A stretch of DNA of 64,000 nt from Albidovulum sediminis (lineage in GTDB: Bacteria; Pseudomonadota; Alphaproteobacteria; Rhodobacterales; Rhodobacteraceae). The position numbers and the translations under genes were made by a program. Positions 1-64,000 of this stretch are shown in pieces; the first letter of the stretch is position 1; every line of letters begins with the position of its first letter. The notes under the pieces are model-generated. The model had not been told where the DNA came from. It did not search any database and worked only from the letters and a program-made list of their open reading frames with translations. The stretch spans positions 2,282,245-2,346,244 of the forward strand of contig NZ_JAOCQF010000001.1 of assembly GCF_025380365.1 (NCBI RefSeq), written 5' to 3'.

Positions 1-219
1 CGCGCCACCACGGTTCACCACATCGGGGAAATCATCGACCCCATCGCAGCGGGCGCGATTTCCGAGGGCGACATCCTTGGCGATTTCTACGATCTGGCTG
101 CGGGCGCCTTCACCCGCCGGTCAGACGACGAAATCACGCTGTGCAAGAACGGCGGCGGCGCCCATCTTGACCTGATGACGGCGCGCTACATCCTGAACGC
201 GGTCCACAGCGCCGGCTAG
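1..219 (+). CDS. Ornithine cyclodeaminase/mu-crystallin family protein, C-terminal fragment
   Basis: Frame 1 is open from the window edge to a TAG at 217-219 and encodes 72 residues. It reads through a GEIIDPIAAGAI segment, then GDFYDLAAG, and ends with CKNGGGAHLDLMTARYIL. This matches the C-terminal part of the ornithine cyclodeaminase/mu-crystallin fold, where the conserved KNGGGAH-like loop follows a 'GD..dl..G' stretch. Members of the family are NAD-dependent cyclodeaminases or reductases of imino acids (ornithine, lysine, alanine, ectoine-like substrates). The substrate cannot be told from this fragment because the N-terminal substrate loops lie outside the window. The next gene (MFS transporter) converges on it. 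Confidence 0.7.
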   Translation, partial: RATTVHHIGEIIDPIAAGAISEGDILGDFYDLAAGAFTRRSDDEITLCKNGGGAHLDLMTARYILNAVHSAG

Positions 220-247
220 CCACTGGTCTGCCGGCGGTGCCCCGTCC

Positions 248-1486
248 TCAGGCCGCCTGCGGCACCAGCGACCGTTCGCGGATCGGCAGGTGGACGATCG
301 CCGAAAACGCGCCAACCGCCACGCCGATCCACCAGACCGCCGTGTAGGACCCGTAGACGTCATACATCCGCCCGCCCAGCCAGACGCCGAGGAAGCCGCC
401 CAGCTGATGGCTGAAGAACACGATGCCGTAGAGCGTGCCCATGTAGCGCAGGCCGTAGATATGCGCGACAAGCCCCGAGGTCAGCGGCACCGTCGCCAGC
501 CAGAGCGCCCCCATGGCAAGCGAGAACACCACGACCGAGGCGGGCGTGATCGGCAATAGGATGAAGACCGCCGCGACGATGGTGCGGCCCGCATAGATCG
601 CGGAGAGCAGGTATTTCTTGGTGTAGCGCTTGCCCAGCCAGCCCGCAAAGATGGTCCCGCCGATATTGGCCAGCCCGATGAGCGATATCGCCACGGCCCC
701 CAGAGCGGAGGTGGACGACACACCCAGCCCCGCCAGCATCCCGGTGGGGCTGATCGGGCCGCACATCTCGGTGATCATCGCGGGGAAATGCGCCGTGAGG
801 AACGCCAACTGGTAGCCGCAGGAAAAGAAGCCCAGGAAGATCAGCGAATAGGACGGGTCGCGGAACGCCTTCTTCAGGACCGTCCCCATGCTTTCCTCAA
901 GCTCCGCCCGGCTCGCCCGTTCCGGCGCGCGCATCATCGGCAGCGCGAAAAGGCTGGCCAGGATGGCCGCCGCGAAGATCAGGAACACGGTCTGCCAGGG
1001 GAAGAAGCCCAGCAGGAATTCAGCCGTCGGTGCGCCGAAGACCTGCCCGGCCGAACCCGCCGCCGTCGCGACGCCCAGCGCGACGGACCGGTTCTCGGGG
1101 TGGGCGGCGCGACCGACCACGGCAAGGATGACGCCAAAGCCGGTGCCGGCGATGCCAAAGCCGACGAGGATTTCCAGGATCTGGTGCTGCCCCGGCGTCA
1201 CCGCGAACGAGGACAGGACCAGCCCCGCTGCATAGGTCAGCGCCCCGATCACGATGGCCCTGCGGTCGCCAAAGCGTTCAGCCAGCGCGCCGAACAGCGG
1301 CTGGCCGATGCCCCAGGCCAGGTTCTGCACCGCGATCGCCAGCGAGAAATCCGCGCGAAGCCAGCCGTACTCGGACGCGATGGGGATCTGGAAGACCCCG
1401 AAGCTTGCCCGGATCGAAAAGCCGATCATGATGATGATGCAGCCCGCGATCAGGACGGGCGTGAAAAGCGGCGCGCGGGCGGGCAT
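248..1486 (-). CDS. MFS transporter
   Basis: This is a 412-residue integral membrane protein with about 12 hydrophobic segments, the usual size for the major facilitator superfamily. After the first helix it has SIRASFGVFQIPIASEYGW, then GIGQPLFGALAERFGDRRAI, which is the MFS loop 2-3 motif (G..aDr.Gr.r). I chose the start at 1486 (MPARAPLFTP), directly before helix 1. An upstream ATG at 1555 would add a charged proline-rich tail that looks non-coding. The overall look is that of the NarK/oxalate-formate-antiporter-like MFS transporters common in alphaproteobacteria. The substrate is not identifiable. It converges on the cyclodeaminase-family gene, so the two may not be related. Confidence 0.85.
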   Translation of the reverse strand: MPARAPLFTPVLIAGCIIIMIGFSIRASFGVFQIPIASEYGWLRADFSLAIAVQNLAWGIGQPLFGALAERFGDRRAIVIGALTYAAGLVLSSFAVTPGQHQILEILVGFGIAGTGFGVILAVVGRAAHPENRSVALGVATAAGSAGQVFGAPTAEFLLGFFPWQTVFLIFAAAILASLFALPMMRAPERASRAELEESMGTVLKKAFRDPSYSLIFLGFFSCGYQLAFLTAHFPAMITEMCGPISPTGMLAGLGVSSTSALGAVAISLIGLANIGGTIFAGWLGKRYTKKYLLSAIYAGRTIVAAVFILLPITPASVVVFSLAMGALWLATVPLTSGLVAHIYGLRYMGTLYGIVFFSHQLGGFLGVWLGGRMYDVYGSYTAVWWIGVAVGAFSAIVHLPIRERSLVPQAA

Positions 1487-1668
1487 GGGAACTCCGAAGG
1501 CAGGAGGGGGGCAGGAGGGACGCGCGAAGATGCCCCGCCGCCGCGCCTTCGTCAAATCGCCAATTGTGATCGGAACAATTCACCTTGGCGATGACATGCG
1601 TGTGCGTGCGCGACGATGGCCCTACCCTCCCCCTTTTCACTTCCCGGCCATCCAGCTATCGGATGGGG

Positions 1669-2760
1669 ATGAGCGAGAGCCTGACGGATATCTACGACCG
1701 GATGACCCATGCGGGCGCCTTGCGCCAGGATGCGGCGCAGCGCGCCGTCCTGCCGGAGCTTGACCGCATCCGCGCCGCGCTCGAGGCGGGGAACGGCCGG
1801 CGGAAAGGTCTTCTCGGCGGGCTCTTCGGCAAGGCGCCCGAGATGGTCAGGGGCCTCTACCTCTGGGGCGGGGTCGGGCGCGGCAAGTCGATGCTGATGG
1901 ACCTTTTCCACGCCCATGTCGCGATCGAGCCGAAGCGGCGCGTCCATTTCCACGCCTTCATGCAGGAGGTGCAGGCTGCCCTTCACGCAGCGCGCAAGAC
2001 CGGGGTGGACGACGCGATCCGCCCCGTCGCCGACGACATCGCCGGCAAGCTCCGCCTGCTTTCGTTCGACGAGATGCAGATCACCGACATCGCCGACGCG
2101 ATGATCGTCGGGCGGCTTTTCCAGATGCTCTTCGACCGTGGGGTGACGGTTGTCACCACCTCGAACCGTGCGCCCGACGATCTCTACAAGGACGGGCTGA
2201 ACCGCCCGCTGTTCCTGCCGTTCATCCAGCTCCTGAAGGAGCGGATGGCGGTCGTCGAGATCGAAAGCGAAACCGACTATCGCCAGCACAGGCTTCAGGG
2301 CGCGCAGGTCTATTTCGCACCCGCCGACCGCACCGCGCGCGAGGCGCTGGGCCGCATCTGGGCCGAACTGACCGGCGGGGGCGGTGACGCGGAACTGAAG
2401 CTGACCGTGAAGGGGCGGGAGGTCGTCATCCCCGACTACCACGCTGGCGTGGCGCGCGCCTCGTTCTGGGACCTCTGCGGCCGCGCGCTGGGGCCGGCCG
2501 ACTACCTTGCCATCGCCGGGGCCGTCCGGGTCCTGATCCTTGAGGACGTGCCGCGGCTGTCGTCCGAGAACTACAACCAGGCGCGGCGATTCGTGACGCT
2601 GATCGACGCGCTTTACGAAGCGAAGGTGCGGCTGATCTGTTCGGCGGCGGACGACCCGGAACGTCTTTACACCGAAGGCGAGGGATCGTTCGAGTTCGAG
2701 CGCACCGCCAGCCGCCTGCGCGAGATGCAGGCGGCGGACTGGGGAACCGGCCCGCGCTGA
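1669..2760 (+). CDS. zapE: Cell division protein ZapE (AFG1-type ATPase)
   Basis: This is a 363-residue AFG1/ZapE ATPase. The Walker A motif GGVGRGKS is at about residues 67-74 and the Walker B FDE at about 133-135. The sequences around them (YLWGGVGRGKSMLMD, VHFHAFM, TSNRAPDDLY) are typical of the family. In E. coli ZapE associates with the divisome and destabilises FtsZ polymers; the mitochondrial homologue LACE1/AFG1 acts in protein quality control. The start at 1669 (MSESLTDIYD) gives the usual family N-terminus; an in-frame ATG two codons upstream (1663) is an alternative. In many alphaproteobacteria zapE lies near sucAB/mdh, which is not the case here. Confidence 0.9.
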   Translation: MSESLTDIYDRMTHAGALRQDAAQRAVLPELDRIRAALEAGNGRRKGLLGGLFGKAPEMVRGLYLWGGVGRGKSMLMDLFHAHVAIEPKRRVHFHAFMQEVQAALHAARKTGVDDAIRPVADDIAGKLRLLSFDEMQITDIADAMIVGRLFQMLFDRGVTVVTTSNRAPDDLYKDGLNRPLFLPFIQLLKERMAVVEIESETDYRQHRLQGAQVYFAPADRTAREALGRIWAELTGGGGDAELKLTVKGREVVIPDYHAGVARASFWDLCGRALGPADYLAIAGAVRVLILEDVPRLSSENYNQARRFVTLIDALYEAKVRLICSAADDPERLYTEGEGSFEFERTASRLREMQAADWGTGPR

Positions 2761-2834
2761 TGTCCCGCGGCAGCGCCGGGCGTGCCGGGCTCGATGCCCG
2801 GACGGCCGGCGGCTCCCCCGGCGCGCGGGGCGCC

Positions 2835-3857
2835 TTACCCCAGCATGTCGCGCACCAGCGGGATGACACGGGTGCCGTAAAGCTCCACCGACTTCATCAG
2901 CAGATCGTGCGGAATCGGGCCGGAGGAATACTTCATCTCGAACCGGTCGAGGCCCAGCGCGCGGACGGTGGCCACGATCTTTCGCGCGACCGTCTCCGGC
3001 GCGCCGACATAGAGCGCCCCGTGCGCAATCTCGCGCTCGAACTGGTCGCGGCTTGTCGGCGGCCAGCCGCGCTCTCGGCCTATGCGGTCGTGCAGCGCCC
3101 GGTAGCCCGGCCAGATGCCCTCGCGCGCGGCCTCGTCCGTCGCGGCGACGAAGCCGGGGGAATGGACGCCCACCGGCAGCGCGGGCCGCCCCGCCTGCTC
3201 CAGCGCCTGGCGGTAAAGCTCGACGAAGGGGCGGAACCGCTGCGCCGCGCCGCCGATGATGGCCAGCATCATCGGCATCTCGTAGTGGACCGCGCGCATG
3301 ACCGATTCCGGCGTGCCCCCGACCCCGATCCAGGTCTTCAGCGGCTGCGCGAGTGAGGGGTGGACCGCCTGCGCCCTGAGCGGCGGGCGGGTGGTTCCCG
3401 ACCAGCTGACCTTCCGCTCTCGCAGGAGCCGCGCGAACAGGTCGAGCTTCTCGTTGAACAGCGTCTCGTAATCCCCAAGGTCGAAGCCGAAGAGCGGAAA
3501 GCTCTCGGTGAAGGAGCCGCGACCCAGGATCACCTCCGCCCGACCGCCGGACAGCGCATGGAGCGTCGAGAAGCGCTGGAACACCCGGATCGGATCGTCC
3601 GAGGACAGAACCGTGACCGCGGTGCCCAGCCTGATGCGCCGGGTGCGCGCGGCGATCGCGGCCAGCACCACCTCTGGTGCCGAAATCGCGAAGTCGTCGC
3701 GGTGGTGTTCGCCGAGGCCGAAGAAGTCGACGCCGACCTGATCGGCGAGCACCGCCTCCTCGATCACGTCGCGGATGACCTGGTCCTGCGGCTTCAGTGC
3801 GCCATCGGCGCCCAGGGTCACATCGCCGAAGGTATCGAGGGCAAGTTCGAGGGCCAT
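2835..3857 (-). CDS. LLM class flavin-dependent oxidoreductase
   Basis: This 340-residue protein has a bacterial luciferase-like TIM-barrel fold. Its N-terminal region has LADQVGVDFFGLGEHHRDDF, followed by TRRIRLGTAVTVLSSDDPIR, the classic F420/FMN-dependent LLM signature in which 'GEHH' sits on strand 2 and the 'lGt.v..ls..dP' segment on strand 4. It ends with ELYGTRVIPLVRDMLG. Relatives oxidise small molecules using reduced flavin, but most are annotated only to family level. The substrate is unknown. I chose 3857 (MALELALDTF) because the upstream 25 codons are low-quality coding sequence. It stands alone between zapE (convergent) and folC. Confidence 0.85.
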   Translation of the reverse strand: MALELALDTFGDVTLGADGALKPQDQVIRDVIEEAVLADQVGVDFFGLGEHHRDDFAISAPEVVLAAIAARTRRIRLGTAVTVLSSDDPIRVFQRFSTLHALSGGRAEVILGRGSFTESFPLFGFDLGDYETLFNEKLDLFARLLRERKVSWSGTTRPPLRAQAVHPSLAQPLKTWIGVGGTPESVMRAVHYEMPMMLAIIGGAAQRFRPFVELYRQALEQAGRPALPVGVHSPGFVAATDEAAREGIWPGYRALHDRIGRERGWPPTSRDQFEREIAHGALYVGAPETVARKIVATVRALGLDRFEMKYSSGPIPHDLLMKSVELYGTRVIPLVRDMLG

Positions 3858-3957
3858 GTCGCGCTCCGCTGATCCGGCCCAAGGCATAGCTGCACGCGGC
3901 CGCGCACGGAAGTGCAGCGATGCACAGGGCATCGCCGAACCGGCGCGGTCGGCGGGA

Positions 3958-5229
3958 TCAGCCGTTTTCCCTGAGGACGCCGCCGGCGAGATAGAGCGAC
4001 CCGCAGATCAGGATGCGTGCCCCGGCATCGCGCGCGGCGATGGCACGGACCGCTTCCAGCACGCTGCCGGCGGTTCCGGCCGCGATCCCCGCGCGCGCGG
4101 CGGCGGCCTGGGTTTCCTCGGTGCTGAGCGTGTTCGCCTCGCCGGGGATCGACACCGCGGTCAGGCTTTGCGCCTGCGCCGCGACCGGGCGCAGATACCC
4201 CGCGATATCCTTGGTGTTGAGCATGCCGAGGACCAGATGTGTCGGCTTCGCGGGCATCCGCGCCAGCGTCGCCGCCACCGCGACCCCGCCGGCCGGATTG
4301 TGGCCGCCGTCGAGCCAAAGCTCGCACGTCCCCGCGGCATCGACAAGCGGCCCCCGCGTCAGGCGCTGCATCCGCGCGGGCCAGAACGCCCGGGTCACCG
4401 CCGCCTCGCAGGCGGCCTCATCCGCGCCGAGATGGCGCAGCGCGGCAAGGGCGGCGCCGGCATTGTCGATCTGGTGGGGTCCGGGCAGGTTCGGCAAGGG
4501 CAGGTCGAGAAGGCCGTTCTCGTCCTGGAAGACCAGTCGTCCGCGTTCTTCCCAGGCGTGCCAGTGCTGACCGTGGGCAAGGAGCGGCGCGCCGAGACGG
4601 GCGGCCCTCTCCTCGATCACGCGAAGGCCCGCCTCCTCCTGCGGGCCGACCACACAGGGCACGCCGCGCTTGAGGATCCCGGCCTTTTCGCCGGCGATCT
4701 CGGGCAGGGTTTCGCCGAGATACTGCTGGTGGTCGATGGACACCGGCGTAATGATCGTCAGGCGGGGCTTCTCCACGACATTTGTCGCGTCGAGCCGGCC
4801 GCCGAGGCCGACTTCGAGCAGCGTCCAGTCCGCCGGCGTGCGCGCGAAGGCGAGAAGCGCCGCGCAGGTCGTGATCTCGAAATAGGTGATCGGAATGCCG
4901 CCGTTCGCCGCCTCGCATTCGGCGAGGATCTCGCTCAGCCGATCCTCCGAGATCAGCTCGCCAGCCAAGCGGATGCGTTCGTGGAAGCGCGCGAGGTGGG
5001 GCGAGGTGTAGGCGTGGACGGTGTCGCCCATCGCCTCGAGCCCGGCGCGGATCATCGCCTGGGTTGAGCCCTTGCCGTTGGTGCCGGCGATGTGGATGAC
5101 TGGGGGAAGGTCGCGTTCGGGATGGCCAAGGGCCGCGAGAAGGCGCCAGACCCGGTCGAGCGTCAGGTCGATGATCTTGGGATGCAGGGCCATCATCCGC
5201 GACAGGATGACATCGGAACCCTGGGACAT
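3958..5229 (-). CDS. folC: Bifunctional dihydrofolate synthase / folylpolyglutamate synthase
   Basis: This 423-residue Mur-ligase-fold enzyme adds glutamate to dihydropteroate and then further glutamates to folates. The ATP-binding loop GTNGKGS is at residues 49-55, followed by YTSPHLARFHERI, the family's folate-binding/omega loop signature. LEVGLGGRLDATN and the domain linker DGGHNPAGG are also present. It lies downstream of accD on the same strand, the common accD-folC arrangement of proteobacteria, with an 84-bp gap that carries a hairpin repeat element. The start at 5229 (MSQGSDVILS) is reasonable; the inner ATGs at codons 12-13 are alternatives. Confidence 0.95.
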   Translation of the reverse strand: MSQGSDVILSRMMALHPKIIDLTLDRVWRLLAALGHPERDLPPVIHIAGTNGKGSTQAMIRAGLEAMGDTVHAYTSPHLARFHERIRLAGELISEDRLSEILAECEAANGGIPITYFEITTCAALLAFARTPADWTLLEVGLGGRLDATNVVEKPRLTIITPVSIDHQQYLGETLPEIAGEKAGILKRGVPCVVGPQEEAGLRVIEERAARLGAPLLAHGQHWHAWEERGRLVFQDENGLLDLPLPNLPGPHQIDNAGAALAALRHLGADEAACEAAVTRAFWPARMQRLTRGPLVDAAGTCELWLDGGHNPAGGVAVAATLARMPAKPTHLVLGMLNTKDIAGYLRPVAAQAQSLTAVSIPGEANTLSTEETQAAAARAGIAAGTAGSVLEAVRAIAARDAGARILICGSLYLAGGVLRENG

Positions 5230-5260
5230 GGCGGCCTCGCTGCGGTTGCTCCGGCCGGGC

Positions 5261-5313
5261 CGGGGGGCCGTCTGCCCCCCGGACCCCCCGAGGATATTTG
5301 GGAAAAGAAGAAG
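5261..5313 (+). repeat. Intergenic hairpin repeat, copy A (Rhodobacterales-type)
   Basis: The accD-folC gap contains a G/C-run hairpin (GGGGGG...CCCCCC, 5262-5280) followed by CCCCCCGAGGATATTTGGG and an A/G-rich tail that ends exactly at the accD stop codon. Two other intergenic regions here (43045-43124 and 53871-53938) carry the same layout: hairpin, a CCCCGAGG(A)-TATTT-like core, and an AAGAAGAAG-like tail. It may work as a terminator or mRNA 3'-end element; there is no clean U-tract on either strand. The plus orientation is assigned by the position of the tail. Confidence 0.6.
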
Positions 5314-6210
5314 TTATGTCGTCTCGGTCTTGGGCGCGGGCAGGTCGCCCTTGATGGCGGGCGACTGACGGGTGAGCATCCTGATGATCGTGACCAGTTC
5401 GTCGCGCAGTTTCGAGCGGTGGGTCACGCGGTCGAGCATGCCGTGGTCAAGAAGGTATTCGGCCCGCTGGAAGCCTTCGGGCAGCTTTTCCCGGATCGTC
5501 TGTTCGATGACGCGGGGGCCGGCGAAGCAGATCAGCGCGTTCGGCTCGGCGATCTGCACGTCGCCCAGCATCGCATAGGAGGCGGTGACGCCACCGGTGG
5601 TGGGGTGGGTCAGGACGACGATGTAGGGCAGGCCCGCGTCCTTGAGCATCTGCACCGCGACGGTGGTGCGCGGCATCTGCATCAGCGACAGGATCCCTTC
5701 CTGCATCCGCGCCCCGCCGGCGGCGGAGAAGAGGACGAGCGGGCGCTTGAGCTTGGTGGCGCGTTCGGCGGCGGCGATGATCGCGTTGCCGACATACATG
5801 CCCATCGAGCCGCCCATGAAGGAAAAGTCCTGGGCGGCGGCGACGATCGGCGTGCGGCCGATCTCGCCCTCGGCGACCAGCATCGCCTCCTTCTCGCCCG
5901 TCGTCTTCTGCGCGGACTTCATGCGTTCGGGGTATTTCTTCTGGTCGCGGAAGTGGAGCGGGTCGGCGACCGGTTCGGGAACCTTCACCTCGGCGAAGAT
6001 GCCGCCGTCGAAGAGGGCGGCGAAACGCGCGCGCGGCGTGATCGCCATGTGGTGATCGCAGTTGGTGCAGACGTTCTGGTTGTCGGCCAGTTCGCGGTGG
6101 AAGAGCATGGTCCCGCATTCGGAGCACTTGGTCCAGAGGTTCTCGGGCACCTCGCGGCGCGAGAAGAGCGAGTTGATCTTCGGACGGACATAGTTGGTGA
6201 TCCAGTTCAT
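5314..6210 (-). CDS. accD: Acetyl-CoA carboxylase carboxyltransferase subunit beta
   Basis: This is a 298-residue AccD. It forms the AccA2D2 carboxyltransferase that moves the carboxyl group from biotin to acetyl-CoA, making malonyl-CoA, the first step of fatty acid synthesis (and the extender unit for the PKS in this window). A four-cysteine zinc finger is seen at C29, C32, C48 and C51 (CSECG...CTNC), followed by the crotonase-fold domain with GGSMG and [12 protein letters not shown]. The length is normal for the family. accD-folC form the probable operon. No accA is in the window. Confidence 0.97.
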
Positions 6211-6329
6211 CTCTCGGGGTCCCGCTCTGTCGTGTCAGGCGTTCCAGATAGTCTGGTCGGGGGTGAAATGCAATCGTGCGGCCAGCGGTGCCACGGGCCA
6301 GCGCCGGCCGGTGGCTGGCAGCGGCGGCA

Positions 6330-7634
6330 TCAGATTCCGAACCGGTCGCGGATGCGGTAGGCGGTTACCATCGGTGCGAGGAACCAGGGGTTGCCGGAAT
6401 AGAGCGGGCGGGTCGGGAACGGCCTGCGCTCATGTCCGCACTCCGCCTCCCCTTGCCCGGCGGCCCGGCGGCCAAGCTTCATGCCGAGGTAGCTCGCCAT
6501 GCCCACGCCGGAACCGCAGTAGCCCATCGCGTGAAGGATGCCGTCGGTTTCGCCGACATGGGCCAGCGTGTCGAAGGTGTAGCCGACGAACCCCATCCAG
6601 GAATGCGAGACGCGGACCTGCGCCAGTTCCGGGAAGAGCCGTGCCAGTTCGGCATGCAGTCGCGGCGCGCTTTTCATCGGGTCGGTCTCCTTGACCGAAA
6701 CGCGGCCGCCGAAAAGCACGCGCCGGCGGTCGGGCGACGGGCGGTAGTAGTAGACGAGCTTGCGGGTGTCCGTCACCACGCGGTCGGTCGGGAAAAGCCT
6801 GTCCATCACCTCGGGCGCGATTGGTTCGGTCGCAATCATGTAGGACCCGATGGGGATGACCCGGCGGCGGTGCCAGGGAGAAAGCGCGCCGCTGTAGCCG
6901 TTGGTTGCAAGGATGACGCGGGTGGCGCGGATGCGGCCGCTCGACGTGGTGACGGTGGTGCCGGTCGGCGACGGGTCGAGGCCGGTGGCCGCGCAGTGCG
7001 GAATGATGATGGCGCCGGCGGCCCGCGCGAGGTCGAGGAGACCCGCGTGATAGCGCGCCGGGTCGAGGCTGGCGTGATGGGGATAGACGCATCCCCCGTG
7101 ATAGGCGCGGGTGCAAAGCTCGCGAGCCATGGCGTCCCTTGGAACCATGAAGGCATCGGTCGCGAAAACCGGGTTTCCCGCCGCGCAGTCGTGGGCAAGC
7201 TTGTCATAGGACCTGGGCAGATGCGCCCCGTGAAACCTGCCCACGATCCGATAATCACATTCGATCCGCTCGGCCCGGACAAAGTCGCCGATGAAGGCGA
7301 GGGACGCCTGCCCGTCGTTCAGGATCGCGCGGGCGGTGTCTTCGCCATGGCGCCGGGAAAGCTCCGCGAAGCCGGGCTTGATGCTGGTGGAGATCTGGCC
7401 GCCGTTGCGGCTGGAACAGCCCCAGCCGGCATCCCTTGCGTCAAGGACAACGGTAGAGAGGCCGGCCCGGGCAGTCTGGATGGCGGCATGTAGCCCGGTA
7501 TAGCCTGATCCGACGATCACCACATCGGCCCTTGCCGGGGGATCGGCGCGGGGTATGTCCGGGCGCGGCGTCCTGTCCCACCAGAAGGGTTCCGCACGGA
7601 AATCGGGCGTGAACAGTTGGTCCGAAACCGGCAT
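6330..7634 (-). CDS. FAD-dependent amine/amino-acid oxidoreductase (OrdL/PuuB-like)
   Basis: This is a 434-residue DAO-family flavoprotein. The Rossmann motif GSGYTG is at about residues 42-47 within VVIVGSGYTGLHAA, preceded by FWWDRTPRP, typical of gamma-glutamylputrescine oxidase-like (PuuB/OrdL) proteins. Near the C-terminus SWMGFVGYTFDTLAHVG and MGYCGSGVGMASYLG match the FAD-binding end of these enzymes. They oxidise secondary or primary amines with release of H2O2. The exact substrate is not determinable. The start at 7634 (MPVSDQLFTP) was preferred over 7685. The gene stands alone between accD and the EPS cluster. Confidence 0.8.
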   Translation of the reverse strand: MPVSDQLFTPDFRAEPFWWDRTPRPDIPRADPPARADVVIVGSGYTGLHAAIQTARAGLSTVVLDARDAGWGCSSRNGGQISTSIKPGFAELSRRHGEDTARAILNDGQASLAFIGDFVRAERIECDYRIVGRFHGAHLPRSYDKLAHDCAAGNPVFATDAFMVPRDAMARELCTRAYHGGCVYPHHASLDPARYHAGLLDLARAAGAIIIPHCAATGLDPSPTGTTVTTSSGRIRATRVILATNGYSGALSPWHRRRVIPIGSYMIATEPIAPEVMDRLFPTDRVVTDTRKLVYYYRPSPDRRRVLFGGRVSVKETDPMKSAPRLHAELARLFPELAQVRVSHSWMGFVGYTFDTLAHVGETDGILHAMGYCGSGVGMASYLGMKLGRRAAGQGEAECGHERRPFPTRPLYSGNPWFLAPMVTAYRIRDRFGI

Positions 7635-7741
7635 GCGGCCCTCCTCCGGCGTGTCGCTCGCGGCAACTCTTGCGGATCGGCCCACGCGCGGTCAAGCGCG
7701 CCCGTGGCAGGCAGGCGCGTTGGGTCATTCGCATTGGCCTC

Positions 7742-9340
7742 TCAGCCCCGGGTGCGGGTGAATCGGAGGGGCGCGCGCGCCGCGGCTGGCGACGGCGGAG
7801 GTTCAGGTGGCGCAGGCTCGGATTGCGGCGCAGGCTCGGGCACCCGCGCAGCAGGGGAAGGCGACGGCCGTGCGGCATACTCCCGGCAGGCGAATCCCGC
7901 CAGCGAACCCGCGATCAGCCAGGTGACGGGCACGATCGTTGCATTGGGAATGGCATCCAGCAGGTTGGCCGCCAGGATCAGGCACAGGCCAGCCGTCACG
8001 AAGGTGAGTTGCCCGGCCTTCCTGCGGCGCGCAAGGAAGATCAGCGGCACCGCCAGAAGTCCGTAGCGCGCCAGGTAGCCGAGCCAGCCCGTGACCCCGA
8101 TCGTGATGATCCAGTCGCCATCGGTCACGCTGTCGTCGTCTCCCGTCACCGGGTCGAAGATCCGGTTTCTGCCCCAGCTTCCCCATCCGAAAAGAGGCTT
8201 GAGGTTGGCCCGCGCCAGAAGCTCGTCTTCGTTGTCCAATCGGTACTTGAAGGACGCGGCGCGTTCGGCGTTGAAGGAGTTGACCGTCTCGTAGACATAC
8301 TGGACGGGCGACAGTCCGCTGCCGCGTAGGACGGGATAGATGATCACCAGCGTTGCGATCACCGCAGCGAAGACCGTGATCGGCCTCTTGCCCGCGGCGA
8401 TGAGAACGGCACCGAAGCCGATCGCGATCGCAAGCGCCCCGAGAGACTTCGACAGGACAAGGGTCATGAACATCCAGGCCGCCGCCAGGATCCAGTTCGC
8501 ACTTCCCTTCCGTTCCGCTCTGGCCTGCCGCCAGAGCGCGACGGCGCCGAAGACCGTCACGGCAAGGTACATCGACAGGGCAAGCCCATGGCCCAGAAAC
8601 ACGATCGGTCGGAAACCGCCCTCGCGCATGTGCTGGGAGAACTGGTGCTGAAAGAACCCGTAGATCCAGGTGTTGAGCTGCGGGCTCATCCGCACTTCGA
8701 ACAGCGCACCCAGCGAATAGACCAGCCCCGATAGGACAAGCAGCATGGTCAGCACATGTTGTTCCCTAGGGCCGGCCATGTAGCGCCAGCCGATCAGGAA
8801 CGGCAGAAGGTATATTCCCTCGGCCAGGGCCATCGAGAATGCATCGTAGAGCCGCAGCCCGGGCAGGAACCTCGGGCCGAAGACCAGCGGCTCCGGATTG
8901 GTGAGCGCGGTGAAGAAAGGGGCGATCAGGGTCAGGACAAACAGCGACAGAAGGATCGCGCGGGCGACCCTGTCCCGGCCGGCCGCTTCAGCGAATTGCC
9001 CGCCCTGCGCATCTCGGTTCTGGATCGTGACGCGCTGGCCGGTCCCGTGTTCCGCAATCGGCCGCTGACGTGTCGCCTGAAGCACTGCCGCGCCGCCGCT
9101 GCCCGCGCGAAGGGCCCGGTCCGGCATGACAAGGCAAAGGATCCCTGTGAACATGGCGGGGATCAGTGTCTTGTCCACCACCGGCAGGATCGGCAGATCA
9201 AAGCCCGCCCGAACCGGCAGGAACAGGTAGCCGCCGATGATCGACAGCGCGATCGCATGCGCCCGGGGAAGAAGCGCGAAGAAGCAGACCATGACCAGAG
9301 GCCAGCAGAAAAGCGCGATATAGGCAAAGGAGTTGGGCAT
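7742..9340 (-). CDS. O-antigen polymerase/ligase-like multi-pass membrane protein
   Basis: This 532-residue protein has about ten to twelve hydrophobic helices from the first residues (FAYIALFCWPLVMVCFFALL) and a large periplasmic loop in the middle of the second half. The loop includes KPLFGWGSWGRNRIFDP and a nearby TDGDWIITIGVTGWLGYL, similar to the 'G.G.G......HN.yl......G..G' region of Wzy/WaaL-type proteins. The last 55 residues are proline/alanine-rich and probably cytosolic. Wzy/WaaL proteins polymerise undecaprenyl-linked repeat units or ligate glycans. It is the last gene of the minus-strand PKS-NRPS operon, 46 nt after the SGNH-like gene. No Wzx flippase is visible in the window. 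Confidence 0.65.
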   Translation of the reverse strand: MPNSFAYIALFCWPLVMVCFFALLPRAHAIALSIIGGYLFLPVRAGFDLPILPVVDKTLIPAMFTGILCLVMPDRALRAGSGGAAVLQATRQRPIAEHGTGQRVTIQNRDAQGGQFAEAAGRDRVARAILLSLFVLTLIAPFFTALTNPEPLVFGPRFLPGLRLYDAFSMALAEGIYLLPFLIGWRYMAGPREQHVLTMLLVLSGLVYSLGALFEVRMSPQLNTWIYGFFQHQFSQHMREGGFRPIVFLGHGLALSMYLAVTVFGAVALWRQARAERKGSANWILAAAWMFMTLVLSKSLGALAIAIGFGAVLIAAGKRPITVFAAVIATLVIIYPVLRGSGLSPVQYVYETVNSFNAERAASFKYRLDNEDELLARANLKPLFGWGSWGRNRIFDPVTGDDDSVTDGDWIITIGVTGWLGYLARYGLLAVPLIFLARRRKAGQLTFVTAGLCLILAANLLDAIPNATIVPVTWLIAGSLAGFACREYAARPSPSPAARVPEPAPQSEPAPPEPPPSPAAARAPLRFTRTRG

Positions 9341-9386
9341 CAGCCTTGGCGCGCCCCCGTTGCTCGATCTGTTTGCCCGGCTACCG

Positions 9387-10367
9387 TCAATTCCGTGCCA
9401 GTCCCGTTTCGGGCAAGGTGCCGGCCACCTCGCGTATCATGAGCCACAGGGCGCGCCGGTCCAGGTCGGCCGGAAGGTCGGCCATGGTTCCGTCGGCGCG
9501 CCGGATTTCCTGCATCAGTCCCGGCGGCTCGACCCCGTATAGAACCGCATGATGGGTCAGCGCCACCAGAAAACACCCCAGGTCGCCGATGTGGATCGGG
9601 TCCAGGTCGCCGTTCGCGGTCCGTGCGAAGAACTCCTCGCGGCTGCGTATGCCGGGAACCGTTCCCGACTCGGCCGCGCGGGCGATCCGGGCCAGGGCCT
9701 GCCCCGCGGGGATCAGATAGATGGGCGCGCCACCCTGCCAGGCTGCCGCCCCGCGCATCATCTCTCCGATCCAGTAGCGGGGCAGGTCGCGGTCAAGACG
9801 GACCAGCCAGCCGCCCTCGTCGTTCAGCCAGTGCCAGGTTTCGTAGAGATAGACCCGCACGTCGGGGTTTCCCTGCCGGGCGAGCCCTGCCCAAAGCGCC
9901 AGATAGGCGGGGCCTGCCTCCTCCTCGATCGAGGTCCGAATCTCGACGCGTTCGGTCAGGATCACCGCGTCGTAATCGCCGCTGGCGAGCGCCTCCTTCG
10001 CGGGGCGGAACCGGTCGTGGGCATTGTCCTCGGCATATCCCTCGATCGGGATGTGGTCTTCCCAGTGCGCTCGAAGCGTCGTTCCCCGGCCGATCTGGCT
10101 TTCATAGCGGTGCCCCGGACCTGCAAGCTGCGCAAGCATGGCCGGCATGTCGTGGCCGACGAGGCTGTGACCCAGGTGAAAGACGCGCAGCGGACGGGAC
10201 GGCGGATCAAGCGGGCGGTCATAAGCCCTGTTGAACGCGTCCCAGTCCAACGGGCGCCGGGCCGGTGGCAACGTCGGGTCACGTCTGAGGCGACGCCAGG
10301 CGACGGCCCCGGCGGCCAGCGCCCCGGCAGCGACCAGTGCAGCGAAGATCAGCGACCGGCGCATCAT
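9387..10367 (-). CDS. Membrane-anchored SGNH-hydrolase-like protein
   Basis: This 326-residue protein has an N-terminal hydrophobic segment (residues about 4-24) followed by basic residues, suggesting a single-pass anchor with the rest outside the cytoplasmic membrane. Two motifs fit the SGNH/GDSL fold: FHLGHSLVGHD (candidate nucleophile Ser68, in place of the GDSL block) and DPIHIGDLG (Asp256, His259, the block-V D..H pair). In polysaccharide loci such proteins act as acetylesterases, acyltransferases or acyl-binding modifiers (AlgX/AlgJ type). Its start overlaps the phosphopantetheinyl transferase stop by 4 nt, so it is co-translated with the NRPS-PKS genes. It may move or remove an acyl group on the glycan; that is inference. 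Confidence 0.55.
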   Translation of the reverse strand: MMRRSLIFAALVAAGALAAGAVAWRRLRRDPTLPPARRPLDWDAFNRAYDRPLDPPSRPLRVFHLGHSLVGHDMPAMLAQLAGPGHRYESQIGRGTTLRAHWEDHIPIEGYAEDNAHDRFRPAKEALASGDYDAVILTERVEIRTSIEEEAGPAYLALWAGLARQGNPDVRVYLYETWHWLNDEGGWLVRLDRDLPRYWIGEMMRGAAAWQGGAPIYLIPAGQALARIARAAESGTVPGIRSREEFFARTANGDLDPIHIGDLGCFLVALTHHAVLYGVEPPGLMQEIRRADGTMADLPADLDRRALWLMIREVAGTLPETGLARN

Positions 10368-11059
10368 CCTTCGCCCGCCGCACCAACCTGCGCCGTCACA
10401 CAGAAAGCCGCGAGAAGCAGCCCCCCGCTCCGGGCCGCGCGCCCCTCGATCCGGGCACCCGCGGCAAACGGTGCCACCTTTCGCGTGAAGGTGGCTGTCA
10501 GACGGTCCCCCGCACCCACCGCGATGTCGAGTGTATCAAACCCGAAGAGCGCTTGCGTTAGCGCATACTGGCATTTGTAGGCCGCTTCCTTGGCCACGAA
10601 GATCAGCCGGGCGGCCCGGGCGGGGTGGGCCATGGCCGCGCACCAGCGCCGCTCCTCGGGGTTCAGGACAATCTCTTCCACGCCCGCCGGCAGGGGTTCG
10701 TCAGGCTCCGCGTCTATGCCGACCGCAGCAAGGGCCGTCACCGGGGCGACCGCCGCCATTGCCAGGGCGCCGGTATGGGTGATCGAGCCCGTGACCGCTT
10801 CCGGCCATTCCGGGGAACGGTCGGCGCGCATCGGTATCGCTGACGGCGGCAAGCCAAGTTCGGCCATCGCGCGGCGCGCGGCACGTCTGCCGGCGGCGAA
10901 CTCCGCCACACGCGCCGGAACCGCTCGGCCCATGGCGACCTCTTCCGTTGGCCAGAGCCCGTCGGTGTTCCGCACGACAGGGGCCATGGCGACGGCGGCG
11001 CCGGCCGGCAGAAGCGTGCGCATCGCGGCGGAGATGTCGGCCACGACCCCCATCCTCAT
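10364..11059 (-). CDS. 4'-phosphopantetheinyl transferase (EntD/Sfp type)
   Basis: This 231-residue protein has the three motifs of Sfp/EntD transferases: GSITHT (91-96), GIDAEPDEP (114-122, metal-binding region) and FVAKEAAYKCQYA (154-166, with Lys157, Glu158 and Lys162). These enzymes attach the phosphopantetheine arm of CoA to carrier proteins. The obvious targets are the PCP of the NRPS (Ser1453) and the ACP of the PKS (Ser1793) in the same operon. The ATG at 11057-11059 overlaps the NRPS stop codon (ATGA), supporting translational coupling. Presence of a dedicated activator in the operon argues that the assembly line is functional. Confidence 0.88.
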   Translation of the reverse strand: MRMGVVADISAAMRTLLPAGAAVAMAPVVRNTDGLWPTEEVAMGRAVPARVAEFAAGRRAARRAMAELGLPPSAIPMRADRSPEWPEAVTGSITHTGALAMAAVAPVTALAAVGIDAEPDEPLPAGVEEIVLNPEERRWCAAMAHPARAARLIFVAKEAAYKCQYALTQALFGFDTLDIAVGAGDRLTATFTRKVAPFAAGARIEGRAARSGGLLLAAFCVTAQVGAAGEG

Positions 11060-14000
11060 GCGCCGCGACCCGCGCGAAGCGCACGACGCTTCGACATCGC
11101 ATCCGCCCGCATCGCCGCGCGGTCATTCGGGACGGCCGCCATGTGCAGGCCGGGCGCGTTCGCGGGGCGCGCGTCCAGATGACGGGCCAGAGCCGAAAGG
11201 GTCGGGAAGCGGAAGATGTCGGTGATCGACAGTTTCGTGCCGCCGAGCGCGGCGCGGATGTCGCGATGCGCCTGCACCGCCAGCAGCGAATGCCCCCCGA
11301 GGGCAAAGAAATTGTCCTCGGCTCCGACCTTGGGCAGGTTCAGGATGCGACACCAGATGCCGGCGATGGTCTCCTCGACCCCGGCGGCAGGTGGCACGAA
11401 GTCAGCTGTGGCCACCTCCGCCGCAGCCTGCGAGGGTGCGGGAAGTGCCTTGCGGTCGACCTTTCCGTTGGGCGTCAGCGGCATTTCCGGCAGGCGGACG
11501 ACATGCGCGGGCACCATGTGGGCCGGAAGCCGGGACTTCAGGTCGGCCGCAAGACCTTCGGCCGCGAATCCCTCCGCCGCGGTCACGTAGACCACCAGAC
11601 GCAGGTCGCCCGGAACATCCTCGCGCGCGACGACCACGGCCTGCCGCACGAAGGGCGCCGCTTCGGCAGCGGCTTCGATTTCACCCAGTTCAATCCGGTA
11701 ACCGCGGATCTTTACCTGATGGTCAAGCCGTCCCAGGAAGTCGAAGCGCCCGTCCGCGCGCTGCCGTACCAGATCGCCGGTGCGATACATGCGACCACCG
11801 TTGAACGGGTCCGGGCGGAACCGCTCCTCGGTCAGGTCGTCACGCTTCCAGTATCCGCGCGCCACTCCGTCGCCGCCGATCCACAGCTCGCCCGCAACGC
11901 CCAGCGGCACCGGAGCGCATTCCGGATCGAGAACGTAAAGCCGGGTGTTGGCCACGGGATGGCCCACCGGGGCGACGGCAGCCCCGGACTCGGCCGGCCC
12001 CACGGCAGACCAGATCGTCGTTTCGGTCGGGCCGTACATGTTCATAAGACGCGCCCGCGTCGCCTCGGAAAGATCGGCGACCAGCGCCCCGGGAAGCGCC
12101 TCGCCCCCGATCATCAGGTCGGTGAGCCCGCCAAGGGCCAGACGCGACTCAGCGTTCGTCACCAGCATCCGCGCCATTGACGGCGTGCATTGCAGATGCG
12201 TGACGCCATGCCGGGCGATCTGCGCGGCGATGGAGTAGTCCTCCGCCTCTGCCGGCGCTGTGTCGTTGGCGCGGCGCAGCACCTCGGCCAGCGGAACCAG
12301 ACCGTCAAGAACGGTCTGAACCGGAATACCGTAATCGATCAGGCAGGCGATTTCCCCCACCCCGATGCGCTTCAGTTCCTCCACCCGCACGAGGCAATCC
12401 TCGACGGTGCCGAAAAGGCCCGAGTCCTCGAAGTAGCGCTGGAAGGCGAAGTCGAGCACACCCTCCAGCTCCTCCTCGCTCAGCGACCGCAGGTCGATGT
12501 CCATCGGGTTGGTGACGCCTTGCGGCTTCTTGAAGGCGGGGAAGGCCCAGGCATATTGCTTGATCAGCCCCGCGGCCGAACGCAGGTAATCCTTCATCGG
12601 CCCGCGTGCCGTCTCGCGCGCGGCGTCGCGGTCGGCGGCAACATAGGTGTGCAGCATCAGCGTCACGGTGTGACGGGCCGGATCGTGCCCCGCATCGCGC
12701 AGCGCCTGGTGGTAAAGCCGGATCTTGCCCGCCACCTCCTCGACCGACTGGCCGAGAAGATGGGTCAGCACGTTCGCGCCGACCGCCCCGGCCTCGCGCC
12801 AGGTTTCGGGGTTGCCCGCCGTCGTTACCCAGATCGGCACCTCGCGCGATACCGGGCGCGGCTGCGTCACCACCGCGAAGGGCTTGCCGGACGCCGTGGG
12901 AAACTCCACCGCCTCGCCGCGCCACAGGCGGCGGACCTTGTCGATGGCGTCGAACATCGCCGCCTTGTTCGCGGGTGGCGTGTTTTCCGGCCTGAGCACG
13001 AAATCGTCGGGTTGCCAGCCCGAGGCGATGGCAAGGCCCGCGCGCCCGCTCGTCAGGTTGTCGATGACTGCCCATTCCTCGGCGATGCGGGCGGGATGGT
13101 GCAGCGGCGCGACGCAGGACCCCGCCCGCACCGAGAGGTTCTGCGTCACCGCGGCGACCGCCGCGCCCGTGACCGAAGGGTTGGGATAGGGGCCGCCAAA
13201 GGCGTGGAAATGCCGCTCGGGCGTCCAGACGGCGCAAAATCCGTTCCGGTCCGCGAACTTCGCCCCCTCCAGCAGAAGATCGTACTTGGCCGGCCCCACC
13301 CCGTCGTCGTTGCCCCAGTAGTAAAGGCTGAACTCCATCCCGCGGAAGGAAGGGGCCGCGGCCCCGCCGGACACCATCGCGCGATCTGCATCGCCCATGA
13401 TCACCACGCGGAAGCCGCGCGCCAGCGTCCAGAACAGTTCGAGCACCGAGATGTCGAACGACAGCGATGTGACCGCCAGCCATGTGCCGGGCGGGTCGTG
13501 GCGCACGTGCGCGTCCATGCCCACAAAAAAGTTCTGGACGTTCCGGTGCTCGATCATCACGCCCTTGGGGCGTCCGGTCGAACCCGAGGTGTAGATCATG
13601 TAGGCCAGGTCGGTTCCGGCCACCGGCACCTCGGGGTTCCGCGTCCCCGCCGCACCCAACCGCGGATCGTCGTCGATCGTCAGGACCACGGCGTCGCTGG
13701 CGGGCAGGCTGCCGGCCAGCGCGCTTTCCGTCACGATGACCGGGCATCCCGAATCCTCGACGTAAAGCGCGATGCGGTCGGCCGGATAGGCCGGATCGAG
13801 CGGGACATAGGCACCGCCTGCCTTCTGGATCGCGAGCGCACCGACCAGCAGGGACGGCGAACGCCGGGCACTCAGCCCCACGAGCGTTCCGGGGCCGACC
13901 CCCATGTCACCCAGGACATGGGCGACGCGGTTTGCCCGTTCGTTCAGTTCGCGATAGGTCAGGCTCTCACCCTCATGGATCAGCGCCACCGCATCCGGCG

Positions 14001-15645
14001 TGCGCGCCACCTGCGCCTCGAACGCGCGATGGATGCAAAGATCGGGGTCGAAATCGGCGTCGGTCCGGTTCCATTCCTTGAGCAGCAGCGCCGCTTCGCT
14101 GTCCGGCATCGGTGGCAGCGACGAAAGGCCGGTTCCGGACTGCGCTTCGTCCAGCACTCGGGCCAGATGCGAAATCCGGGCCGCGAACATGGACGCCGTC
14201 GCCGGATCGAGACGTTCGGCGTCAAAATGCAGGCCCGCCCCCTCCGCCGAAAGCGACAGCGTGACGACACTGCCCTCGACCGGTGCATCCGCCCCGAGAT
14301 TGAGCGCGACCGCCGGTGGAGCGGACCTGCCGATGGAGGGATCGCGCAGAACAAGGTCGCAGGCGAAGGCCGGGCACTTCACTGCGCTGGCAAGGTCCGA
14401 CCTGAAAGCCTGAAGAAAATCGCCGGCGGCAGATTCCGCCCCGGCGCGCAGCGGCACCCAGTCCGACAGGTATCCCTTCGCCTGAGGGCCGCCGGCCAGA
14501 TGGAAGGCCAGATCCATAGGCTCCCCACCACCATAGGCGCGCGCGAAAAGCGCCAGTGCAACCGCGCCCCGGGCTGCATCGCCGCCGGCGATGTCGCACG
14601 CGATCCGGCGCCAGGAAGTTCTGCCGGTAGACGGCCGGGCCAAGGGCAGGTCCACCGGGCGAAGGGACCGCATCCGTTCGCGCCAGTAGCCTTCACCTCG
14701 AACGACCGCAGCCAAGGCCTCGGTCAGCGCGGCCGCCTCGTCATCGGCTGGCGCGGACAGCAGCTGCCCCACCAGATCGAGCGTGCGCGGGCTGACCGGC
14801 CGGCCATCCATGTCACGCAGACCGCTGAGCATCACGGCGCCCTGTCCGCAGGCAACCGCAAGCCCTTCGTCATCGGCCGAGAGGACCAGCCCCGCCGGTC
14901 CCTCCCCCTGTGCCGGTTCGGCGGCCCCGACCGCCAGGACCCTGCCGCCCGCGGCGATCTTCGGCACTGCGAGCGGGTTCCAGTAGCCGCCATGGTCGAG
15001 CGCGCGCACGAAACGCGCCACGTTATCGGCGGTAGCGGCAAAGTCTATCACCGCTGCCGCACGGGGCCGGTCGTCACGACCGTGCCAGGTGCGGTGCGTC
15101 AGATCCTGCGCGCGCGGCTGCAGCGTGCCCGCCCCGATCGACGCGACCAGAGCGCCGAAGCTTTCGATCGCCGCCTCGAAACACCGGGTGTTGAGCGTCA
15201 GTGCCGTTTCCGCGGGGCCGATGTCGAATTCCCGCGCCTCGAGGATGGCGCCTTCGTCAATCCCGCCCTCGATCAGGTGCCAGGCGATACCATGGTGCGT
15301 TTCACCCTGAAGCAGCGCCCAGACAGGTGCATTCAGCCCGGCGTGCCGCGGCAGAGGCCCGTCGTGAAAGTTGATCGCCCCATTGCGCGCGGCCGCCACC
15401 ATGGCCTTCGGCAGGACGTGCAGGTTCGCGACGGAAAAGAGCCAGTCGTAACCCGCCCCTTCAAGCCGGTCTGCGACATCCGCCGATTGCTCATCTGCCC
15501 GCAATCCTCGGTCGCGTGCCCAGCGTGCGACATCCGGACTGCGCGTCACGACCGCAACCACGTCGTTGCCCGCCGCGATCCAGAGTTCCGCGCACTGGAT
15601 GGTCAGGGATTCGCTGCCGACGAAGAGAGCCGAAGGGCGTGTCAT
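11056..15645 (-). CDS. NRPS: formyltransferase - half condensation - adenylation split by luciferase-like monooxygenase - PCP
   Basis: A 1529-residue synthetase. Residues 1-320 form a formyltransferase domain with the catalytic trio Asn92, His94 (INFHDGPLPRHAG) and Asp130 (GGIDEGAIL). Residues about 330-525 resemble only the C-terminal half of a condensation domain; no HHxxxDG is present. The adenylation domain starts near 530, with core A3 YTSGSTGRPKG (685-695) and A4 SFDISVLELF (729-738). It is then interrupted at about 765-1120 by a luciferase-like FMN monooxygenase (MupA/Atu3671-type insert) and resumes with HLQCTPS and MYGPTETT to NGKVDRKAL (1393-1401). A PCP follows with GGHSLLAV (Ser1453). 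Aligning to GrsA by eye gives specificity residues D-I-L-Q-M-G-M-I-W-K, very close to the glycine code DILQLGLIWK. There is no C-domain or TE, which fits an initiation module of the F-A-PCP kind known from linear gramicidin synthesis. It overlaps the GT2 and PPTase genes by 4 nt each. Confidence 0.9.
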   Translation of the reverse strand: MTRPSALFVGSESLTIQCAELWIAAGNDVVAVVTRSPDVARWARDRGLRADEQSADVADRLEGAGYDWLFSVANLHVLPKAMVAAARNGAINFHDGPLPRHAGLNAPVWALLQGETHHGIAWHLIEGGIDEGAILEAREFDIGPAETALTLNTRCFEAAIESFGALVASIGAGTLQPRAQDLTHRTWHGRDDRPRAAAVIDFAATADNVARFVRALDHGGYWNPLAVPKIAAGGRVLAVGAAEPAQGEGPAGLVLSADDEGLAVACGQGAVMLSGLRDMDGRPVSPRTLDLVGQLLSAPADDEAAALTEALAAVVRGEGYWRERMRSLRPVDLPLARPSTGRTSWRRIACDIAGGDAARGAVALALFARAYGGGEPMDLAFHLAGGPQAKGYLSDWVPLRAGAESAAGDFLQAFRSDLASAVKCPAFACDLVLRDPSIGRSAPPAVALNLGADAPVEGSVVTLSLSAEGAGLHFDAERLDPATASMFAARISHLARVLDEAQSGTGLSSLPPMPDSEAALLLKEWNRTDADFDPDLCIHRAFEAQVARTPDAVALIHEGESLTYRELNERANRVAHVLGDMGVGPGTLVGLSARRSPSLLVGALAIQKAGGAYVPLDPAYPADRIALYVEDSGCPVIVTESALAGSLPASDAVVLTIDDDPRLGAAGTRNPEVPVAGTDLAYMIYTSGSTGRPKGVMIEHRNVQNFFVGMDAHVRHDPPGTWLAVTSLSFDISVLELFWTLARGFRVVIMGDADRAMVSGGAAAPSFRGMEFSLYYWGNDDGVGPAKYDLLLEGAKFADRNGFCAVWTPERHFHAFGGPYPNPSVTGAAVAAVTQNLSVRAGSCVAPLHHPARIAEEWAVIDNLTSGRAGLAIASGWQPDDFVLRPENTPPANKAAMFDAIDKVRRLWRGEAVEFPTASGKPFAVVTQPRPVSREVPIWVTTAGNPETWREAGAVGANVLTHLLGQSVEEVAGKIRLYHQALRDAGHDPARHTVTLMLHTYVAADRDAARETARGPMKDYLRSAAGLIKQYAWAFPAFKKPQGVTNPMDIDLRSLSEEELEGVLDFAFQRYFEDSGLFGTVEDCLVRVEELKRIGVGEIACLIDYGIPVQTVLDGLVPLAEVLRRANDTAPAEAEDYSIAAQIARHGVTHLQCTPSMARMLVTNAESRLALGGLTDLMIGGEALPGALVADLSEATRARLMNMYGPTETTIWSAVGPAESGAAVAPVGHPVANTRLYVLDPECAPVPLGVAGELWIGGDGVARGYWKRDDLTEERFRPDPFNGGRMYRTGDLVRQRADGRFDFLGRLDHQVKIRGYRIELGEIEAAAEAAPFVRQAVVVAREDVPGDLRLVVYVTAAEGFAAEGLAADLKSRLPAHMVPAHVVRLPEMPLTPNGKVDRKALPAPSQAAAEVATADFVPPAAGVEETIAGIWCRILNLPKVGAEDNFFALGGHSLLAVQAHRDIRAALGGTKLSITDIFRFPTLSALARHLDARPANAPGLHMAAVPNDRAAMRADAMSKRRALRAGRGA

Positions 15646-16637
15646 GAGTCACTCCGTACCGGGGCGGCACCTGGCGTTGCCAGATCGGCCACGCCGATTC
15701 GCCAGCGGGTTCTGAAACCATGCGCAAGCAGATCGCGCAGGAAATGGGGCGGGTTCTGTTGCGCCCTCCGGCTGACAAGCCGACGCAACCCGAGCACGAG
15801 GCATCCGGCGGCTCGCGCCATCGTCGCGGCAATGGCATATCCGCGCCCATGGTTCTTTGCGAAATAGAGGAACCGGCTGTCGAACCAGTACCCCGGCAGG
15901 CGCCTGAGGTTGGACACGCCGGTCGATACGGAGCCGATGTGGGTCACATCGCTGTCGTGCACATGGTCCGTCGCAAAGCCTGCCCGCGCGGCCCTCAGGC
16001 AAAGGTCGGTTTCCTCGAAGTAGAGAAAGAACGCCTCGTCGAAAAGGCCGATGCGGTCCAGCACCGACCGACGGATCAGCATGGAGGCCCCCGAAACCCA
16101 GTCGACACGCGTGGTTTCGGACGGTGTCGGCAGGGGCACGATCCGATCGGCCAGAAGGTGCGAGATCGGGCCGGTCTTGGCGGCATCCTCGAACTCCGAC
16201 CCGAGGCTGAAGAACCGAAAGGCCGAGGCATGCGGGGCGCCGTCCGGGCCATGCACATGGCTGCCCGCGATGGCCGTTTCCGGGTGCCGCCTCATGTGGT
16301 CGAGCAATGCCCGTATCGCCCCTCTGGCCGGAAAGGCATCCGGGTTCAGCACGTAGACGAAATCGGGCGCCGACCCGTCGGGCAGGCCCGCCCTGATGGC
16401 AACGTTGTTGCCCGCGCCATAGCCGCCGTTGCGGCCGGACTGGATCACGCTGACCCGGAGAAGGCCAAGCCGCGCGACACCGGAGCGCAGCGCCTCCTCC
16501 GACCCGTCGCCCGAGGCGTTGTCGACGATGGTGATGGCGCCCTCGATGCCTTCCATCGCCGCTGCGGCGGCCCTTGCCGCCTCAAGCGCCATCTCTGCGG
16601 TACGCCAGTTGACGATGCTGACAAGAACGGTCGCCAT
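15642..16637 (-). CDS. Family 2 glycosyltransferase (rhamnosyltransferase-like)
   Basis: A 331-residue GT-A fold enzyme. It opens with VLVSIVNWRTAEMALEA, then ITIVDNASGDGSEE and GGYGAGNNVAIRAG, the nucleotide-sugar-binding pattern of GT2 rhamnosyltransferases. YVLNPDAFP supplies the NxD metal site. A C-terminal hydrophobic stretch (about 275-295) may anchor it to the membrane. It sits between the PKS (3-nt gap) and the NRPS (4-nt overlap), so it is made in step with both. This suggests that the polyketide/peptide product, or the glycan that carries it, is glycosylated. The donor sugar cannot be read from the sequence. Confidence 0.85.
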   Translation of the reverse strand: MATVLVSIVNWRTAEMALEAARAAAAAMEGIEGAITIVDNASGDGSEEALRSGVARLGLLRVSVIQSGRNGGYGAGNNVAIRAGLPDGSAPDFVYVLNPDAFPARGAIRALLDHMRRHPETAIAGSHVHGPDGAPHASAFRFFSLGSEFEDAAKTGPISHLLADRIVPLPTPSETTRVDWVSGASMLIRRSVLDRIGLFDEAFFLYFEETDLCLRAARAGFATDHVHDSDVTHIGSVSTGVSNLRRLPGYWFDSRFLYFAKNHGRGYAIAATMARAAGCLVLGLRRLVSRRAQQNPPHFLRDLLAHGFRTRWRIGVADLATPGAAPVRSDS

Positions 16638-16640
16638 GGC

Positions 16641-19600
16641 TCACTCCGCCGCCGAACGCATCGGATGCGCATCTGCGTCGGCACTGTCGAGCACCTGCCG
16701 CAACTTCTGCGCCAGAACGCGAACGTTCGGTTCCAGCACCATGGTGTCATGGTCTCCGGGAATTTCGATGACTTCGAGGTTGTCGGCGTAGCGGCCAATC
16801 CCGTTGTCGTCATAGACGTAGCACCGGTCCTGATCGACCCAGCGCCCTCCCCACACCTGCCAGTGAAGATCAACCGGCGGGCGCAGGAGCGCGGTGCGGC
16901 CACGGCGTGGCGTCATCTCGAACTTCACGACAGCGCGCAGGAAGGCCTTCTCGACCTCGGTCAGCAATGCCTCGCGCCCGGTACCCTGTTCGGCGCCCTC
17001 GCGCTGCGCCTGCTTCCACGCCGCGCGGTCCCGATACCATTGGAGAAGATATCCAGGCCCCGCGGCGCGGAACTGGTTCAGCTTGATGCGAAGACGATCA
17101 GCCGCGCTCAGGTCCGGACGGGTGGGCAGCGGCGTGTCGAGCAGGACGAGAAGCGACACCTCCTCTCCCTCCTCCTCCAGCTGGCGGGCCATCTCCCAGG
17201 CGGTCAGACCGCCACCCGAATAACCACCAAGCACATAGGGCCCGTGCGGCTGCACCTGCCGGATCTCGGCCAGGCAATCGCGGGCGGCATCGACGAGGGA
17301 TTCGTGCGGTGCATCCTCGTCGTAAAGGCCGCGGGCCTGAAGCCCGTACCAGGGCCTGTCCCCGCCCAGCATCTTGGCGAGGAAGCGCAGGTTCAGAATG
17401 TTTCCCGACATCCCGGCGACGATGAAGAACGGCGCCTTGGGCTTTCCTTCCGCCTTGTTCATGGGAACCAGGTGGGTGAACCGGCGCTGCGGAATCACGG
17501 CGGCACCGGCCCCGTCGGTCGACTGCTCGGATGGCCCCACGCGCGCCTCGATCAGGGCGGCACAGGCGGCGATCGTCGGCGCCTCGAACAGCACCGAGAT
17601 CGGGAAGTCGACGGCATAGGTCTTGCGGATCATCGCGAACAGCCGGACCGCGATCAGCGAATGGCCGCCGAGGTCAAAGAAACTGTCCTCGACCCCGACC
17701 TGCGCGACGCCCAGAAGGTCTTGCCAGAATCCGACCAGCGTCCGCTCGATCTCGTTGCGGGGCTCGACATAGGCCGTATCGAGCGCCGGCCGCTCGAATC
17801 CCTGCCCTCCGCCGGTCTCGGCAGGGCGAAGCGTGTCGGCCTGCGCGACCAGCGCGGGCAGATCCATCGAGGATACGACGACCTGCGGCAGGCCAAGCGC
17901 CAGCGCGCGACCGAACGCCAGGGCTCCGTCCCTTGCGGGGATGCCCTGCGACAGGTTGTGGCGCAGACGCTCTTCGGCGGCGGAAACCGGGCGAAGGGCG
18001 GCAGGCCCGTCCTCGGGGAACTCGACATCCTGCGCGGACGGAACGGCTTCAAGGCCCAGCACCCCGTCCATCCGGCGCATGGTGAACCCTTCGATGTCGA
18101 TGCACACCGCCCCCGTGGCGTCCATGATCGTCACGTCGAACCGCGCAAAGGACGTGTCCGCCCGATTGTCGTCCGCATTGCGGACCCAGCTGACCACCTC
18201 GGCGGGCAAGGGCCGGTGGACGCGGATCGACGCGTAGGACAGCGGCACCCAGAGATGCGTCGGCGCATAGCCTGCGACAAGGTCCATCGCCCAGCCCGTC
18301 GCCAGGTCCATGAGCGCGGGGTGGATGACGCAGCCCGCTTCCAGGTCGGAGCGGAACGTCTCGGGCAGCGACAGATGCGCGACCCCCTCGCCCTTGCCGA
18401 AGGCGCGGCGATTGACCACGCGCCAGCGCGGGCCGAAGATCAGGTGTTCTTCCTGTGGGGTCCGCAGGCCCTGCCCCACCTCGACCTTCGCCCCGCAGCG
18501 CGAGAGCAGACCGAGCACATCCAGCCGTCCTGCCGGGGCGGCAAGGGGAAGTATCCGAGCCTCTGCGTTCAGGCCAAAGCCGGTGCGCCCGTCGCGTTCG
18601 ACGCTGCTTCGCACGTCAAGGCTGTAACCGCCATCCTCGCGCCGAATCCGCGCGCGCACCGCCCGCGATCCCGACTCCGGGACCGTCAGCGGATGCAGGA
18701 AGTAGAGATCCCTTATCTCGAACGGGCCGGTCTCGTCCTGCGCCCTCATCGCCTCGGCCGCCAGTTCGATGAACCCGGTTCCGGGCAGAAGCGCCTGCCC
18801 CGCCCTGGTGCGGTGGCCATCGAGGAACCATCGCGCCACGGACCAGTTCGCCGTGAAAACGCGCGCGCCTGCCGCATCGAATGTCGCGGCATCCAGCATC
18901 GGCATGACCAGCGGCTCCACAGGCGCGGGCACGGGTGCCGCATAGGCCCCGGCCGCCATGCCGACATCCGACCAGATGCCCCAGTTGACCGCAACGACGC
19001 GCGTCCTGCCGCCCGCACGCGAGCGGGCCCAGGCGTTGAGGAACTCGTTCGCGGCGACATAGTCGACCTGGCCCGCCGGCGCGATCACCGTGGAGGTAGA
19101 GGCGAAGACGACCATCAGATCCAGGCTGCCGTCCGGAAACACCCGATCCAGTACCAGCGTGCCATGCACCTTCGGGGCAAGGACATCCTCGACGCTTTCG
19201 GGCGACTTCGCGAGGATCGGCGCGTCGTCGACCACACCCGCGGCGTGGATCAGCACGTCGACGCGGCCAAACGCGGCCTCTACCTGGCGCCGGGCCGCCT
19301 CCATATCCGGCAGGTTGCAGACGTCTCCGACCACGACGACGGGCGTGGCGCCGAGCGCTTCGAGACGGCGCAGCGCGCGGATCCGCTCGGCGCCCGCGTC
19401 CTGCGGCGGATGGGCGCGCAGATAGGCCTCCCAGCCCTCGCGCGGCGGAAGCGGGCGGCGCGTCAGAAGCGCGATCCGCGCGCCGCGTTCCACGACCAGG
19501 TTTTCGGCCAGCGTCAGGCCAATGCCGCCGAAGCCGCCGGTAATCAGGCAGACCGCACCCTCGCGCACGGGGTGTTCGGCATCGCCCAGAACAACAGGGC

Positions 19601-22600
19601 GCCAGGTCAACTCGTATCGCTTGCCCTCGCGCAGCGCCGCGGTCAGGTTCGACGGATCGGCCAGCAACTCCTCGATCACGGAATCCGCGATCCGGTCCAT
19701 CCCGGCATCGCCCTTCGCAGCCGCGGGCAAGGCCACATCGAGCGCGCTGCAGGTCACGCCCGGAAATTCCCTTGGAATGACGCGCAAGGGACCGAAAACC
19801 GTGGCCTTTTCCGGATCGGGCAGCCTTTCGTCGCGGACCTGCTGAACGCCGGTGGTCATGCAGGTCAGGTGCAGGGGATGCGGCAGGTCTGCCTCGCTCA
19901 TCGCCTGGGCGAGCGACAGGAGGCTCTGGAACCCCTGCTCCTGGTTGCGCATGAAAAAGCTCGATCCCAGCCGGAAGGTGCGCTCGGCTGTGACAAGCCA
20001 GAAATGTGCGATGCGATCCGGCTTGAACCCTTCGGCCGCCAGAACCTGGAACAGCCGGTCGTAGTCGACGCGCCCGCGCTCGGGCGAGATGCCATAGCTG
20101 TCGTCGCCAAGCCGCGCGAAGGAAAAGCCCACCCGAACCTCGACCACACGATGCCCGGCAGCGCGCAACCGCGCCACGACACGGTCCGACAGGCCGGTGT
20201 CATCGGAAAAGACCAGCCAGTCGTGGCGGGCGGCCTCTTCCAGCCGGTCGGCCTCGACTTCGCACTCGGCGGCACGCGGGCGCCAGTGCGGCTTCCAGCC
20301 CCACTTGCCGATATCCTCGATCCGCTCGGGCCAGCTTTCCTCAACCGGAGCGGCCGTCTTGCCGGGTTCGATGAAATAGGATTGGCGCTGGAACGGATAG
20401 GTCGGCAGCGGCACGCGATTGCGTCGCGCCTCACCCCAGAGCGGCGCCCAGTCCACCGGCACGCCCAGCGCCCAGAGACGGCCAAGCGTGGTGACGAACC
20501 AGATGTCGTCGGCGATTTCGTGGTCCTGGTGGCGAAGTGAGGACAGAACCTGGTTCGCCGGTACGCCGTTCGCCTGGATCAGCGACGACAGGGCGCGCCC
20601 CGGCCCGACCTCAAGGAACACCCGTCCGGGCCGCGCCATCAGCGTTCTGGCGCAGTCCGCAAACATCACTGTGTTGCGCAGGTGACGAACCCAGTAATCG
20701 GGGTCGGTCGCCTCGGCCGCCGTCAGGACCTGACCGGTGCGGTTCGAGATGATGGGCAGGGTCGGCGCGGACAGCCGGATCGAGCGAAGGTAGGCGCCAA
20801 AGCGATCCAGGATCGGCTCCAGCATCCGGCTGTGGGCGGCAATGTCGATCTGCACCCTCTGGGGCTCTATCTCCCGCGCTTTCAGCGCCGCCTCCAGCGC
20901 ATCGAGCGCCGACTGCGGCCCGGAGACGACGCAGAGATCCGGCGCATTCACCGAAGCCATGTCCAGATCGCCGGTCAGCAGCGGCCGCAGTTCAGCCTCC
21001 GGCAAGGGGACCGACAGCATGCCGCCCGGCGCGATGGTGTCGAACAGCTGGCCGCGCAGGTGCACAAGGCCAATGCAGTCCTCGAAGGACAGGACGCCGG
21101 CAAGGCAGGCCGCGGTGTTCTCGCCCATCGAATGACCGACCAGCGCCGCCGGCTCCACCCCCCAGCTCATCCACAGCTGGGCCAGCGCATATTCGGCGAT
21201 CATGATGAGCGGCAACTGGACCGACGGCCGCTTCAGCCGCTCGACCGCCTCGGCGCGGGTTTCGGGTCCGGGCAGCCAGATCGCGCGCAGATCATAGTCG
21301 AGTTTCGGCTGGAGGTGATCGAGTCCGCGGTCCATCCATTCGCGAAAGACGGGTTCGGTCTCGTAAAGATCACGCGCCATGCCGGCGTATTGCGCGCCGC
21401 CGCCCGGGAACATGAAAACGACCTCGGGCCGGGCGCCAAGGTGGGTATGGTTGAAGACGCGGCGGGTATCGCCGCTTTCCAGAAGGTCGGCCGCTTCCTG
21501 ATGGCTGGCGGCCACCACGACCCGGCGCCGGTCGAATGCGCGGCGGCCTTCCTTCTGCGTCCAGGCGATATCGGCCAGAGACTGTTCGGGGTGCACGCGC
21601 AAATGCGCGGCCAGATTGCCGCTCGCCTCGTCAAGCGCGGCTTTGGAGCGTGCCGACAGGACCAGAAGCTGAAATGGCCAGTCGCTGTCTTCCGATGCGG
21701 CGCGGGCAGGTGCCTCTTCCAGCACCGCGTGGGCGTTGGTACCGCCGACGCCAAGGCTGTTGACCGCGGCCCGGCGCGGCGCGCCAAGGGCCGGGAACTC
21801 CGACAGGCGGTCATTCACGCGGAAGGGCGAGGTCTCGAAGTCGATGGCCGGGTTCGGTTTTTCGTAGCCCAGGGACGGTGGCATCTGGCGATGATGAAGG
21901 GCCAGCGATGCCTTGATCAGGCTCGCCACGCCCGCCGCGGTGTCCAGATGGCCGATGTTGGTCTTGACCGAACCGATCCGGCAGAAACCCTCTTTGTCGG
22001 TCGTCTCGCGGAAAGCCTGCGTCAGGGCCGCAACCTCGATCGGGTCGCCCAGGTAGGTGCCGGTCCCGTGGCACTCGACATAGCCGATCGTTCCGGCATC
22101 GACACCGGCCACCGCATGCGCCTCGGCGATGGCGCGGGCCTGCCCGTCGACCGAAGGCGCCAGATAGCCGGCCTTGTCCGACCCGTCGTTGTTGATGGCG
22201 CTGCCCCTGATCACCGCCCAGATGTGGTCGCCGTCCGCGATGGCATCGCCAAGCCGGCGCAGAACCACACAGCCCGCGCCGGAGCCAAAGACAGTGCCCT
22301 GCGCGCGGTGGTCGAAGGCGTGGCAGTGCCCGTCCGGGGACAGCACTTCGCCCTCGGCATAAAGGTATCCGCGCGCATGTGGGATTTCGATCGTCACACC
22401 GCCCGCCAGCGCCATGTCGCATTCGCCGTTCAGAAGCGCCTGCGACGCAAGGTGCACGGCGACGAGCGAGGTGGAGCAGGCCGTCTGCACCGACAGGCTT
22501 GGCCCCTTCAGATCGAACACATGGCTGACGCGGGTGGACAGGAAATCCTTGTCGTTCCCGGTGTGCCTGAGCAGGAACATCCCTGTCGATTGCACGAGGT

Positions 22601-23036
22601 CGGGGTTCGAGCAGACGTTGAAGTAGAAATAGCTGCCCATGCCGCAGCCGGCATAGACGCCTACAGACCCCGCGAACCCTTCGGGCGTGTGCCCGGCGTT
22701 CTCCATCGCCTCCCACGCGGTTTCCAGGAACTGGCGGTGCTGGGGGTCCATGATTGCCGCTTCCTTGGGCGACAGCCCGAAGAACTCGGCGTCGAAGCGC
22801 TCGAACCCCTCAAGCGTCGCCGCGGCGCGTACGTAGTTGGGCGCCCGCATCCGCGCCGGGCTTTCCCCCGCCGCCGCAAGTTCGGCCTCGGTCAGTTCGC
22901 GGATCGATTCGACCCCGTCGCGCAGGTTCCTCCAGTAATCCTCGACCGAAGGGGCACCCGGCAGATGCGCGGCCATGCCGATGATGGCGATGTCATTGTC
23001 GCCTGCGGGAACCCTGTCTGACATTTCAGCCGGCAC
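16641..23036 (-). CDS. Type I polyketide synthase, KS-AT-KR-DH-ACP-TE
   Basis: A 2131-residue single-module PKS. KS: residues 14-440 with Cys187 (TACSTS), His323 (ECHGTGT) and His363 (KTNIGH). AT: about 540-850 with GHSMGE (Ser636) and His735 (AAHS). KR: about 910-1365, NADPH loop GGFGGIG (1167-1173), active-site Lys1289, Ser1313, Tyr1326, Asn1330, and a VDD near 1269-1271 suggesting a B-type ketoreductase. DH: about 1395-1660 with His1408 (LDGHRTRAGQALLPG) and Asp1577 (HPALMD). ACP: Ser1793 (GGHSLIAV). TE: Ser1940 (GGYSGGG), Asp1967, His2096. All catalytic residues I can check are present, so one round of extension, reduction, dehydration and release is predicted. DH after KR is unusual; the standard order is DH before KR. 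It heads the six-gene minus-strand operon. The AT specificity is uncertain (malonyl is most likely). Confidence 0.92.
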   Translation of the reverse strand: MPAEMSDRVPAGDNDIAIIGMAAHLPGAPSVEDYWRNLRDGVESIRELTEAELAAAGESPARMRAPNYVRAAATLEGFERFDAEFFGLSPKEAAIMDPQHRQFLETAWEAMENAGHTPEGFAGSVGVYAGCGMGSYFYFNVCSNPDLVQSTGMFLLRHTGNDKDFLSTRVSHVFDLKGPSLSVQTACSTSLVAVHLASQALLNGECDMALAGGVTIEIPHARGYLYAEGEVLSPDGHCHAFDHRAQGTVFGSGAGCVVLRRLGDAIADGDHIWAVIRGSAINNDGSDKAGYLAPSVDGQARAIAEAHAVAGVDAGTIGYVECHGTGTYLGDPIEVAALTQAFRETTDKEGFCRIGSVKTNIGHLDTAAGVASLIKASLALHHRQMPPSLGYEKPNPAIDFETSPFRVNDRLSEFPALGAPRRAAVNSLGVGGTNAHAVLEEAPARAASEDSDWPFQLLVLSARSKAALDEASGNLAAHLRVHPEQSLADIAWTQKEGRRAFDRRRVVVAASHQEAADLLESGDTRRVFNHTHLGARPEVVFMFPGGGAQYAGMARDLYETEPVFREWMDRGLDHLQPKLDYDLRAIWLPGPETRAEAVERLKRPSVQLPLIMIAEYALAQLWMSWGVEPAALVGHSMGENTAACLAGVLSFEDCIGLVHLRGQLFDTIAPGGMLSVPLPEAELRPLLTGDLDMASVNAPDLCVVSGPQSALDALEAALKAREIEPQRVQIDIAAHSRMLEPILDRFGAYLRSIRLSAPTLPIISNRTGQVLTAAEATDPDYWVRHLRNTVMFADCARTLMARPGRVFLEVGPGRALSSLIQANGVPANQVLSSLRHQDHEIADDIWFVTTLGRLWALGVPVDWAPLWGEARRNRVPLPTYPFQRQSYFIEPGKTAAPVEESWPERIEDIGKWGWKPHWRPRAAECEVEADRLEEAARHDWLVFSDDTGLSDRVVARLRAAGHRVVEVRVGFSFARLGDDSYGISPERGRVDYDRLFQVLAAEGFKPDRIAHFWLVTAERTFRLGSSFFMRNQEQGFQSLLSLAQAMSEADLPHPLHLTCMTTGVQQVRDERLPDPEKATVFGPLRVIPREFPGVTCSALDVALPAAAKGDAGMDRIADSVIEELLADPSNLTAALREGKRYELTWRPVVLGDAEHPVREGAVCLITGGFGGIGLTLAENLVVERGARIALLTRRPLPPREGWEAYLRAHPPQDAGAERIRALRRLEALGATPVVVVGDVCNLPDMEAARRQVEAAFGRVDVLIHAAGVVDDAPILAKSPESVEDVLAPKVHGTLVLDRVFPDGSLDLMVVFASTSTVIAPAGQVDYVAANEFLNAWARSRAGGRTRVVAVNWGIWSDVGMAAGAYAAPVPAPVEPLVMPMLDAATFDAAGARVFTANWSVARWFLDGHRTRAGQALLPGTGFIELAAEAMRAQDETGPFEIRDLYFLHPLTVPESGSRAVRARIRREDGGYSLDVRSSVERDGRTGFGLNAEARILPLAAPAGRLDVLGLLSRCGAKVEVGQGLRTPQEEHLIFGPRWRVVNRRAFGKGEGVAHLSLPETFRSDLEAGCVIHPALMDLATGWAMDLVAGYAPTHLWVPLSYASIRVHRPLPAEVVSWVRNADDNRADTSFARFDVTIMDATGAVCIDIEGFTMRRMDGVLGLEAVPSAQDVEFPEDGPAALRPVSAAEERLRHNLSQGIPARDGALAFGRALALGLPQVVVSSMDLPALVAQADTLRPAETGGGQGFERPALDTAYVEPRNEIERTLVGFWQDLLGVAQVGVEDSFFDLGGHSLIAVRLFAMIRKTYAVDFPISVLFEAPTIAACAALIEARVGPSEQSTDGAGAAVIPQRRFTHLVPMNKAEGKPKAPFFIVAGMSGNILNLRFLAKMLGGDRPWYGLQARGLYDEDAPHESLVDAARDCLAEIRQVQPHGPYVLGGYSGGGLTAWEMARQLEEEGEEVSLLVLLDTPLPTRPDLSAADRLRIKLNQFRAAGPGYLLQWYRDRAAWKQAQREGAEQGTGREALLTEVEKAFLRAVVKFEMTPRRGRTALLRPPVDLHWQVWGGRWVDQDRCYVYDDNGIGRYADNLEVIEIPGDHDTMVLEPNVRVLAQKLRQVLDSADADAHPMRSAAE

Positions 23037-23441
23037 TCTTACCTCTCACACCCAGGCGGAGTGTAGCATCCGGCCGCGCGAGTCCAAGGCCTTGGCAACG
23101 CCTCGCACAGGGCGCATGTCGCCCCCGAAGGCCACACGATGTCGGAACATTATGATTCCGTTGACTGACCACCATCCGTGCATCCCGGTCCTACGTGCCA
23201 TCCCCCACCGAACGCTGTCGCCAGCGCAGGAACAGTATCCCAGTCAAAATTGACTGTGCAGCGCCTGGAAACGAATTGCCAGCCGCGGCGTTTCAGCCAC
23301 CATCGCCGCAAGACTGCGGCGCATCTCCATATTCCCCCTCAAACCTTGCCAAGTGCATCAGAGAGAAGAAGAAATCTCTGGACATGCAGAGCAGGGCGGG
23401 CCTTCCCTTTCGTCACCAAGAACGCTGCCGGCAAGGAAACG
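23037..23441. promoter_or_regulatory. Divergent intergenic region between the PKS operon and a glycosyltransferase gene
   Basis: This 405-bp stretch separates the divergently transcribed PKS operon (minus) and GT2 gene (plus) and shows no coding gene. It must hold the promoter of the whole six-gene operon. On the minus strand a -10-like CATAAT lies at 23149-23154 but has no good -35 box at 16-18 bp, which would fit an activator-dependent promoter. TTGACTG occurs at 23161-23167 and again as one arm of the inverted repeat at 23241-23256. The half next to the GT2 gene shows nothing else I recognise. Confidence 0.4.
23241..23256. promoter_or_regulatory. Perfect 7-bp inverted repeat, candidate operator
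   Basis: CAGTCAA-AA-TTGACTG is a perfect dyad with a 2-bp centre, the geometry of a homodimeric regulator site. It lies about 200 bp upstream of both divergent genes. The arm TTGACTG recurs at 23161-23167, which could be a second half-site. No regulator gene is adjacent. Confidence 0.35.
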
Positions 23442-24455
23442 ATGACGACCCGCCATCCCGAGAGGAAACCCGAATCGGACAATGCCCCACCCAGGGTCGC
23501 GGCCGTGATCATCGGGCGCAACGAAGGCGCGCGACTGGTTGCCTGCCTCGCGTCGGTGGTCCCGCTGGTCGTCCGGACCGTCTATGTCGATTCGGGCTCG
23601 ACCGATGACAGCGTGGGCGAGGCGAGGCGCGCCGGTGCCGAAGTCATCGAACTGGACCTGTCGCGCCCCTTCACCGCCGCGCGTGCACGCAACGCGGGCC
23701 TTGCCGCGCTGCGCACCGGACCGCAGGTCGACCTTGTGCAGTTCATCGACGGCGACTGCCGGCTGGACCCCGGCTGGATCGGGCATGCGCTGACCTTTCT
23801 GGCGAGGACGCCCCGAGCGGTGGCCGTCTGCGGACGTCTGCATGAGGTTGATGTCAAAGCCTCGATCTACAACCGCCTTTGCGACTGGGAATGGGATACG
23901 CCGGTCGGCCGGACCGACGCCTGCGGCGGGATCGCCATGATGCGCCGCGAGGGTCTGGCCGAGGTCGGCGGTTTCCGGGAAGATCTGATCGCGGGCGAAG
24001 AACCCGACCTCTGTCAGCGCCTGATCGCGCGGGGCGGAGAGGTCTGGCGCCTCGACGCCGACATGGGCTTCCACGATGCCGCGATCTACCGGTTCGGTCA
24101 GTGGTGGCGGCGCAATGTCCGCGCCGGGCATGCCTTTGCCGAGGTCGGACGCCTCCACCCCAACCTCTATCCCGCGGCGCGGCGGCGCATGGTGTTCTGG
24201 GGCCTCGGCCTGCCCTTGGCCGCGGTGGCGGGCGCGCTCTGGTTTCCGCCGGCTGTCCTTGCGGTGGGTGCCCTCTATGCCGCCTCTGCCGGCCGCTCCA
24301 CCCTTCGCTTCCGGCGCCGCGGGTTTGCGCCCGCACAGGCGGCGAAGGCGGGGGCGCTGCTCACGCTGTCGAAGTTCTGCAACCTGCAGGGGGCGGTCCT
24401 TTACCTGCTTCGGCGCCTGCGCGGTGAAGCGAGCCGCATCATCGAATACAAGTGA
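23442..24455 (+). CDS. Family 2 glycosyltransferase with C-terminal membrane helices
   Basis: A 337-residue GT2 enzyme. AAVIIGRNEGARLVACLASV and VYVDSGSTDDS form the nucleotide-binding half, FIDGDCRLDPGW carries the DxD motif, and IAGEEPDLCQRL gives the acidic catalytic region (ED/GEEPD). Two hydrophobic segments near residues 255-300 suggest association with the inner membrane, as in processive or lipid-linked sugar transferases. I chose ATG 23442 (MTTRHPERKP) because it is preceded by AAGGAAACG and starts just before the GT2 fold. It is the only plus-strand gene in the cluster and is transcribed away from the PKS operon. Confidence 0.8.
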   Translation: MTTRHPERKPESDNAPPRVAAVIIGRNEGARLVACLASVVPLVVRTVYVDSGSTDDSVGEARRAGAEVIELDLSRPFTAARARNAGLAALRTGPQVDLVQFIDGDCRLDPGWIGHALTFLARTPRAVAVCGRLHEVDVKASIYNRLCDWEWDTPVGRTDACGGIAMMRREGLAEVGGFREDLIAGEEPDLCQRLIARGGEVWRLDADMGFHDAAIYRFGQWWRRNVRAGHAFAEVGRLHPNLYPAARRRMVFWGLGLPLAAVAGALWFPPAVLAVGALYAASAGRSTLRFRRRGFAPAQAAKAGALLTLSKFCNLQGAVLYLLRRLRGEASRIIEYK

Positions 24456-24488
24456 CCAGCCCGCCCCTGCACCCCCGGGGACCGCACG

Positions 24489-25661
24489 CTATCCGGCGAA
24501 CAACTCATCCTCGGGCAGGCTTCTTTGCCCCATGTGCCAGCGTTCCCGCTCAAGCAGGGCGTCAGCGAAGAACTTCGTCGCCCAGTTGGGATACTGAAGC
24601 GGCGCATAGGCGCCCTGGATCGGGTAGGACCCGGCGATCGCGCCGCTGTGCCTTCTGGTTCCCCGCAGGGTCTGGGTCGCCGCCACCTGCGCGATCAGAC
24701 GCTCGGCCAGCGGCACGTAGCGCTCGTTCCCCGTCGCCGCGGCAAGACGCAGGAAGATGATCGCGATCTGGGCGCAGCCCGTGAGGCAGATATGGCGCGA
24801 GCGGAAGTCCCACTCGGGGCCGAGTTCGGCGGCCAGCCAGCCTTCGCGCTCATAGACCGACGCGATCTGGTCCGCCGCCGTGGTCACCGCGCGCAGGATG
24901 TCATGACGGCCCGTCAACTGGTGGATCTGGAACAGACCACGCAGGACATAGGCGGTGCCGTGGGTGTTCGCGTTGCCGCCCGGCTTGAAGGCGTTCTGGG
25001 TAAAGAAGCCGTTGGCCTGCTGCTGCGCGATCGCCCAGTCGGCATTCGCAAGGCCCGCTGCCTCGGCCCCGGCGTCGCCCGCGATCCGGCCGTAGGCGAC
25101 CAGCGCCCAGGCTGATCGCACGTTGTAGGTGTGCAGCATGCCGTGGCTGACATGGCGGGCGAAGGCGCCGTCGTCATCCAGCGCGCCGCGCAGGAAATCG
25201 GACGCCTTCCGCGCCGCCGCCGCAATCCGGTCGTCGCCGCCCCGGCGCAGCAGGGAATTGAAGCCCAGAAGGATCATCCCGGTGTCGAACACATCCGGAT
25301 CATCCTGCAGCCCGAGTTCGTAGCCCGCGAATCCGCCATCCGGCCGCTGCACGCCGGTCAGCCACTGGCCCATGCGCACTGCCGCGTCGGCATAGCGCGC
25401 ATCGCCGAAACGGTCGCCCAATGTCAACAGCGTGGGGATGATATAGCCCGTCGTTTCAGGATAAGGCGGCATCCAGCCCTTCAGGAAACGATACCCCTTC
25501 GAGGACGCCTCGCCTCCGCAGGCATCGACGGACCGCATCAGCCAGCCGGCAGCGGCCGCAAGATGCGCCGGATGGGCGGTTCTTTCGGGCCGCGCGGACA
25601 GGATCGGGGCCAGTCCCGATACCGTGTCGGTCAACGATTTCACCAGAAAATGCACTATCAC
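24489..25661 (-). CDS. Alpha/alpha-toroid protein of unknown function (EPS cluster)
   Basis: A protein of about 390 residues built of repeated helix pairs. Segments such as GVQRPDGGFAGYELG, FDTGMILLGFNSLL, ANTHGTAYVLRGLFQIHQLTG and GCAQIAIIFLRLAAATG look like the (alpha/alpha)6 toroid of terpenoid cyclases, GH88/GH105 hydrolases or epimerase-type enzymes. I do not recognise a specific family or catalytic residues. The start is taken as GTG 25659-25661 with an upstream GAGG; the frame also stays open far upstream, but that part overlaps wecB and is not coding. The 17-bp gap to wecB puts it in one operon with wecB and the GT26 gene, so a role in modifying or trimming the glycan is plausible. 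Confidence 0.55.
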   Translation of the reverse strand: MIVHFLVKSLTDTVSGLAPILSARPERTAHPAHLAAAAGWLMRSVDACGGEASSKGYRFLKGWMPPYPETTGYIIPTLLTLGDRFGDARYADAAVRMGQWLTGVQRPDGGFAGYELGLQDDPDVFDTGMILLGFNSLLRRGGDDRIAAAARKASDFLRGALDDDGAFARHVSHGMLHTYNVRSAWALVAYGRIAGDAGAEAAGLANADWAIAQQQANGFFTQNAFKPGGNANTHGTAYVLRGLFQIHQLTGRHDILRAVTTAADQIASVYEREGWLAAELGPEWDFRSRHICLTGCAQIAIIFLRLAAATGNERYVPLAERLIAQVAATQTLRGTRRHSGAIAGSYPIQGAYAPLQYPNWATKFFADALLERERWHMGQRSLPEDELFAG

Positions 25662-25678
25662 CAGAATACCTCGGAAAA

Positions 25679-26830
25679 TCAGGTGCCTACCGCCCGGGTA
25701 CGGGCGGCTCCCGCGCGGGACAGGATCGCATCGGCGATCTGTCGCGCCGCGGTCCCGTCGCCATAGGGATTGGCGACACGGCTCATCGCCCGGTAGGCCA
25801 GCGGGTCGTCCAGCAGGCGCCGGGTTTCCTCCACGATGCGCCGGCTGTCGAGCCCGATGAGCCGCGCGCATCCCGCCTCGACCCCTTCCGGTCGCTCGGT
25901 CGTGTCGCGCAGCACCAGCACCGGCTTGCCAAGCGCGGGTGCTTCCTCCTGCACACCGCCGGAATCGGTCAGCACGACCTCGCACCGCGCGAGCATGGCA
26001 ACGAACTCGGCATAGCCGAGCGGATCGAGAAGGCAGATCGACGGATGGGTGCCCAGCGCCGCGCGCACAGGCCCCGCGACGCGCGGGTTCGGATGCACCG
26101 GCAAGGCGATCACCACGTCGCCGCGATCGGCGATCTGGATCGCCGCGCGGCAGATCGCGTCGATCCCCTCGCCCCAGTTCTCCCGCCGGTGCGCGGTCAT
26201 CAGGACCAGCCGGCGCCCCTCGTCCAGAAGCGCGCGCAACCGGGGATGACCAGGCAGCGGCGAGACGGCAGCCGCCGCCAGCCGCGCCCGCACCGAATGC
26301 AGCGCGTCGATAACGGTGTTGCCCGTCAGGTAGATCGCGTGCGGGTCGATGTTTTCCCGCAGCAGGTTGTCGCGTGCCGCCGCGGTCGGGGCGAAATGCA
26401 TGTCCGCAATCACGCTGACGATCCGCCGGTTCGCCTCTTCGGGCCAGGGCGAAAGGATTGTGTCCGTGCGCAGACCGGCCTCGATATGGCCGACGGGAAT
26501 CCCTCGATAGAAGGCCGCCATGGCTGTCGCCATTGCCGTCGTCGTATCGCCCTGCACCAGAACCCGGTCCGGGCGCACCTGGTCCAGAACCTCGCCCACG
26601 CGGTTGAGGACATCGGTCGTGATGTCCGTCAGCGAGGGCTTTTCCCGCATCAGGTGCAGGTCGATGTCGGGGACCAGCCCGACCAGTTCCAGGACCTGGT
26701 CCAGAATGTGGCGATGCTGGGCGGTGGTGCAGGCAACGACCTCGACACCCGGGCGGCGCCTGAGTTCCTCGATGACGGGAAAGCACTTGATGGCCTCGGG
26801 CCGGGTTCCGAATACGACGAGGATTTTCAT
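25679..26830 (-). CDS. wecB: UDP-N-acetylglucosamine 2-epimerase (non-hydrolysing)
   Basis: A 383-residue epimerase that converts UDP-GlcNAc to UDP-ManNAc. It begins with ILVVFGTRPEAIKCFPVI, the hallmark start of the family, followed by TAQHRHILDQVL, VQGDTTTAMA, HIEAGLRT, TGNTVIDAL, TAHRRENWG and LTDSGGVQEEAPALGKPVLVLR. The length is normal. The next gene upstream in the operon is a TagA/WecG-type GT26 transferase, whose usual donor is UDP-ManNAc or UDP-ManNAcA. This predicts ManNAc in the polysaccharide. No wecC dehydrogenase is in the window. Confidence 0.93.
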   Translation of the reverse strand: MKILVVFGTRPEAIKCFPVIEELRRRPGVEVVACTTAQHRHILDQVLELVGLVPDIDLHLMREKPSLTDITTDVLNRVGEVLDQVRPDRVLVQGDTTTAMATAMAAFYRGIPVGHIEAGLRTDTILSPWPEEANRRIVSVIADMHFAPTAAARDNLLRENIDPHAIYLTGNTVIDALHSVRARLAAAAVSPLPGHPRLRALLDEGRRLVLMTAHRRENWGEGIDAICRAAIQIADRGDVVIALPVHPNPRVAGPVRAALGTHPSICLLDPLGYAEFVAMLARCEVVLTDSGGVQEEAPALGKPVLVLRDTTERPEGVEAGCARLIGLDSRRIVEETRRLLDDPLAYRAMSRVANPYGDGTAARQIADAILSRAGAARTRAVGT

Positions 26831-26843
26831 GTTCGTGTCGGGC

Positions 26844-27635
26844 TCATCCGTTCTGACGCCTGCTGAGGGGATGGACCAGCCGGCGCAGCAGCTCCGCCAG
26901 CAGGAGGGTAGCGAAGCGCGTGTTGGTGACGAGGTAGCGCCAGAACAGCCGGCGCGGTTCCTGAATCACGCGGAAAAGCCATTCCATGCCCATGGACTGC
27001 ACGAACCGCGGTGCGCGCCTTACCTTGCCCGCAAGCACGTCGAAGGCGCCGCCGACACCCATCTGGAACGGCACGCCCAAGGCGTCGCGATGGTCGAACA
27101 GGAACCGCTCCTTGATCGGGCTGGTGATGCCCACGAACAGGCAACTGGCGCCCGAGGCGCGAATGTCGGCAACGATCTTCGCCTCGTCCTCGCGCTTGAA
27201 GTAGCCGTTCCGGTAGCCTGCGACCACGAGCCGGGGGTGGGTTTCGCTGAGCCGCGCGACGACGGTTTCCACAATCTCCTGGCGCGCGCCAAGGAAGTAG
27301 GGGCGATACCCGGCCCGCTCGCACAGGTCGATGGTGCGCATCATCAGATCGACGCCGGTGACGCGCCCCCCGGTGGCGATGCCCAGAAGCCGGCAGCCGA
27401 GCATCACGCCCGCACCGTCGATGCAGATGATGTCGCTTGCGCCGACATGATGCGCAAGGTCGGGGTCGGACCGCATCTGGATGATCTTCGCCACGTTGAT
27501 GTCGCAGTGCTGAAGCCGCTGTCGGTCGCGCATCGAACGGTTGGCAAGGGCGAGCGCGCGTTCCATGTCGACGCGATGGAAGGGCGCCCCCAGGAACTCG
27601 GCCCTGGGCAGGTCGTGGTGAATGACCTCAGCCAT
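26844..27635 (-). CDS. WecG/TagA/CpsF family glycosyltransferase (GT26)
   Basis: A 263-residue GT26 enzyme. It has DIICIDGAGVMLGCRLLG, VTGVDLMMRTIDLCERAGYRPYFLGAR and RLVVAGYRNGYF, the signature blocks of the WecG/TagA family, which adds ManNAc(A) to undecaprenyl-linked GlcNAc or similar acceptors. The start at 27635 (MAEVIHHDLP) was chosen over an upstream ATG at 27734. The 13-bp gap to wecB fits an operon that makes and then uses UDP-ManNAc. Confidence 0.85.
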   Translation of the reverse strand: MAEVIHHDLPRAEFLGAPFHRVDMERALALANRSMRDRQRLQHCDINVAKIIQMRSDPDLAHHVGASDIICIDGAGVMLGCRLLGIATGGRVTGVDLMMRTIDLCERAGYRPYFLGARQEIVETVVARLSETHPRLVVAGYRNGYFKREDEAKIVADIRASGASCLFVGITSPIKERFLFDHRDALGVPFQMGVGGAFDVLAGKVRRAPRFVQSMGMEWLFRVIQEPRRLFWRYLVTNTRFATLLLAELLRRLVHPLSRRQNG

Positions 27636-27737
27636 GCGCCAATTCCGGCTGCAGACAGGGATTGTTCGCACCTGCGGGATGATTCTCGGGTGACGGGTTT
27701 CGCGTTTCCGGGATGGTGCAGATGGCTGCCGCACCAG

Positions 27738-27764
27738 ATCTTACAAAAACTGCATACATTTCAA
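27738..27764 (-). promoter_or_regulatory. Weak candidate promoter of the GT26-wecB-toroid operon
   Basis: The 228-bp gap between the GT4 and GT26 genes contains an unusually AT-rich patch. On the minus strand TTGAAA (27759-27764) and TAAGAT (27738-27743) are spaced by 15 bp, which is short. This is the only promoter-like signal I see in the gap. Confidence 0.25.
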
Positions 27765-27863
27765 ACCCTTGCACTCACACACAGACAGACCGGCGGCTCT
27801 TCCCGTTCCGCAGCTCGATTTTCCCCGTTTTTCGCAAGGCCGACAAGCCGCCCCTACGCGACG

Positions 27864-29144
27864 TCAGGCCTGCGCAACTTCTGCCGCAGAAAAAAGTCGG
27901 GCCAGTCCGGCGGCCTCGGTGCGGATGTCGAAGTCCGCCTCGACCTTTCGCCGCCCAGCGCGGCCCATTTCGCGCCCACGTTCGGGCAGGTCGAACAGCG
28001 TTCTCAGCGCGGCGGCCAGCGCCTCATCGTCGCCCGGTGGCAGGACAAAGCCGCTGACGCCGTCCTCGACCAGTTCCGCCACACCGGCCACACGGCTCGC
28101 AATGACCGGAATCCGGCTTGCCATGGCCTCCATCAGGACAACCGGCACGCCTTCGGCAAAGCTGGGCAGGACCAGAACGTCCGCCTCCTCCAGATGTTCG
28201 GCGACCTCGTCCTGATTGCGATACCCCAGGAACCGGATGCGGTCGGACAGACCGGATGCCGCCGCCATTTCCCTGAAGGATGCCATCGCGGGGCCGTCGC
28301 CCACCAGGTCGAGCCGCGCATCGGCGTGGTCTGGTGCGACCGCGGCGAAAGCCCGCAACAGGACAGGCACCCCCTTGACCGGATCCATGCGCCCCACGAA
28401 CAGCGCCCGCCTTCCAAAAGCCTCGCGCGACTTCCGGCCATAGCGTTCAGGCTCGACCCCGCAATGGACGATCGCGAACTTGTGCCAGTGCGCGGGGTCG
28501 GAAAACAGCATCATCTGGGACCGGCAGAAGTGGCTGATGCAGGCGACGAAACTGGCCCGCGCGACCTTCTCGCCGATGTGCCACTTGTGCGCCTCGAAGA
28601 AAATCGCTGGCCCGTGCTCGGTGAAGCTGAAGGGAATGCCCGACATGACGCTGGCCAGCATCGCCACAGAACAGGAGGAGTTGGCGAAGTGGTTGTGCAG
28701 ATGCGTCACCCGCTCTCGTCGCAGGTGGCGGGCCAGAACGGCCGCCTCGGCGAAGTAGAACGCCTGCCAGACCATCGCCTTGAGGCCGGGAGAGCGGGTG
28801 CGCCAGGCAAGGCCCAGGGCCTCGAACCAGCGCGCGGGGCTGCGACCCAGGATCGCGGCATGCGCCGCAATGAGCCGGAGCGGGTTTCGCGCCGTCTCGA
28901 GGATGCAGAAGGTCTGCGCCTGTTCCGCCAGTTGATCTGCGCCGACGACATCCTTCGCGGGGGCCCGGCGCACAGTGCAGGTGATCACATCGACCCCAAG
29001 CGCGCGCAGGGCTGCAACCTCGCGCTGGATGAAGGTGTGGGAGACCTTGGGATACTCACCGGTCAGATAGGCGATGCGCCCGCGCGGAACGTCGGCCCGC
29101 CGGACTGCCTGCGCATCGTGGCCGGTTGCTACCGCGTTCCTCAT
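27864..29144 (-). CDS. Family 4 glycosyltransferase (WcaL-like)
   Basis: A 426-residue GT-B enzyme. AYLTGEYPKVSHTFIQREVAA is characteristic of WcaL/AmsK-type exopolysaccharide galactosyl/glucosyltransferases. The C-terminal half has GRMDPVKGVPVLLRAFA and PSFAEGVPVVLMEAMASRIP, which gives the GT4 E-x7-E motif. ATG 29144 overlaps the stop of the upstream GT2 gene (ATGA). It probably transfers one sugar of the repeat unit from a nucleotide donor on the cytosolic face. Confidence 0.85.
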   Translation of the reverse strand: MRNAVATGHDAQAVRRADVPRGRIAYLTGEYPKVSHTFIQREVAALRALGVDVITCTVRRAPAKDVVGADQLAEQAQTFCILETARNPLRLIAAHAAILGRSPARWFEALGLAWRTRSPGLKAMVWQAFYFAEAAVLARHLRRERVTHLHNHFANSSCSVAMLASVMSGIPFSFTEHGPAIFFEAHKWHIGEKVARASFVACISHFCRSQMMLFSDPAHWHKFAIVHCGVEPERYGRKSREAFGRRALFVGRMDPVKGVPVLLRAFAAVAPDHADARLDLVGDGPAMASFREMAAASGLSDRIRFLGYRNQDEVAEHLEEADVLVLPSFAEGVPVVLMEAMASRIPVIASRVAGVAELVEDGVSGFVLPPGDDEALAAALRTLFDLPERGREMGRAGRRKVEADFDIRTEAAGLARLFSAAEVAQA

Positions 29145-29989
29145 CTGCCGCGGCTCCATTCTGTGCCCTGGGGCCGGCTTCGAACCAGCAGGTGCACCGC
29201 CGCGTAGACCGCGAATCCCGCGGGATCGCGTGCCGCAAGGCGCAGGACACCGGCCTTGCCAAGCCGCGCCTTGCCCTCGTTGCCGAGAAGCGCGGGGAAA
29301 AGCCGGGCGATTTCGACCACTCCGGCGTCCTGCCGCCGCCGCACCCGGACAAGGTTGCGCAGACCCTCCGCCATCGGCCAGGAAAACCGGGCCGCGACCT
29401 CCACCCGCTCCTCCGGGGTGAAATGAAGCCGGACGTAGGTGTCATCGGAGATGATGTCCGGGAACGCGCCCCACCGCGCGCGCCCTGCGGCGTTCACCGC
29501 GAAGAAGCCCGCCCCGACGGCGCCGCCTTGCATGAAGGGCAGCCGGCACCAGAGCCGCGCATAGGCCCTGGTGATCCATGATCTGGCCCGCGCCACCGTC
29601 AGCCGCCCCGTCGCATAGATCGGGCGGTCGGTCTCCAGCGTCCGAACGATCTGCGGCAGGAGCGCGGGCTCGCAGACGATGTCCGCATCCAGATAGGCGC
29701 GCATGCCGCCCTGGGCCGCCGCATCGGCGCGGTTGATCGCGCCGGGCTTGCCAGGCACGGGGCTGGACAGGCAGCGCAACGGCCAGCCGCGCGCGGCGAA
29801 CCGGGTGACATAACCTTCCACGATCGCCTCCGTCTGATCGGTGCAGGCGTTGGCGGAGACGATGATCTCGACCCCGGCGGGAAACGGTTCCTGCGCCAGC
29901 AACGACTCGAGACACGCGCCGATATAGCGCTCCTCGTTGCAGGCGGCGATGATGACGCTGAGGCGGTCGGGCGATGTTCGTGCCGTCAT
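29141..29989 (-). CDS. Family 2 glycosyltransferase
   Basis: A 282-residue GT2 enzyme with LSVIIAACNEERYIGACLESL, IIVSANACTDQTEAIVEGY and AYLDADIVCEPALLPQI (DxD motif). Later, ISDDTYVRLHF provides the acidic catalytic region. The start at 29989 (MTARTSPDRL) sits just before the GT fold; an open frame upstream to 30190 is not convincing. It lies 124 bp downstream of the exosortase gene and overlaps the GT4 gene by 4 nt. Confidence 0.82.
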   Translation of the reverse strand: MTARTSPDRLSVIIAACNEERYIGACLESLLAQEPFPAGVEIIVSANACTDQTEAIVEGYVTRFAARGWPLRCLSSPVPGKPGAINRADAAAQGGMRAYLDADIVCEPALLPQIVRTLETDRPIYATGRLTVARARSWITRAYARLWCRLPFMQGGAVGAGFFAVNAAGRARWGAFPDIISDDTYVRLHFTPEERVEVAARFSWPMAEGLRNLVRVRRRQDAGVVEIARLFPALLGNEGKARLGKAGVLRLAARDPAGFAVYAAVHLLVRSRPQGTEWSRGR

Positions 29990-30113
29990 TAGAGGCGATA
30001 CCCCTGTCGCAACTCGCATGAACTCCCGCGCGCCGGGGAAGGACAGTGTTTCACCCACCCGCCCGTGGGGCGGACTTGGGGCGGACACGGACAATGATAT
30101 CGGGTCATGGCCC

Positions 30114-31688
30114 TCACTCCCCCGGCAGCGCGCGGGCCAGCGCAATGTCGGCCGCACCCAGCATGGCTTGCAGGCGCGCCTCGGCGTCAACCTCGGTCTC
30201 GCCGGGCCGGATCGGCGTTGTCAGCCGCACCAGTGCCCCGTCGCTGCGCCCGCTTTTCAGCTTGGCCAGGGTCAGGATCAGCTTGGAGCGGAAGGCCGAC
30301 GCGGTTCTTTCGCCCTGCTGGTCATACCAGTAGTAGACAAGCATCCGTTGCAACCCCTTCTGGACCAGCGCCCGGTTGAGGGTGAAGCTGCCCCCGGCGC
30401 CCTCAGCCCCGATCTGGCGCAGCGAGGCGATTTCCCAGCCGCCTGCGGGAAGGCAGACCTCGGGCGAATGCGTGCCACCCCGGCTTTGATCGACGTACCA
30501 GGCGGTGAACAGTTCGACCCAGCCCTCCGCCGCCGGGCCGTCATAGGTCCGCAGGATGTAGTCGTCGGCGCGCAGGACACGCTCCACCGCCGGATCCAGA
30601 CGGTTTTCCGCGCTCATCGTCCAGTCGGAGAGGGTGCGCGGGAAAAAGCTGAAGCCGTCGCGCGGAATCGGCGCCGGGGCCCGTTCCGGTATGAGCGTGA
30701 CAGTGACAGCCAGCGCCAGCATCATCGCGGCAGGCAGCGCCATCGCCGTGGCGCGCCCCAGCCGCGCGACCTGCGGCCAGAGCCCTTCGGTGTCCAGATC
30801 CAGCGCCTCGGCCAGGCCCGGGCGGTCGGGATGGAAGAGGAGCAGGATCCGCGCCAGCAGGAACAGCAGCACGACGCAGGTGACGAAGATCACCCATCCC
30901 TCGAGGAAGTGGGTGATGCCTTCGACGTGCGCCAGCCCGTAGCGATCCACGACCAGCCCGGCAATGCCGATACGAACCGAATTCATCAGGACCGACAGCG
31001 GCGCGGCAGCGATCAGGAGCACCGCCTTGTGCCACATCGGGCCACGATAGAGCACGGCGAAGATGTAGGAAAAGCTCAGGATCGGGAACAGGTAGCGCAG
31101 GCCCGAGCAGGCCTCTGCGACCTCGAGCTTGTAGACGCCAAGGTCGATGATGTTGCCGTCCAGATAGACCGGCACCGCCATCAGCCTGAGGAAGAGAACA
31201 CCGAGTTCGGAAGACACTCCCTGAAGCCAGGTCGACACGCCGTAGTAAAGTGCGCCGGGCAGCGGCAGCATGTAGATCAGGTGGAAGACCGGCGGCCACA
31301 GGTGACGGCCGCGCGGCCATCCGAATCCGATCAGGAGCATCGCGCCGACCCAGAGAATCATCGCATAGGCCACGAAGTCGGTGATGCGGATAACCCGGCC
31401 GAAAACCGCAAGCAGCACCGCGAGCGCCAGAAGCGCGAATCCCGGCAACCGGTCGCGCACGCTTGCCTGAGCCGCCGGAACGCCTTTCAGCTGTCGGAGC
31501 AGAAGAAAGCCTGAAACGACGGGGATCAGCGGCCCGTGGCTGTATTCCGGCTGCGCCCAGGCCTCCAGCAGCGCCTCGGTCCCCGGGTGGAAGAAGAAAC
31601 CGGCACCGATGAGCGCAAGCGCCAGCCACAAAAGCGCCGCCGGGCGCGCCGCATCCCGGAGATCGATGGCAGGGGCCGGCGTGGTCAC
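30114..31688 (-). CDS. xrtD: Exosortase fused to EpsI domain (XrtD-like)
   Basis: A protein of about 524 residues. The N-terminal part has eight or so membrane helices with the exosortase catalytic residues: Cys194 (EACSGLRYLFP), Arg239 (MNSVRIGIAG) and His260 (GITHFLEGW). The C-terminal 200 residues form an EpsI/methanolan-biosynthesis-like domain (FSFFPRTLSDW, ADDYILRTY, HSPEVCLPAGGWEI). Exosortases are intramembrane cysteine transpeptidases that process PEP-CTERM-like tails; XrtD in Rhodobacterales recognises VPLPA-CTERM proteins and lies in EPS loci. GTG 31688 has an AAAGGAAAG ribosome site; ATG 31751 is the alternative. No VPLPA-CTERM substrate gene was noticed in this window. Confidence 0.85.
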   Translation of the reverse strand: MTTPAPAIDLRDAARPAALLWLALALIGAGFFFHPGTEALLEAWAQPEYSHGPLIPVVSGFLLLRQLKGVPAAQASVRDRLPGFALLALAVLLAVFGRVIRITDFVAYAMILWVGAMLLIGFGWPRGRHLWPPVFHLIYMLPLPGALYYGVSTWLQGVSSELGVLFLRLMAVPVYLDGNIIDLGVYKLEVAEACSGLRYLFPILSFSYIFAVLYRGPMWHKAVLLIAAAPLSVLMNSVRIGIAGLVVDRYGLAHVEGITHFLEGWVIFVTCVVLLFLLARILLLFHPDRPGLAEALDLDTEGLWPQVARLGRATAMALPAAMMLALAVTVTLIPERAPAPIPRDGFSFFPRTLSDWTMSAENRLDPAVERVLRADDYILRTYDGPAAEGWVELFTAWYVDQSRGGTHSPEVCLPAGGWEIASLRQIGAEGAGGSFTLNRALVQKGLQRMLVYYWYDQQGERTASAFRSKLILTLAKLKSGRSDGALVRLTTPIRPGETEVDAEARLQAMLGAADIALARALPGE

Positions 31689-31827
31689 GTCTTTCCTTTC
31701 GGTCGCGGGCGATGACAGTCCTTGTCTAGCCGGTGTCGCCCGCCCGTTCAAACCTGCAGGGAGGTCGGCATGCGGCTAAAAACCAAACGGCCCGCCCCCA
31801 TTCGATTGGACCGCCTCAGGAAACGAT

Positions 31828-33828
31828 TCAGTTGGCGACGATATCCTGCAATTCGCGGGTCTCACCGGTGCCGAAGACGATCCGTTCCACAGAACGAAGG
31901 TATTTGTCGCCCTCGGCGCCCGAGAGGCGGATGCCCGCACCCTCGCGCCGCGCCGCGTAGTCGCCGGGCGCGCCTGCCACGACGACGGTGTCGGTTCCCG
32001 CCCCTCCGTTCAACCCGTCCGCCCCCGCGCCCGGAATGAAGGTGTCATCGCCGGCGCCGCCGATGAGGTAGTCTTCTTCCGGCGTACCGGCCAGGGTTTG
32101 ACCCTTGCTGCCGGCCCAGACCGTCACCCCCTGACGAAATTGCGCGCCGCCGCCCTCGCCCCACCAGGACCCGCCGTCCGCGGACAGCTGTTCGAGCCTC
32201 CGCGAACGAGGGGTGCTGTCGCCGAGAAAGGCATAGAGACCCCAGGAGCCCCATTTTGACGGCGCTCCAACATCGATGAACTGCATGAAGGGCCCATCGC
32301 CGATGGCCTTCCAGCCCCGCCAGAGATCCGCGTACAGGGCTGCCATGTCCTCGCTGCGCACATAGTCCTGCATGAATGTCTGGAGCCGCTCGGTTTCCGC
32401 CTCGCTCATGCCCTGGATCGCGAAAAGGTGGTGTACGTGCTGGCCGCCTTCGTAGAGTGTCAATTTCAGCCCGTGCCGATGGGCGACCGTCCGCTGTTCG
32501 GCAAGACTGGCAAGCCGCGCGGGAATCGAGTCGTCGACACCCTGGTCCCCAAGGCGCGCCGTCAGCCAGGACGCGGCGGCCGAGGGCGACCGCCTGACCC
32601 GTTCGAGCAACTCGGCGCGCACCTCGGGGCTGCCCATCGCGCTTTCGCCGAAATAGGAGGTGACGGCGAATTCCTCGAATACGCTTGCGGGCGGGACGTA
32701 GGCATCCGGCTCTTCCTCCCGCCAGGCGCCTGCGGTGATCAGTTCCTCGGTCAGCCAGCTGTTGACGGTCTGCCCGGCCAGCACGTTCACGAGCCTGTCC
32801 GCGCCTGCGTCGCCAAAGACCCGCTGCCAGATCAGCGCCATCTCCGTTGCACGCTTGGCGTGATAGTAAAGGCCGGCCTCCCGCCGCCATTCCTTCTGCG
32901 CGCGTTCATCCACCCAGTCGGACTGTTCGAATCCGCCGTTCCAGACTTCGTTGGAAAACTCCACCCGGACCTTGAGGCGCGGGTCAAGGTGATCGCGGAC
33001 ATAGGTAGCAAAGGCGCTGACGTATTCGTCATCGGCCATGTGCGGCAGCGTGAACCAGGGTTCGGCGCCGATCTCGTTCGCAAGCCGCACCATGATCTCG
33101 ACAGGCACCCCGATCGCGGCCCAGGTCGCGTCGCCGGTCAGGGGTCTGTCGTCCCATCTTTCGATCTCCGAGCCGTTGGTCTCCATCCAGTCCATGAAGC
33201 GCAGTTGGCGGGCGTCCCGGATCACCCGCAGCCAGTCCGGGTTGAAGATCGCGCCCGCCTGATAGAGCGAAAGCCGGTCCTCGCGAATAATCCGGATGTC
33301 GCGGACATAGTCGCCGGAGCCCGCCGGATCGGTTTCCAGAATCTCGAGCCAGAAGCCCTTTCCGGAAGGGTTGTCGAAGACGATTCGGCCGGGCGAACTC
33401 TCGACCTCCTCGGCGTTCCCGCCCAGTTCGATCCGTCCGGTTCCCTCGTAGGTCAGGACGTAGCGCCCCGCACGCGAAGCGGTGGCGCCGCTTTCGGCCG
33501 ACCAATCGAATCCCGCGCGCAGCAAATCGGCGCCTCGCGGGATGCGCCTGGGCCATCCCGCATCATCAAGCAGACCGCCAGCCCGCAGATCGTCATTGCT
33601 GAGGGTTTCCCAGTCCTCATCCGTGCCGGCGATGAAGGGCCGCATGGTACGGCCGATGTCGAGGAAGGGCATGTTGCTTCCCCAGTCCCGCACATCGGCC
33701 AGGTTGAAGGCGACCACGGGATCGTCCAGCCCCTGCGATGGCATGATCTGCTGCGCATTCGCCGGAGCCATCAGTCCGGCGATGGCTGCGATCGCGGCCA
33801 TCAGTTCGAATCCCGGACGTGCGCACAT
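31828..33828 (-). CDS. Secreted glycoside-hydrolase-like protein with RTX repeats
   Basis: A 666-residue protein with a Sec signal peptide (residues 1-25, ending APANAQ). The middle resembles a clan GH-A (beta/alpha)8 glycosidase: RVEFSNEVWNGG gives Asn293-Glu294 as candidate acid/base and LTLYEGGQH gives Glu460 as candidate nucleophile. The C-terminus (about 575-620) carries hemolysin-type calcium-binding nonapeptides (LIGGAGDDTF, GADGLNGGAGTD). Similar proteins in Rhodobacterales are usually labelled calcium-binding or cellulase-like; I cannot assign a substrate. The start at 33828 has a GGGGGAGAGCAAGG ribosome site and avoids the tRNA. A role in cutting the local polysaccharide is plausible. 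Having both a signal peptide and RTX repeats is odd (see findings). Confidence 0.6.
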   Translation of the reverse strand: MCARPGFELMAAIAAIAGLMAPANAQQIMPSQGLDDPVVAFNLADVRDWGSNMPFLDIGRTMRPFIAGTDEDWETLSNDDLRAGGLLDDAGWPRRIPRGADLLRAGFDWSAESGATASRAGRYVLTYEGTGRIELGGNAEEVESSPGRIVFDNPSGKGFWLEILETDPAGSGDYVRDIRIIREDRLSLYQAGAIFNPDWLRVIRDARQLRFMDWMETNGSEIERWDDRPLTGDATWAAIGVPVEIMVRLANEIGAEPWFTLPHMADDEYVSAFATYVRDHLDPRLKVRVEFSNEVWNGGFEQSDWVDERAQKEWRREAGLYYHAKRATEMALIWQRVFGDAGADRLVNVLAGQTVNSWLTEELITAGAWREEEPDAYVPPASVFEEFAVTSYFGESAMGSPEVRAELLERVRRSPSAAASWLTARLGDQGVDDSIPARLASLAEQRTVAHRHGLKLTLYEGGQHVHHLFAIQGMSEAETERLQTFMQDYVRSEDMAALYADLWRGWKAIGDGPFMQFIDVGAPSKWGSWGLYAFLGDSTPRSRRLEQLSADGGSWWGEGGGAQFRQGVTVWAGSKGQTLAGTPEEDYLIGGAGDDTFIPGAGADGLNGGAGTDTVVVAGAPGDYAARREGAGIRLSGAEGDKYLRSVERIVFGTGETRELQDIVAN

Positions 33829-33949
33829 CCTTGCTCTCCCCCATTTGCCATGCCCGCGCGGCCATGATGGACGGGTCTTGGGACCGTGTCCACCAACACC
33901 CTGGGAAACAATTCCCCTTGTAAGCAAACCGGCAAGGACTTTTGGGAAG

Positions 33950-34026
33950 TGGCGCACCCGAAGAGATTCGAACTCCTGACCCCCAGATTCGTAGTCTGGT
34001 GCTCTATCCAGCTGAGCTACGGGTGC
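33950..34026 (-). tRNA. tRNA-Arg (anticodon ACG)
   Basis: The minus strand folds into a complete 77-nt cloverleaf: acceptor GCACCCG/CGGGTGC, D arm GCTC/GAGC, anticodon stem CCAGA/TCTGG with loop CTACGAA (anticodon ACG), T arm AGGAG/CTCTT with TTCGAAT, and an encoded CCA end (33950-33952). ACG is modified to ICG and reads CGU/CGC/CGA. Confidence 0.97.
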
Positions 34027-34093
34027 GTGCGGTTGGCATTTAGCGGCGTGGCCGGGGCATTGCAAGGGCGAAAACGCTGAAACCCGGCGATCG

Positions 34094-35503
34094 TCAGGAT
34101 GCCTCCAGGCCGGGTGCAGCGGCCTTGGCGCGCGGCACCGTCAGGCGGAAGAGCGTCCCGGTGCCGTCCGACCGAACCAGGTCGAGCCGGCCACCGTGAC
34201 CGCGCACGAGTTCGGCGGCAATCGTCAGGCCAAGCCCGGTTCCGCCCTTGCGCGCGCCCCCCTGGAAGGGCTGGAAAAGATGCTCCCTGGCACGCTCCGG
34301 CAGGCCGGGGCCGGTGTCCCCGACACTGACCCACCAACCATCGGCACCCTCTCCGATGGCGATTTCTATCGTGCCGGGTTTTCCCGTCGCCTCGATCGCC
34401 TGGCGCGCATTGCGCACCAGGTTGGTCAACACCCGGTAAAGCTGTTCGCGATCCGCCCGCACGGAGACATCGACGGCCACGTCCGTCACGATCTCGACCA
34501 GCGCGCCGTTCGCCGCCAGGCCTTCCGCCTCGGCAACCTCCCGCACCAGGGCAGCAAGGCTGAAGCGCGACAGCGTCGGGGGCGGCTCCTCTGCCTTGCC
34601 GAAGGCCAGCGTCGTCTCGCACAGCCCCACCGCCCTGCTGATCGACCCGACGAGCTTGGGGGCCGCGCGCTTGACCATCGGGTCGGCGCTTTCCTCCATC
34701 CGGTCGGCAAAAAGCTGTGCCGTCGAAAGCATGTTGCGCAGATCGTGGCTGACCTTCGCGACGGCCCCCCCAAGCTGGGCCAGACGCTCCTTCTGGCGGA
34801 GCGACTGGGTCAGCTGCTTCTGCATCATCTGCAGCGCCTGCTCGGCCTCGCGCAGTTCGAACACCGCCGACCGCGGTTCGATCACGCGGCGCGCGTCTTC
34901 GGGGGCTTCGGCGTAGGCGCACATGCTTTCGACCACGCGCTTGATCGGCATCACCAGAAGCGAGCGCACGGCAAAGAACAGCAGGGCCGCCGTCAGAACC
35001 GAAATGGCCGCCGAAAGGCCGAGGATGCGGATGCCATAGTCGACCATTGCCTGACGCAGGGGACCGGTGGACATCGTCGCCTCGATCAGCAGGCCCGCCT
35101 GCTTCACCGGATCGCCGATCACCCGGATGACCCGGTCGCGCGGATCGAAGATGCAATGCACGGCGTCCCGGATCAGTTCCCAGGCCGAGGCGTGGCGCAG
35201 GTCGTAGGTCTCCTCGATCGGGCCGGGAATGGGCGAGGAGAGGACAAGCTGGCGGATCTCGTCCCGGCGCAGGACCACGTTGAAGACCTCGGCATTCGCA
35301 AGAAGCTCGCGCTCGACCGCCTCGTCGATCATCTCGCCCGCGGCCAGCAGCGAAAGCGAGGCGATCTGGGCCCGTTCCAGGCGCGACAGGATGTAATCCT
35401 CGCGGAAGCGCGCCACCGAGGGAACAAAGATAAGAACCTCGGCCAGCATGACGAAAACCATCGTCAGGAGCAGGAAGCGGCCTGAGAGCGTGTTCAGAAA
35501 CAT
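34094..35503 (-). CDS. Sensor histidine kinase (orphan)
   Basis: A protein of about 469 residues. An N-terminal helix (LSGRFLLLTMVFVMLAEVLIF) and a second helix near residues 160-180 bracket a periplasmic sensor region of about 130 residues. A HAMP-like linker follows, then the HisKA box with His253 (KVSHDLRNML), N-box NLVRNARQAIE, G1 GDTGPGLPE and G2 GGTGLGLTIA. It autophosphorylates and would pass phosphate to a response regulator, but none is adjacent. I prefer ATG 35503 (GGGAAAG upstream); ATG 35548 is an alternative. The stimulus is unknown. It is divergent from rpmH. Confidence 0.85.
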   Translation of the reverse strand: MFLNTLSGRFLLLTMVFVMLAEVLIFVPSVARFREDYILSRLERAQIASLSLLAAGEMIDEAVERELLANAEVFNVVLRRDEIRQLVLSSPIPGPIEETYDLRHASAWELIRDAVHCIFDPRDRVIRVIGDPVKQAGLLIEATMSTGPLRQAMVDYGIRILGLSAAISVLTAALLFFAVRSLLVMPIKRVVESMCAYAEAPEDARRVIEPRSAVFELREAEQALQMMQKQLTQSLRQKERLAQLGGAVAKVSHDLRNMLSTAQLFADRMEESADPMVKRAAPKLVGSISRAVGLCETTLAFGKAEEPPPTLSRFSLAALVREVAEAEGLAANGALVEIVTDVAVDVSVRADREQLYRVLTNLVRNARQAIEATGKPGTIEIAIGEGADGWWVSVGDTGPGLPERAREHLFQPFQGGARKGGTGLGLTIAAELVRGHGGRLDLVRSDGTGTLFRLTVPRAKAAAPGLEAS

Positions 35504-35640
35504 TCGAACTTTCCCGGCGGGTGACCGGCGCTGAAGGATTTCGCCCATGGCTAGCAAAGTCGCGCGAGATTGAACAGGGACTTGCGCGGTGACGCTACGG
35601 CCATGGGGTGGCGCCACGGCGAAAAACCACGCAAGACACG

Positions 35641-35669
35641 TTGACTTGGAACCCCGGCGCGTCTATGAG
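35641..35669 (+). promoter_or_regulatory. Sigma70-type promoter of rpmH-rnpA-yidD
   Basis: TTGACT (35641-35646) and TATGAG (35664-35669) are separated by exactly 17 bp and lie 69 bp upstream of the rpmH start. This is the clearest housekeeping promoter in the region. Confidence 0.65.
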
Positions 35670-35737
35670 CCGGGCTTCGAATGACAGCGGCCTTCGAATC
35701 CGTTCGGGTTTGGGCTGCCCCTACCGGAGTTGAAGCG

Positions 35738-35872
35738 ATGAAGCGCACCTTCCAACCGTCGAACCTCGTCCGCGCCCGCCGCCACGGCTTTCGCGCGCGC
35801 ATGGCGACCAAGGGCGGCCGCAAGGTTCTGAACGCGCGCCGCGCGAAGGGCCGCAGGGTCCTTTCGGCCTGA
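35738..35872 (+). CDS. rpmH: 50S ribosomal protein L34
   Basis: A 44-residue L34, beginning [19 protein letters not shown] and ending with an alanine- and arginine-rich tail. It is full length and matches the family closely. The start at 35738 is fixed by the conserved N-terminus. It is first in the rpmH-rnpA-yidD operon. Confidence 0.98.
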
Positions 35873-35895
35873 GGCCAGAAACCGGACAGGACGGC

Positions 35896-36312
35896 ATGAC
35901 GCCGCCGGTGGCTCCCGTGGACGGGCATGACCCTGAAACGGTGACGCCGCCGGCGGTTTCCGTTTGTCTGCAAGTGCTGCGCAAGCGCGCGGATTTCCTG
36001 CGCGCCTCGCAGGCGCGACGGCAGGGGACGCCCTCCTTCCTCCTCCAGGCCCGAAAGCGCCGGGACGAGGAAGACGGCCAGGCGATCCGGGTGGGTTTCA
36101 CCTGTTCGAAGAAAGTCGGAAACGCCGTCGCCCGCAACCGCGCCAAGCGCCGCCTGCGCGAGGCGGCGCGCCTTGCCCTTCCCCTTAACGGGCGCCCCGG
36201 ATGGGACTATGTTCTGGTCGGGCGCCGCGACGACACGGCCAATCGGGATTTCCAGCTTCTTCTCGGCGATCTCGTTCGCGCGCTCGAACAGGTCCACGCG
36301 AAGGGAAGATGA
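35896..36312 (+). CDS. rnpA: Ribonuclease P protein component
   Basis: A 138-residue RnpA, the protein subunit that helps the RNase P RNA remove tRNA 5' leaders. The core has LRKRADFLRASQARRQ and GFTCSKKVGNAVARNRAKRRLREAAR, the RNR signature. A 25-residue acidic/proline N-terminal extension precedes the core, longer than the usual 115-120 residues, so the true start may be further in. The yidD start overlaps its stop by 4 nt. Confidence 0.95.
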   Translation: MTPPVAPVDGHDPETVTPPAVSVCLQVLRKRADFLRASQARRQGTPSFLLQARKRRDEEDGQAIRVGFTCSKKVGNAVARNRAKRRLREAARLALPLNGRPGWDYVLVGRRDDTANRDFQLLLGDLVRALEQVHAKGR

Positions 36313-36530
36313 GCCCGCTCGCCCACATCGTCGCGCTGCCCGTCCGGGCCTACCGGCTGCTGTTCAGCCCGTGGGTCGGGCACGGCTGCCGCTATCATCC
36401 GACCTGCTCGGCCTATGCGCTCGAGGCGCTGGAGCGGCACGGAGCATTCAAGGGCAGCTGGCTTGCGGCGCGGCGGGTGCTGCGCTGCCATCCGCTGGGC
36501 GGGTCGGGGATCGACAACGTTCCCGATTGA
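36309..36530 (+). CDS. yidD: Membrane protein insertion efficiency factor YidD
   Basis: A 73-residue YidD. It contains YRLLFSPWVGHGCRYHPTCSAYALEAL and RCHPLGGSGIDNVP, the family's cysteine-rich motif (C..P.CS.Y). YidD assists YidC in membrane protein insertion. The ATG overlaps the rnpA stop codon. yidC itself lies about 3.3 kb downstream, after three intervening genes. Confidence 0.96.
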   Translation: MSPLAHIVALPVRAYRLLFSPWVGHGCRYHPTCSAYALEALERHGAFKGSWLAARRVLRCHPLGGSGIDNVPD

Positions 36531-36538
36531 GGCGCCGC

Positions 36539-37081
36539 TCAGACCTTCCTCAGCCCCGCCTCGATCGTTTCGAACATGATCCAGAACAGCACGATCATCG
36601 GCAGCATGGGCAAGAGCGCACCCGCCGGGTGATCCGCCTCGGTCCCCTTCTTGACCATCTTGAGGAGTGAACCCAGCGGTTTCGGCGGCTGCCGGATCTC
36701 CACCTTCCAGTCGCGGACCCGCTTGGTCAGGAACGCACGGTCATCGACGGCAGACCGTTTGAGCAGGCGCTTGGCGAAGTCCAGGCGCTTGGCAAGGTCG
36801 GCCATTGCGGCATCCAGATCCTGAAGCGATCCGATGGCCTTGACCGACTCCTCCGACAGGGCAGCGGCATCGAAGGCCTTGCCGTCGCGGGCGGCGTCAC
36901 GCGCTTCCTCCGCGCCGTCGAACGCTTTGTCCAGCGCTGCGCGGATCTTGGTCAGATCCATATCCGCACGCAGGTACTTCTTAACCGTCTTGCGCAGTTC
37001 CTTCTGAAGACGCTTGAGCGATTTCTTCAGCCCGCGCAGGTTCGCGCGCGCCTGGGCATCCTCCGCTGAAGCCTTCGCCAT
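36539..37081 (-). CDS. Hypothetical protein, helical with C-terminal membrane segment
   Basis: A protein of about 180 residues that I do not recognise. The first half is a lysine-rich coiled-coil-like stretch (LRGLKKSLKRLQKELRK), followed by further amphipathic helices. The C-terminus has one hydrophobic segment (ALLPMLPMIVLFWIMF), suggesting a tail-anchored protein. It converges on yidD with an 8-bp gap and stands apart from ttcA. The start at 37081 (MAKASAEDAQ) is preferred over 37096. Confidence 0.6.
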   Translation of the reverse strand: MAKASAEDAQARANLRGLKKSLKRLQKELRKTVKKYLRADMDLTKIRAALDKAFDGAEEARDAARDGKAFDAAALSEESVKAIGSLQDLDAAMADLAKRLDFAKRLLKRSAVDDRAFLTKRVRDWKVEIRQPPKPLGSLLKMVKKGTEADHPAGALLPMLPMIVLFWIMFETIEAGLRKV

Positions 37082-37208
37082 TCCCTCTGTCCTCACGCGC
37101 CTGGCGCCCCCGGCATGACCCTAGCATTGCGCCGTGCGCCCGCATAGCCCCGCAAGCCGCCCGCCAATTCCCCTTGGCGGCGCGGCGCGGACAGGTTAGG
37201 GGACGGCC

Positions 37209-38078
37209 ATGCTGGACGATGCTGACGACATCCATCCGCTTTTCGCGGGCGCCCCCTCCTCGACGGAGTTCAAGAAACTCCGCAAGCGGATCGTGCGCGA
37301 GGTGCGCGATGCGATCGAAACCTTCGCGATGATCGAGCGCGGCGCGCGCTGGCTGGTCTGCTTGTCCGGCGGCAAGGACAGCTACACGCTTCTGGCCGTG
37401 CTTCACGAACTGAAGTGGCGCGGTCTCCTGCCGGTCGATCTGCTGGCCTGCAACCTCGACCAGGGGCAACCGGGCTTTCCGGCGACGGTGCTGCCGGAGT
37501 TCCTGACCCGGATGGGCGTGCCGCACCGGATCGAATATGCCGATACCTACTCCATCGTCACCGACAAGATCGCGCCGGGGGGGACGATGTGCTCGCTCTG
37601 CTCGCGGCTCAGGCGCGGCAACCTCTACCGCATCGCGCGGGAGGAGGGGTGTTCCGCCGTGGTGCTGGGCCACCACCGCGACGACATCCTCGAAACCTTC
37701 TTCATGAACCTCTTTCACGGCGGCCGCCTTGCCACGATGCCGCCGAAGCTGCTGAACGAGGACGGGGACCTGTTCGTCTACCGCCCGCTCGCCTTCGTCG
37801 CAGAGGCCGATTGCGAACGCTTCGCCAAGGCGATGAACTATCCGATCATCCCCTGCGACCTGTGTGGTTCGCAAGACGGGCTGCAACGCCAGCAGGTCAA
37901 GCAGATTCTCGACGGGTGGGAGGCGCGCAGTCCCGGCCGCCGGCAGGTGATGTTCCGCGCCCTGATGAATGCCCGGCCCTCGCACCTGCTCGACCCCGCG
38001 CTGTTCGACTTCGCGGGCCTTGTGCGCGAGACGGCGGGAATCCCCGAGAAGCCGCGCAGGATTGTTGGCGACGGTTAA
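37209..38078 (+). CDS. ttcA: tRNA 2-thiocytidine(32) synthetase TtcA
   Basis: A 289-residue PP-loop enzyme that thiolates cytidine 32 of tRNAs. It has SGGKDS at residues 53-58 (ATP pyrophosphatase loop) and the two CxxC pairs that bind the iron-sulfur cluster: C128/C131 ([11 protein letters not shown]) and C216/C219 (IPCDLCGSQ). HHRDDILET completes the family signature. Confidence 0.95.
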
Positions 38079-38150
38079 TCTCCCGGTCACCGGCGCGCTC
38101 TAACGTGGCCTCGCGGGGCCGCGGACCGGCCCGCTTGCTTCGGATGCGCC

Positions 38151-39674
38151 ATGACCGCCTTTCCCGTAAACGCGCTGACCCGCCTGGACCGGCGGTTTGG
38201 CCGGCCCGGCCGCGCCTCTCTCCTCGGGGTCGCGACTGCCCTTCTCTGCCTGTGGATGCGGGTGCCGCCTTTTCCGGCCCTGGCGATGTCCTTGCTGCCG
38301 CTTCTGACACTGTCCTTCGTGCGCCGGCCTTCGCCCATGGCAGAGGGCGGCAGCGATCCTGTCAGCGGCGCGGCGCTCCGCCCTCATATGGTCGATGTGC
38401 TCGCAGGCCATCTGGACGGCGGGCCCATCGCGGGACGGGACTGCGGATGCGTCGTGCTCGGCCTCGACGACGCGGCGACGCTTGTCACCTTGCATGGCCA
38501 GGCCGTTCACGACCGCGTCTTGCGCAAGATTGCCGAGCGGCTGGGGGCCGCGCTGCGCGAGCATGACGTCGTCGCGCGGCTTGAAGGGCCAAGGTTTGCC
38601 GTTGCCGTCGCGCCCGCGCGGATGAACCTCGAAGCGGCGATCCAGATTGCCACCCGCCTGCAGGCCGCCGTCGCAGAACCGCTTAGCATCGACGCGACCA
38701 CCATCCACATCTCCGCCAGCGCCGGTTTCGCGATGCCCTCGCGCCTGCCCGCGCGGGATGCCGCCACCCTTCTGGCCGCGGCGGAGCTTGCGCAGGAAGA
38801 GGCGCAGCGCCACGGCGAGGGGGCGCTGCGCGCCTACAGCGCAGAGATTGCCCGCGGAGCCGCAGATCGCAGCGCCTGCCGCACCCGTATCGAAGGCGCG
38901 CTCGATTCGGGCGAGATCGTTGCGTACTTTCAGCCGCAGGTGGCGGCCGATTCAGGTGTGGTCACCGGTTTCGAGGCGCTGGCGCGGTGGCTCCATCCCG
39001 ACCGCGGCATACTGGGCCCGGGGGAGTTCCTGCCTGCTGTCCTCGCTGCCGGACTGTCGCAGCGGTTGGGCGACGTCATGATCGACCGGTCGCTTCGGGC
39101 GCTGTCCGAGTGGGATCGCCTTGGCCTTCGCGTTCCGGCGGTTTCGGTCAACTTCACGCATGACGAACTGCGCGACCCCGGGCTTGTTACCCGGCTGCGC
39201 TGGGAACTCGACCGCTTCGATCTTGCACCCGCCCGGCTCTGCATAGAGGTCCTGGAATCCGTGACTTCGACCGGCGGCGACGATATAGTTGCCCGCAATC
39301 TCGAAGCGCTGGTGAGACTTGGCTGCCGGATCGACCTGGACGACTTCGGAACCGGAAACGCGTCGATCGCGGCGATCCGCAGATTTCGGATCCATCGCCT
39401 GAAGATCGACCGCTCCCTGGTTTCGGGCATCGACCGCGATGCAGAACAGCAGCGCATCCTCGCCGCCGTCCTGTCGATGGCGGAGCGGCTCAGGATCGAG
39501 ACGGTTGCCGAAGGCGTGGAGTCCCCGGCAGAGCACGCGCTGCTCGCGCAGCTCGGCTGCGACCACGTCCAGGGGTTCGTCGTTGCCCGCCCGATGGCTG
39601 CGCCAGAGGTGCCGGGCTGGATCGCGTCGCGGCGCACGAACTTCGGTGCGCCCCAGACGCTCCGAAAGCTCTGA
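38151..39674 (+). CDS. EAL phosphodiesterase with degenerate GGDEF domain
   Basis: A 507-residue protein with two hydrophobic segments at about 24-57, then a GGDEF-fold domain (about 95-225) whose signature is RLEGPRF (EGPRF at 145-149) rather than RxGGDEF, so no cyclase activity is expected. The EAL domain (about 245-500) keeps EAL (275-277), Asn334, Glu366, DDFGTG (397-402), Lys418 and Glu454 (TVAEGVES). It should hydrolyse cyclic di-GMP, a signal that commonly controls exopolysaccharide and motility. It lies between ttcA and yidC. Confidence 0.88.
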   Translation: MTAFPVNALTRLDRRFGRPGRASLLGVATALLCLWMRVPPFPALAMSLLPLLTLSFVRRPSPMAEGGSDPVSGAALRPHMVDVLAGHLDGGPIAGRDCGCVVLGLDDAATLVTLHGQAVHDRVLRKIAERLGAALREHDVVARLEGPRFAVAVAPARMNLEAAIQIATRLQAAVAEPLSIDATTIHISASAGFAMPSRLPARDAATLLAAAELAQEEAQRHGEGALRAYSAEIARGAADRSACRTRIEGALDSGEIVAYFQPQVAADSGVVTGFEALARWLHPDRGILGPGEFLPAVLAAGLSQRLGDVMIDRSLRALSEWDRLGLRVPAVSVNFTHDELRDPGLVTRLRWELDRFDLAPARLCIEVLESVTSTGGDDIVARNLEALVRLGCRIDLDDFGTGNASIAAIRRFRIHRLKIDRSLVSGIDRDAEQQRILAAVLSMAERLRIETVAEGVESPAEHALLAQLGCDHVQGFVVARPMAAPEVPGWIASRRTNFGAPQTLRKL

Positions 39675-39732
39675 TCCGCGCCGAACGGCACTGCCCTCGG
39701 GGCACCGCTCTTCCGGCATCGCAGGAAACCGC

Positions 39733-39761
39733 TTGACCTTTCAGCGCCCGTTCTGTTGAAC
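39733..39761 (+). promoter_or_regulatory. Weak candidate promoter of yidC
   Basis: TTGACC (39733-39738) and TTGAAC (39756-39761) are 17 bp apart and 28 bp before the yidC ATG. The -35 is good; the -10 matches only three of six consensus bases. Confidence 0.35.
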
Positions 39762-39788
39762 CGGCGCTGATCTCGGCTGACTGGTGGT

Positions 39789-41642
39789 GTGTCCCCGATG
39801 GACGATCAGAACAAGAACCTCATTCTCGCGACGGTGCTCTCGGCACTGGTCATCTTCGTATGGTACACTTTCTTCACTCCACCGATGCCGCAGCCCGATA
39901 CCTCGATCGCGCCGGACGTCGCGGCGACCGCGCCGGCGCCCGCGCCGCAGGCGGCGCAGACCACGCCCGCGCCCGAGGCGGCCGCTGCCGCGTCTGCGCC
40001 GCGGGTCACGATCGACACACCGCGCCTGCTCGGCTCGCTGTCGCTGGCCGGCGGCCGGATCGACGACCTGCAGCTGCGCGACTACAAGGAAACGCTTGAA
40101 GCCGACTCTGCGGATGTGCGGCTGTTCGCCCCGGTCGGCGGCGCAGCGGACAGTTCCGCCAAACCCTATTATGCCGTTTATGGCTGGCAGGCCGCAGGCG
40201 GGCTCGATCCCAAACTGGTGCCAGATGCCCGCACGATCTGGTCCGCGCCCGAGGGTGCGAAACTGTCGATCGATACCCCGGTCACGCTCAGCTGGGACAA
40301 CGGCGCGGGTCTGATCTTCCGGCGCACTGTATCGCTCGACGCGGACTACATGTTCACCATCACCCAGTCGGTCGAGAACACCACCGGCGCAGCGGTCCGT
40401 CTTGCCCCCTACGGCATCATCGCCCGCCACGGCATTCCCGACGCCCAGCGCATCTACGTGCTGCACGAAGGCCTGGTGCGCGGCGCCGACGGCACGCTTG
40501 AGGAAATCAAGTACGACGACATCCCCGACCTCGCCCCGGTCGAGGGCGAAGGCAACGCCGAGATCATCGACGTTACCCAGGACGGCTGGATCGGCTTTAC
40601 CGACAAGTACTGGATGGCCACGCTGATCCCCGCGCCCGGCCAAGCCTTCACCTCGGTCGTGCGCTATGCCGCCGCCAACGACATCTACCAGGCCGAGACC
40701 CGGCTTCCGGTGATGGAGGTCGCGCCCGGCGCCCGCGCCGAAGCGACGACGATGCTCTTTGCCGGCGCCAAGGAATGGGAAACAATCAAGCGCTACGAAA
40801 ACACGCCGGGCTGGCTCGACCGGCTGGCGGGCATAAACCCCGACCCCGCCCGCCCGAAGATCCAGGGCTTCATCGACTCGATCGACTGGGGCTGGTTCTT
40901 CTTCCTGACCAAGCCGATGTTCTGGCTGCTGCACGTGCTGCACGAGGTCATCGGCAACATGGGCTGGGCGATCATCGCCTTGACCTTCGTTATCAAGACG
41001 CTGGTCTTCCCGCTGGCACGCAAGTCCTACATCTCGATGGCGAAGATGAAGGAACTGCAGCCCGAGATGGAGGCGATCAAGGCCCGCTCCGGCGACGATC
41101 GCCAGAAGCTTCAGCAAGAGATGATGGCGCTCTATAAGAAGGAAAAGGTGAATCCCGCCTCGGGCTGCCTGCCCATCCTCCTGCAGATTCCGATCTTCTT
41201 CGCGCTCTACAAGGTGATCTACGTCACCATCGAGCTGTATCAGGCCCCCTTCGTCGGCTGGCTGCGTGACCTCTCCGCCCCCGATCCGTCTTCGATCCTC
41301 AATCTCTTCGGGCTCCTGCCCTGGGCCACGCCGGAACCGGGGTCGCTGTTCTTCATCTTCTCGCTCGGCGTGCTGCCCATCCTTCTCGGCATCTCGATGT
41401 GGTTCCAGCAGAAGCTGAACCCGGCACCGACGGACCCCGCCCAGGCCGCCATCTTCGCCTGGATGCCGTGGATCTTCATGTTCATGCTGGGATCGTTCGC
41501 CTCGGGCCTGGTGCTTTACTGGATCACCAACAACACCATCACCTTCGCCCAGCAGTACACGATCATGACGATGCACGGGAAACGCCCCGACCTCTTCGGC
41601 AACATCAAGGCGGGGATAAAGCGCGGCCCGACGGGCAAATGA
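39789..41642 (+). CDS. yidC: Membrane protein insertase YidC
   Basis: A 617-residue YidC/Oxa1. The first helix (NLILATVLSALVIFVWYTFF) is followed by an alanine/proline-rich linker and the large periplasmic domain, then the conserved C-terminal five-helix core (WGWFFFLTKPMFWLLH, NMGWAIIALTFVIKTLVFPLA, KVNPASGCLPILLQIPIFFALYK). It inserts membrane proteins alone or with SecYEG. The length is usual for alphaproteobacteria. The next gene (MOSC) overlaps its stop by 4 nt. Confidence 0.97.
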   Translation: MSPMDDQNKNLILATVLSALVIFVWYTFFTPPMPQPDTSIAPDVAATAPAPAPQAAQTTPAPEAAAAASAPRVTIDTPRLLGSLSLAGGRIDDLQLRDYKETLEADSADVRLFAPVGGAADSSAKPYYAVYGWQAAGGLDPKLVPDARTIWSAPEGAKLSIDTPVTLSWDNGAGLIFRRTVSLDADYMFTITQSVENTTGAAVRLAPYGIIARHGIPDAQRIYVLHEGLVRGADGTLEEIKYDDIPDLAPVEGEGNAEIIDVTQDGWIGFTDKYWMATLIPAPGQAFTSVVRYAAANDIYQAETRLPVMEVAPGARAEATTMLFAGAKEWETIKRYENTPGWLDRLAGINPDPARPKIQGFIDSIDWGWFFFLTKPMFWLLHVLHEVIGNMGWAIIALTFVIKTLVFPLARKSYISMAKMKELQPEMEAIKARSGDDRQKLQQEMMALYKKEKVNPASGCLPILLQIPIFFALYKVIYVTIELYQAPFVGWLRDLSAPDPSSILNLFGLLPWATPEPGSLFFIFSLGVLPILLGISMWFQQKLNPAPTDPAQAAIFAWMPWIFMFMLGSFASGLVLYWITNNTITFAQQYTIMTMHGKRPDLFGNIKAGIKRGPTGK

Positions 41643-42397
41643 CCGCGCAGCTCGCCCTCATCTGCCGTCATCCGATCAAGTCCGTCGGCTATGAGGAGAT
41701 CGTGGACGCTTCCCTGACCGAGGGGCGGGCGCTTCCCTTCGACCGCGAATGGGCGGTCGCACACGAAAAGGCGAAGTTCGGCCGGACGCTTGCCGAATGG
41801 GCGCCGAAGACCAACTTCCTCAGGGGCGTGACCGGCCACCGGCTGATGACCATCCGCGCGGTGACTGACGCCGGGAGCCGCCGGGTCACGCTGACCCATC
41901 CGGACGCGGCACCCATCTCCGTCGCGCCCGACGACGCGTCGGATGCGCAAAGGCTCCTCGACTGGCTCTCCCCCCTCTGGCCGGACGACCGGCCCGCGCC
42001 GACCTTCGTCGGCCGCGTCCCCGGCCAGGCGATGACCGACTGGCCCGACCCCTTCATCTCGGTCCTCGGCCTCTCCTCGCTGAGAGAGCTTTCCGCGCGC
42101 GCCGGCCGGGATCTGTCACCCCACCGCTTCCGCGGCAACCTGTGGATCGAAGGCCTGCCCCCCTTCGCAGAGTTTGACCTGATCGGCGCCCGCATCCGGA
42201 TCGGCAGCGCCGAGCTGGAGATCCGCCAGCGCATCACCCGCTGCAAGGCGACCACCGTGAACCCCGACACCGGCGTGTCGGATACCGACACCTTGTCAGC
42301 CCTCCAGACCCATTGGTGTCACCAGGATTTCGGCACCTATGCCGTGGTCACGCGCTCCGGCGATCTCACCCTCGGCGATGCGGTGACCGTGCTGTGA
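41639..42397 (+). CDS. MOSC domain-containing protein
   Basis: A 252-residue protein with an N-terminal beta-barrel (YPIKS-like start: [13 protein letters not shown]) and a C-terminal MOSC domain ([42 protein letters not shown]). The cysteine in [10 protein letters not shown] is the conserved sulfur-carrying residue of MOSC proteins, which are linked to molybdenum cofactor sulfuration or Moco-dependent reductases. The substrate is unknown. It is translationally coupled to yidC (ATGA) and engB (GTGA). Confidence 0.9.
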
Positions 42398-43044
42398 CCC
42401 TTTCCTTCCCCCTCGCCCCGGAACCCGACGACTTCGCCCGCGAACGCGGCCGCCTGCTCTTTGCCGGCGATGTCGGCTTCCTCAAGGGTGTCGTCGCGAT
42501 GGACGGCCTGCCCCCCGCCGACCGGCTGGAAGTCTGCTTTGCCGGCCGGTCGAACGTGGGCAAGTCCAGCCTCATCAATGCGCTGACCGGGCGCCGCAAC
42601 CTTGCGCGCGCCTCCAACACGCCGGGGCGAACACAGGAAATCAACTACTTCACCACGCCGGGCGGCCCCTACCTCGTCGACCTGCCCGGCTACGGCTTTG
42701 CCGAGGCGCCGCTTCAGGTGGTGAAGAAGTGGCAGGCGCTGCTCAAGCAATACCTCTCCGGCCGCCAGACACTGCGCCGCGCCTTCGTCCTCATCGACAC
42801 GCGCCATGGCATCAAGGCGGTGGACGAGGAGATCCTGACCCTGCTCGACAAATCCGCCGTCACCTTCCAGGTGGTGATGACCAAGGCCGACAAGGTCTCG
42901 CTCAAGGACCGCGACAAGATACTCGCCCAGGTTCGGGCGGCGCTTGCGAAGCACCCGGCGGCCTATCCGGAAATCGTCCTCACCTCATCGGAAAAGGGCG
43001 ACGGGATCGAAACGCTTCGCGCCCTCATCGCCGCACTCGAATAG
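42394..43044 (+). CDS. engB: Ribosome biogenesis GTP-binding protein EngB/YsxC
   Basis: A 216-residue GTPase. G1 GRSNVGKS is at 51-58, G3 DLPG at 96-99 and G4 TKAD at 163-166; [14 protein letters not shown] gives the G2 region. EngB acts in large ribosomal subunit maturation. The start is GTG 42394-42396, which overlaps the MOSC stop (GTGA); no closer ATG gives the conserved N-terminus. Confidence 0.95.
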
Positions 43045-43124
43045 CTCCTTCATCTTGCCGCAAATGCCTCGGGGAGGTCGGGAGGGGCAACGCCCCTCCG
43101 GCGGGTCGCCCGCACATGCGGGCG
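43045..43124 (-). repeat. Intergenic hairpin repeat, copy B
   Basis: In minus orientation this has the same layout as copies A and C: a stem of eight pairs (GGAGGGGC-AAC-GCCCCTCC, 43081-43099), then CTCCCCGAGGCATTTGC and a GCAAGATGAAGG tail reaching the engB stop. A second hairpin CGCCCGC-ACAT-GCGGGCG lies at 43107-43124. It sits between the convergent engB and SDR genes, where it could end transcription from either side. Confidence 0.6.
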
Positions 43125-43131
43125 AAATCGC

Positions 43132-43863
43132 TCAGACGTGCTGGCCCGCGTTCACCTCGATCTCGGTCCCGGCGACATAGCTCGACGCGTCCGTGCACAG
43201 GAACCAGATCACATCGGCCACCTCGGACGGCTGACCGAGGCGCCTGAGCGGCAGTCCCTCGACGATCTTCTCCGTCCCCGGCGACAGGATCGAGGTTTCG
43301 ATCTCGCCCGGTGCTATGGCGTTCACCCGCACGCCGAGGGGCCCGAAGTCATGCGCCATCTCGCGCGTCAGCGCCTTCAGCGCCGCCTTGGACGTCGCGT
43401 AGGCCGCGCCTGCGAAGGGATGCACCCGGCTTCCGGCGATCGAGGTAACGTTGACCACCGCGCCCTTCGCCGCCGACAGCTCTTCCCTCAGCCCGCGGGC
43501 AAGCACGATGGGCGCGAAGAAGTTGACGTGGAAGACCTTGCCCCAGTCGCGCAGGTCGGTGTCGATCGAATTCAGCCGGCCGCCGCCCGGACCCTTGGGC
43601 GAGATACCGGCATTGTTGACCAGTGCATGAAGCCGGCCCCCCACCTTCGCGCGGATCACCTCGATCGCGGCCATGGTCGCCGCCGGATCGGCCAGGTCGA
43701 TCACGATGTGATCCTCACGCCCGCCGCCCCAGGGGCAGCCTTCGGGAAAAGGATGGCGCGAACAGGTCAGGATGCGCCAACTTTCGCGGGCGAAGCGCTT
43801 CACGGTCGCGTGCCCGATGCCGCGCGATGCACCCGTCAGCAGCAATGTCTTCTGTTCGGCCAT
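43132..43863 (-). CDS. SDR family oxidoreductase
   Basis: A 243-residue classical short-chain dehydrogenase. NAD(P) motif GASRGIGH at 11-18, NNAG at 83-86, and the catalytic Ser141, Tyr155 and Lys159 (YATSK). [14 protein letters not shown] is the usual C-terminal block. TCSRH after strand 2 suggests NADP preference. The substrate is unknown. The start at 43863 ([10 protein letters not shown]) was chosen. It is divergent from argB. Confidence 0.9.
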
Positions 43864-43982
43864 GCCCTTCTCCTTCCATCGCGGCAAACCTATGCGATCG
43901 CGGGCGAAAGGCAACTCCTCCAAAGCCCTTGGCAGGGGGGCTGCGAGGGGCTAACAAACGCGACGAACCCCCGGGGATGCCG

Positions 43983-44876
43983 ATGAGAAAGCAAGACATG
44001 AACCGTGACTGGATCGCCACCGCCCGGACGCTTTCCGAAGCGCTTCCCTACCTTCAGCGCTACGCCGGCGCCGTTGTCGTCGTGAAGTTCGGCGGCAATG
44101 CGATGGGCGACGATGCGGCGATGGCGGAATTCGCGCGCGACATCGTCCTGATGCGCCAGGTCGGCGTGAATCCGGTCGTCGTGCATGGCGGCGGTCCGAT
44201 GATCAACGATCTTCTCGGCAAGCTGGGTATCAAGTCCGAATTCGTCCGCGGCAAGCGTGTCACCGACAAGGCCACGGTCGAGGTGGTGGAGATGGTGCTG
44301 TCCGGCCTCGTCAACAAAAGGATCGTCCAGGCGATCAACGATCAGGGTGGCCGCGCCGTCGGCATCTCGGGCAAGGACGACGACCTGATCGTGTGCGAAC
44401 CCGACGACCCCGAACTGGGCTTCGTCGGCCGCCCGGTCGAGATGAACGTGCAGATCCTGCGCGACCTTTTCGGGGCGGGGATGATCCCGGTCGTGGCCCC
44501 CGTTGCGACGGGGCGGAACGAGAACGAGACGTTCAATGTGAACGGAGACACCGCCGCCGGCGCCCTTGCCGGCGCACTGAAAGCCGATCGGCTGCTTCTT
44601 CTGACCGACGTTTCCGGCGTCAAGGACGAAAGCGGGTCGGTCGTGACCCAGCTTTCCCCGCAAGAGGTCCGCGACCTGACGGCGCGCGGCGTAATCGCGG
44701 GGGGCATGATCCCCAAGACCGAAACCGCGCTCGCAGCCCTTGAGGCCGGGGTGCGTGCGGTGGTGATCCTTGACGGGCGGGTCCCCAATGCCTGCCTGCT
44801 GGAGCTGTTCACCGACCACGGCGCGGGCTCCATCATCCGCTCGACCGAGCCGCGCGTGAAGCCGCGCGGGCAGTGA
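43983..44876 (+). CDS. argB: Acetylglutamate kinase
   Basis: A protein of about 297 residues that phosphorylates N-acetylglutamate in arginine synthesis. It has [45 protein letters not shown] and [16 protein letters not shown], all typical of the amino acid kinase fold. The N-terminal helix ([18 protein letters not shown]) is that of the arginine-inhibited, hexameric type. ATG 43998 is an alternative start. Confidence 0.95.
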
Positions 44877-45526
44877 CGACGCTGGACGAGATCGCGGCGC
44901 TGGCAGAACCGCACCGGCTGGCGGTGTTCGGCGCGCTGCATCCCGACGCAGGCGACGACGCGCCGGAGGGCACCGGAACGATTGTCCTGTTCGGCCCTGC
45001 GGAGCCCGGATTCTGGCCTCACCTGACCGCCCAGCCCGAGTGGCAGGACGCGCAACCCGACCCGGTCGACCGCTGGTCGAAGCGTGTCCTCGGCGCGCTG
45101 GCAGCCCGGCTTGGCGGCACCGCCATCTTTCCCTCCGACGGGCCGCCCTATCCGCCGTTCTTCCGCTGGGCGCTCCGGTCTGGCCGCGCCTGGGCCTCGC
45201 CCGTGCGCATCCTCGTCCATGACAGTGCCGGGCTCTGGGTCAGCTACCGCGGAGCGATCGCGATCAAGGGGCGTCTCTCCCTGCCGCCGGCACCCGCCTG
45301 CCCCTGCGACACCTGCGTCGGGAAACCCTGCCTCGATGCCTGCCCGCCGCGGGCGCTTGTGGGCGAAGGCTACGACGTCGCGGCCTGCCACGCGTTTCTG
45401 GACACCCCCGCCGGGGGAAACTGCCTTTCTGGTGGCTGCCACGTTCGCCGCGCTTGCCCGGTGTCGCAAGCCTATGGCAGGCTGCCTGAGCAGTCCGAAT
45501 ACCATATGAGGCAGTTTCACAGATGA
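44873..45526 (+). CDS. Ferredoxin-like iron-sulfur protein
   Basis: A 217-residue protein. Near residue 140-160 it has [14 protein letters not shown], an intact CxxCxxxxCxxxCP binding motif for a [4Fe-4S] cluster, followed by a second cysteine group ([15 protein letters not shown]) that looks less regular. The arrangement recalls the C-terminal ferredoxin domain of epoxyqueuosine reductase QueG, but the corrinoid-binding half is absent. The function is unknown. It starts with GTG 44873, overlapping the argB stop by 4 nt. Confidence 0.7.
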
Positions 45527-46041
45527 CACCCGCCGGGCACCGCCGCCTGATCCTGACGCGCCACGCCAAATCCGCATGGGACGATCCGAAGCTTCAGGAT
45601 TTCGACCGGCCTCTCAACCGGCGGGGTCGTCGCGCGGCGCTTGAGCTTGGCGAATGGCTGAACTCGCGCGGATATGAGCCGGACCAGGTTCTGTGCTCAC
45701 CCGCCGCGCGCACCCGCGAGACCTGGGCCACGGTCGCCGCCGCCCCGCTCGAGGTGATGCCAAGCGTCGAGTATCCGGATACGCTCTACCACGCCGACGC
45801 CGAGACGATGCTCAACGTGCTGCACGGGGCGACGGGCGAGTGCGTCATGATGATCGGCCACAATCCGGGCATCGCCGCGCTTGCCGCCGCGCTGCCCGCG
45901 CGCATTCCGGTGGACCCTGATTTCGCGCGTTATCCGACCGGGGCCACGCTGGTTGTCGATTTCGACACACCGGGCTGGAGCGGGGTGACGTCCGGCCAGG
46001 GATCGGTGCTCGACTTCTTCATTCCTTCGGGTCGCGACTGA
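45523..46041 (+). CDS. SixA-type histidine phosphatase
   Basis: A 172-residue phosphoglycerate-mutase-fold protein. LILTRHAKSAWDDP carries the RH catalytic pair (Arg13, His14), LNRRGRRAALELGEWL the next block and VMMIGHNPGIAAL the second histidine. SixA dephosphorylates phosphohistidine domains such as ArcB Hpt or NPr; the target here is not known. It overlaps the ferredoxin-like gene by 4 nt and ends the argB operon. Confidence 0.88.
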   Translation: MTPAGHRRLILTRHAKSAWDDPKLQDFDRPLNRRGRRAALELGEWLNSRGYEPDQVLCSPAARTRETWATVAAAPLEVMPSVEYPDTLYHADAETMLNVLHGATGECVMMIGHNPGIAALAAALPARIPVDPDFARYPTGATLVVDFDTPGWSGVTSGQGSVLDFFIPSGRD

Positions 46042-46050
46042 CCCAGCAAG

Positions 46051-46085
46051 CGGGCCGCCCCTGAAAGGGGGACGGCCCGTTATTC
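46051..46085 (+). terminator. Bidirectional terminator between convergent genes
   Basis: A hairpin CGGGCCG-CCCC-TGAAA-GGGG-GA-CGGCCCG (46051-46079) followed by TTATT lies between the ends of the SixA-like gene (plus) and bztD (minus). Confidence 0.75.
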
Positions 46086-46092
46086 TGGCCGT

Positions 46093-46887
46093 TCAGTGCC
46101 CGAGGATCTGGCTCAGAAACAGCTTGGTCCGATCGGACTGCGGGTTGTTGAAGAATTCCTTCGGCTCGTTCTGCTCGACGATCTGGCCCTGATCCATGAA
46201 GATCACGCGGTTGGCCACGGCCTGGGCAAAGCCCATTTCGTGGGTGACGCAAAGCATGGTCATCCCCTCCTCGGCCAGTTCGATCATGGTGTCGAGCACC
46301 TCCTTGATCATCTCCGGGTCAAGCGCCGAGGTCGGTTCGTCGAACAGCATGATCCGGGGGCGCATGCACAAGGACCGCGCGATTGCCACCCGCTGCTGCT
46401 GGCCGCCCGAAAGCTGGCCAGGATACTTGTGCGCCTGTTCGGGGATCTTCACCTTCGACAGGTAGTGCATCGCGGTTTCCTCTGCCTCCTTCCTGGGAAC
46501 CTTGCGGACCCAGATCGGGGCGAGCGTGCAGTTCTCCAGGATCGTCAGGTGAGGGAAGAGGTTGAAGTGCTGGAACACCATGCCGACTTCGGAGCGCACC
46601 TTGTCGATGTTCTTCAGGTCGTTGGTCAGTTCGGTCCCATCCACGATTATATGGCCAGACTGATGCTCCTCCAGCCGGTTGATGCAGCGGATCAGGGTGG
46701 ACTTACCCGACCCTGAAGGGCCACAGATGACGATCCGTTCGCCGCGATTCACCGTCATGTTGATGTCACGAAGCACGTGGAACGCCCCGTACCACTTGTT
46801 CATGCTGGTGATCTGGATCGCGACCTCGTCCGACACTTGCATGTGGCTGCGGTCGATCTCACGGGTGATGGCATGCGGGTCCGACAT
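46093..46887 (-). CDS. bztD: Glutamate/glutamine/aspartate/asparagine ABC transporter, ATP-binding protein
   Basis: A 264-residue polar amino acid ABC ATPase. Walker [10 protein letters not shown] at 56-64, signature LSGGQ at 159-163 and [10 protein letters not shown] at 181-190. Together with BztA, B and C this forms the BztABCD system of Rhodobacter capsulatus (AapJQMP in Rhizobium), which takes up Glu, Gln, Asp and Asn. It is the last gene of the operon. Confidence 0.95.
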
Positions 46888-46897
46888 GGGAACCTCC

Positions 46898-48376
46898 TTA
46901 ACGGTGATCGCGTTTCAGCTTGCGTTCGAGGTACATGGAATACCGCGACATGCTGAAACAACAGGCAAAGAAGATGAGGCCGACGAAGATGTAGGGCTCC
47001 CAGTAGATGCCCTTCCATTCGATCGCGGCACGGACGACCTTGGTGACACCCTGAAGGGGGTCATGCAGGCCCACAAGCGCGACAAGGGTGGTGTCCTTGA
47101 AGAGACCGATGAACGAGGAGACGATCCCCGGGATCGAGATCTTCAGGGCCTGCGGCATGACGATCAGCCGCTGCGCCTGCCAGTAGTCGAGGCCGAGCGC
47201 GTCGGCCGCCTCGTACTGCCCACGCGGCAACGCGGCGAGGCCGCCCCGGATCACCTCGGCGATGTAGGCCGCCGAGAAGAAGGTCACGAGGATGATCACG
47301 CGCAAGATCAGGTCGAAGTTCGACCGCGGCGGAAGGAAGTACTGCAAGAGCAGCGATGCGGTGAAAAGCATCGTGATCAGCGGAACGCCACGGATGAACT
47401 CGATGAACCCGACAGACAGGGCCTTGATCAGCGGCATGTCGGACCGGCGGCCAAGCGCCAGCAGGATGCCCATGGGCAACGAAGCGGCGATCGCCGTCAC
47501 CCCGATCACGAAGGCCAGCAGGAAGCCCCCGAATTCGTCGGAATCGACGTGCGCGGTTCCCAGCGGCAGGATCGAGTGCAGCGCGCCGGTGACATGCGAC
47601 TGGACCACAAGCCACCAGATCGCGGCGACCACGACCCCCGCGCCCGTCGCCACGACGACGCCCAACTGGGCCTTCGTCAGGTTGTAGACGACCGCCAGGA
47701 TCGCAAACCCGGCAAGTGCGCCCACGGGACCCCAGATCGAGCCGCCCCACAGAAGGTAGAAGCCGATGGCGGGATAGAGCAGGGTCAGGATCAGAAGCCG
47801 CCGCGGCGCCATCCAGGCCACCGCCGTCAGGCCGGCAAAGACGATGACGGCCGCGAGAAGCGCGAGGCCCCCGGCTTCGCTGCCCGCGATCGTCTGCGGG
47901 AACGAGGCGGAAACACCGGCAAGCGCGAGGATCGTCAGCACGCCCGCCACCGCGGTCATGCGCATATTGATCGTGCGATTGCCGAAGTAGAGAACCGGCG
48001 CCAGCGCCACGAACATGAGCCCGAAGGCCATCGTCGGCCGCCAGAACAGTTCCTGCGGATAGAAGCCGAACAGGTACTGGTGCCAGCGTTCCCGCACCAT
48101 GGCCCAGCAGGCCCCGGTCGCCCCCTCTCCGTGTCGGGCCGCGACGATCTCGCGGCATTCCGCCATCGAGTTGGCGTTCCAGACCCCGTTCAGAAGCCAG
48201 GGAAGCGCCGACTTGACGATCAGGAACACGGCAAGCACGCCGACGATGGTCAGGAAGGTGTTGAGAGGGCCCGAGAACAGGTTTTCCCGCGCCCATTTGA
48301 TTGCACCACGCTCGGAGACGGGCGGCTCCTGCGGAGCCAGCATGTCCTTGCGCACGAAGGCCGCTTTGGTCGGCAT
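46898..48376 (-). CDS. bztC: Amino acid ABC transporter permease BztC/AapM
   Basis: A 492-residue permease with about eight hydrophobic helices. The C-terminal third has the HisM-type transmembrane domain with the EAA loop ([28 protein letters not shown]). The long N-terminal part, with several extra helices, is typical of the larger permease of the Bzt/Aap system. It is 1 bp from bztB and 10 bp from bztD. Confidence 0.93.
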
Positions 48377-48377
48377 G

Positions 48378-49655
48378 TCAGCGCTCCTTCAGCTTCATGG
48401 CGGTGTTGAAGACGTTCATGCCCGACGAGATGATCAGGCTCAGAACCAGATAGATCGCCATCATCAGGAGCATGCATTCAAGCTCGCGCCCGGTCTGGTT
48501 CAGGGTGATCCCGCCCAGGGTTCCCTTCAGATCCAGATAGCTGATCGCCATGCCAAGCGTCGTGTTCTTGGTCAGGTTCAGATACTGGCTGATAAGGGGC
48601 GGCACGATGACACGCAGCGCCTGCGGCAGAATGATCAGGCGCATGGTCTTGCCCGGCCTCAGGCCAAGGGCATAGGACGCCTCGGTCTGCCCGCGCGAGA
48701 TGGCGAGGATACCGCCGCGAACCGCCTCGGCGATGAAGGCGCCGGTGTAGAGCGAGATGGCGATCAGAAGCGCCGTGAAGGAATGCGCGACGTTGATCCC
48801 GCCCTGGAAGTTGAACCCCTTGAGTTCTGGGTACTCGAGGTGAAACCCGAGCGCGTAGAGGAACACGATGATCGGGACGAAGAGGATCAGCAGGCTTTTC
48901 CACCAGACGACGGGCCGGATGCCGGTTTCTTCCTGAACCGCCTTCGCATGGGCTAGCAGCCGGCGATTGATCCAGACACAGACGGCGATCAGGGCCAGGG
49001 CCGCGACAACCGAAAGGTTGATCGGCACGTCAAGGACGCTGACATGACCCAGGGGATGATCGAGGAACGGGCGCGGGATGTTGGTGCCGCGGTTGGTCAC
49101 CGCGATCGAGTCGAAGAATATCTTCGAGGCCGCAGGGGTCTGCCCCGCCGCCACCATCTCGTCGGTTGCCCTGAAGTCCCTCGGCGCAGGGGCGGTTTCC
49201 GAGAAGATCACGAAGACCAGGATGATCCAGAGCAGAAGCGGGATGTTGCGGAATGTCTCGACATAGGCCGTCATCAGGCGCGACACGACCCAGTTCTTCG
49301 AAAGCCGCAGGACCCCCACGAAAACCCCGATGAAGGTCGCCAGGATGCAGCCGAAGAAGGCAACTATGAGGGTGTTGAAAAGCCCGACGAACAGCGCGCG
49401 TCCGTGCGTGCTGTCGTTGGTATACGGGATCAGCTGCTGATCGATGTCGTAGCCTGCGCGCTGGAACAGGAAGCTGAAGTTGATGTCCTTGTCCTTGGCC
49501 GCGAGGTTCACGATCGTGTTGTTCAGGAGCCAGCCAAGGAAGGCCAGGAACAGGATCAGAACCGCGATCTGGATCGTGTAGGATCTGTAGCGCGTGTCAT
49601 AGACGAGCATGCTCAGCCGAAAGGATTCCTTCGGCACGCTTGCGACATAAGCCAT
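48378..49655 (-). CDS. bztB: Amino acid ABC transporter permease BztB/AapQ
   Basis: A 425-residue permease. It has the long periplasmic loop after the first helix that marks BztB/AapQ and the EAA loop (ASYALGLRPGKTMRLIILPQALRVIVPPL) near the C-terminus. It forms a heterodimer with BztC. It lies 137 bp downstream of bztA, a gap that includes a hairpin terminator. Confidence 0.93.
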   Translation of the reverse strand: MAYVASVPKESFRLSMLVYDTRYRSYTIQIAVLILFLAFLGWLLNNTIVNLAAKDKDINFSFLFQRAGYDIDQQLIPYTNDSTHGRALFVGLFNTLIVAFFGCILATFIGVFVGVLRLSKNWVVSRLMTAYVETFRNIPLLLWIILVFVIFSETAPAPRDFRATDEMVAAGQTPAASKIFFDSIAVTNRGTNIPRPFLDHPLGHVSVLDVPINLSVVAALALIAVCVWINRRLLAHAKAVQEETGIRPVVWWKSLLILFVPIIVFLYALGFHLEYPELKGFNFQGGINVAHSFTALLIAISLYTGAFIAEAVRGGILAISRGQTEASYALGLRPGKTMRLIILPQALRVIVPPLISQYLNLTKNTTLGMAISYLDLKGTLGGITLNQTGRELECMLLMMAIYLVLSLIISSGMNVFNTAMKLKER

Positions 49656-49751
49656 GAAATTCTCCCCGACGATAGCCCGTTTTCAGTACCGGGCCCCGGT
49701 CCGCCGGGATTCTGTCGCCCCCGCTGAACCGATCGTTCTGTTCGCTTGACG

Positions 49752-49777
49752 AAAAGGGCGCGCCTTACGGCGCGCCC
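49752..49777 (-). terminator. Hairpin terminator/attenuator between bztA and bztB
   Basis: On the minus strand GGGCGCGCC-GTAA-GGCGCGCCC is followed by TTTTC, a perfect nine-base-pair stem with a short U-tract. Its position right after bztA fits partial termination that gives more binding protein than permease. Confidence 0.75.
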
Positions 49778-49792
49778 GGTCTTTCCGGCCGA

Positions 49793-50809
49793 TCAGCGGA
49801 ACGGCGGGGCGTATTGCAGGCCGCCCTGGGTGTAGAGCGCGTTCAGCCCGCGGGCCAGGCCGATCGAGGTACCTTCGCCGATGTTGGCGGCAAAGATCTC
49901 GCCGTAGTTGCCCGAAGCCGCGATCGCACGCTTGCCCCATTCCTTGTCGAGACCCATCATCGCACCCAGATCCCCCTCAAGCCCGAGGATGCGCTTGACT
50001 TCCGGGTCGTTGGTCGACGCGGCGACTTCCTCGATATTGGCTTGGGTGATGCCCTTTTCCTCAGCCGCGACGAGCGCGTAGTAGGTCCAGCGCACGACGT
50101 CGCCCCAGTTGCTGTCGCCATGACGCACGACCGGGCCAAGCGGCTCTTTCGAGATGATCTCGGGCAGGATGATGTGGTTTTCCGCATCCGGCAGCGTGGC
50201 GCGGGTCGCGGCAAGGCCCGAGGCGTCGGTGGTGAACGCATCGCAGGCACCGGCCAGATACTGGCGCTGGGCTTCGGAGTCGTCGGCCACGGTTACAGGC
50301 GTGTAGCTGATGTTGTTCGACTTGAAGAAGTCGGCAAGGTTCAGCTCGGTCGTGGTGCCGGTCTGGATGCAGATCGTCGCGCCGTCCAGTTCCTTCGCCG
50401 ACGAAACGCCCAGATCCTTGTGCACCATGAAGCCCTGGCCGTCGTAGTAGTTCACGGCGACGAAATCGAGCTTGAGGTCGTTGTCGCGCGAGAAGGTCCA
50501 GGTCGAGTTGCGGACCAGAAGATCGACCTCGCCCGAGGCGAGCGCGGTGAAGCGGGTCTCACCCGTGGTCGGCACGTACTTGACCTTGTTCGCGTCGCCC
50601 AGCACGGCCGCGGCAAGCGCCTTGCAGATCGCCACGTCAAAGCCCTGGTAGTTACCGTTCGCATCGGGTGCGCCGAAACCGGTCAGGCCGGTGTTCGAAC
50701 CGCAGATCAGCTCGCCACGCGCCTTGACGTCATCGAGCGTCCCGGCCGATGCGAACCCGGCCAGCAGGGCCGAAGCCGCCAGCGTGCCAAGCATTACAGA
50801 TTTTTTCAT
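49793..50809 (-). CDS. bztA: Amino acid ABC transporter substrate-binding protein BztA/AapJ
   Basis: A 338-residue periplasmic protein. The signal peptide (MKKSVMLGTLAASALLAGFASA) is followed by GTLDDVKARGELICG and GFDVAICKALAAAVLGD, as in AapJ/BztA. The family signature GFxVDIxxAIA-like block and the C-terminal GLNALYTQGGLQYAPPFR are present. It captures Glu, Gln, Asp and Asn. The start at 50809 was preferred to 50833. Confidence 0.94.
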   Translation of the reverse strand: MKKSVMLGTLAASALLAGFASAGTLDDVKARGELICGSNTGLTGFGAPDANGNYQGFDVAICKALAAAVLGDANKVKYVPTTGETRFTALASGEVDLLVRNSTWTFSRDNDLKLDFVAVNYYDGQGFMVHKDLGVSSAKELDGATICIQTGTTTELNLADFFKSNNISYTPVTVADDSEAQRQYLAGACDAFTTDASGLAATRATLPDAENHIILPEIISKEPLGPVVRHGDSNWGDVVRWTYYALVAAEEKGITQANIEEVAASTNDPEVKRILGLEGDLGAMMGLDKEWGKRAIAASGNYGEIFAANIGEGTSIGLARGLNALYTQGGLQYAPPFR

Positions 50810-50878
50810 TTTTACCTCTTCCTGGGTTTCCACCCTGTCCGGGCGGTTCTGGTTCGGCCTTGAGGCCGGATGATCTTG

Positions 50879-50935
50879 TTGGAGTGGCTAACTCCAATAG
50901 CGACAAGTTTGAGAATATTCCGTCCTTGGCGTCAA
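50879..50935 (-). promoter_or_regulatory. Upstream region of bztA with a candidate promoter and a dyad
   Basis: On the minus strand TTGACG (50930-50935) and TCAAAC (50907-50912) are 17 bp apart, a weak promoter match. Just downstream lies the perfect dyad TTGGAGT-GGCTA-ACTCCAA (50879-50897), which could be an operator or a 5' UTR hairpin. The rest of the 218-bp gap shows nothing clear. Confidence 0.35.
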
Positions 50936-51027
50936 GCCGCGATCCGGAATCGGCGCCCCTACGTCAAGTGTTTTGTCCATGTTAGCCCAAACAGGCGAAG
51001 GTCCCGGATTCATGCGGGAAAGATCGT

Positions 51028-51744
51028 TCAAGCCGACGCGTCGAGAAGTTTAAGGAAATTATGCGCAGACTTGAAGTCCACGGCCTTCTTCGCTGCCGCG
51101 GCCTGCGCTTCCTCGTCCGCACCCCAAAGCTCCGCCTGCCAGTCCTCATCGATTCGACTCGATGTCCAGGCTTCATCCGGCGACAGGCGGCCATGCAGAA
51201 CCGCGAGTCCGAGGAGGAGAGATCCGGAAATCCCCACGAATTCGTGCAGCGCGGTCAGCGTGAAGGGCGATTGCGCATGCACCTCTCGCGACAGGGCTGC
51301 CAGGCTTTCCGTGGGCTGCACGATCGGCACGACCCCCCGGGTCCGCCGAAGCGGCGCGGCAAAGCGGGTTTCGGCCCAGTCCAGGATCGGCTCCCAGGCG
51401 GCGGCCTGCCGCTCGGCCAGCGCCTCGGGCGCCTCGGCCCGGTAGCACAGAAGGTCAGACGCGCCGTAGGCCGCGATCAGGTCCGCGACCTCCGCGAACT
51501 GAGGGGTGACCTTGTCGATCGCGGCGTTCGCCGCGCGGGTCATGGGCATCGACAGGGGATCGATCACCCCGACCTGCGCCTGCCATTCGGCGACGATGGC
51601 ACGGGCGAGCGCCTCGGTCGGAACGATCAGGGGTGCCTTGGCCGGTGTCCTCACCTGCCGGGCGTCGAGCCAGACCCCCCAGCCACCTTCCGCCGGGCGG
51701 ACAGTGGCATCGGTCCAGAACCGTTTCGACTTCCACCCGCTCAT
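51028..51744 (-). CDS. ATP12-family F1-ATPase assembly chaperone
   Basis: A 238-residue ATP12 homologue. SGWKSKRFWTDATVRP and VRTPAKAPLIVPTEALARAIVAEWQAQ, then PMTRAANAAID, are the family's core. In mitochondria ATP12 binds the F1 alpha subunit during assembly; alphaproteobacteria keep the gene. ATG 51744 overlaps the HAD phosphatase stop codon. Confidence 0.93.
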   Translation of the reverse strand: MSGWKSKRFWTDATVRPAEGGWGVWLDARQVRTPAKAPLIVPTEALARAIVAEWQAQVGVIDPLSMPMTRAANAAIDKVTPQFAEVADLIAAYGASDLLCYRAEAPEALAERQAAAWEPILDWAETRFAAPLRRTRGVVPIVQPTESLAALSREVHAQSPFTLTALHEFVGISGSLLLGLAVLHGRLSPDEAWTSSRIDEDWQAELWGADEEAQAAAAKKAVDFKSAHNFLKLLDASA

Positions 51745-52412
51745 GACGCCCCCCACAGATCGGCAAGGGCCGCATGCAGATCACCAAAGGCGTCGAGGAC
51801 GCGCCCCGCCCCCGCGGCGCGCAGCGCATCGGGTCGGTGATAGCCCCAGGAAACGCCGATGGCCGGCATCCCGGCTGCCCGCGCCATCTCGATGTCATAG
51901 GTCGTATCGCCAAGCATCACCGCATCGCGCGCGTCCACGCCGGTTTCTGCCAACGCGGCCAGCAGCATGGAGGGATGCGGCTTGGACGGATGGTCGTCAG
52001 CCACCTGACAGCTCGCGAAACACCCGGACAGGCCATGCGCCTCAAGGATATGCATGAGGCCCCGGCGCGACTTGCCGGTGGCAATTCCCAACAGCACATC
52101 GTCCCGCGCGCCAAGCGCGGCCAGCATGTCCGCCGCGCCGGGAAAAAGCGGCGACAGGTGGCCCGCCCGCAATTGCCCGAACGCCGTCTTGTAGGCCTGC
52201 GTCGCCGCTTCCTGTTCCGGGGTTGCACAATCGGGCAGGAGCCGCGCGATCGCCTGCCCGAGCGACAGGCCCACGATCGAAAGCACCACCTCCCGCGCTG
52301 GCAGGGGGCGGCTCACCGCGTCGAAGGCTGCCGTCATGGCCGCGACGATATGGTCCTGGCTGTCGACAAGGGTGCCGTCCACGTCGAAGACGACGAGCTT
52401 GCGGGCCGTCAT
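51741..52412 (-). CDS. HAD-superfamily phosphatase (phosphoglycolate-phosphatase-like)
   Basis: A 223-residue HAD-IA hydrolase. LVVFDVDGTLVDS gives nucleophile Asp10 and Asp12, IATGKSRRG is motif II, KPHPS motif III and MLGDTTYDIEMA motif IV. The cap domain is helical. The substrate is not determined. ATG 52412 overlaps the stop of the pseudouridine synthase gene; the frame upstream of that is the shadow of the latter. Confidence 0.9.
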   Translation of the reverse strand: MTARKLVVFDVDGTLVDSQDHIVAAMTAAFDAVSRPLPAREVVLSIVGLSLGQAIARLLPDCATPEQEAATQAYKTAFGQLRAGHLSPLFPGAADMLAALGARDDVLLGIATGKSRRGLMHILEAHGLSGCFASCQVADDHPSKPHPSMLLAALAETGVDARDAVMLGDTTYDIEMARAAGMPAIGVSWGYHRPDALRAAGAGRVLDAFGDLHAALADLWGAS

Positions 52413-53455
52413 GCCGTCTCCTCGAACGGATCGGCCGGAGCATCGCCCTCGGCCCAGCCGACCGTCTTCCACGTCCGCTTCATGTGGTCGGGCAGGGGCG
52501 CGGTCAGCGTGATCCGCTTGCCGGTCACCGGATGGTCGAAGCTGATCGAACGGGCGTGCAGGTGCAGCTTTCGGCTGATCTCGCCACCCAGCTGGGCGCC
52601 CCAGCCGTCGCCGAGGTTCTCCTGCCCTGACCCGCCATACTTGCCGTCGCCGACGATGGGGTGGCCGATCTCGGCCATGTGCGCGCGAAGCTGATGCGTG
52701 CGCCCGGTCACCGGCACGAGCGCGACCCAGGCCGCACGGCTGCCTAGCGCGTCGATCACCGCATAGTCGGTCGTCGCGCGCTTGGCGCCTTCGGTCTGGT
52801 CGACCTTCGAGGGGTGGATGGCGAGCATCTTCTCTCCCTCGCCGCCGCGGCCGTGGCCCGGCGCCTTGACAAGGCCGAAGCGGATCGTGCCCATCCGTGG
52901 CGAGGGCACGCCGGCGACGGCCGCCCAGTAGATCTTGCGCGTCGTGCGCGACCGGAAGGCCTCTGACAGGGCGCGCGCGACACGGTCGGTCCGCGCAAGC
53001 AGGAGAACACCGGAGGTGTCCTTGTCCAGCCGGTGGACCAGTTTCGGGCGATCCTTGTAGCCGAACTTCAGCGCCTCGGTCAGGCCGTCGACATGGCGGT
53101 GCCCCTGCCCCGACCCACCCTGCGAGGGCAGCCCGGCGGGCTTGTTCAGCGCGATGACATGTTCGTCCTTCCACAGGACCGCCGACTGGATCAGGCGGAC
53201 GTCGGCCTCGGGCAGGCCCGGGGTCGCAACCCGTTCCGGGGGCGCCTCGGGTTGCGGCAGCGGGGGCACGCGCACCTGGTTGCCAGGCAACAGGCGCGTT
53301 GACGCCTTGACGCGCCCGCCGTCCACCCGGATCTGGCCGGTGCGGCACAGTTTTTCGATGGCGCCCTGGGTTACCTGCGGGAACTGTCGCTTCATCCAGC
53401 GGTCGAGCCGGATGTCGCCCTCATCCTCGCCCACGGTCAGGACCTGCACGCTCAT
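52409..53455 (-). CDS. Large-subunit rRNA pseudouridine synthase, RluA family (RluC-like)
   Basis: A 348-residue enzyme with an N-terminal S4 domain (IRLDRWMKRQFP...GAIEKLCRTGQIRVDG) and a catalytic domain with HRLDKDTSGVLLLAR, where Asp144 is the nucleophile. VTGRTHQLRAHMA is the second family motif. The architecture fits RluC/RluD, which modify 23S rRNA. The start at 53455 overlaps the crcB stop (ATGA). Confidence 0.9.
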   Translation of the reverse strand: MSVQVLTVGEDEGDIRLDRWMKRQFPQVTQGAIEKLCRTGQIRVDGGRVKASTRLLPGNQVRVPPLPQPEAPPERVATPGLPEADVRLIQSAVLWKDEHVIALNKPAGLPSQGGSGQGHRHVDGLTEALKFGYKDRPKLVHRLDKDTSGVLLLARTDRVARALSEAFRSRTTRKIYWAAVAGVPSPRMGTIRFGLVKAPGHGRGGEGEKMLAIHPSKVDQTEGAKRATTDYAVIDALGSRAAWVALVPVTGRTHQLRAHMAEIGHPIVGDGKYGGSGQENLGDGWGAQLGGEISRKLHLHARSISFDHPVTGKRITLTAPLPDHMKRTWKTVGWAEGDAPADPFEETA

Positions 53456-53829
53456 GCGAAGACCCAGCGCGCGGCGGACATGCCCGCGACGATGCCCGCC
53501 AGCGACAGGACGACCGACCCCGTGACATAAAGCGCCGCGACACCGGCCTGCCCACGCTCCCACAGCGTCAGCGCATCGAGCGAAAAGGCCGAGAAGGTGG
53601 TGAAGCCGCCGAGGATCCCTGTCATCAGGAACGGCGCGAGGCGGTTGGCATCCCTGTGGGCCAGGGCCACAACGATGACACCCATGAGGAACGAGCCGAA
53701 CACGTTGACGATCACGGTCGCCCAGGGAAAGCCCGGGCCGATGAGCCGCATCGCGGCGACATTCGTCATGTATCGGGCCGAGGCGCCGATCGCGCCGCCA
53801 AGGGCCACCTGGAACAGGGTCTGGATCAT
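53452..53829 (-). CDS. crcB: Fluoride ion transporter CrcB (Fluc)
   Basis: A 125-residue four-helix membrane protein. GAIGASARYM, the FxxGxxxF-type GSFLMGV segment and GGFTTFSAFSLDAL are the Fluc signatures. It exports fluoride. A TTGACA (minus strand, 53859-53864) lies 30 bp upstream without a good -10. No fluoride riboswitch is visible in the short leader. Confidence 0.95.
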   Translation of the reverse strand: MIQTLFQVALGGAIGASARYMTNVAAMRLIGPGFPWATVIVNVFGSFLMGVIVVALAHRDANRLAPFLMTGILGGFTTFSAFSLDALTLWERGQAGVAALYVTGSVVLSLAGIVAGMSAARWVFA

Positions 53830-53870
53830 GGCGCCTTCCTGTGGCGGGGCCGCGGCAATGTCAACCGGTT

Positions 53871-53938
53871 AGGGGGGGCGCTGCCCCCCTCTGCCCTGCG
53901 GGCATTCACCCCCCGGAGTATTTCGGCCAGAATGAAAG
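53871..53938 (+). repeat. Intergenic hairpin repeat, copy C
   Basis: A G-run hairpin (GGGGGGGCGCTGCCCCCC, about 53872-53889), a small hairpin GCCC-TGC-GGGC, then CCCCCCGGAGTATTTCGG and an AGAATGAAAG tail. This is the same layout and core as copies A and B. The tail ends 2 bp before the rarA stop codon, just as copy A's tail abuts accD. Confidence 0.6.
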
Positions 53939-53940
53939 CC

Positions 53941-55251
53941 TCATTCCTTCCTCTTGTCGCGCAGCCTGGCGAACCAGTCGAGCCGCTTGCGCAACTCCCG
54001 TTCGTACCCACGCTCCACCGGTTGGTAGAAGACCGGGCGGCGCATCCCTTCGGGGAAGTAGTTCTGGCCAGAGAACCCGTCTTCGGCGTCGTGATCGTAG
54101 GCATAACCCGCCCCGTAGCCCTGTTCGCGCATGAGCCTGGTCGGCGCGTTCCGGATGTGTTTTGGCGGCGGCTCCGAGCCGGTCCGGCGGGCGGCGTCGC
54201 GGGCGGCCTTGTAGGCGACATAGCCGGCGTTCGACTTGGGCGCGAGGGCAAGGTAGGTCACCGCCTGCGCGAGCGCCAGTTCGCCCTCCGGGCTGCCCAG
54301 ACGCTCATAGGTCTCCCAGGCGTGCAGGCAGATCGTCTGGGCCTGGGGATCGGCCAGTCCGATATCCTCGACCGCCATGCGGGTGATGCGGCGGGCGAGG
54401 AAGCGGGGGTCTTCGCCCCCTTCGAGCATGCGGGCGAACCAGTAGAGTGCCGCGTCCGGGTCCGAGCCGCGGACCGACTTGTGCAGCGCGGAGATGAGGT
54501 TGTAGTGCTCCTCTCCGGACTTGTCGTATTTGGCCGCGCGCCGCATCAGGCGCTGGCCAAGCGCTTCGGTCGTCAGCGGCTGGTCCGGTTGCCAGGCGGC
54601 CACCTGTTCCACCAGGTTCAGAAGCGCCCTCCCGTCGCCGTCGGCCATCTCCAGAAGCGCCTCACGCGCCTCGGGGCGCAGGGGAAGGGCGCGGCCGAGT
54701 TCGCGTTCCGCCCGCTGTGCCAGGCGTTCGAGATCGGCCAGCGTCAGACGATCCAGAACGATGACCTGGGCCCTGCTCAGGAGCGCGGCATTGAGCTCGA
54801 ACGACGGGTTCTCGGTGGTGGCGCCGACCAGAAGGATGGTTCCGTCTTCCATGTGAGGCAGGAACCCGTCCTGCTGGGCCTTGTTGAAGCGGTGGATCTC
54901 ATCCACGAAGAGCAGGGTGCCGCGACCCTGCCGACGCCGGAGCCGTGCGGCCTCGAACACCTTCCTGAGTTCCGGAACGCCGGTGAAGATCGCGCTGATC
55001 TGGACGAATTCCAGATCGGTCGCATCGGCAAGAAGGCGCGCGATCGTGGTCTTTCCCACCCCAGGCGGGCCCCAGAGCACGAGCGAGGACAGGCTTCGGG
55101 CGGCCAGCATTGACCCGAGCGGCCCCTCGGGCCCCAGAACCTTTTCCTGCCCGATGACATCTGAAAGGCTGCGGGGCCGCAGACGGTCTGCAAGCGGCCG
55201 GGCGGCCACGGTCGCAGGGGGTGTCGCATCGGTGTCGAAGAGATCGGCCAT
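53941..55251 (-). CDS. rarA: Replication-associated recombination protein A (RarA/MgsA)
   Basis: A 436-residue AAA+ ATPase. Walker A GPPGVGKT at 61-68, Walker B FVDEIHRFNKAQQDG at 115-129, sensor TTENPSFELN and the C-terminal region with AARRTGSEPPPKHIRNAPT. RarA acts at stalled replication forks. It stands alone between copy C and luxI. Confidence 0.95.
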   Translation of the reverse strand: MADLFDTDATPPATVAARPLADRLRPRSLSDVIGQEKVLGPEGPLGSMLAARSLSSLVLWGPPGVGKTTIARLLADATDLEFVQISAIFTGVPELRKVFEAARLRRRQGRGTLLFVDEIHRFNKAQQDGFLPHMEDGTILLVGATTENPSFELNAALLSRAQVIVLDRLTLADLERLAQRAERELGRALPLRPEAREALLEMADGDGRALLNLVEQVAAWQPDQPLTTEALGQRLMRRAAKYDKSGEEHYNLISALHKSVRGSDPDAALYWFARMLEGGEDPRFLARRITRMAVEDIGLADPQAQTICLHAWETYERLGSPEGELALAQAVTYLALAPKSNAGYVAYKAARDAARRTGSEPPPKHIRNAPTRLMREQGYGAGYAYDHDAEDGFSGQNYFPEGMRRPVFYQPVERGYERELRKRLDWFARLRDKRKE

Positions 55252-55306
55252 GGCGCGACATTACCGCCCCGCAGCAACGGGCGGAAGGGCGCAGGTGCGC
55301 CGGACC

Positions 55307-55894
55307 TCAGTGCAGGGTCGAGGCGAAGCGGATCGAGACCGCCTGATAGTCGATCCCGTCCAGGTCCATGACCCGCCCGGCCGCGCTCATGTCAAGGCGG
55401 CAGCGCGCGGCCCACCGGGTCCAGTTCGTCGGAAGCAACGCCAGCATCTGGGTGATGCCATATTCCCGTGCGGTGCGGGACATTTCCTGCACCATCCGGA
55501 AATGGACACCGCGCCGGATCGAGGCGGGAACGGACTGCATGACGAAACCGCGCGTGACCTCCCAGATGCGTGGGTCTACAGGCGCTTCGAAATCCAGCAA
55601 ATCGCTTGGGATTGTATCCAGAAGACCGCGCTGCGCGTCGCGAATCATGTAGCTGTAGATCCCGCAGCGCGCTGTGGTCGGCGTCATCCGCAGCCCGCCC
55701 AGGACCTCGCCATATTCATGGACAGCCAGCCAGCGGCTGGCGGGGGTGTCGTACTGGTCGTACTCCATCCCCATCGCCTCGGGCAGATTCCACTTCTTGT
55801 GCACGATGAAGGACTGTCGTCGCGCACGCATGAAGTTGGCGAAAAGCTCGCCATGGTTGTGCAGATTAGCAAAAGAGAGGGTCGTGCTTTCCAT
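55307..55894 (-). CDS. Acyl-homoserine lactone synthase (LuxI family)
   Basis: A 195-residue LuxI-type synthase. The conserved residues are present: Arg26, Phe29, Trp35, Asp46, Asp49, Arg69, Glu112 and Arg115 (WEVTRGFV). It makes an acyl-homoserine lactone from S-adenosylmethionine and acyl-ACP; the chain length cannot be told. It is 59 bp downstream of luxR on the same strand. Confidence 0.93.
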   Translation of the reverse strand: MESTTLSFANLHNHGELFANFMRARRQSFIVHKKWNLPEAMGMEYDQYDTPASRWLAVHEYGEVLGGLRMTPTTARCGIYSYMIRDAQRGLLDTIPSDLLDFEAPVDPRIWEVTRGFVMQSVPASIRRGVHFRMVQEMSRTAREYGITQMLALLPTNWTRWAARCRLDMSAAGRVMDLDGIDYQAVSIRFASTLH

Positions 55895-55926
55895 TGCCCA
55901 CCGTAGCCCGCCTCTTGTTTAGCTCT

Positions 55927-55946
55927 AAGTCCGTGTGAACACGACT
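55927..55946. promoter_or_regulatory. Imperfect palindrome upstream of luxI
   Basis: On the plus strand AAGTCCGTGTGAACACGACT has GTGT/ACAC inner arms and AGTC/GACT outer arms. It is 20 bp long and about 33 bp from the luxI ATG, the place for a lux box, but lacks the CTG...CAG of the canonical site. Confidence 0.3.
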
Positions 55947-55953
55947 TCTTTTT

Positions 55954-56565
55954 TCAGATCAACCGATAATCACGTGCACGCTGTACTGCTTCCGCAGTTG
56001 TGCGCGCCAAAAGAGCCTGCCGAACGGAGTTCAGACGGGCCTTCAGCGCGCTTTCGGAAATCTTCAGTTTCGCTGCTGCGGCGGCATAGCGATCACCGTC
56101 GGCAATCAACCGCAGCGCGTCGACCTGAGCCTTCGACAGCCTCGTCGGCGGCTCGGTCATGTCGTGGAGATTGGTGATGATCGAGGCGAAGGCTTCGATC
56201 TCCGCATCGGTGAATTCGCGGTCCGACCGGCTTGCAGACGCGATCGTGCGCGACTTGATCGGGCCGCAGGCCACGGCGAAACCGTAGATCATGCCGAATT
56301 CCCGCGCCTGGCCGAGGATGTCGAACGGGTCGGGGATGGTGATCTCGCTCCAGCGGGCGGTGCCGGTGGTGCTGAAACCCCAGGCGATGATCGGGTCGCG
56401 CAGTGCGAAAGCCTCTTCGGTGTAGCGATCCGTCCATTCCCTTGGATAGGTCTGGTGGTGCAGGAGCGGCAGCGCGAAACGGATGTGCAAGGCAAAGAAA
56501 AATCCGCCCGGAGACATCAGGGAGAGGCGGTGAAGATGAAGTTCTATACCGGAACGCAAGGACAT
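55954..56565 (-). CDS. LuxR-family transcriptional regulator
   Basis: A protein of about 203 residues. The autoinducer-binding domain keeps Trp44, Tyr48, Asp57, Pro58 and Trp72 (YPREWTDRY, RDPIIAWG, ARWSEI). The C-terminal helix-turn-helix is LSKAQVDALRLIADGDRYAAAAAKLKISESALKARL in outline. It is shorter than usual LuxR proteins (about 230-250), so the start may lie elsewhere; ATG 56565 is the best I see. It probably binds the lactone made by the adjacent LuxI and controls luxI. Confidence 0.88.
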   Translation of the reverse strand: MSLRSGIELHLHRLSLMSPGGFFFALHIRFALPLLHHQTYPREWTDRYTEEAFALRDPIIAWGFSTTGTARWSEITIPDPFDILGQAREFGMIYGFAVACGPIKSRTIASASRSDREFTDAEIEAFASIITNLHDMTEPPTRLSKAQVDALRLIADGDRYAAAAAKLKISESALKARLNSVRQALLARTTAEAVQRARDYRLI

Positions 56566-56588
56566 GATGATTGAATGAGTTACCCTAT

Positions 56589-56598
56589 GGACATGTCC
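56589..56598. promoter_or_regulatory. 10-bp perfect palindrome at the luxR transcription start
   Basis: GGACATGTCC lies between the predicted -10 box and the luxR ATG, where a bound regulator would block transcription. It may also be a chance palindrome. Confidence 0.35.
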
Positions 56599-56599
56599 T

Positions 56600-56628
56600 T
56601 TTAGACAAGTTGCCTTTTGCGCGGTCAA
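56600..56628 (-). promoter_or_regulatory. Sigma70-type promoter of luxR
   Basis: On the minus strand TTGACC (56623-56628) and TCTAAA (56600-56605) are exactly 17 bp apart, about 35 bp before the luxR ATG. Confidence 0.6.
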
Positions 56629-56643
56629 CTGTAAATTATGAAG

Positions 56644-56939
56644 CATGTCCAGCAGGTTGAAAGTGTTGCAGTTGCAGCGATCAACCCGGCCCCTTGAAAG
56701 AGGGGCAAGAAACTGCGGGACATGTTGGTGCGGTACGGGTGTTGGAGTTTGTGGGTGCAACTCCGGTTGCGAAAGGTCTGCTGCCAGACCTGATCGGCTT
56801 GCGTGTCGAATGGACCACGACGGCCAACATAGGATCGAACCAGGAAACGAATCAGCGTTTCTGAGTGCTTGAGTGTGTGAATCTGGCCCGTATGGCCAAC
56901 AAACAGAAACCCCCGCAGAGCTCGTACTGCGGGGGTTTT
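56644..56939 (+). ncRNA. Candidate structured small RNA divergent from luxR
   Basis: The 435-bp gap between luxR and rplQ holds no convincing gene but several dyads on the plus strand. An outer stem CATGTCC (56644-56650)/GGACATG (56718-56724) encloses two hairpins: GGTTGA...TCAACC (56655-56686) and CCCCTT-GAAA-GAGGGG (56690-56705, GNRA loop). Three more follow: GGAGTT...AACTCC (56744-56764), GGTCTG-CTGC-CAGACC (56775-56790) and about GAAACG...CGTTTC (56844-56861). A terminator with TTTT ends it (56910-56939). TTGCCT (56610-56615) and TAAATT (56632-56637), 16 bp apart, would start transcription at about 56644, exactly at the outer stem. I do not recognise a known RNA family. Confidence 0.4.
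56910..56939. terminator. Bidirectional rho-independent terminator
   Basis: CCCCCGCAG-AGCTCGTA-CTGCGGGGG (56910-56935), a perfect nine-base-pair stem. Plus strand: followed by TTTTCGTTTTG. Minus strand: followed by TTTCTGTTTG. It ends the alpha operon after rplQ and would also end a plus-strand RNA. Confidence 0.85.
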
Positions 56940-57000
56940 CGTTTTGATTCCGGTGACTTGAGCGTGCGGCCGGATCCAGGTCCGGCCGCGCCTGTCCGAA

Positions 57001-57420
57001 TCAGGCTTCGACGGAGTCTTCGGCCGCGGTGCGCGCCTTGTCGGCAGCGCCCTTGGCGGCGGGGTCGCGATCCACGAACTCGATGATGGCCATCGGGGCC
57101 ATGTCGCCGTAGCGGAACCCGGCCTTCATGATTCGCAGGTAGCCGCCCTGACGGTCCTTGTAGCGCGGGCCCAGAACCTCGAAGAGGCGCGCCACGAGCG
57201 CGTCCTGCTTGAGCTGCGAGGCAGCCTGGCGACGAGCGTGCAGGTCGCCGCGCTTGGCCAGCGTGACCAGCTTTTCGACGATCGGGCGCAGTTCCTTGGC
57301 CTTCGGGAGGGTGGTCTTGATCTGTTCGTGCTCGATGAGCGAACCGGCCATGTTGGCCCAAAGGGCCTTGCGGTGTTCGTGGGTGCGGTTCAGGCGGCGA
57401 TAGCCGCGGGCGTGACGCAT
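57001..57420 (-). CDS. rplQ: 50S ribosomal protein L17
   Basis: A 139-residue L17 beginning [20 protein letters not shown]. It has the usual core and an alanine-rich C-terminal extension. It is the last gene of the alpha operon, followed by a terminator. Confidence 0.98.
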
Positions 57421-57538
57421 GGTGATCTCCTATCGTATCGTTTTGCTTTGTGTTGCCAGCCTGCGTTGGACTGGCGTCGTTGGGGCGGGATTGCCCGGGT
57501 AGCAGGTCAGGCGCGGATCAAGCCGCGCCCTTCCGATA

Positions 57539-58555
57539 TCAGAACTGGTCCTCGAACCGCTTGGCGAGATCCTCGATGTTCTCCGGCGGCCAGTCCTCGA
57601 CTTCCATGCCAAGGTGCAGGCCCATGCCCGAAAGCACTTCCTTGATCTCGTTCAGCGACTTGCGGCCGAAGTTCGGGGTGCGCAGCATCTCCGCTTCGGT
57701 CTTCTGGATGAGATCGCCGATGTAGACGATGTTGTCGTTCTTGAGGCAGTTGGCCGAACGGACCGACAGCTCAAGCTCATCGACTTTCTTGAGCAGAAGC
57801 GGATTGAACTCCAGCCCGTCGTCCACTTCGCCTTTCGAGGCCGATTCCGGCTCCTCGAAGTTGACGAAGATGCCCAGCTGATCCTGAAGGATGCGCGCGG
57901 CATAGGCCACCGCGTCTTCGGGCGTGAGCGAGCCGTCGGTTTCGATCTTCATGGTCAGCTTGTCGTAGTCGAGCACCTGCCCCTCGCGGGTCGGCTGAAC
58001 CTCGTAGCTGACCTTCTTGACCGGCGAGTAGATCGCATCGATCGGGATCAGGCCGATCGGCGCGTCCTCGGGCCGGTTCTTGTCGGCGGCGACGTAGCCC
58101 TTGCCGGTGTCCACAGTCAGTTCCATGAACAGGTCCGCGCCCTCGTCGAGGTGGCAGATCACATGGTCCTTGTTGAGAACCTCGATCCCGTTCGATTCCG
58201 AGATGTCGCCGGCGGTCACGATGCCCGGGCCCTTGGCCGAAATCGACAGCCGCTTCGGCCCTTCGACTTCCATCTTCAGGCTGACGCCCTTGAGGTTGAG
58301 GACGATGTCGGTCACGTCCTCACGCACGCCGGAGACGGACGAAAACTCGTGCAGGACGTTGTCGATCTGGACGGAGGTGATCGCAGCGCCTTGCAGCGAC
58401 GACAGCAGCACGCGGCGCAGCGCGTTGCCGAGCGTCAGGCCGAAGCCACGCTCCAGCGGCTCGGCGATGACGACGGCCTGGCGCTGCGGATCGTTGCCCG
58501 GCCGCACGTCAAGCTGCGCCGGCTTGATCAGCTCGTCCCAGTTCTTGTGGATCAT
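57539..58555 (-). CDS. rpoA: DNA-directed RNA polymerase subunit alpha
   Basis: A 338-residue alpha subunit with both domains: the N-terminal assembly domain ([20 protein letters not shown]) and the C-terminal domain that contacts DNA and regulators ([19 protein letters not shown]). The start at 58555 ([10 protein letters not shown]) gives the usual alphaproteobacterial length. Confidence 0.98.
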
Positions 58556-58675
58556 GAGGTCTGCCTCCATACCTGTTCCCGGCACATGTCCGAATACCGG
58601 GAACGCCCGAGGATAAAACGCGAAAGCGGACCGGGGCCGGACATTGTGCCCGACCCCGGCCGCCACAAAGTCGTG

Positions 58676-59065
58676 TCAGACGCGCCGACGCTTCGGCGGA
58701 CGGCAGCCGTTGTGCGCGATGGGCGTCACGTCGCGGATCGACGTGATGTTGAAACCGACGGCCGCCAGCGCGCGCAGCGCGGATTCACGACCCGAACCCG
58801 GGCCCTGAACTTCGACCTCGATCGTCTTCACGCCATGTTCCTGCGCCTTGCGGCCCGCGTCTTCGGCGGCCATCTGGGCGGCGTAGGGGGTCGACTTGCG
58901 CGAGCCCTTGAAACCCATGGTGCCGGCCGAGGACCACGCGATCGCGTTGCCCTGGACGTCGGAGATCAGGATCTTGGTGTTGTTGAAGGAGGAGTTCACA
59001 TGCGCCACACCGGCGGCGATGTTCTTGCGCTCCTTGCGCTTCATGCGGGTCTTGTCGCGTGCCAT
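58676..59065 (-). CDS. rpsK: 30S ribosomal protein S11
   Basis: A 129-residue S11 with [16 protein letters not shown] and [13 protein letters not shown], ending RPPKRRRV. It is full length, 15 bp downstream of rpsM. Confidence 0.98.
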
Positions 59066-59080
59066 ATCTGAACCCTCCCC

Positions 59081-59449
59081 TTACTTCTTCTTGCCGGCGA
59101 TCGGTTTCGCCGGGCCCTTGCGGGTGCGGGCGTTGGTGTGGGTGCGCTGGCCGCGAACCGGCAGGTTCTTGCGGTGGCGCAGGCCACGGTAGCATCCAAG
59201 GTCCATCAGACGCTTGATGTTCATGGTGACTTCACGGCGCAGGTCGCCCTCGACCGTGTAGTTCGCGTCGATGTGTTCGCGGATGGCCAGAACTTCGGCA
59301 TCGGAAAGATCGTTCACACGGCGGGCTTCGTCGATGCTGACCGCCGCGCAGATCTTGCGGGCGACATCGGGGCCGATGCCATGGATGTACTGAAGGGCGA
59401 TGGGGACGCGTTTCCCCGTCGGGATGTTGACGCCAGCAATACGTGCCAC
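59081..59449 (-). CDS. rpsM: 30S ribosomal protein S13
   Basis: A 122-residue S13 starting [20 protein letters not shown] and containing [15 protein letters not shown]. It is first in the rpsM-rpsK-rpoA-rplQ group and has its own promoter signal upstream. Confidence 0.98.
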
Positions 59450-59595
59450 GCGTTTTGTCCTTTCGTTGCGGTTCCGTAGCGCCAGAACCTTTTTTCACAA
59501 CTTGGCCCGTGTCATGTCGCGGGCCGGCTTGGTTCGCCGCGATTCGGCTGAAGGAAATTTCAGCAAATCAAGACGATTCTCTTGCGAGACGCTGT

Positions 59596-59624
59596 GACCT
59601 AGTGGGTTTCCCCCGGCGCGTCAA
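59596..59624 (-). promoter_or_regulatory. Candidate promoter of rpsM-rpsK-rpoA-rplQ
   Basis: On the minus strand TTGACG (59619-59624) and TAGGTC (59596-59601) are 17 bp apart in the 185-bp adk-rpsM gap. The -35 is good, the -10 weak. The leader also holds GGCCCG...CGGGCC that could form a hairpin. Confidence 0.45.
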
Positions 59625-59634
59625 GAGAAGATGG

Positions 59635-60279
59635 TCAGCCCAGGATACCGGCGATCGACCGGGCCACGTCGTCGATCTCGGCCAGCCCGTCCACCGGCCT
59701 CAGCTTGCCCTTGGCGTAATAGTAGCCGATCAGCGGAGAGGTCTTCTTGTAGTACTCCATCAGCCGCTGCTTCAGGCTTTCCGCGTTGTCGTCGGCGCGG
59801 CGCTTGAGGTTGGTCGATCCGCAGTTGTCGCAGGTTCCGGGCTTCGACGTCGGCTTCGTCTCGTCGTGGAAGACCTCGCCGCAGTCGCCGCAGGTGAAGC
59901 GGCCGGCGATGCGGCGGACAAGGGCAGCGTCGTCCACCTGCATCTCGATCACGGCGTCCAGCGCCATGCCGTGTCGGTCCAGCAGCGCGCCCAGCGCGTC
60001 GGCCTGCGGCAGGGTCCGGGGAAAGCCGTCGAAGATGAAGCCGCCGGCCCGCGGAGCGCTCAGCTTTTCCTCGATCAGGCCGATGACGATCTCATCCGTG
60101 ACCAGATCGCCGCGGTCCATCACCTCTGCGACCTTGCGCCCCATCTCGGTCCCGCTGGTGCGCGCCTCGCGCAGCATGTCGCCGGTGGACAGCTGCACCA
60201 TGCCGCGCTCCTCGACCAGGCGCCGGGCCTGAGTTCCCTTGCCCGCCCCCGGCGGTCCCAAGAGGATGATGTTCGTCAT
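59635..60279 (-). CDS. adk: Adenylate kinase (zinc-binding lid type)
   Basis: A 214-residue adenylate kinase. P-loop [10 protein letters not shown] at 8-17, AMP site [10 protein letters not shown]. The LID carries four cysteines, C130/C133 (TCGDCG) and C150/C153 (TCDNCG), the pattern of zinc-containing adenylate kinases such as that of Paracoccus denitrificans. It balances ATP, ADP and AMP. It is 9 bp downstream of secY. Confidence 0.97.
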
Positions 60280-60288
60280 TGGTCCCCC

Positions 60289-61650
<1,362 letters not shown>

Positions 61651-61751
61651 TCGCAGTCTCTTTCATGCAGAGCGCCGCCAACCGTTTTCCGGTCGGCGGC
61701 GCTTGGAAAACTGAAGCCTATGTAAGCGGCGCGCGCGCCGCCGACAACCGC

Positions 61752-62225
61752 TTATTCTGCCGCCGACGCGGTCGTGACCGAAAGCGTCCCGCCGGCCTTG
61801 GCCACCGCCTCGACCGCCGCCTTGGAGGCGCCGGTCACCGCGAGGCTCAGCTTGGCCGTAAGCTCGCCCTTGGCGAGGACGCGCACGCCATCAAGCTTGC
61901 GGCGGACGACGCCGGCCGCGACCAGCGCGTCCTCGGTGATCTCGGACTTGGCGTCAAGCTTGCCCGCGTCGACGAACTTCTGGATCACGCCCAGGTTCAC
62001 CACCGCAAAGCTCTTGGCGTTGGGCTTGTTGAAGCCGCGCTTCGGCAGGCGCCGGTAAAGCGGCATCTGGCCGCCTTCATAGCCGCCGATGGCGACGCCA
62101 GACCGCGACTTCTGGCCCTTGATACCACGGCCGGCGGTCTTGCCCTTGCCGGAGCCGGGACCACGCGCCACGCGCTTGGATTTCTTCGCCGCGCCCGGAT
62201 TGTCGCGGAGTTCGTGAAGTTTCAT
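61752..62225 (-). CDS. rplO: 50S ribosomal protein L15
   Basis: A 157-residue L15 starting [22 protein letters not shown] and containing [12 protein letters not shown] and [12 protein letters not shown]. The start at 62225 is fixed by homology and an AAGGAGAAG ribosome site. Confidence 0.98.
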
Positions 62226-62319
62226 GTCGCTTCTCCTTGGCCGGAACCGCCCCCGAAGCGAAACGGGACGGACACGGCATTTCTTGGTTTGTGAGTCGGA
62301 CCCTTCGGTCACCCGCGGG

Positions 62320-62348
62320 CGTATAAAGAAAAGCGCCGCCCCGGGCAA
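62320..62348 (-). promoter_or_regulatory. Candidate promoter of rplO-secY-adk overlapping a terminator
   Basis: On the minus strand TTGCCC (62343-62348) and TATACG (62320-62325) are exactly 17 bp apart. The -35 box lies in the terminator loop and the -10 just beyond its U-tract, so transcription could restart where it stopped. Confidence 0.4.
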
Positions 62349-62358
62349 GAGGCGGCGT
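62326..62358 (-). terminator. Terminator after the GFA-family gene
   Basis: On the minus strand CGCCGCC-TCTTGCCCGG-GGCGGCG is followed by CTTTTCTTT. It lies between the GFA gene and rplO. Confidence 0.65.
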
Positions 62359-62387
62359 CTCATCCCGGGATGTGCCCGGATACGCGC

Positions 62388-62828
62388 CTAGGACGGTGTC
62401 GGCCAGACAAACTCCGGCCGCAGCCCCGAATAGACCGGGCGGCCGTCCTTTGGTGCCGGGTAGCCTTTGGTCTCGTCCCAGAAGGCGTGGTATGTCGCCT
62501 TGGGGAACTTCGCGTCGTCATAACCCATCACATTCGGCACCGCGACGCGAATGCGCTTCTGCTTGTCATCAAGCATCAGGACGGCATTGCACTTCTCGCA
62601 CAGGCAGATTTCCAGTGGACCGTTCGGATTGTCGGCATTGAACGGCACCCGCTTCATCGCGGCCTCGTTGTCGGTCTTGATGTCGCCATGGTTGAAGAAC
62701 GCGACATGCGTCGTCTGCTGACCGGTGACCTTCTTGCAGACATTGCAGTGGCATTCGTGGTTGTCGATCGGTTCGGCCGTGACGCGCACTGGATGGTGCT
62801 CGCAGCCGCCTGCGTATTTCTGGGCCAT
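62388..62828 (-). CDS. GFA family (glutathione-dependent formaldehyde-activating/CENP-V fold) protein
   Basis: A 146-residue zinc protein. The GFA cysteine pattern is complete: C9, C26, C28, C31 (ECHCNVCKK) and C75, C77, C80 (ICLCEKC). Family members include Gfa, which was proposed to speed formation of S-hydroxymethylglutathione; the role of most is unknown. It stands inside the spc ribosomal operon between rpmD and rplO, with a terminator on each side, so it is probably a separate unit. The start at 62828 (MAQKYAGGCE) was chosen. Confidence 0.85.
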   Translation of the reverse strand: MAQKYAGGCEHHPVRVTAEPIDNHECHCNVCKKVTGQQTTHVAFFNHGDIKTDNEAAMKRVPFNADNPNGPLEICLCEKCNAVLMLDDKQKRIRVAVPNVMGYDDAKFPKATYHAFWDETKGYPAPKDGRPVYSGLRPEFVWPTPS

Positions 62829-62958
62829 GTGTCTCCCTCCGCTGATCACGCCATACCGGGAACCGCGCCGCGTCTGCAGTGGCGCCCGGCGGATCTGACG
62901 CAACGGCAAGCTAGCACCATTCACCTCGATTCGCGGAAGCATTGCGTGACCCGCAACG

Positions 62959-62986
62959 AAAAGACGCCCCGGTTTCCCGGAGCGTC
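62959..62986 (-). terminator. Terminator after rpmD
   Basis: On the minus strand GACGCTCCGGG-AAA-CCGGGGCGTC is followed by TTTTCGTT, 31 bp after the rpmD stop. It would end the spc operon there. Confidence 0.75.
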
Positions 62987-63016
62987 CGAACACTTGGTGA
63001 AGGGTCTTGAGGCGAC

Positions 63017-63208
63017 TCAGCCGCGCTCTTCGACGATCTTCACGAGATGCGGGATCTTGTTGACCATGCCGCGGACCGCGGGCGTGTCTTCGAGTTCGCG
63101 CGTCTTGTGCATCTTGTTCAGGCCGAGCCCGATCAGCGTCTGGCGCTGGATGTCCGGGCGACGGGCCGGCGAAGCGATCTGCTTCACCACGATGGTTTTC
63201 TTGGCCAT
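63017..63208 (-). CDS. rpmD: 50S ribosomal protein L30
   Basis: A 63-residue L30 ([36 protein letters not shown]). It is full length, 12 bp after rpsE. Confidence 0.97.
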
Positions 63209-63220
63209 GACCGCTGCTCC

Positions 63221-63796
63221 TTACGCTTCCGCCGCTTCGGGCTCGGACCGTTTCAGGACGTCGGCCACCTTCTTGCCGCGGCGTTGCGCGACCATGCGGG
63301 GGCTGGCTTCCTTCTTCAGACCGTCCATCGTGGCGCGGATCATGTTGTAGGGGTTCTGCGAACCGAGCGACTTGGCGACGACGTCCTGCACACCCAGCAT
63401 CTCGAACACGGCGCGCATCGGGCCGCCGGCGATGATGCCGGTCCCCGGAACGGCGGTCCGCATCACGACCTTGCCGGCGCCGTGGCGGCCTTCGATGTCG
63501 TGGTGCAGGGTGCGGCCGTCGCGCAGCGCAACGCGAACCATCGAGCGCTTGGCCTGTTCGGTCGCCTTGCGGATCGCTTCCGGCACTTCCTTGGCCTTGC
63601 CCTTGCCGAATCCGACACGACCGCGCTGGTCACCGACCACCACGAGTGCCGCAAAGCCGAAGCGCTTGCCGCCCTTCACCGTCTTCGAGACGCGGTTGAT
63701 CGCGACGAGGCGATCGGCGAATTCCGGGGTTTCCTCGCGCTCGCGGCGGTCTTCGCGGCGATCGCGGCCTTCCCGGCGGTTTTCTCTCTCTGCCAT
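63221..63796 (-). CDS. rpsE: 30S ribosomal protein S5
   Basis: A 191-residue S5. [21 protein letters not shown] and [17 protein letters not shown] are the RNA-binding core. The first 25 residues are an Arg/Glu-rich extension common in alphaproteobacteria. The start at 63796 ([10 protein letters not shown]) was chosen. Confidence 0.97.
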
Positions 63797-63920
63797 GAGG
63801 CATTCCTTGCATGGTGGCGCGGGCTGCGCGCCGTTCGGGCCAATCCTGGTGTCGCCGGCCTGGCCGGGACCCGGATCATCGGGGTGGCGTGCCCGCAACA
63901 GGGAACGCCACCCGCATGGA

Positions 63921-64000
63921 TCAGAACTTCAGGCCGCCTTCACGGGCGGCATCGGCCAGCGCCTTGATCTTCCCGTGGAACAGGAAGCCGCCGCGGTCGA
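63921..64000 (-). CDS. rplR: 50S ribosomal protein L18, C-terminal fragment
   Basis: The minus-strand frame entering from the window edge ends [18 protein letters not shown]...GGLKF then TGA (63921-63923). This is the conserved L18 C-terminus and the place where rplR is expected, upstream of rpsE. Confidence 0.93.

Follow-up and report, generated by a model that had tools for sequence, protein, structure and literature searches.

The window examined here, a 64,000-nt stretch of the Albidovulum sediminis genome, contains a run of six co-directional genes on the minus strand (positions 7742..23036) in which a PKS, a glycosyltransferase and an NRPS are followed by three smaller genes (Table 1). 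Successive members are separated by 3, -4, -4, -4 and 46 nt, and the gene run originally described with this spacing was confirmed on the sequence. The SGNH-fold protein had no match in the Pfam search; its residues S67, D255 and H258 (alignment numbering, one lower than the protein's own) are invariant among 14 aligned sequences. A DAO-type oxidoreductase gene at 6330-7685 was considered as a further member and rejected because it is present in just 1 of the 80 loci used for comparison, which are those, out of 373 related loci, that most resemble the window's NRPS. The ORF at 3958-5229 appears FolC-like from its Mur-ligase domains, and the translation of the ORF at 1552-3882 (776 aa) is not gene-like and has no Pfam match.

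Table 1. Features of the operon, of the NRPS protein and of the adjoining glycan locus in the window
Feature	Position	Strand	Length (aa)	Evidence
Type I PKS, single module KS-AT-KR-DH-ACP-TE	16641..23036	-	2131	Pfam/NCBIfam domains
GT2 glycosyltransferase, between PKS and NRPS	15642..16637	-	331	PF13641/PF00535
NRPS with formyltransferase and interrupted A domain	11056..15645	-		
Phosphopantetheinyl transferase (PPTase)	10364..11059	-	231	PF17837 + PF01648
SGNH-fold protein, membrane-anchored	9387..10367	-	326	One N-terminal hydrophobic segment; SGNH fold
Wzy/WaaL-like polymerase or ligase	7742..9340	-	532	Wzy_C 27.8 bits, below gathering threshold; 10 hydrophobic segments
NRPS: formyltransferase	residues about 1-296			
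NRPS: C-like remnant	residues about 300-530			
NRPS: A domain, two parts	residues 542-755 and 1135-1395			
NRPS: MupA/Atu3671-type FMN monooxygenase, interrupting A domain	residues 772-1122			TIGR04020 485 bits
NRPS: carrier	residues 1426-1490			
GT2, MftF-like	23178..24455	+		PF00535; TIGR03965 82.6 bits, short of its cut-off of 280
Protein with weak GH127/cyclase-type matches	24489..25637	-		Pfam matches below cut-off
WecB, non-hydrolysing UDP-GlcNAc 2-epimerase	25679..26830	-		PF02350 368 bits; TIGR00236 458 bits, cut-off 210
WecG/TagA/CpsF glycosyltransferase	26844..27734	-		PF03808; TIGR00696 over cut-off
GT4 glycosyltransferase	27864..29159	-		PF00534
GT2 glycosyltransferase, real start probably more internal	29141..30190	-		PF00535
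VPLPA-CTERM exosortase XrtD + EpsI domain	30114..31751	-		TIGR04152 575.8 bits, cut-off 400
Large protein, calcium-binding repeat at C-terminus	31828..33984	-		PF00353

The catalytic residues of the PKS (KS Cys-His-His, AT Ser, KR Tyr/Asn, DH His/Asp and ACP Ser), and likewise the Ser/Asp/His of its TE, are present in all 77 of the sequences of at least 2000 aa that were checked. The NRPS holds two features absent from the original prediction, a formyltransferase and an inserted monooxygenase. The former has the Asn-His-Asp active site; the latter lies between the motifs FDISVLELF and MYGPTE. With the exception of the C-like domain, the main catalytic residues of the NRPS are invariant across 87 sequences. 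The C-like region is regarded as a remnant from the look of its sequence and from the missing HHxxxDG motif, which occurs in 0 of 87 NRPS sequences; the listed structure matches of the NRPS model fall mostly within residues 1-296. No TE domain was found in the NRPS protein by the domain search. The A domain is predicted to be of glycine type: its code in the window is D I L Q M G M I W K, with eight of the ten positions identical in 87/87 sequences, and it was read against the glycine code, DILQLGLIWK, at code positions mapped onto the domain by motifs.

Comparison of the 80 loci separates the constant from the variable parts of the operon. A GT2 homologue is found in every one and is placed between PKS and NRPS in 78, and a PPTase accompanies the triad in 71; the SGNH protein occurs in 16 and a Wzy-like homologue in 39. 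The conserved core is PKS-GT2-NRPS, the PPTase is usual, and the SGNH and Wzy-like genes are variable. A search of other genomes for the set had been proposed at the outset; the triad recurs widely, so its gene order is not confined to the window. Departures from that order were also seen: the GT2 precedes the PKS in locus L027, and in Aminobacter and Shinella the PKS and NRPS genes point away from each other and no GT gene separates them.

The distribution of the NRPS is patchy. It is found in 74 of 199 genomes of the window's family (Rhodobacteraceae) and was not matched in the single genome from the same genus, and the assembly line is present in Rhizobiales and Comamonadaceae loci as well. 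In two genomes of the family, G078 and G089, the NRPS relative matches in two pieces, with the monooxygenase region missing. The A-monooxygenase part also has remoter relatives in Aliiroseovarius and Nostoc; these lie inside other NRPS/PKS clusters, which, judged by the annotation shown, are not polysaccharide loci. No description of the PKS-GT2-NRPS gene set was recognised among the titles and abstract beginnings listed by searches of the open PMC literature, a body of work that mostly leaves out subscription journals.

The glycan locus extends beyond the operon to about 34 kb in the window, a continuation that the original prediction had missed. Several of the additional genes have counterparts among the 80 loci: the MftF-like GT2 has homologues in 39 and the GT4 in 28, the GT2 next to the exosortase gene shares 54% identity across 275 aa with a GT2 from locus L032 whose family is found in 33, and the large protein shows 35% identity to a family found near the triad in 25. 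The Wzy-like gene alone was found in the window, with no Wzx or Wzc relative, and there is no PF02397 gene within 30 kb in the A. sediminis genome.

One or more of nine polysaccharide-locus families, which were drawn from the same loci that were searched, can be seen near the core in 72/80 loci, and in 62/65 of the loci longer than 24 kb. A Wzx, Wzy, Wzc or WecG relative is found in 66/80 loci and in 0/20 control stretches, the single families being Wzx-like (33/80), Wzz/Wzc-like (35/80) and Wzy-like (39/80). The PF02397 sugar transferase, a family not drawn from these loci, occurs within 30 kb in 39 of 76 loci, compared with 3.2 expected. The three long loci without a family match each contain a GT4 gene, and one of them a PF02397 gene. 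The first six annotated PKS-NRPS plasmid regions to be inspected all lie amid genes for sugar transferase, flippase, WecB/TagA/CpsF, CpsD/CapB or O-antigen ligase. The link between assembly line and glycan that had been conjectured from the window gains support from these counts (66/80 versus 0/20; PF02397 39/76), which place the core mostly among exopolysaccharide genes. Such recurrence in sugar-polymer clusters suggests a surface polysaccharide, or a decoration of one, built partly by polyketide/peptide enzymes, and the product of the line may be attached to the glycan.

It is on balance probable that the operon forms the branch of a Wzx/Wzy-type exopolysaccharide locus that supplies an acyl unit. 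The PPTase would activate the carriers of both NRPS and PKS. The NRPS would serve as the loading module, its A domain activating glycine, whose amine would be formylated by the formyltransferase and whose alpha-carbon would be oxidised by the inserted FMN monooxygenase. The PKS would then accept this N-formylated, oxidised glycine as starter, add one malonate, and carry out reduction and dehydration, after which its thioesterase would free or pass on a short unsaturated acid bearing an N-formyl-amino group. The GT2 could couple the acid to a sugar or make its sugar acceptor, and the product would enter the exopolysaccharide pathway, with the periplasmic SGNH protein trimming or transferring acyl groups and the Wzy-like protein taking part in polymerisation. 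Hydroxylated N-acyl-glycine may break up, as in myxothiazol (PMC10204066), and the prediction of so simple a product is uncertain because of this. A more specific version, in which the repeat unit is itself a sugar/assembly-line hybrid, with the GT2 glycosylating the N-formyl-glycyl-ketide or moving it to a lipid-linked sugar before the polymerase links the units, can be put forward tentatively.

Parts of the proposed pathway have counterparts in known systems. The monooxygenase of the window NRPS is inserted between motifs a4 and a5, which matches the MtaG and MelG modules. In the myxothiazol and melithiazol pathways, a glycine-type A domain carries an inserted FMN monooxygenase, and the module there terminates the chain as an amide, with a TE following it (PMC10204066). 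The window NRPS differs in having a formyltransferase in front, and in the same protein it has neither the HHxxxDG motif of a functional upstream C domain nor a TE. LgrA, the F-A-PCP initiation module of linear gramicidin, has formyltransferase, A domain and carrier in the same order and is the best PDB sequence match of the NRPS, with a weak match of the formyltransferase itself (26.9 bits); by comparison, the window protein has an additional C-like remnant and the monooxygenase insert, and its next partner is likely a PKS. Glycosylated PKS and/or NRPS products are also found on the cell surface as mycobacterial glycopeptidolipids and cyanobacterial heterocyst glycolipids, whose gene sets differ from the window operon and lack a Wzx/Wzy-type locus. 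RkpA and WcbR, compared here by setting, are type I PKSs within a polysaccharide locus, and the available text on them mentions no NRPS, formyltransferase or monooxygenase partner (PMC3908369).

The PKS product might instead be a lipid or carrier-like anchor for building or holding the polysaccharide, the glycan itself bearing no polyketide or peptide residue, an explanation that seems unlikely. Such an anchor role has reportedly been proposed for the rkpA/wcbR PKS genes of capsule loci. These genes sit in capsular polysaccharide clusters (PMC3908369), and a mono-modular PKS could work iteratively. In 6/10 Comamonadaceae loci there is an extra downstream NRPS with a fatty-acyl-ligase-like start, and therefore a lipid is probably involved there, but the N-terminal part of this extra NRPS is matched in 0/77 non-Comamonadaceae sequences at E 1e-20 (the window and loci L009-L094). 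KR and DH with no ER would moreover give a polyene rather than a saturated lipid, and a loading module of glycine type that also holds a formyltransferase and an oxygenase would better suit a polar unit.

Somewhat less likely still is a soluble secondary metabolite, a siderophore or signal, whose genes lie by chance in exopolysaccharide islands, which collect foreign genes. The patchy spread of the NRPS and the A-monooxygenase relatives in other NRPS/PKS clusters would fit this, as would the family of the monooxygenase, to which the fabrubactin enzyme FbnE also belongs. The fabrubactin and anachelin pathways include a PKS part and a monooxygenase of this family. Both are NRPS siderophore pathways with a flavin monooxygenase (PMC12971057), from which window-type loci differ in their glycan genes and in the TonB receptor, which has no gene 30 kb or less from the NRPS in 30/30 genomes (a sample of the 74 NRPS genomes, mostly ones with a linked PF02397 gene). 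Genome-wide, 10 of these 30 have no TonB receptor, A. sediminis included. The glycan-gene association and the GT2 within the operon in 78/80 loci likewise argue against a free metabolite. FbnE-model matches outside the known type are reported to lack metallophore genes (PMC12971057); the siderophore reading was downgraded because of this report and the absence of a nearby receptor.

That the assembly line makes the acceptor to which XrtD joins VPLPA-CTERM proteins is highly improbable: XrtD was considered because it is a neighbour, 14 kb from the NRPS in the window, and was rejected as functional partner because, among the 199 family genomes, 74 have the NRPS, 44 have XrtD over the cut-off, and 8 have both, against 16 expected if independent. 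XrtD is also 18 kb from the NRPS in genome G113, near the NRPS in Ruegeria conchae and near the PKS in Tateyamaria, and an ATPase related to that of the XrtA system stands ahead of the PKS in 8/10 Comamonadaceae loci; any PF09721 exosortase is found in 21/74 NRPS genomes, and as a general function the partnership is largely refuted.

How bacteria make the unusual acyl groups and non-sugar residues of their polysaccharides is often not known. If the operon is an acyl-unit branch of exopolysaccharide synthesis, a conserved NRPS-PKS line moving with such loci would offer a genetic handle on these groups and would link two fields usually mined separately. Some "cryptic" PKS-NRPS clusters of the Rhodobacterales may then yield surface polymers instead of free small molecules.

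The NRPS may also carry a docking element in a conserved basic C-terminal tail, an idea that stays only a lead because its pattern was defined by visual inspection of those same sequences; it is found in 67/87 NRPS, 1/87 PKS, 0/86 GT2 and 0/77 PPTase ORFs.

The original observation of six successive genes, with gaps of 3, -4, -4, -4 and 46 nt on the minus strand, is confirmed. Third-codon GC, computed for each ORF, ranges from 0.79 to 0.83 across the six, which makes them compatible with coding; long plus-strand ORFs facing the operon, such as 15720-20540, are taken as mirror frames.

Genes of the operon and of the wider locus upstream of the PKS gene (window coordinates; "triad" denotes PKS-GT2-NRPS)
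Feature	Coordinates	Strand	Remarks
PKS	16641-23036	-	gene 1 of six
GT2	15642-16637	-	3-nt gap from PKS
NRPS	11056-15645	-	-4 nt gap from GT2
PPTase	10364-11059	-	-4 nt gap from NRPS
SGNH-like	9387-10367	-	-4 nt gap from PPTase
Wzy-like	7742-9340	-	46-nt gap from SGNH-like
GT2	23178-24455	+	upstream of PKS; relatives by triad in 39/80 loci
Protein with weak GH127/cyclase-type matches	24489-25637		upstream of PKS
WecB	25679-26830		TIGR00236, 458 bits
WecG	26844-27734		upstream of PKS
GT4	27864-29159		relatives by triad in 28/80 loci
Second GT2	29141-30190		relatives by triad in 33/80 loci
XrtD	30114-31751		upstream of PKS
Large protein with calcium-binding repeat	31828-33984		relatives by triad in 25/80 loci

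The core of this operon is widely shared. Among the best 80 of 373 NRPS relatives from a single scan of the species-genome collection, a set biased to close relatives, tblastn at 1e-8 found GT2 in 80, PKS in 79, PPTase in 71, the Wzy-like gene in 39 and SGNH in 16; the flanking genes FolC (2/80) and DAO (1/80) are rare near the NRPS. A search for the same six genes in relatives had been proposed, and what recurs is the triad, GT2 being sandwiched by PKS and NRPS in 78 of the 80 loci; 6 of 86 other loci (these 80 plus six from plasmids) hold the complete set, three of them (L009, L010 and L090) in the window's order. The two exceptions to the triad are L027, where GT2 precedes PKS, and L071, whose sequence starts past the expected place of PKS. 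Wherever both ORFs were found, they are direct neighbours in 79 of 85 loci for PKS-GT2, 83 of 85 for GT2-NRPS and 75 of 76 for NRPS-PPTase. The triad order is kept in four of the six plasmid loci, and those of Aminobacter and Shinella have divergent PKS and NRPS genes with no glycosyltransferase in between. A PKS relative covering at least 80% of the PKS length was found in 17 plasmid records, and 15 of these also carry the NRPS. The two others are a Tateyamaria record, in which PKS lies close to the record end, and Paracoccus marcusii KGP (L126), whose NRPS region (21576-22491) is annotated as several pieces beside a long PKS, reflecting decay or sequencing error.

The NRPS occurs in 74 of 199 Rhodobacteraceae genomes (E 1e-100) and, in a class-wide draw, in 6 of 289 genomes at 1e-150, five of these six belonging to the same family, the window's own genome included. 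A tree of the 87 rows was built with FastTree, a quick method; several of its forks are open and some of its records are MAGs. In it nine Hydrogenophaga loci (Betaproteobacteria) form one group amid Rhodobacterales rows and a Curvibacter bin is placed apart from them, positions that suggest movement of the operon between classes. A MAG titled Exiguobacterium profundum (L070) has the operon and groups inside Rhodobacterales; its label or bin is probably wrong. Six of ten Comamonadaceae loci have an additional NRPS downstream, related to that of L011 (18146-24073, plus strand, between PPTase and the SGNH gene), where the domains read acyl-ligase-like, carrier, condensation, adenylation, carrier and thioesterase. 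The acyl-ligase-like domain suggests that the product of such loci may contain a fatty acid; by eye, the adenylation code of the L011 protein is glycine-like too. Directly before PKS in L011 (3709-4608, plus strand) lies the gene of an ATPase that resembles those of the XrtA/PEP-CTERM family (TIGR03015, 279.5 bits, under the cut-off of 324.5); eight of the ten Comamonadaceae loci have a relative of it.

Apart from the C-like region, the domains of the assembly line keep their main catalytic residues. All 87 aligned NRPS sequences (the window's and those of L009-L094; the length filter removed none) have the Asn, His and Asp of the formyltransferase as well as the Ser of the carrier, and none has the HHxxxDG motif of condensation domains. 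The most conserved NRPS region is the monooxygenase (mean column identity 0.84) and the least conserved the C-like region (0.44). The adenylation code is D I L Q (M 68, F 10, L 8, A 1) G M I W K, eight of its ten positions being identical in 87/87; the code positions were placed via motifs, and the glycine code for comparison is DILQLGLIWK. PKS residues were counted in those rows that reach 2000 aa, 77 out of 87, and KS Cys-His-His, AT Ser, KR Tyr and Asn, DH His and Asp, ACP Ser and TE Ser-Asp-His are present in all 77; two KR glycine positions are kept in 75 and 71, and a position probed close to the KR serine varies among T, S and C. The ten short rows (L017, L018, L022, L030, L046, L049, L058, L070, L071 and L082) are contig-end cuts or broken frames, L071 being a false match. 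Given these invariant residues, the assembly line looks like a working whole under selection in nearly all relatives examined. Outside the alignment, two family genomes (G078 C42:24498-27827; G089 C17:149204-152443) have NRPS relatives whose match is split in two and skips the monooxygenase region; they may represent an uninterrupted form of the otherwise same protein. The NRPS C-terminus (window 11056-11184) bears a short basic tail, found in 67 of 87 homologues with a pattern drawn by eye, a possible docking element.

What the sequences show is which domains are present, how well they are conserved and where the genes lie; the chemistry that follows is inferred throughout. The NRPS lacks a release domain and any condensation domain recognisable as working; the PKS can release a product but lacks a loading domain. 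This points to the NRPS acting first. The NRPS would load glycine, which would be N-formylated and then oxidised at the alpha carbon; the PKS would extend this starter by one malonate, followed by reduction, dehydration and TE release. Precedent for the oxidation comes from the glycine modules of myxothiazol and melithiazol, in which, as here, a monooxygenase sits between motifs a4 and a5. In those modules the hydroxyglycine breaks up to yield an amide plus a glyoxyl thioester (PMC10204066); similar splitting may occur here. With GT2 inside the operon and a glycan locus around it, transfer to a sugar appears the likeliest fate of the released product. Taken singly, there are precedents for PKS genes in capsule loci, for NRPS-PKS hybrids and for glycine modules interrupted by an oxygenase. 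Titles and openings of abstracts in the open literature gave no description of the set seen here, in which a loading module that formylates and oxidises is joined by a single PKS module and a glycosyltransferase gene between them, all inside an exopolysaccharide locus.

The neighbourhoods of relatives bear on this fate. Six annotated regions (two Ruegeria, Parasedimentitalea, Paracoccus, Aminobacter and Shinella) contain sugar transferases, flippases and nucleotide-sugar enzymes, together with WecB/TagA/CpsF transferases, a CpsD/CapB kinase and O-antigen ligase. Seven further regions comprise three unannotated ones, the Tateyamaria and Paracoccus marcusii KGP records, and those of Aliiroseovarius and Nostoc, whose more distant relatives sit in other NRPS/PKS clusters. 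In Aliiroseovarius M344 (L103, 16450-30189) another MupA/Atu3671-type NRPS and an NRPS/PKS lie near VPLPA-CTERM and XrtD genes. At least one of nine polysaccharide families besides the core GT2 is found in 72 of the 80 best loci and in 62 of 65 longer than 24 kb, the queries having been taken from the window and these loci, an origin that favours matches. In 66 of the 80 there is a relative of Wzx, Wzy, Wzc or WecG, and none of 20 control stretches (20 kb each, at round-number positions in family genomes) gave a match. The long loci without a match (L013, L027 and L088) each have a GT4 gene, and L013 a PF02397 gene as well, by Pfam on part of the ORFs. At 39 of 76 loci (74 genomes) the NRPS has a gene of PF02397, a sugar transferase marker independent of the locus-derived queries, no more than 30 kb away, compared with 3.2 expected from random placement in 4 Mb.

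The PKS might instead make a lipid carrier for the polysaccharide, which we regard as unlikely; its closest precedent is the RkpA/WcbR PKS genes within capsule loci (PMC3908369). Somewhat less probable still is a soluble metabolite such as a siderophore. Among 30 of the 74 NRPS genomes, mostly ones with a linked PF02397 gene, no TonB receptor of family PF00593 lies within 30 kb of the NRPS, and the family is wholly absent from ten, the window's own genome included; a metallophore-mining paper states that FbnE-model matches either fall in clusters found by other markers or seemed false because metallophore genes were lacking (PMC12971057). That the line serves the XrtD exosortase system is very improbable, the NRPS occurring in 74, XrtD above cut-off in 44 and both in 8 of 199 family genomes against 16 expected, with a PF09721 exosortase in 21 of the 74.

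Within the window, the queries used for the loci found no flippase or chain-length protein, and the window's own genome has no PF02397 gene near the operon, its two such genes lying on other contigs. A tRNA-Arg gene (33950-34026, minus strand) marks the edge of the glycan locus and a YidC gene lies beyond it (39789-41642); the locus is possibly a tRNA-side island.
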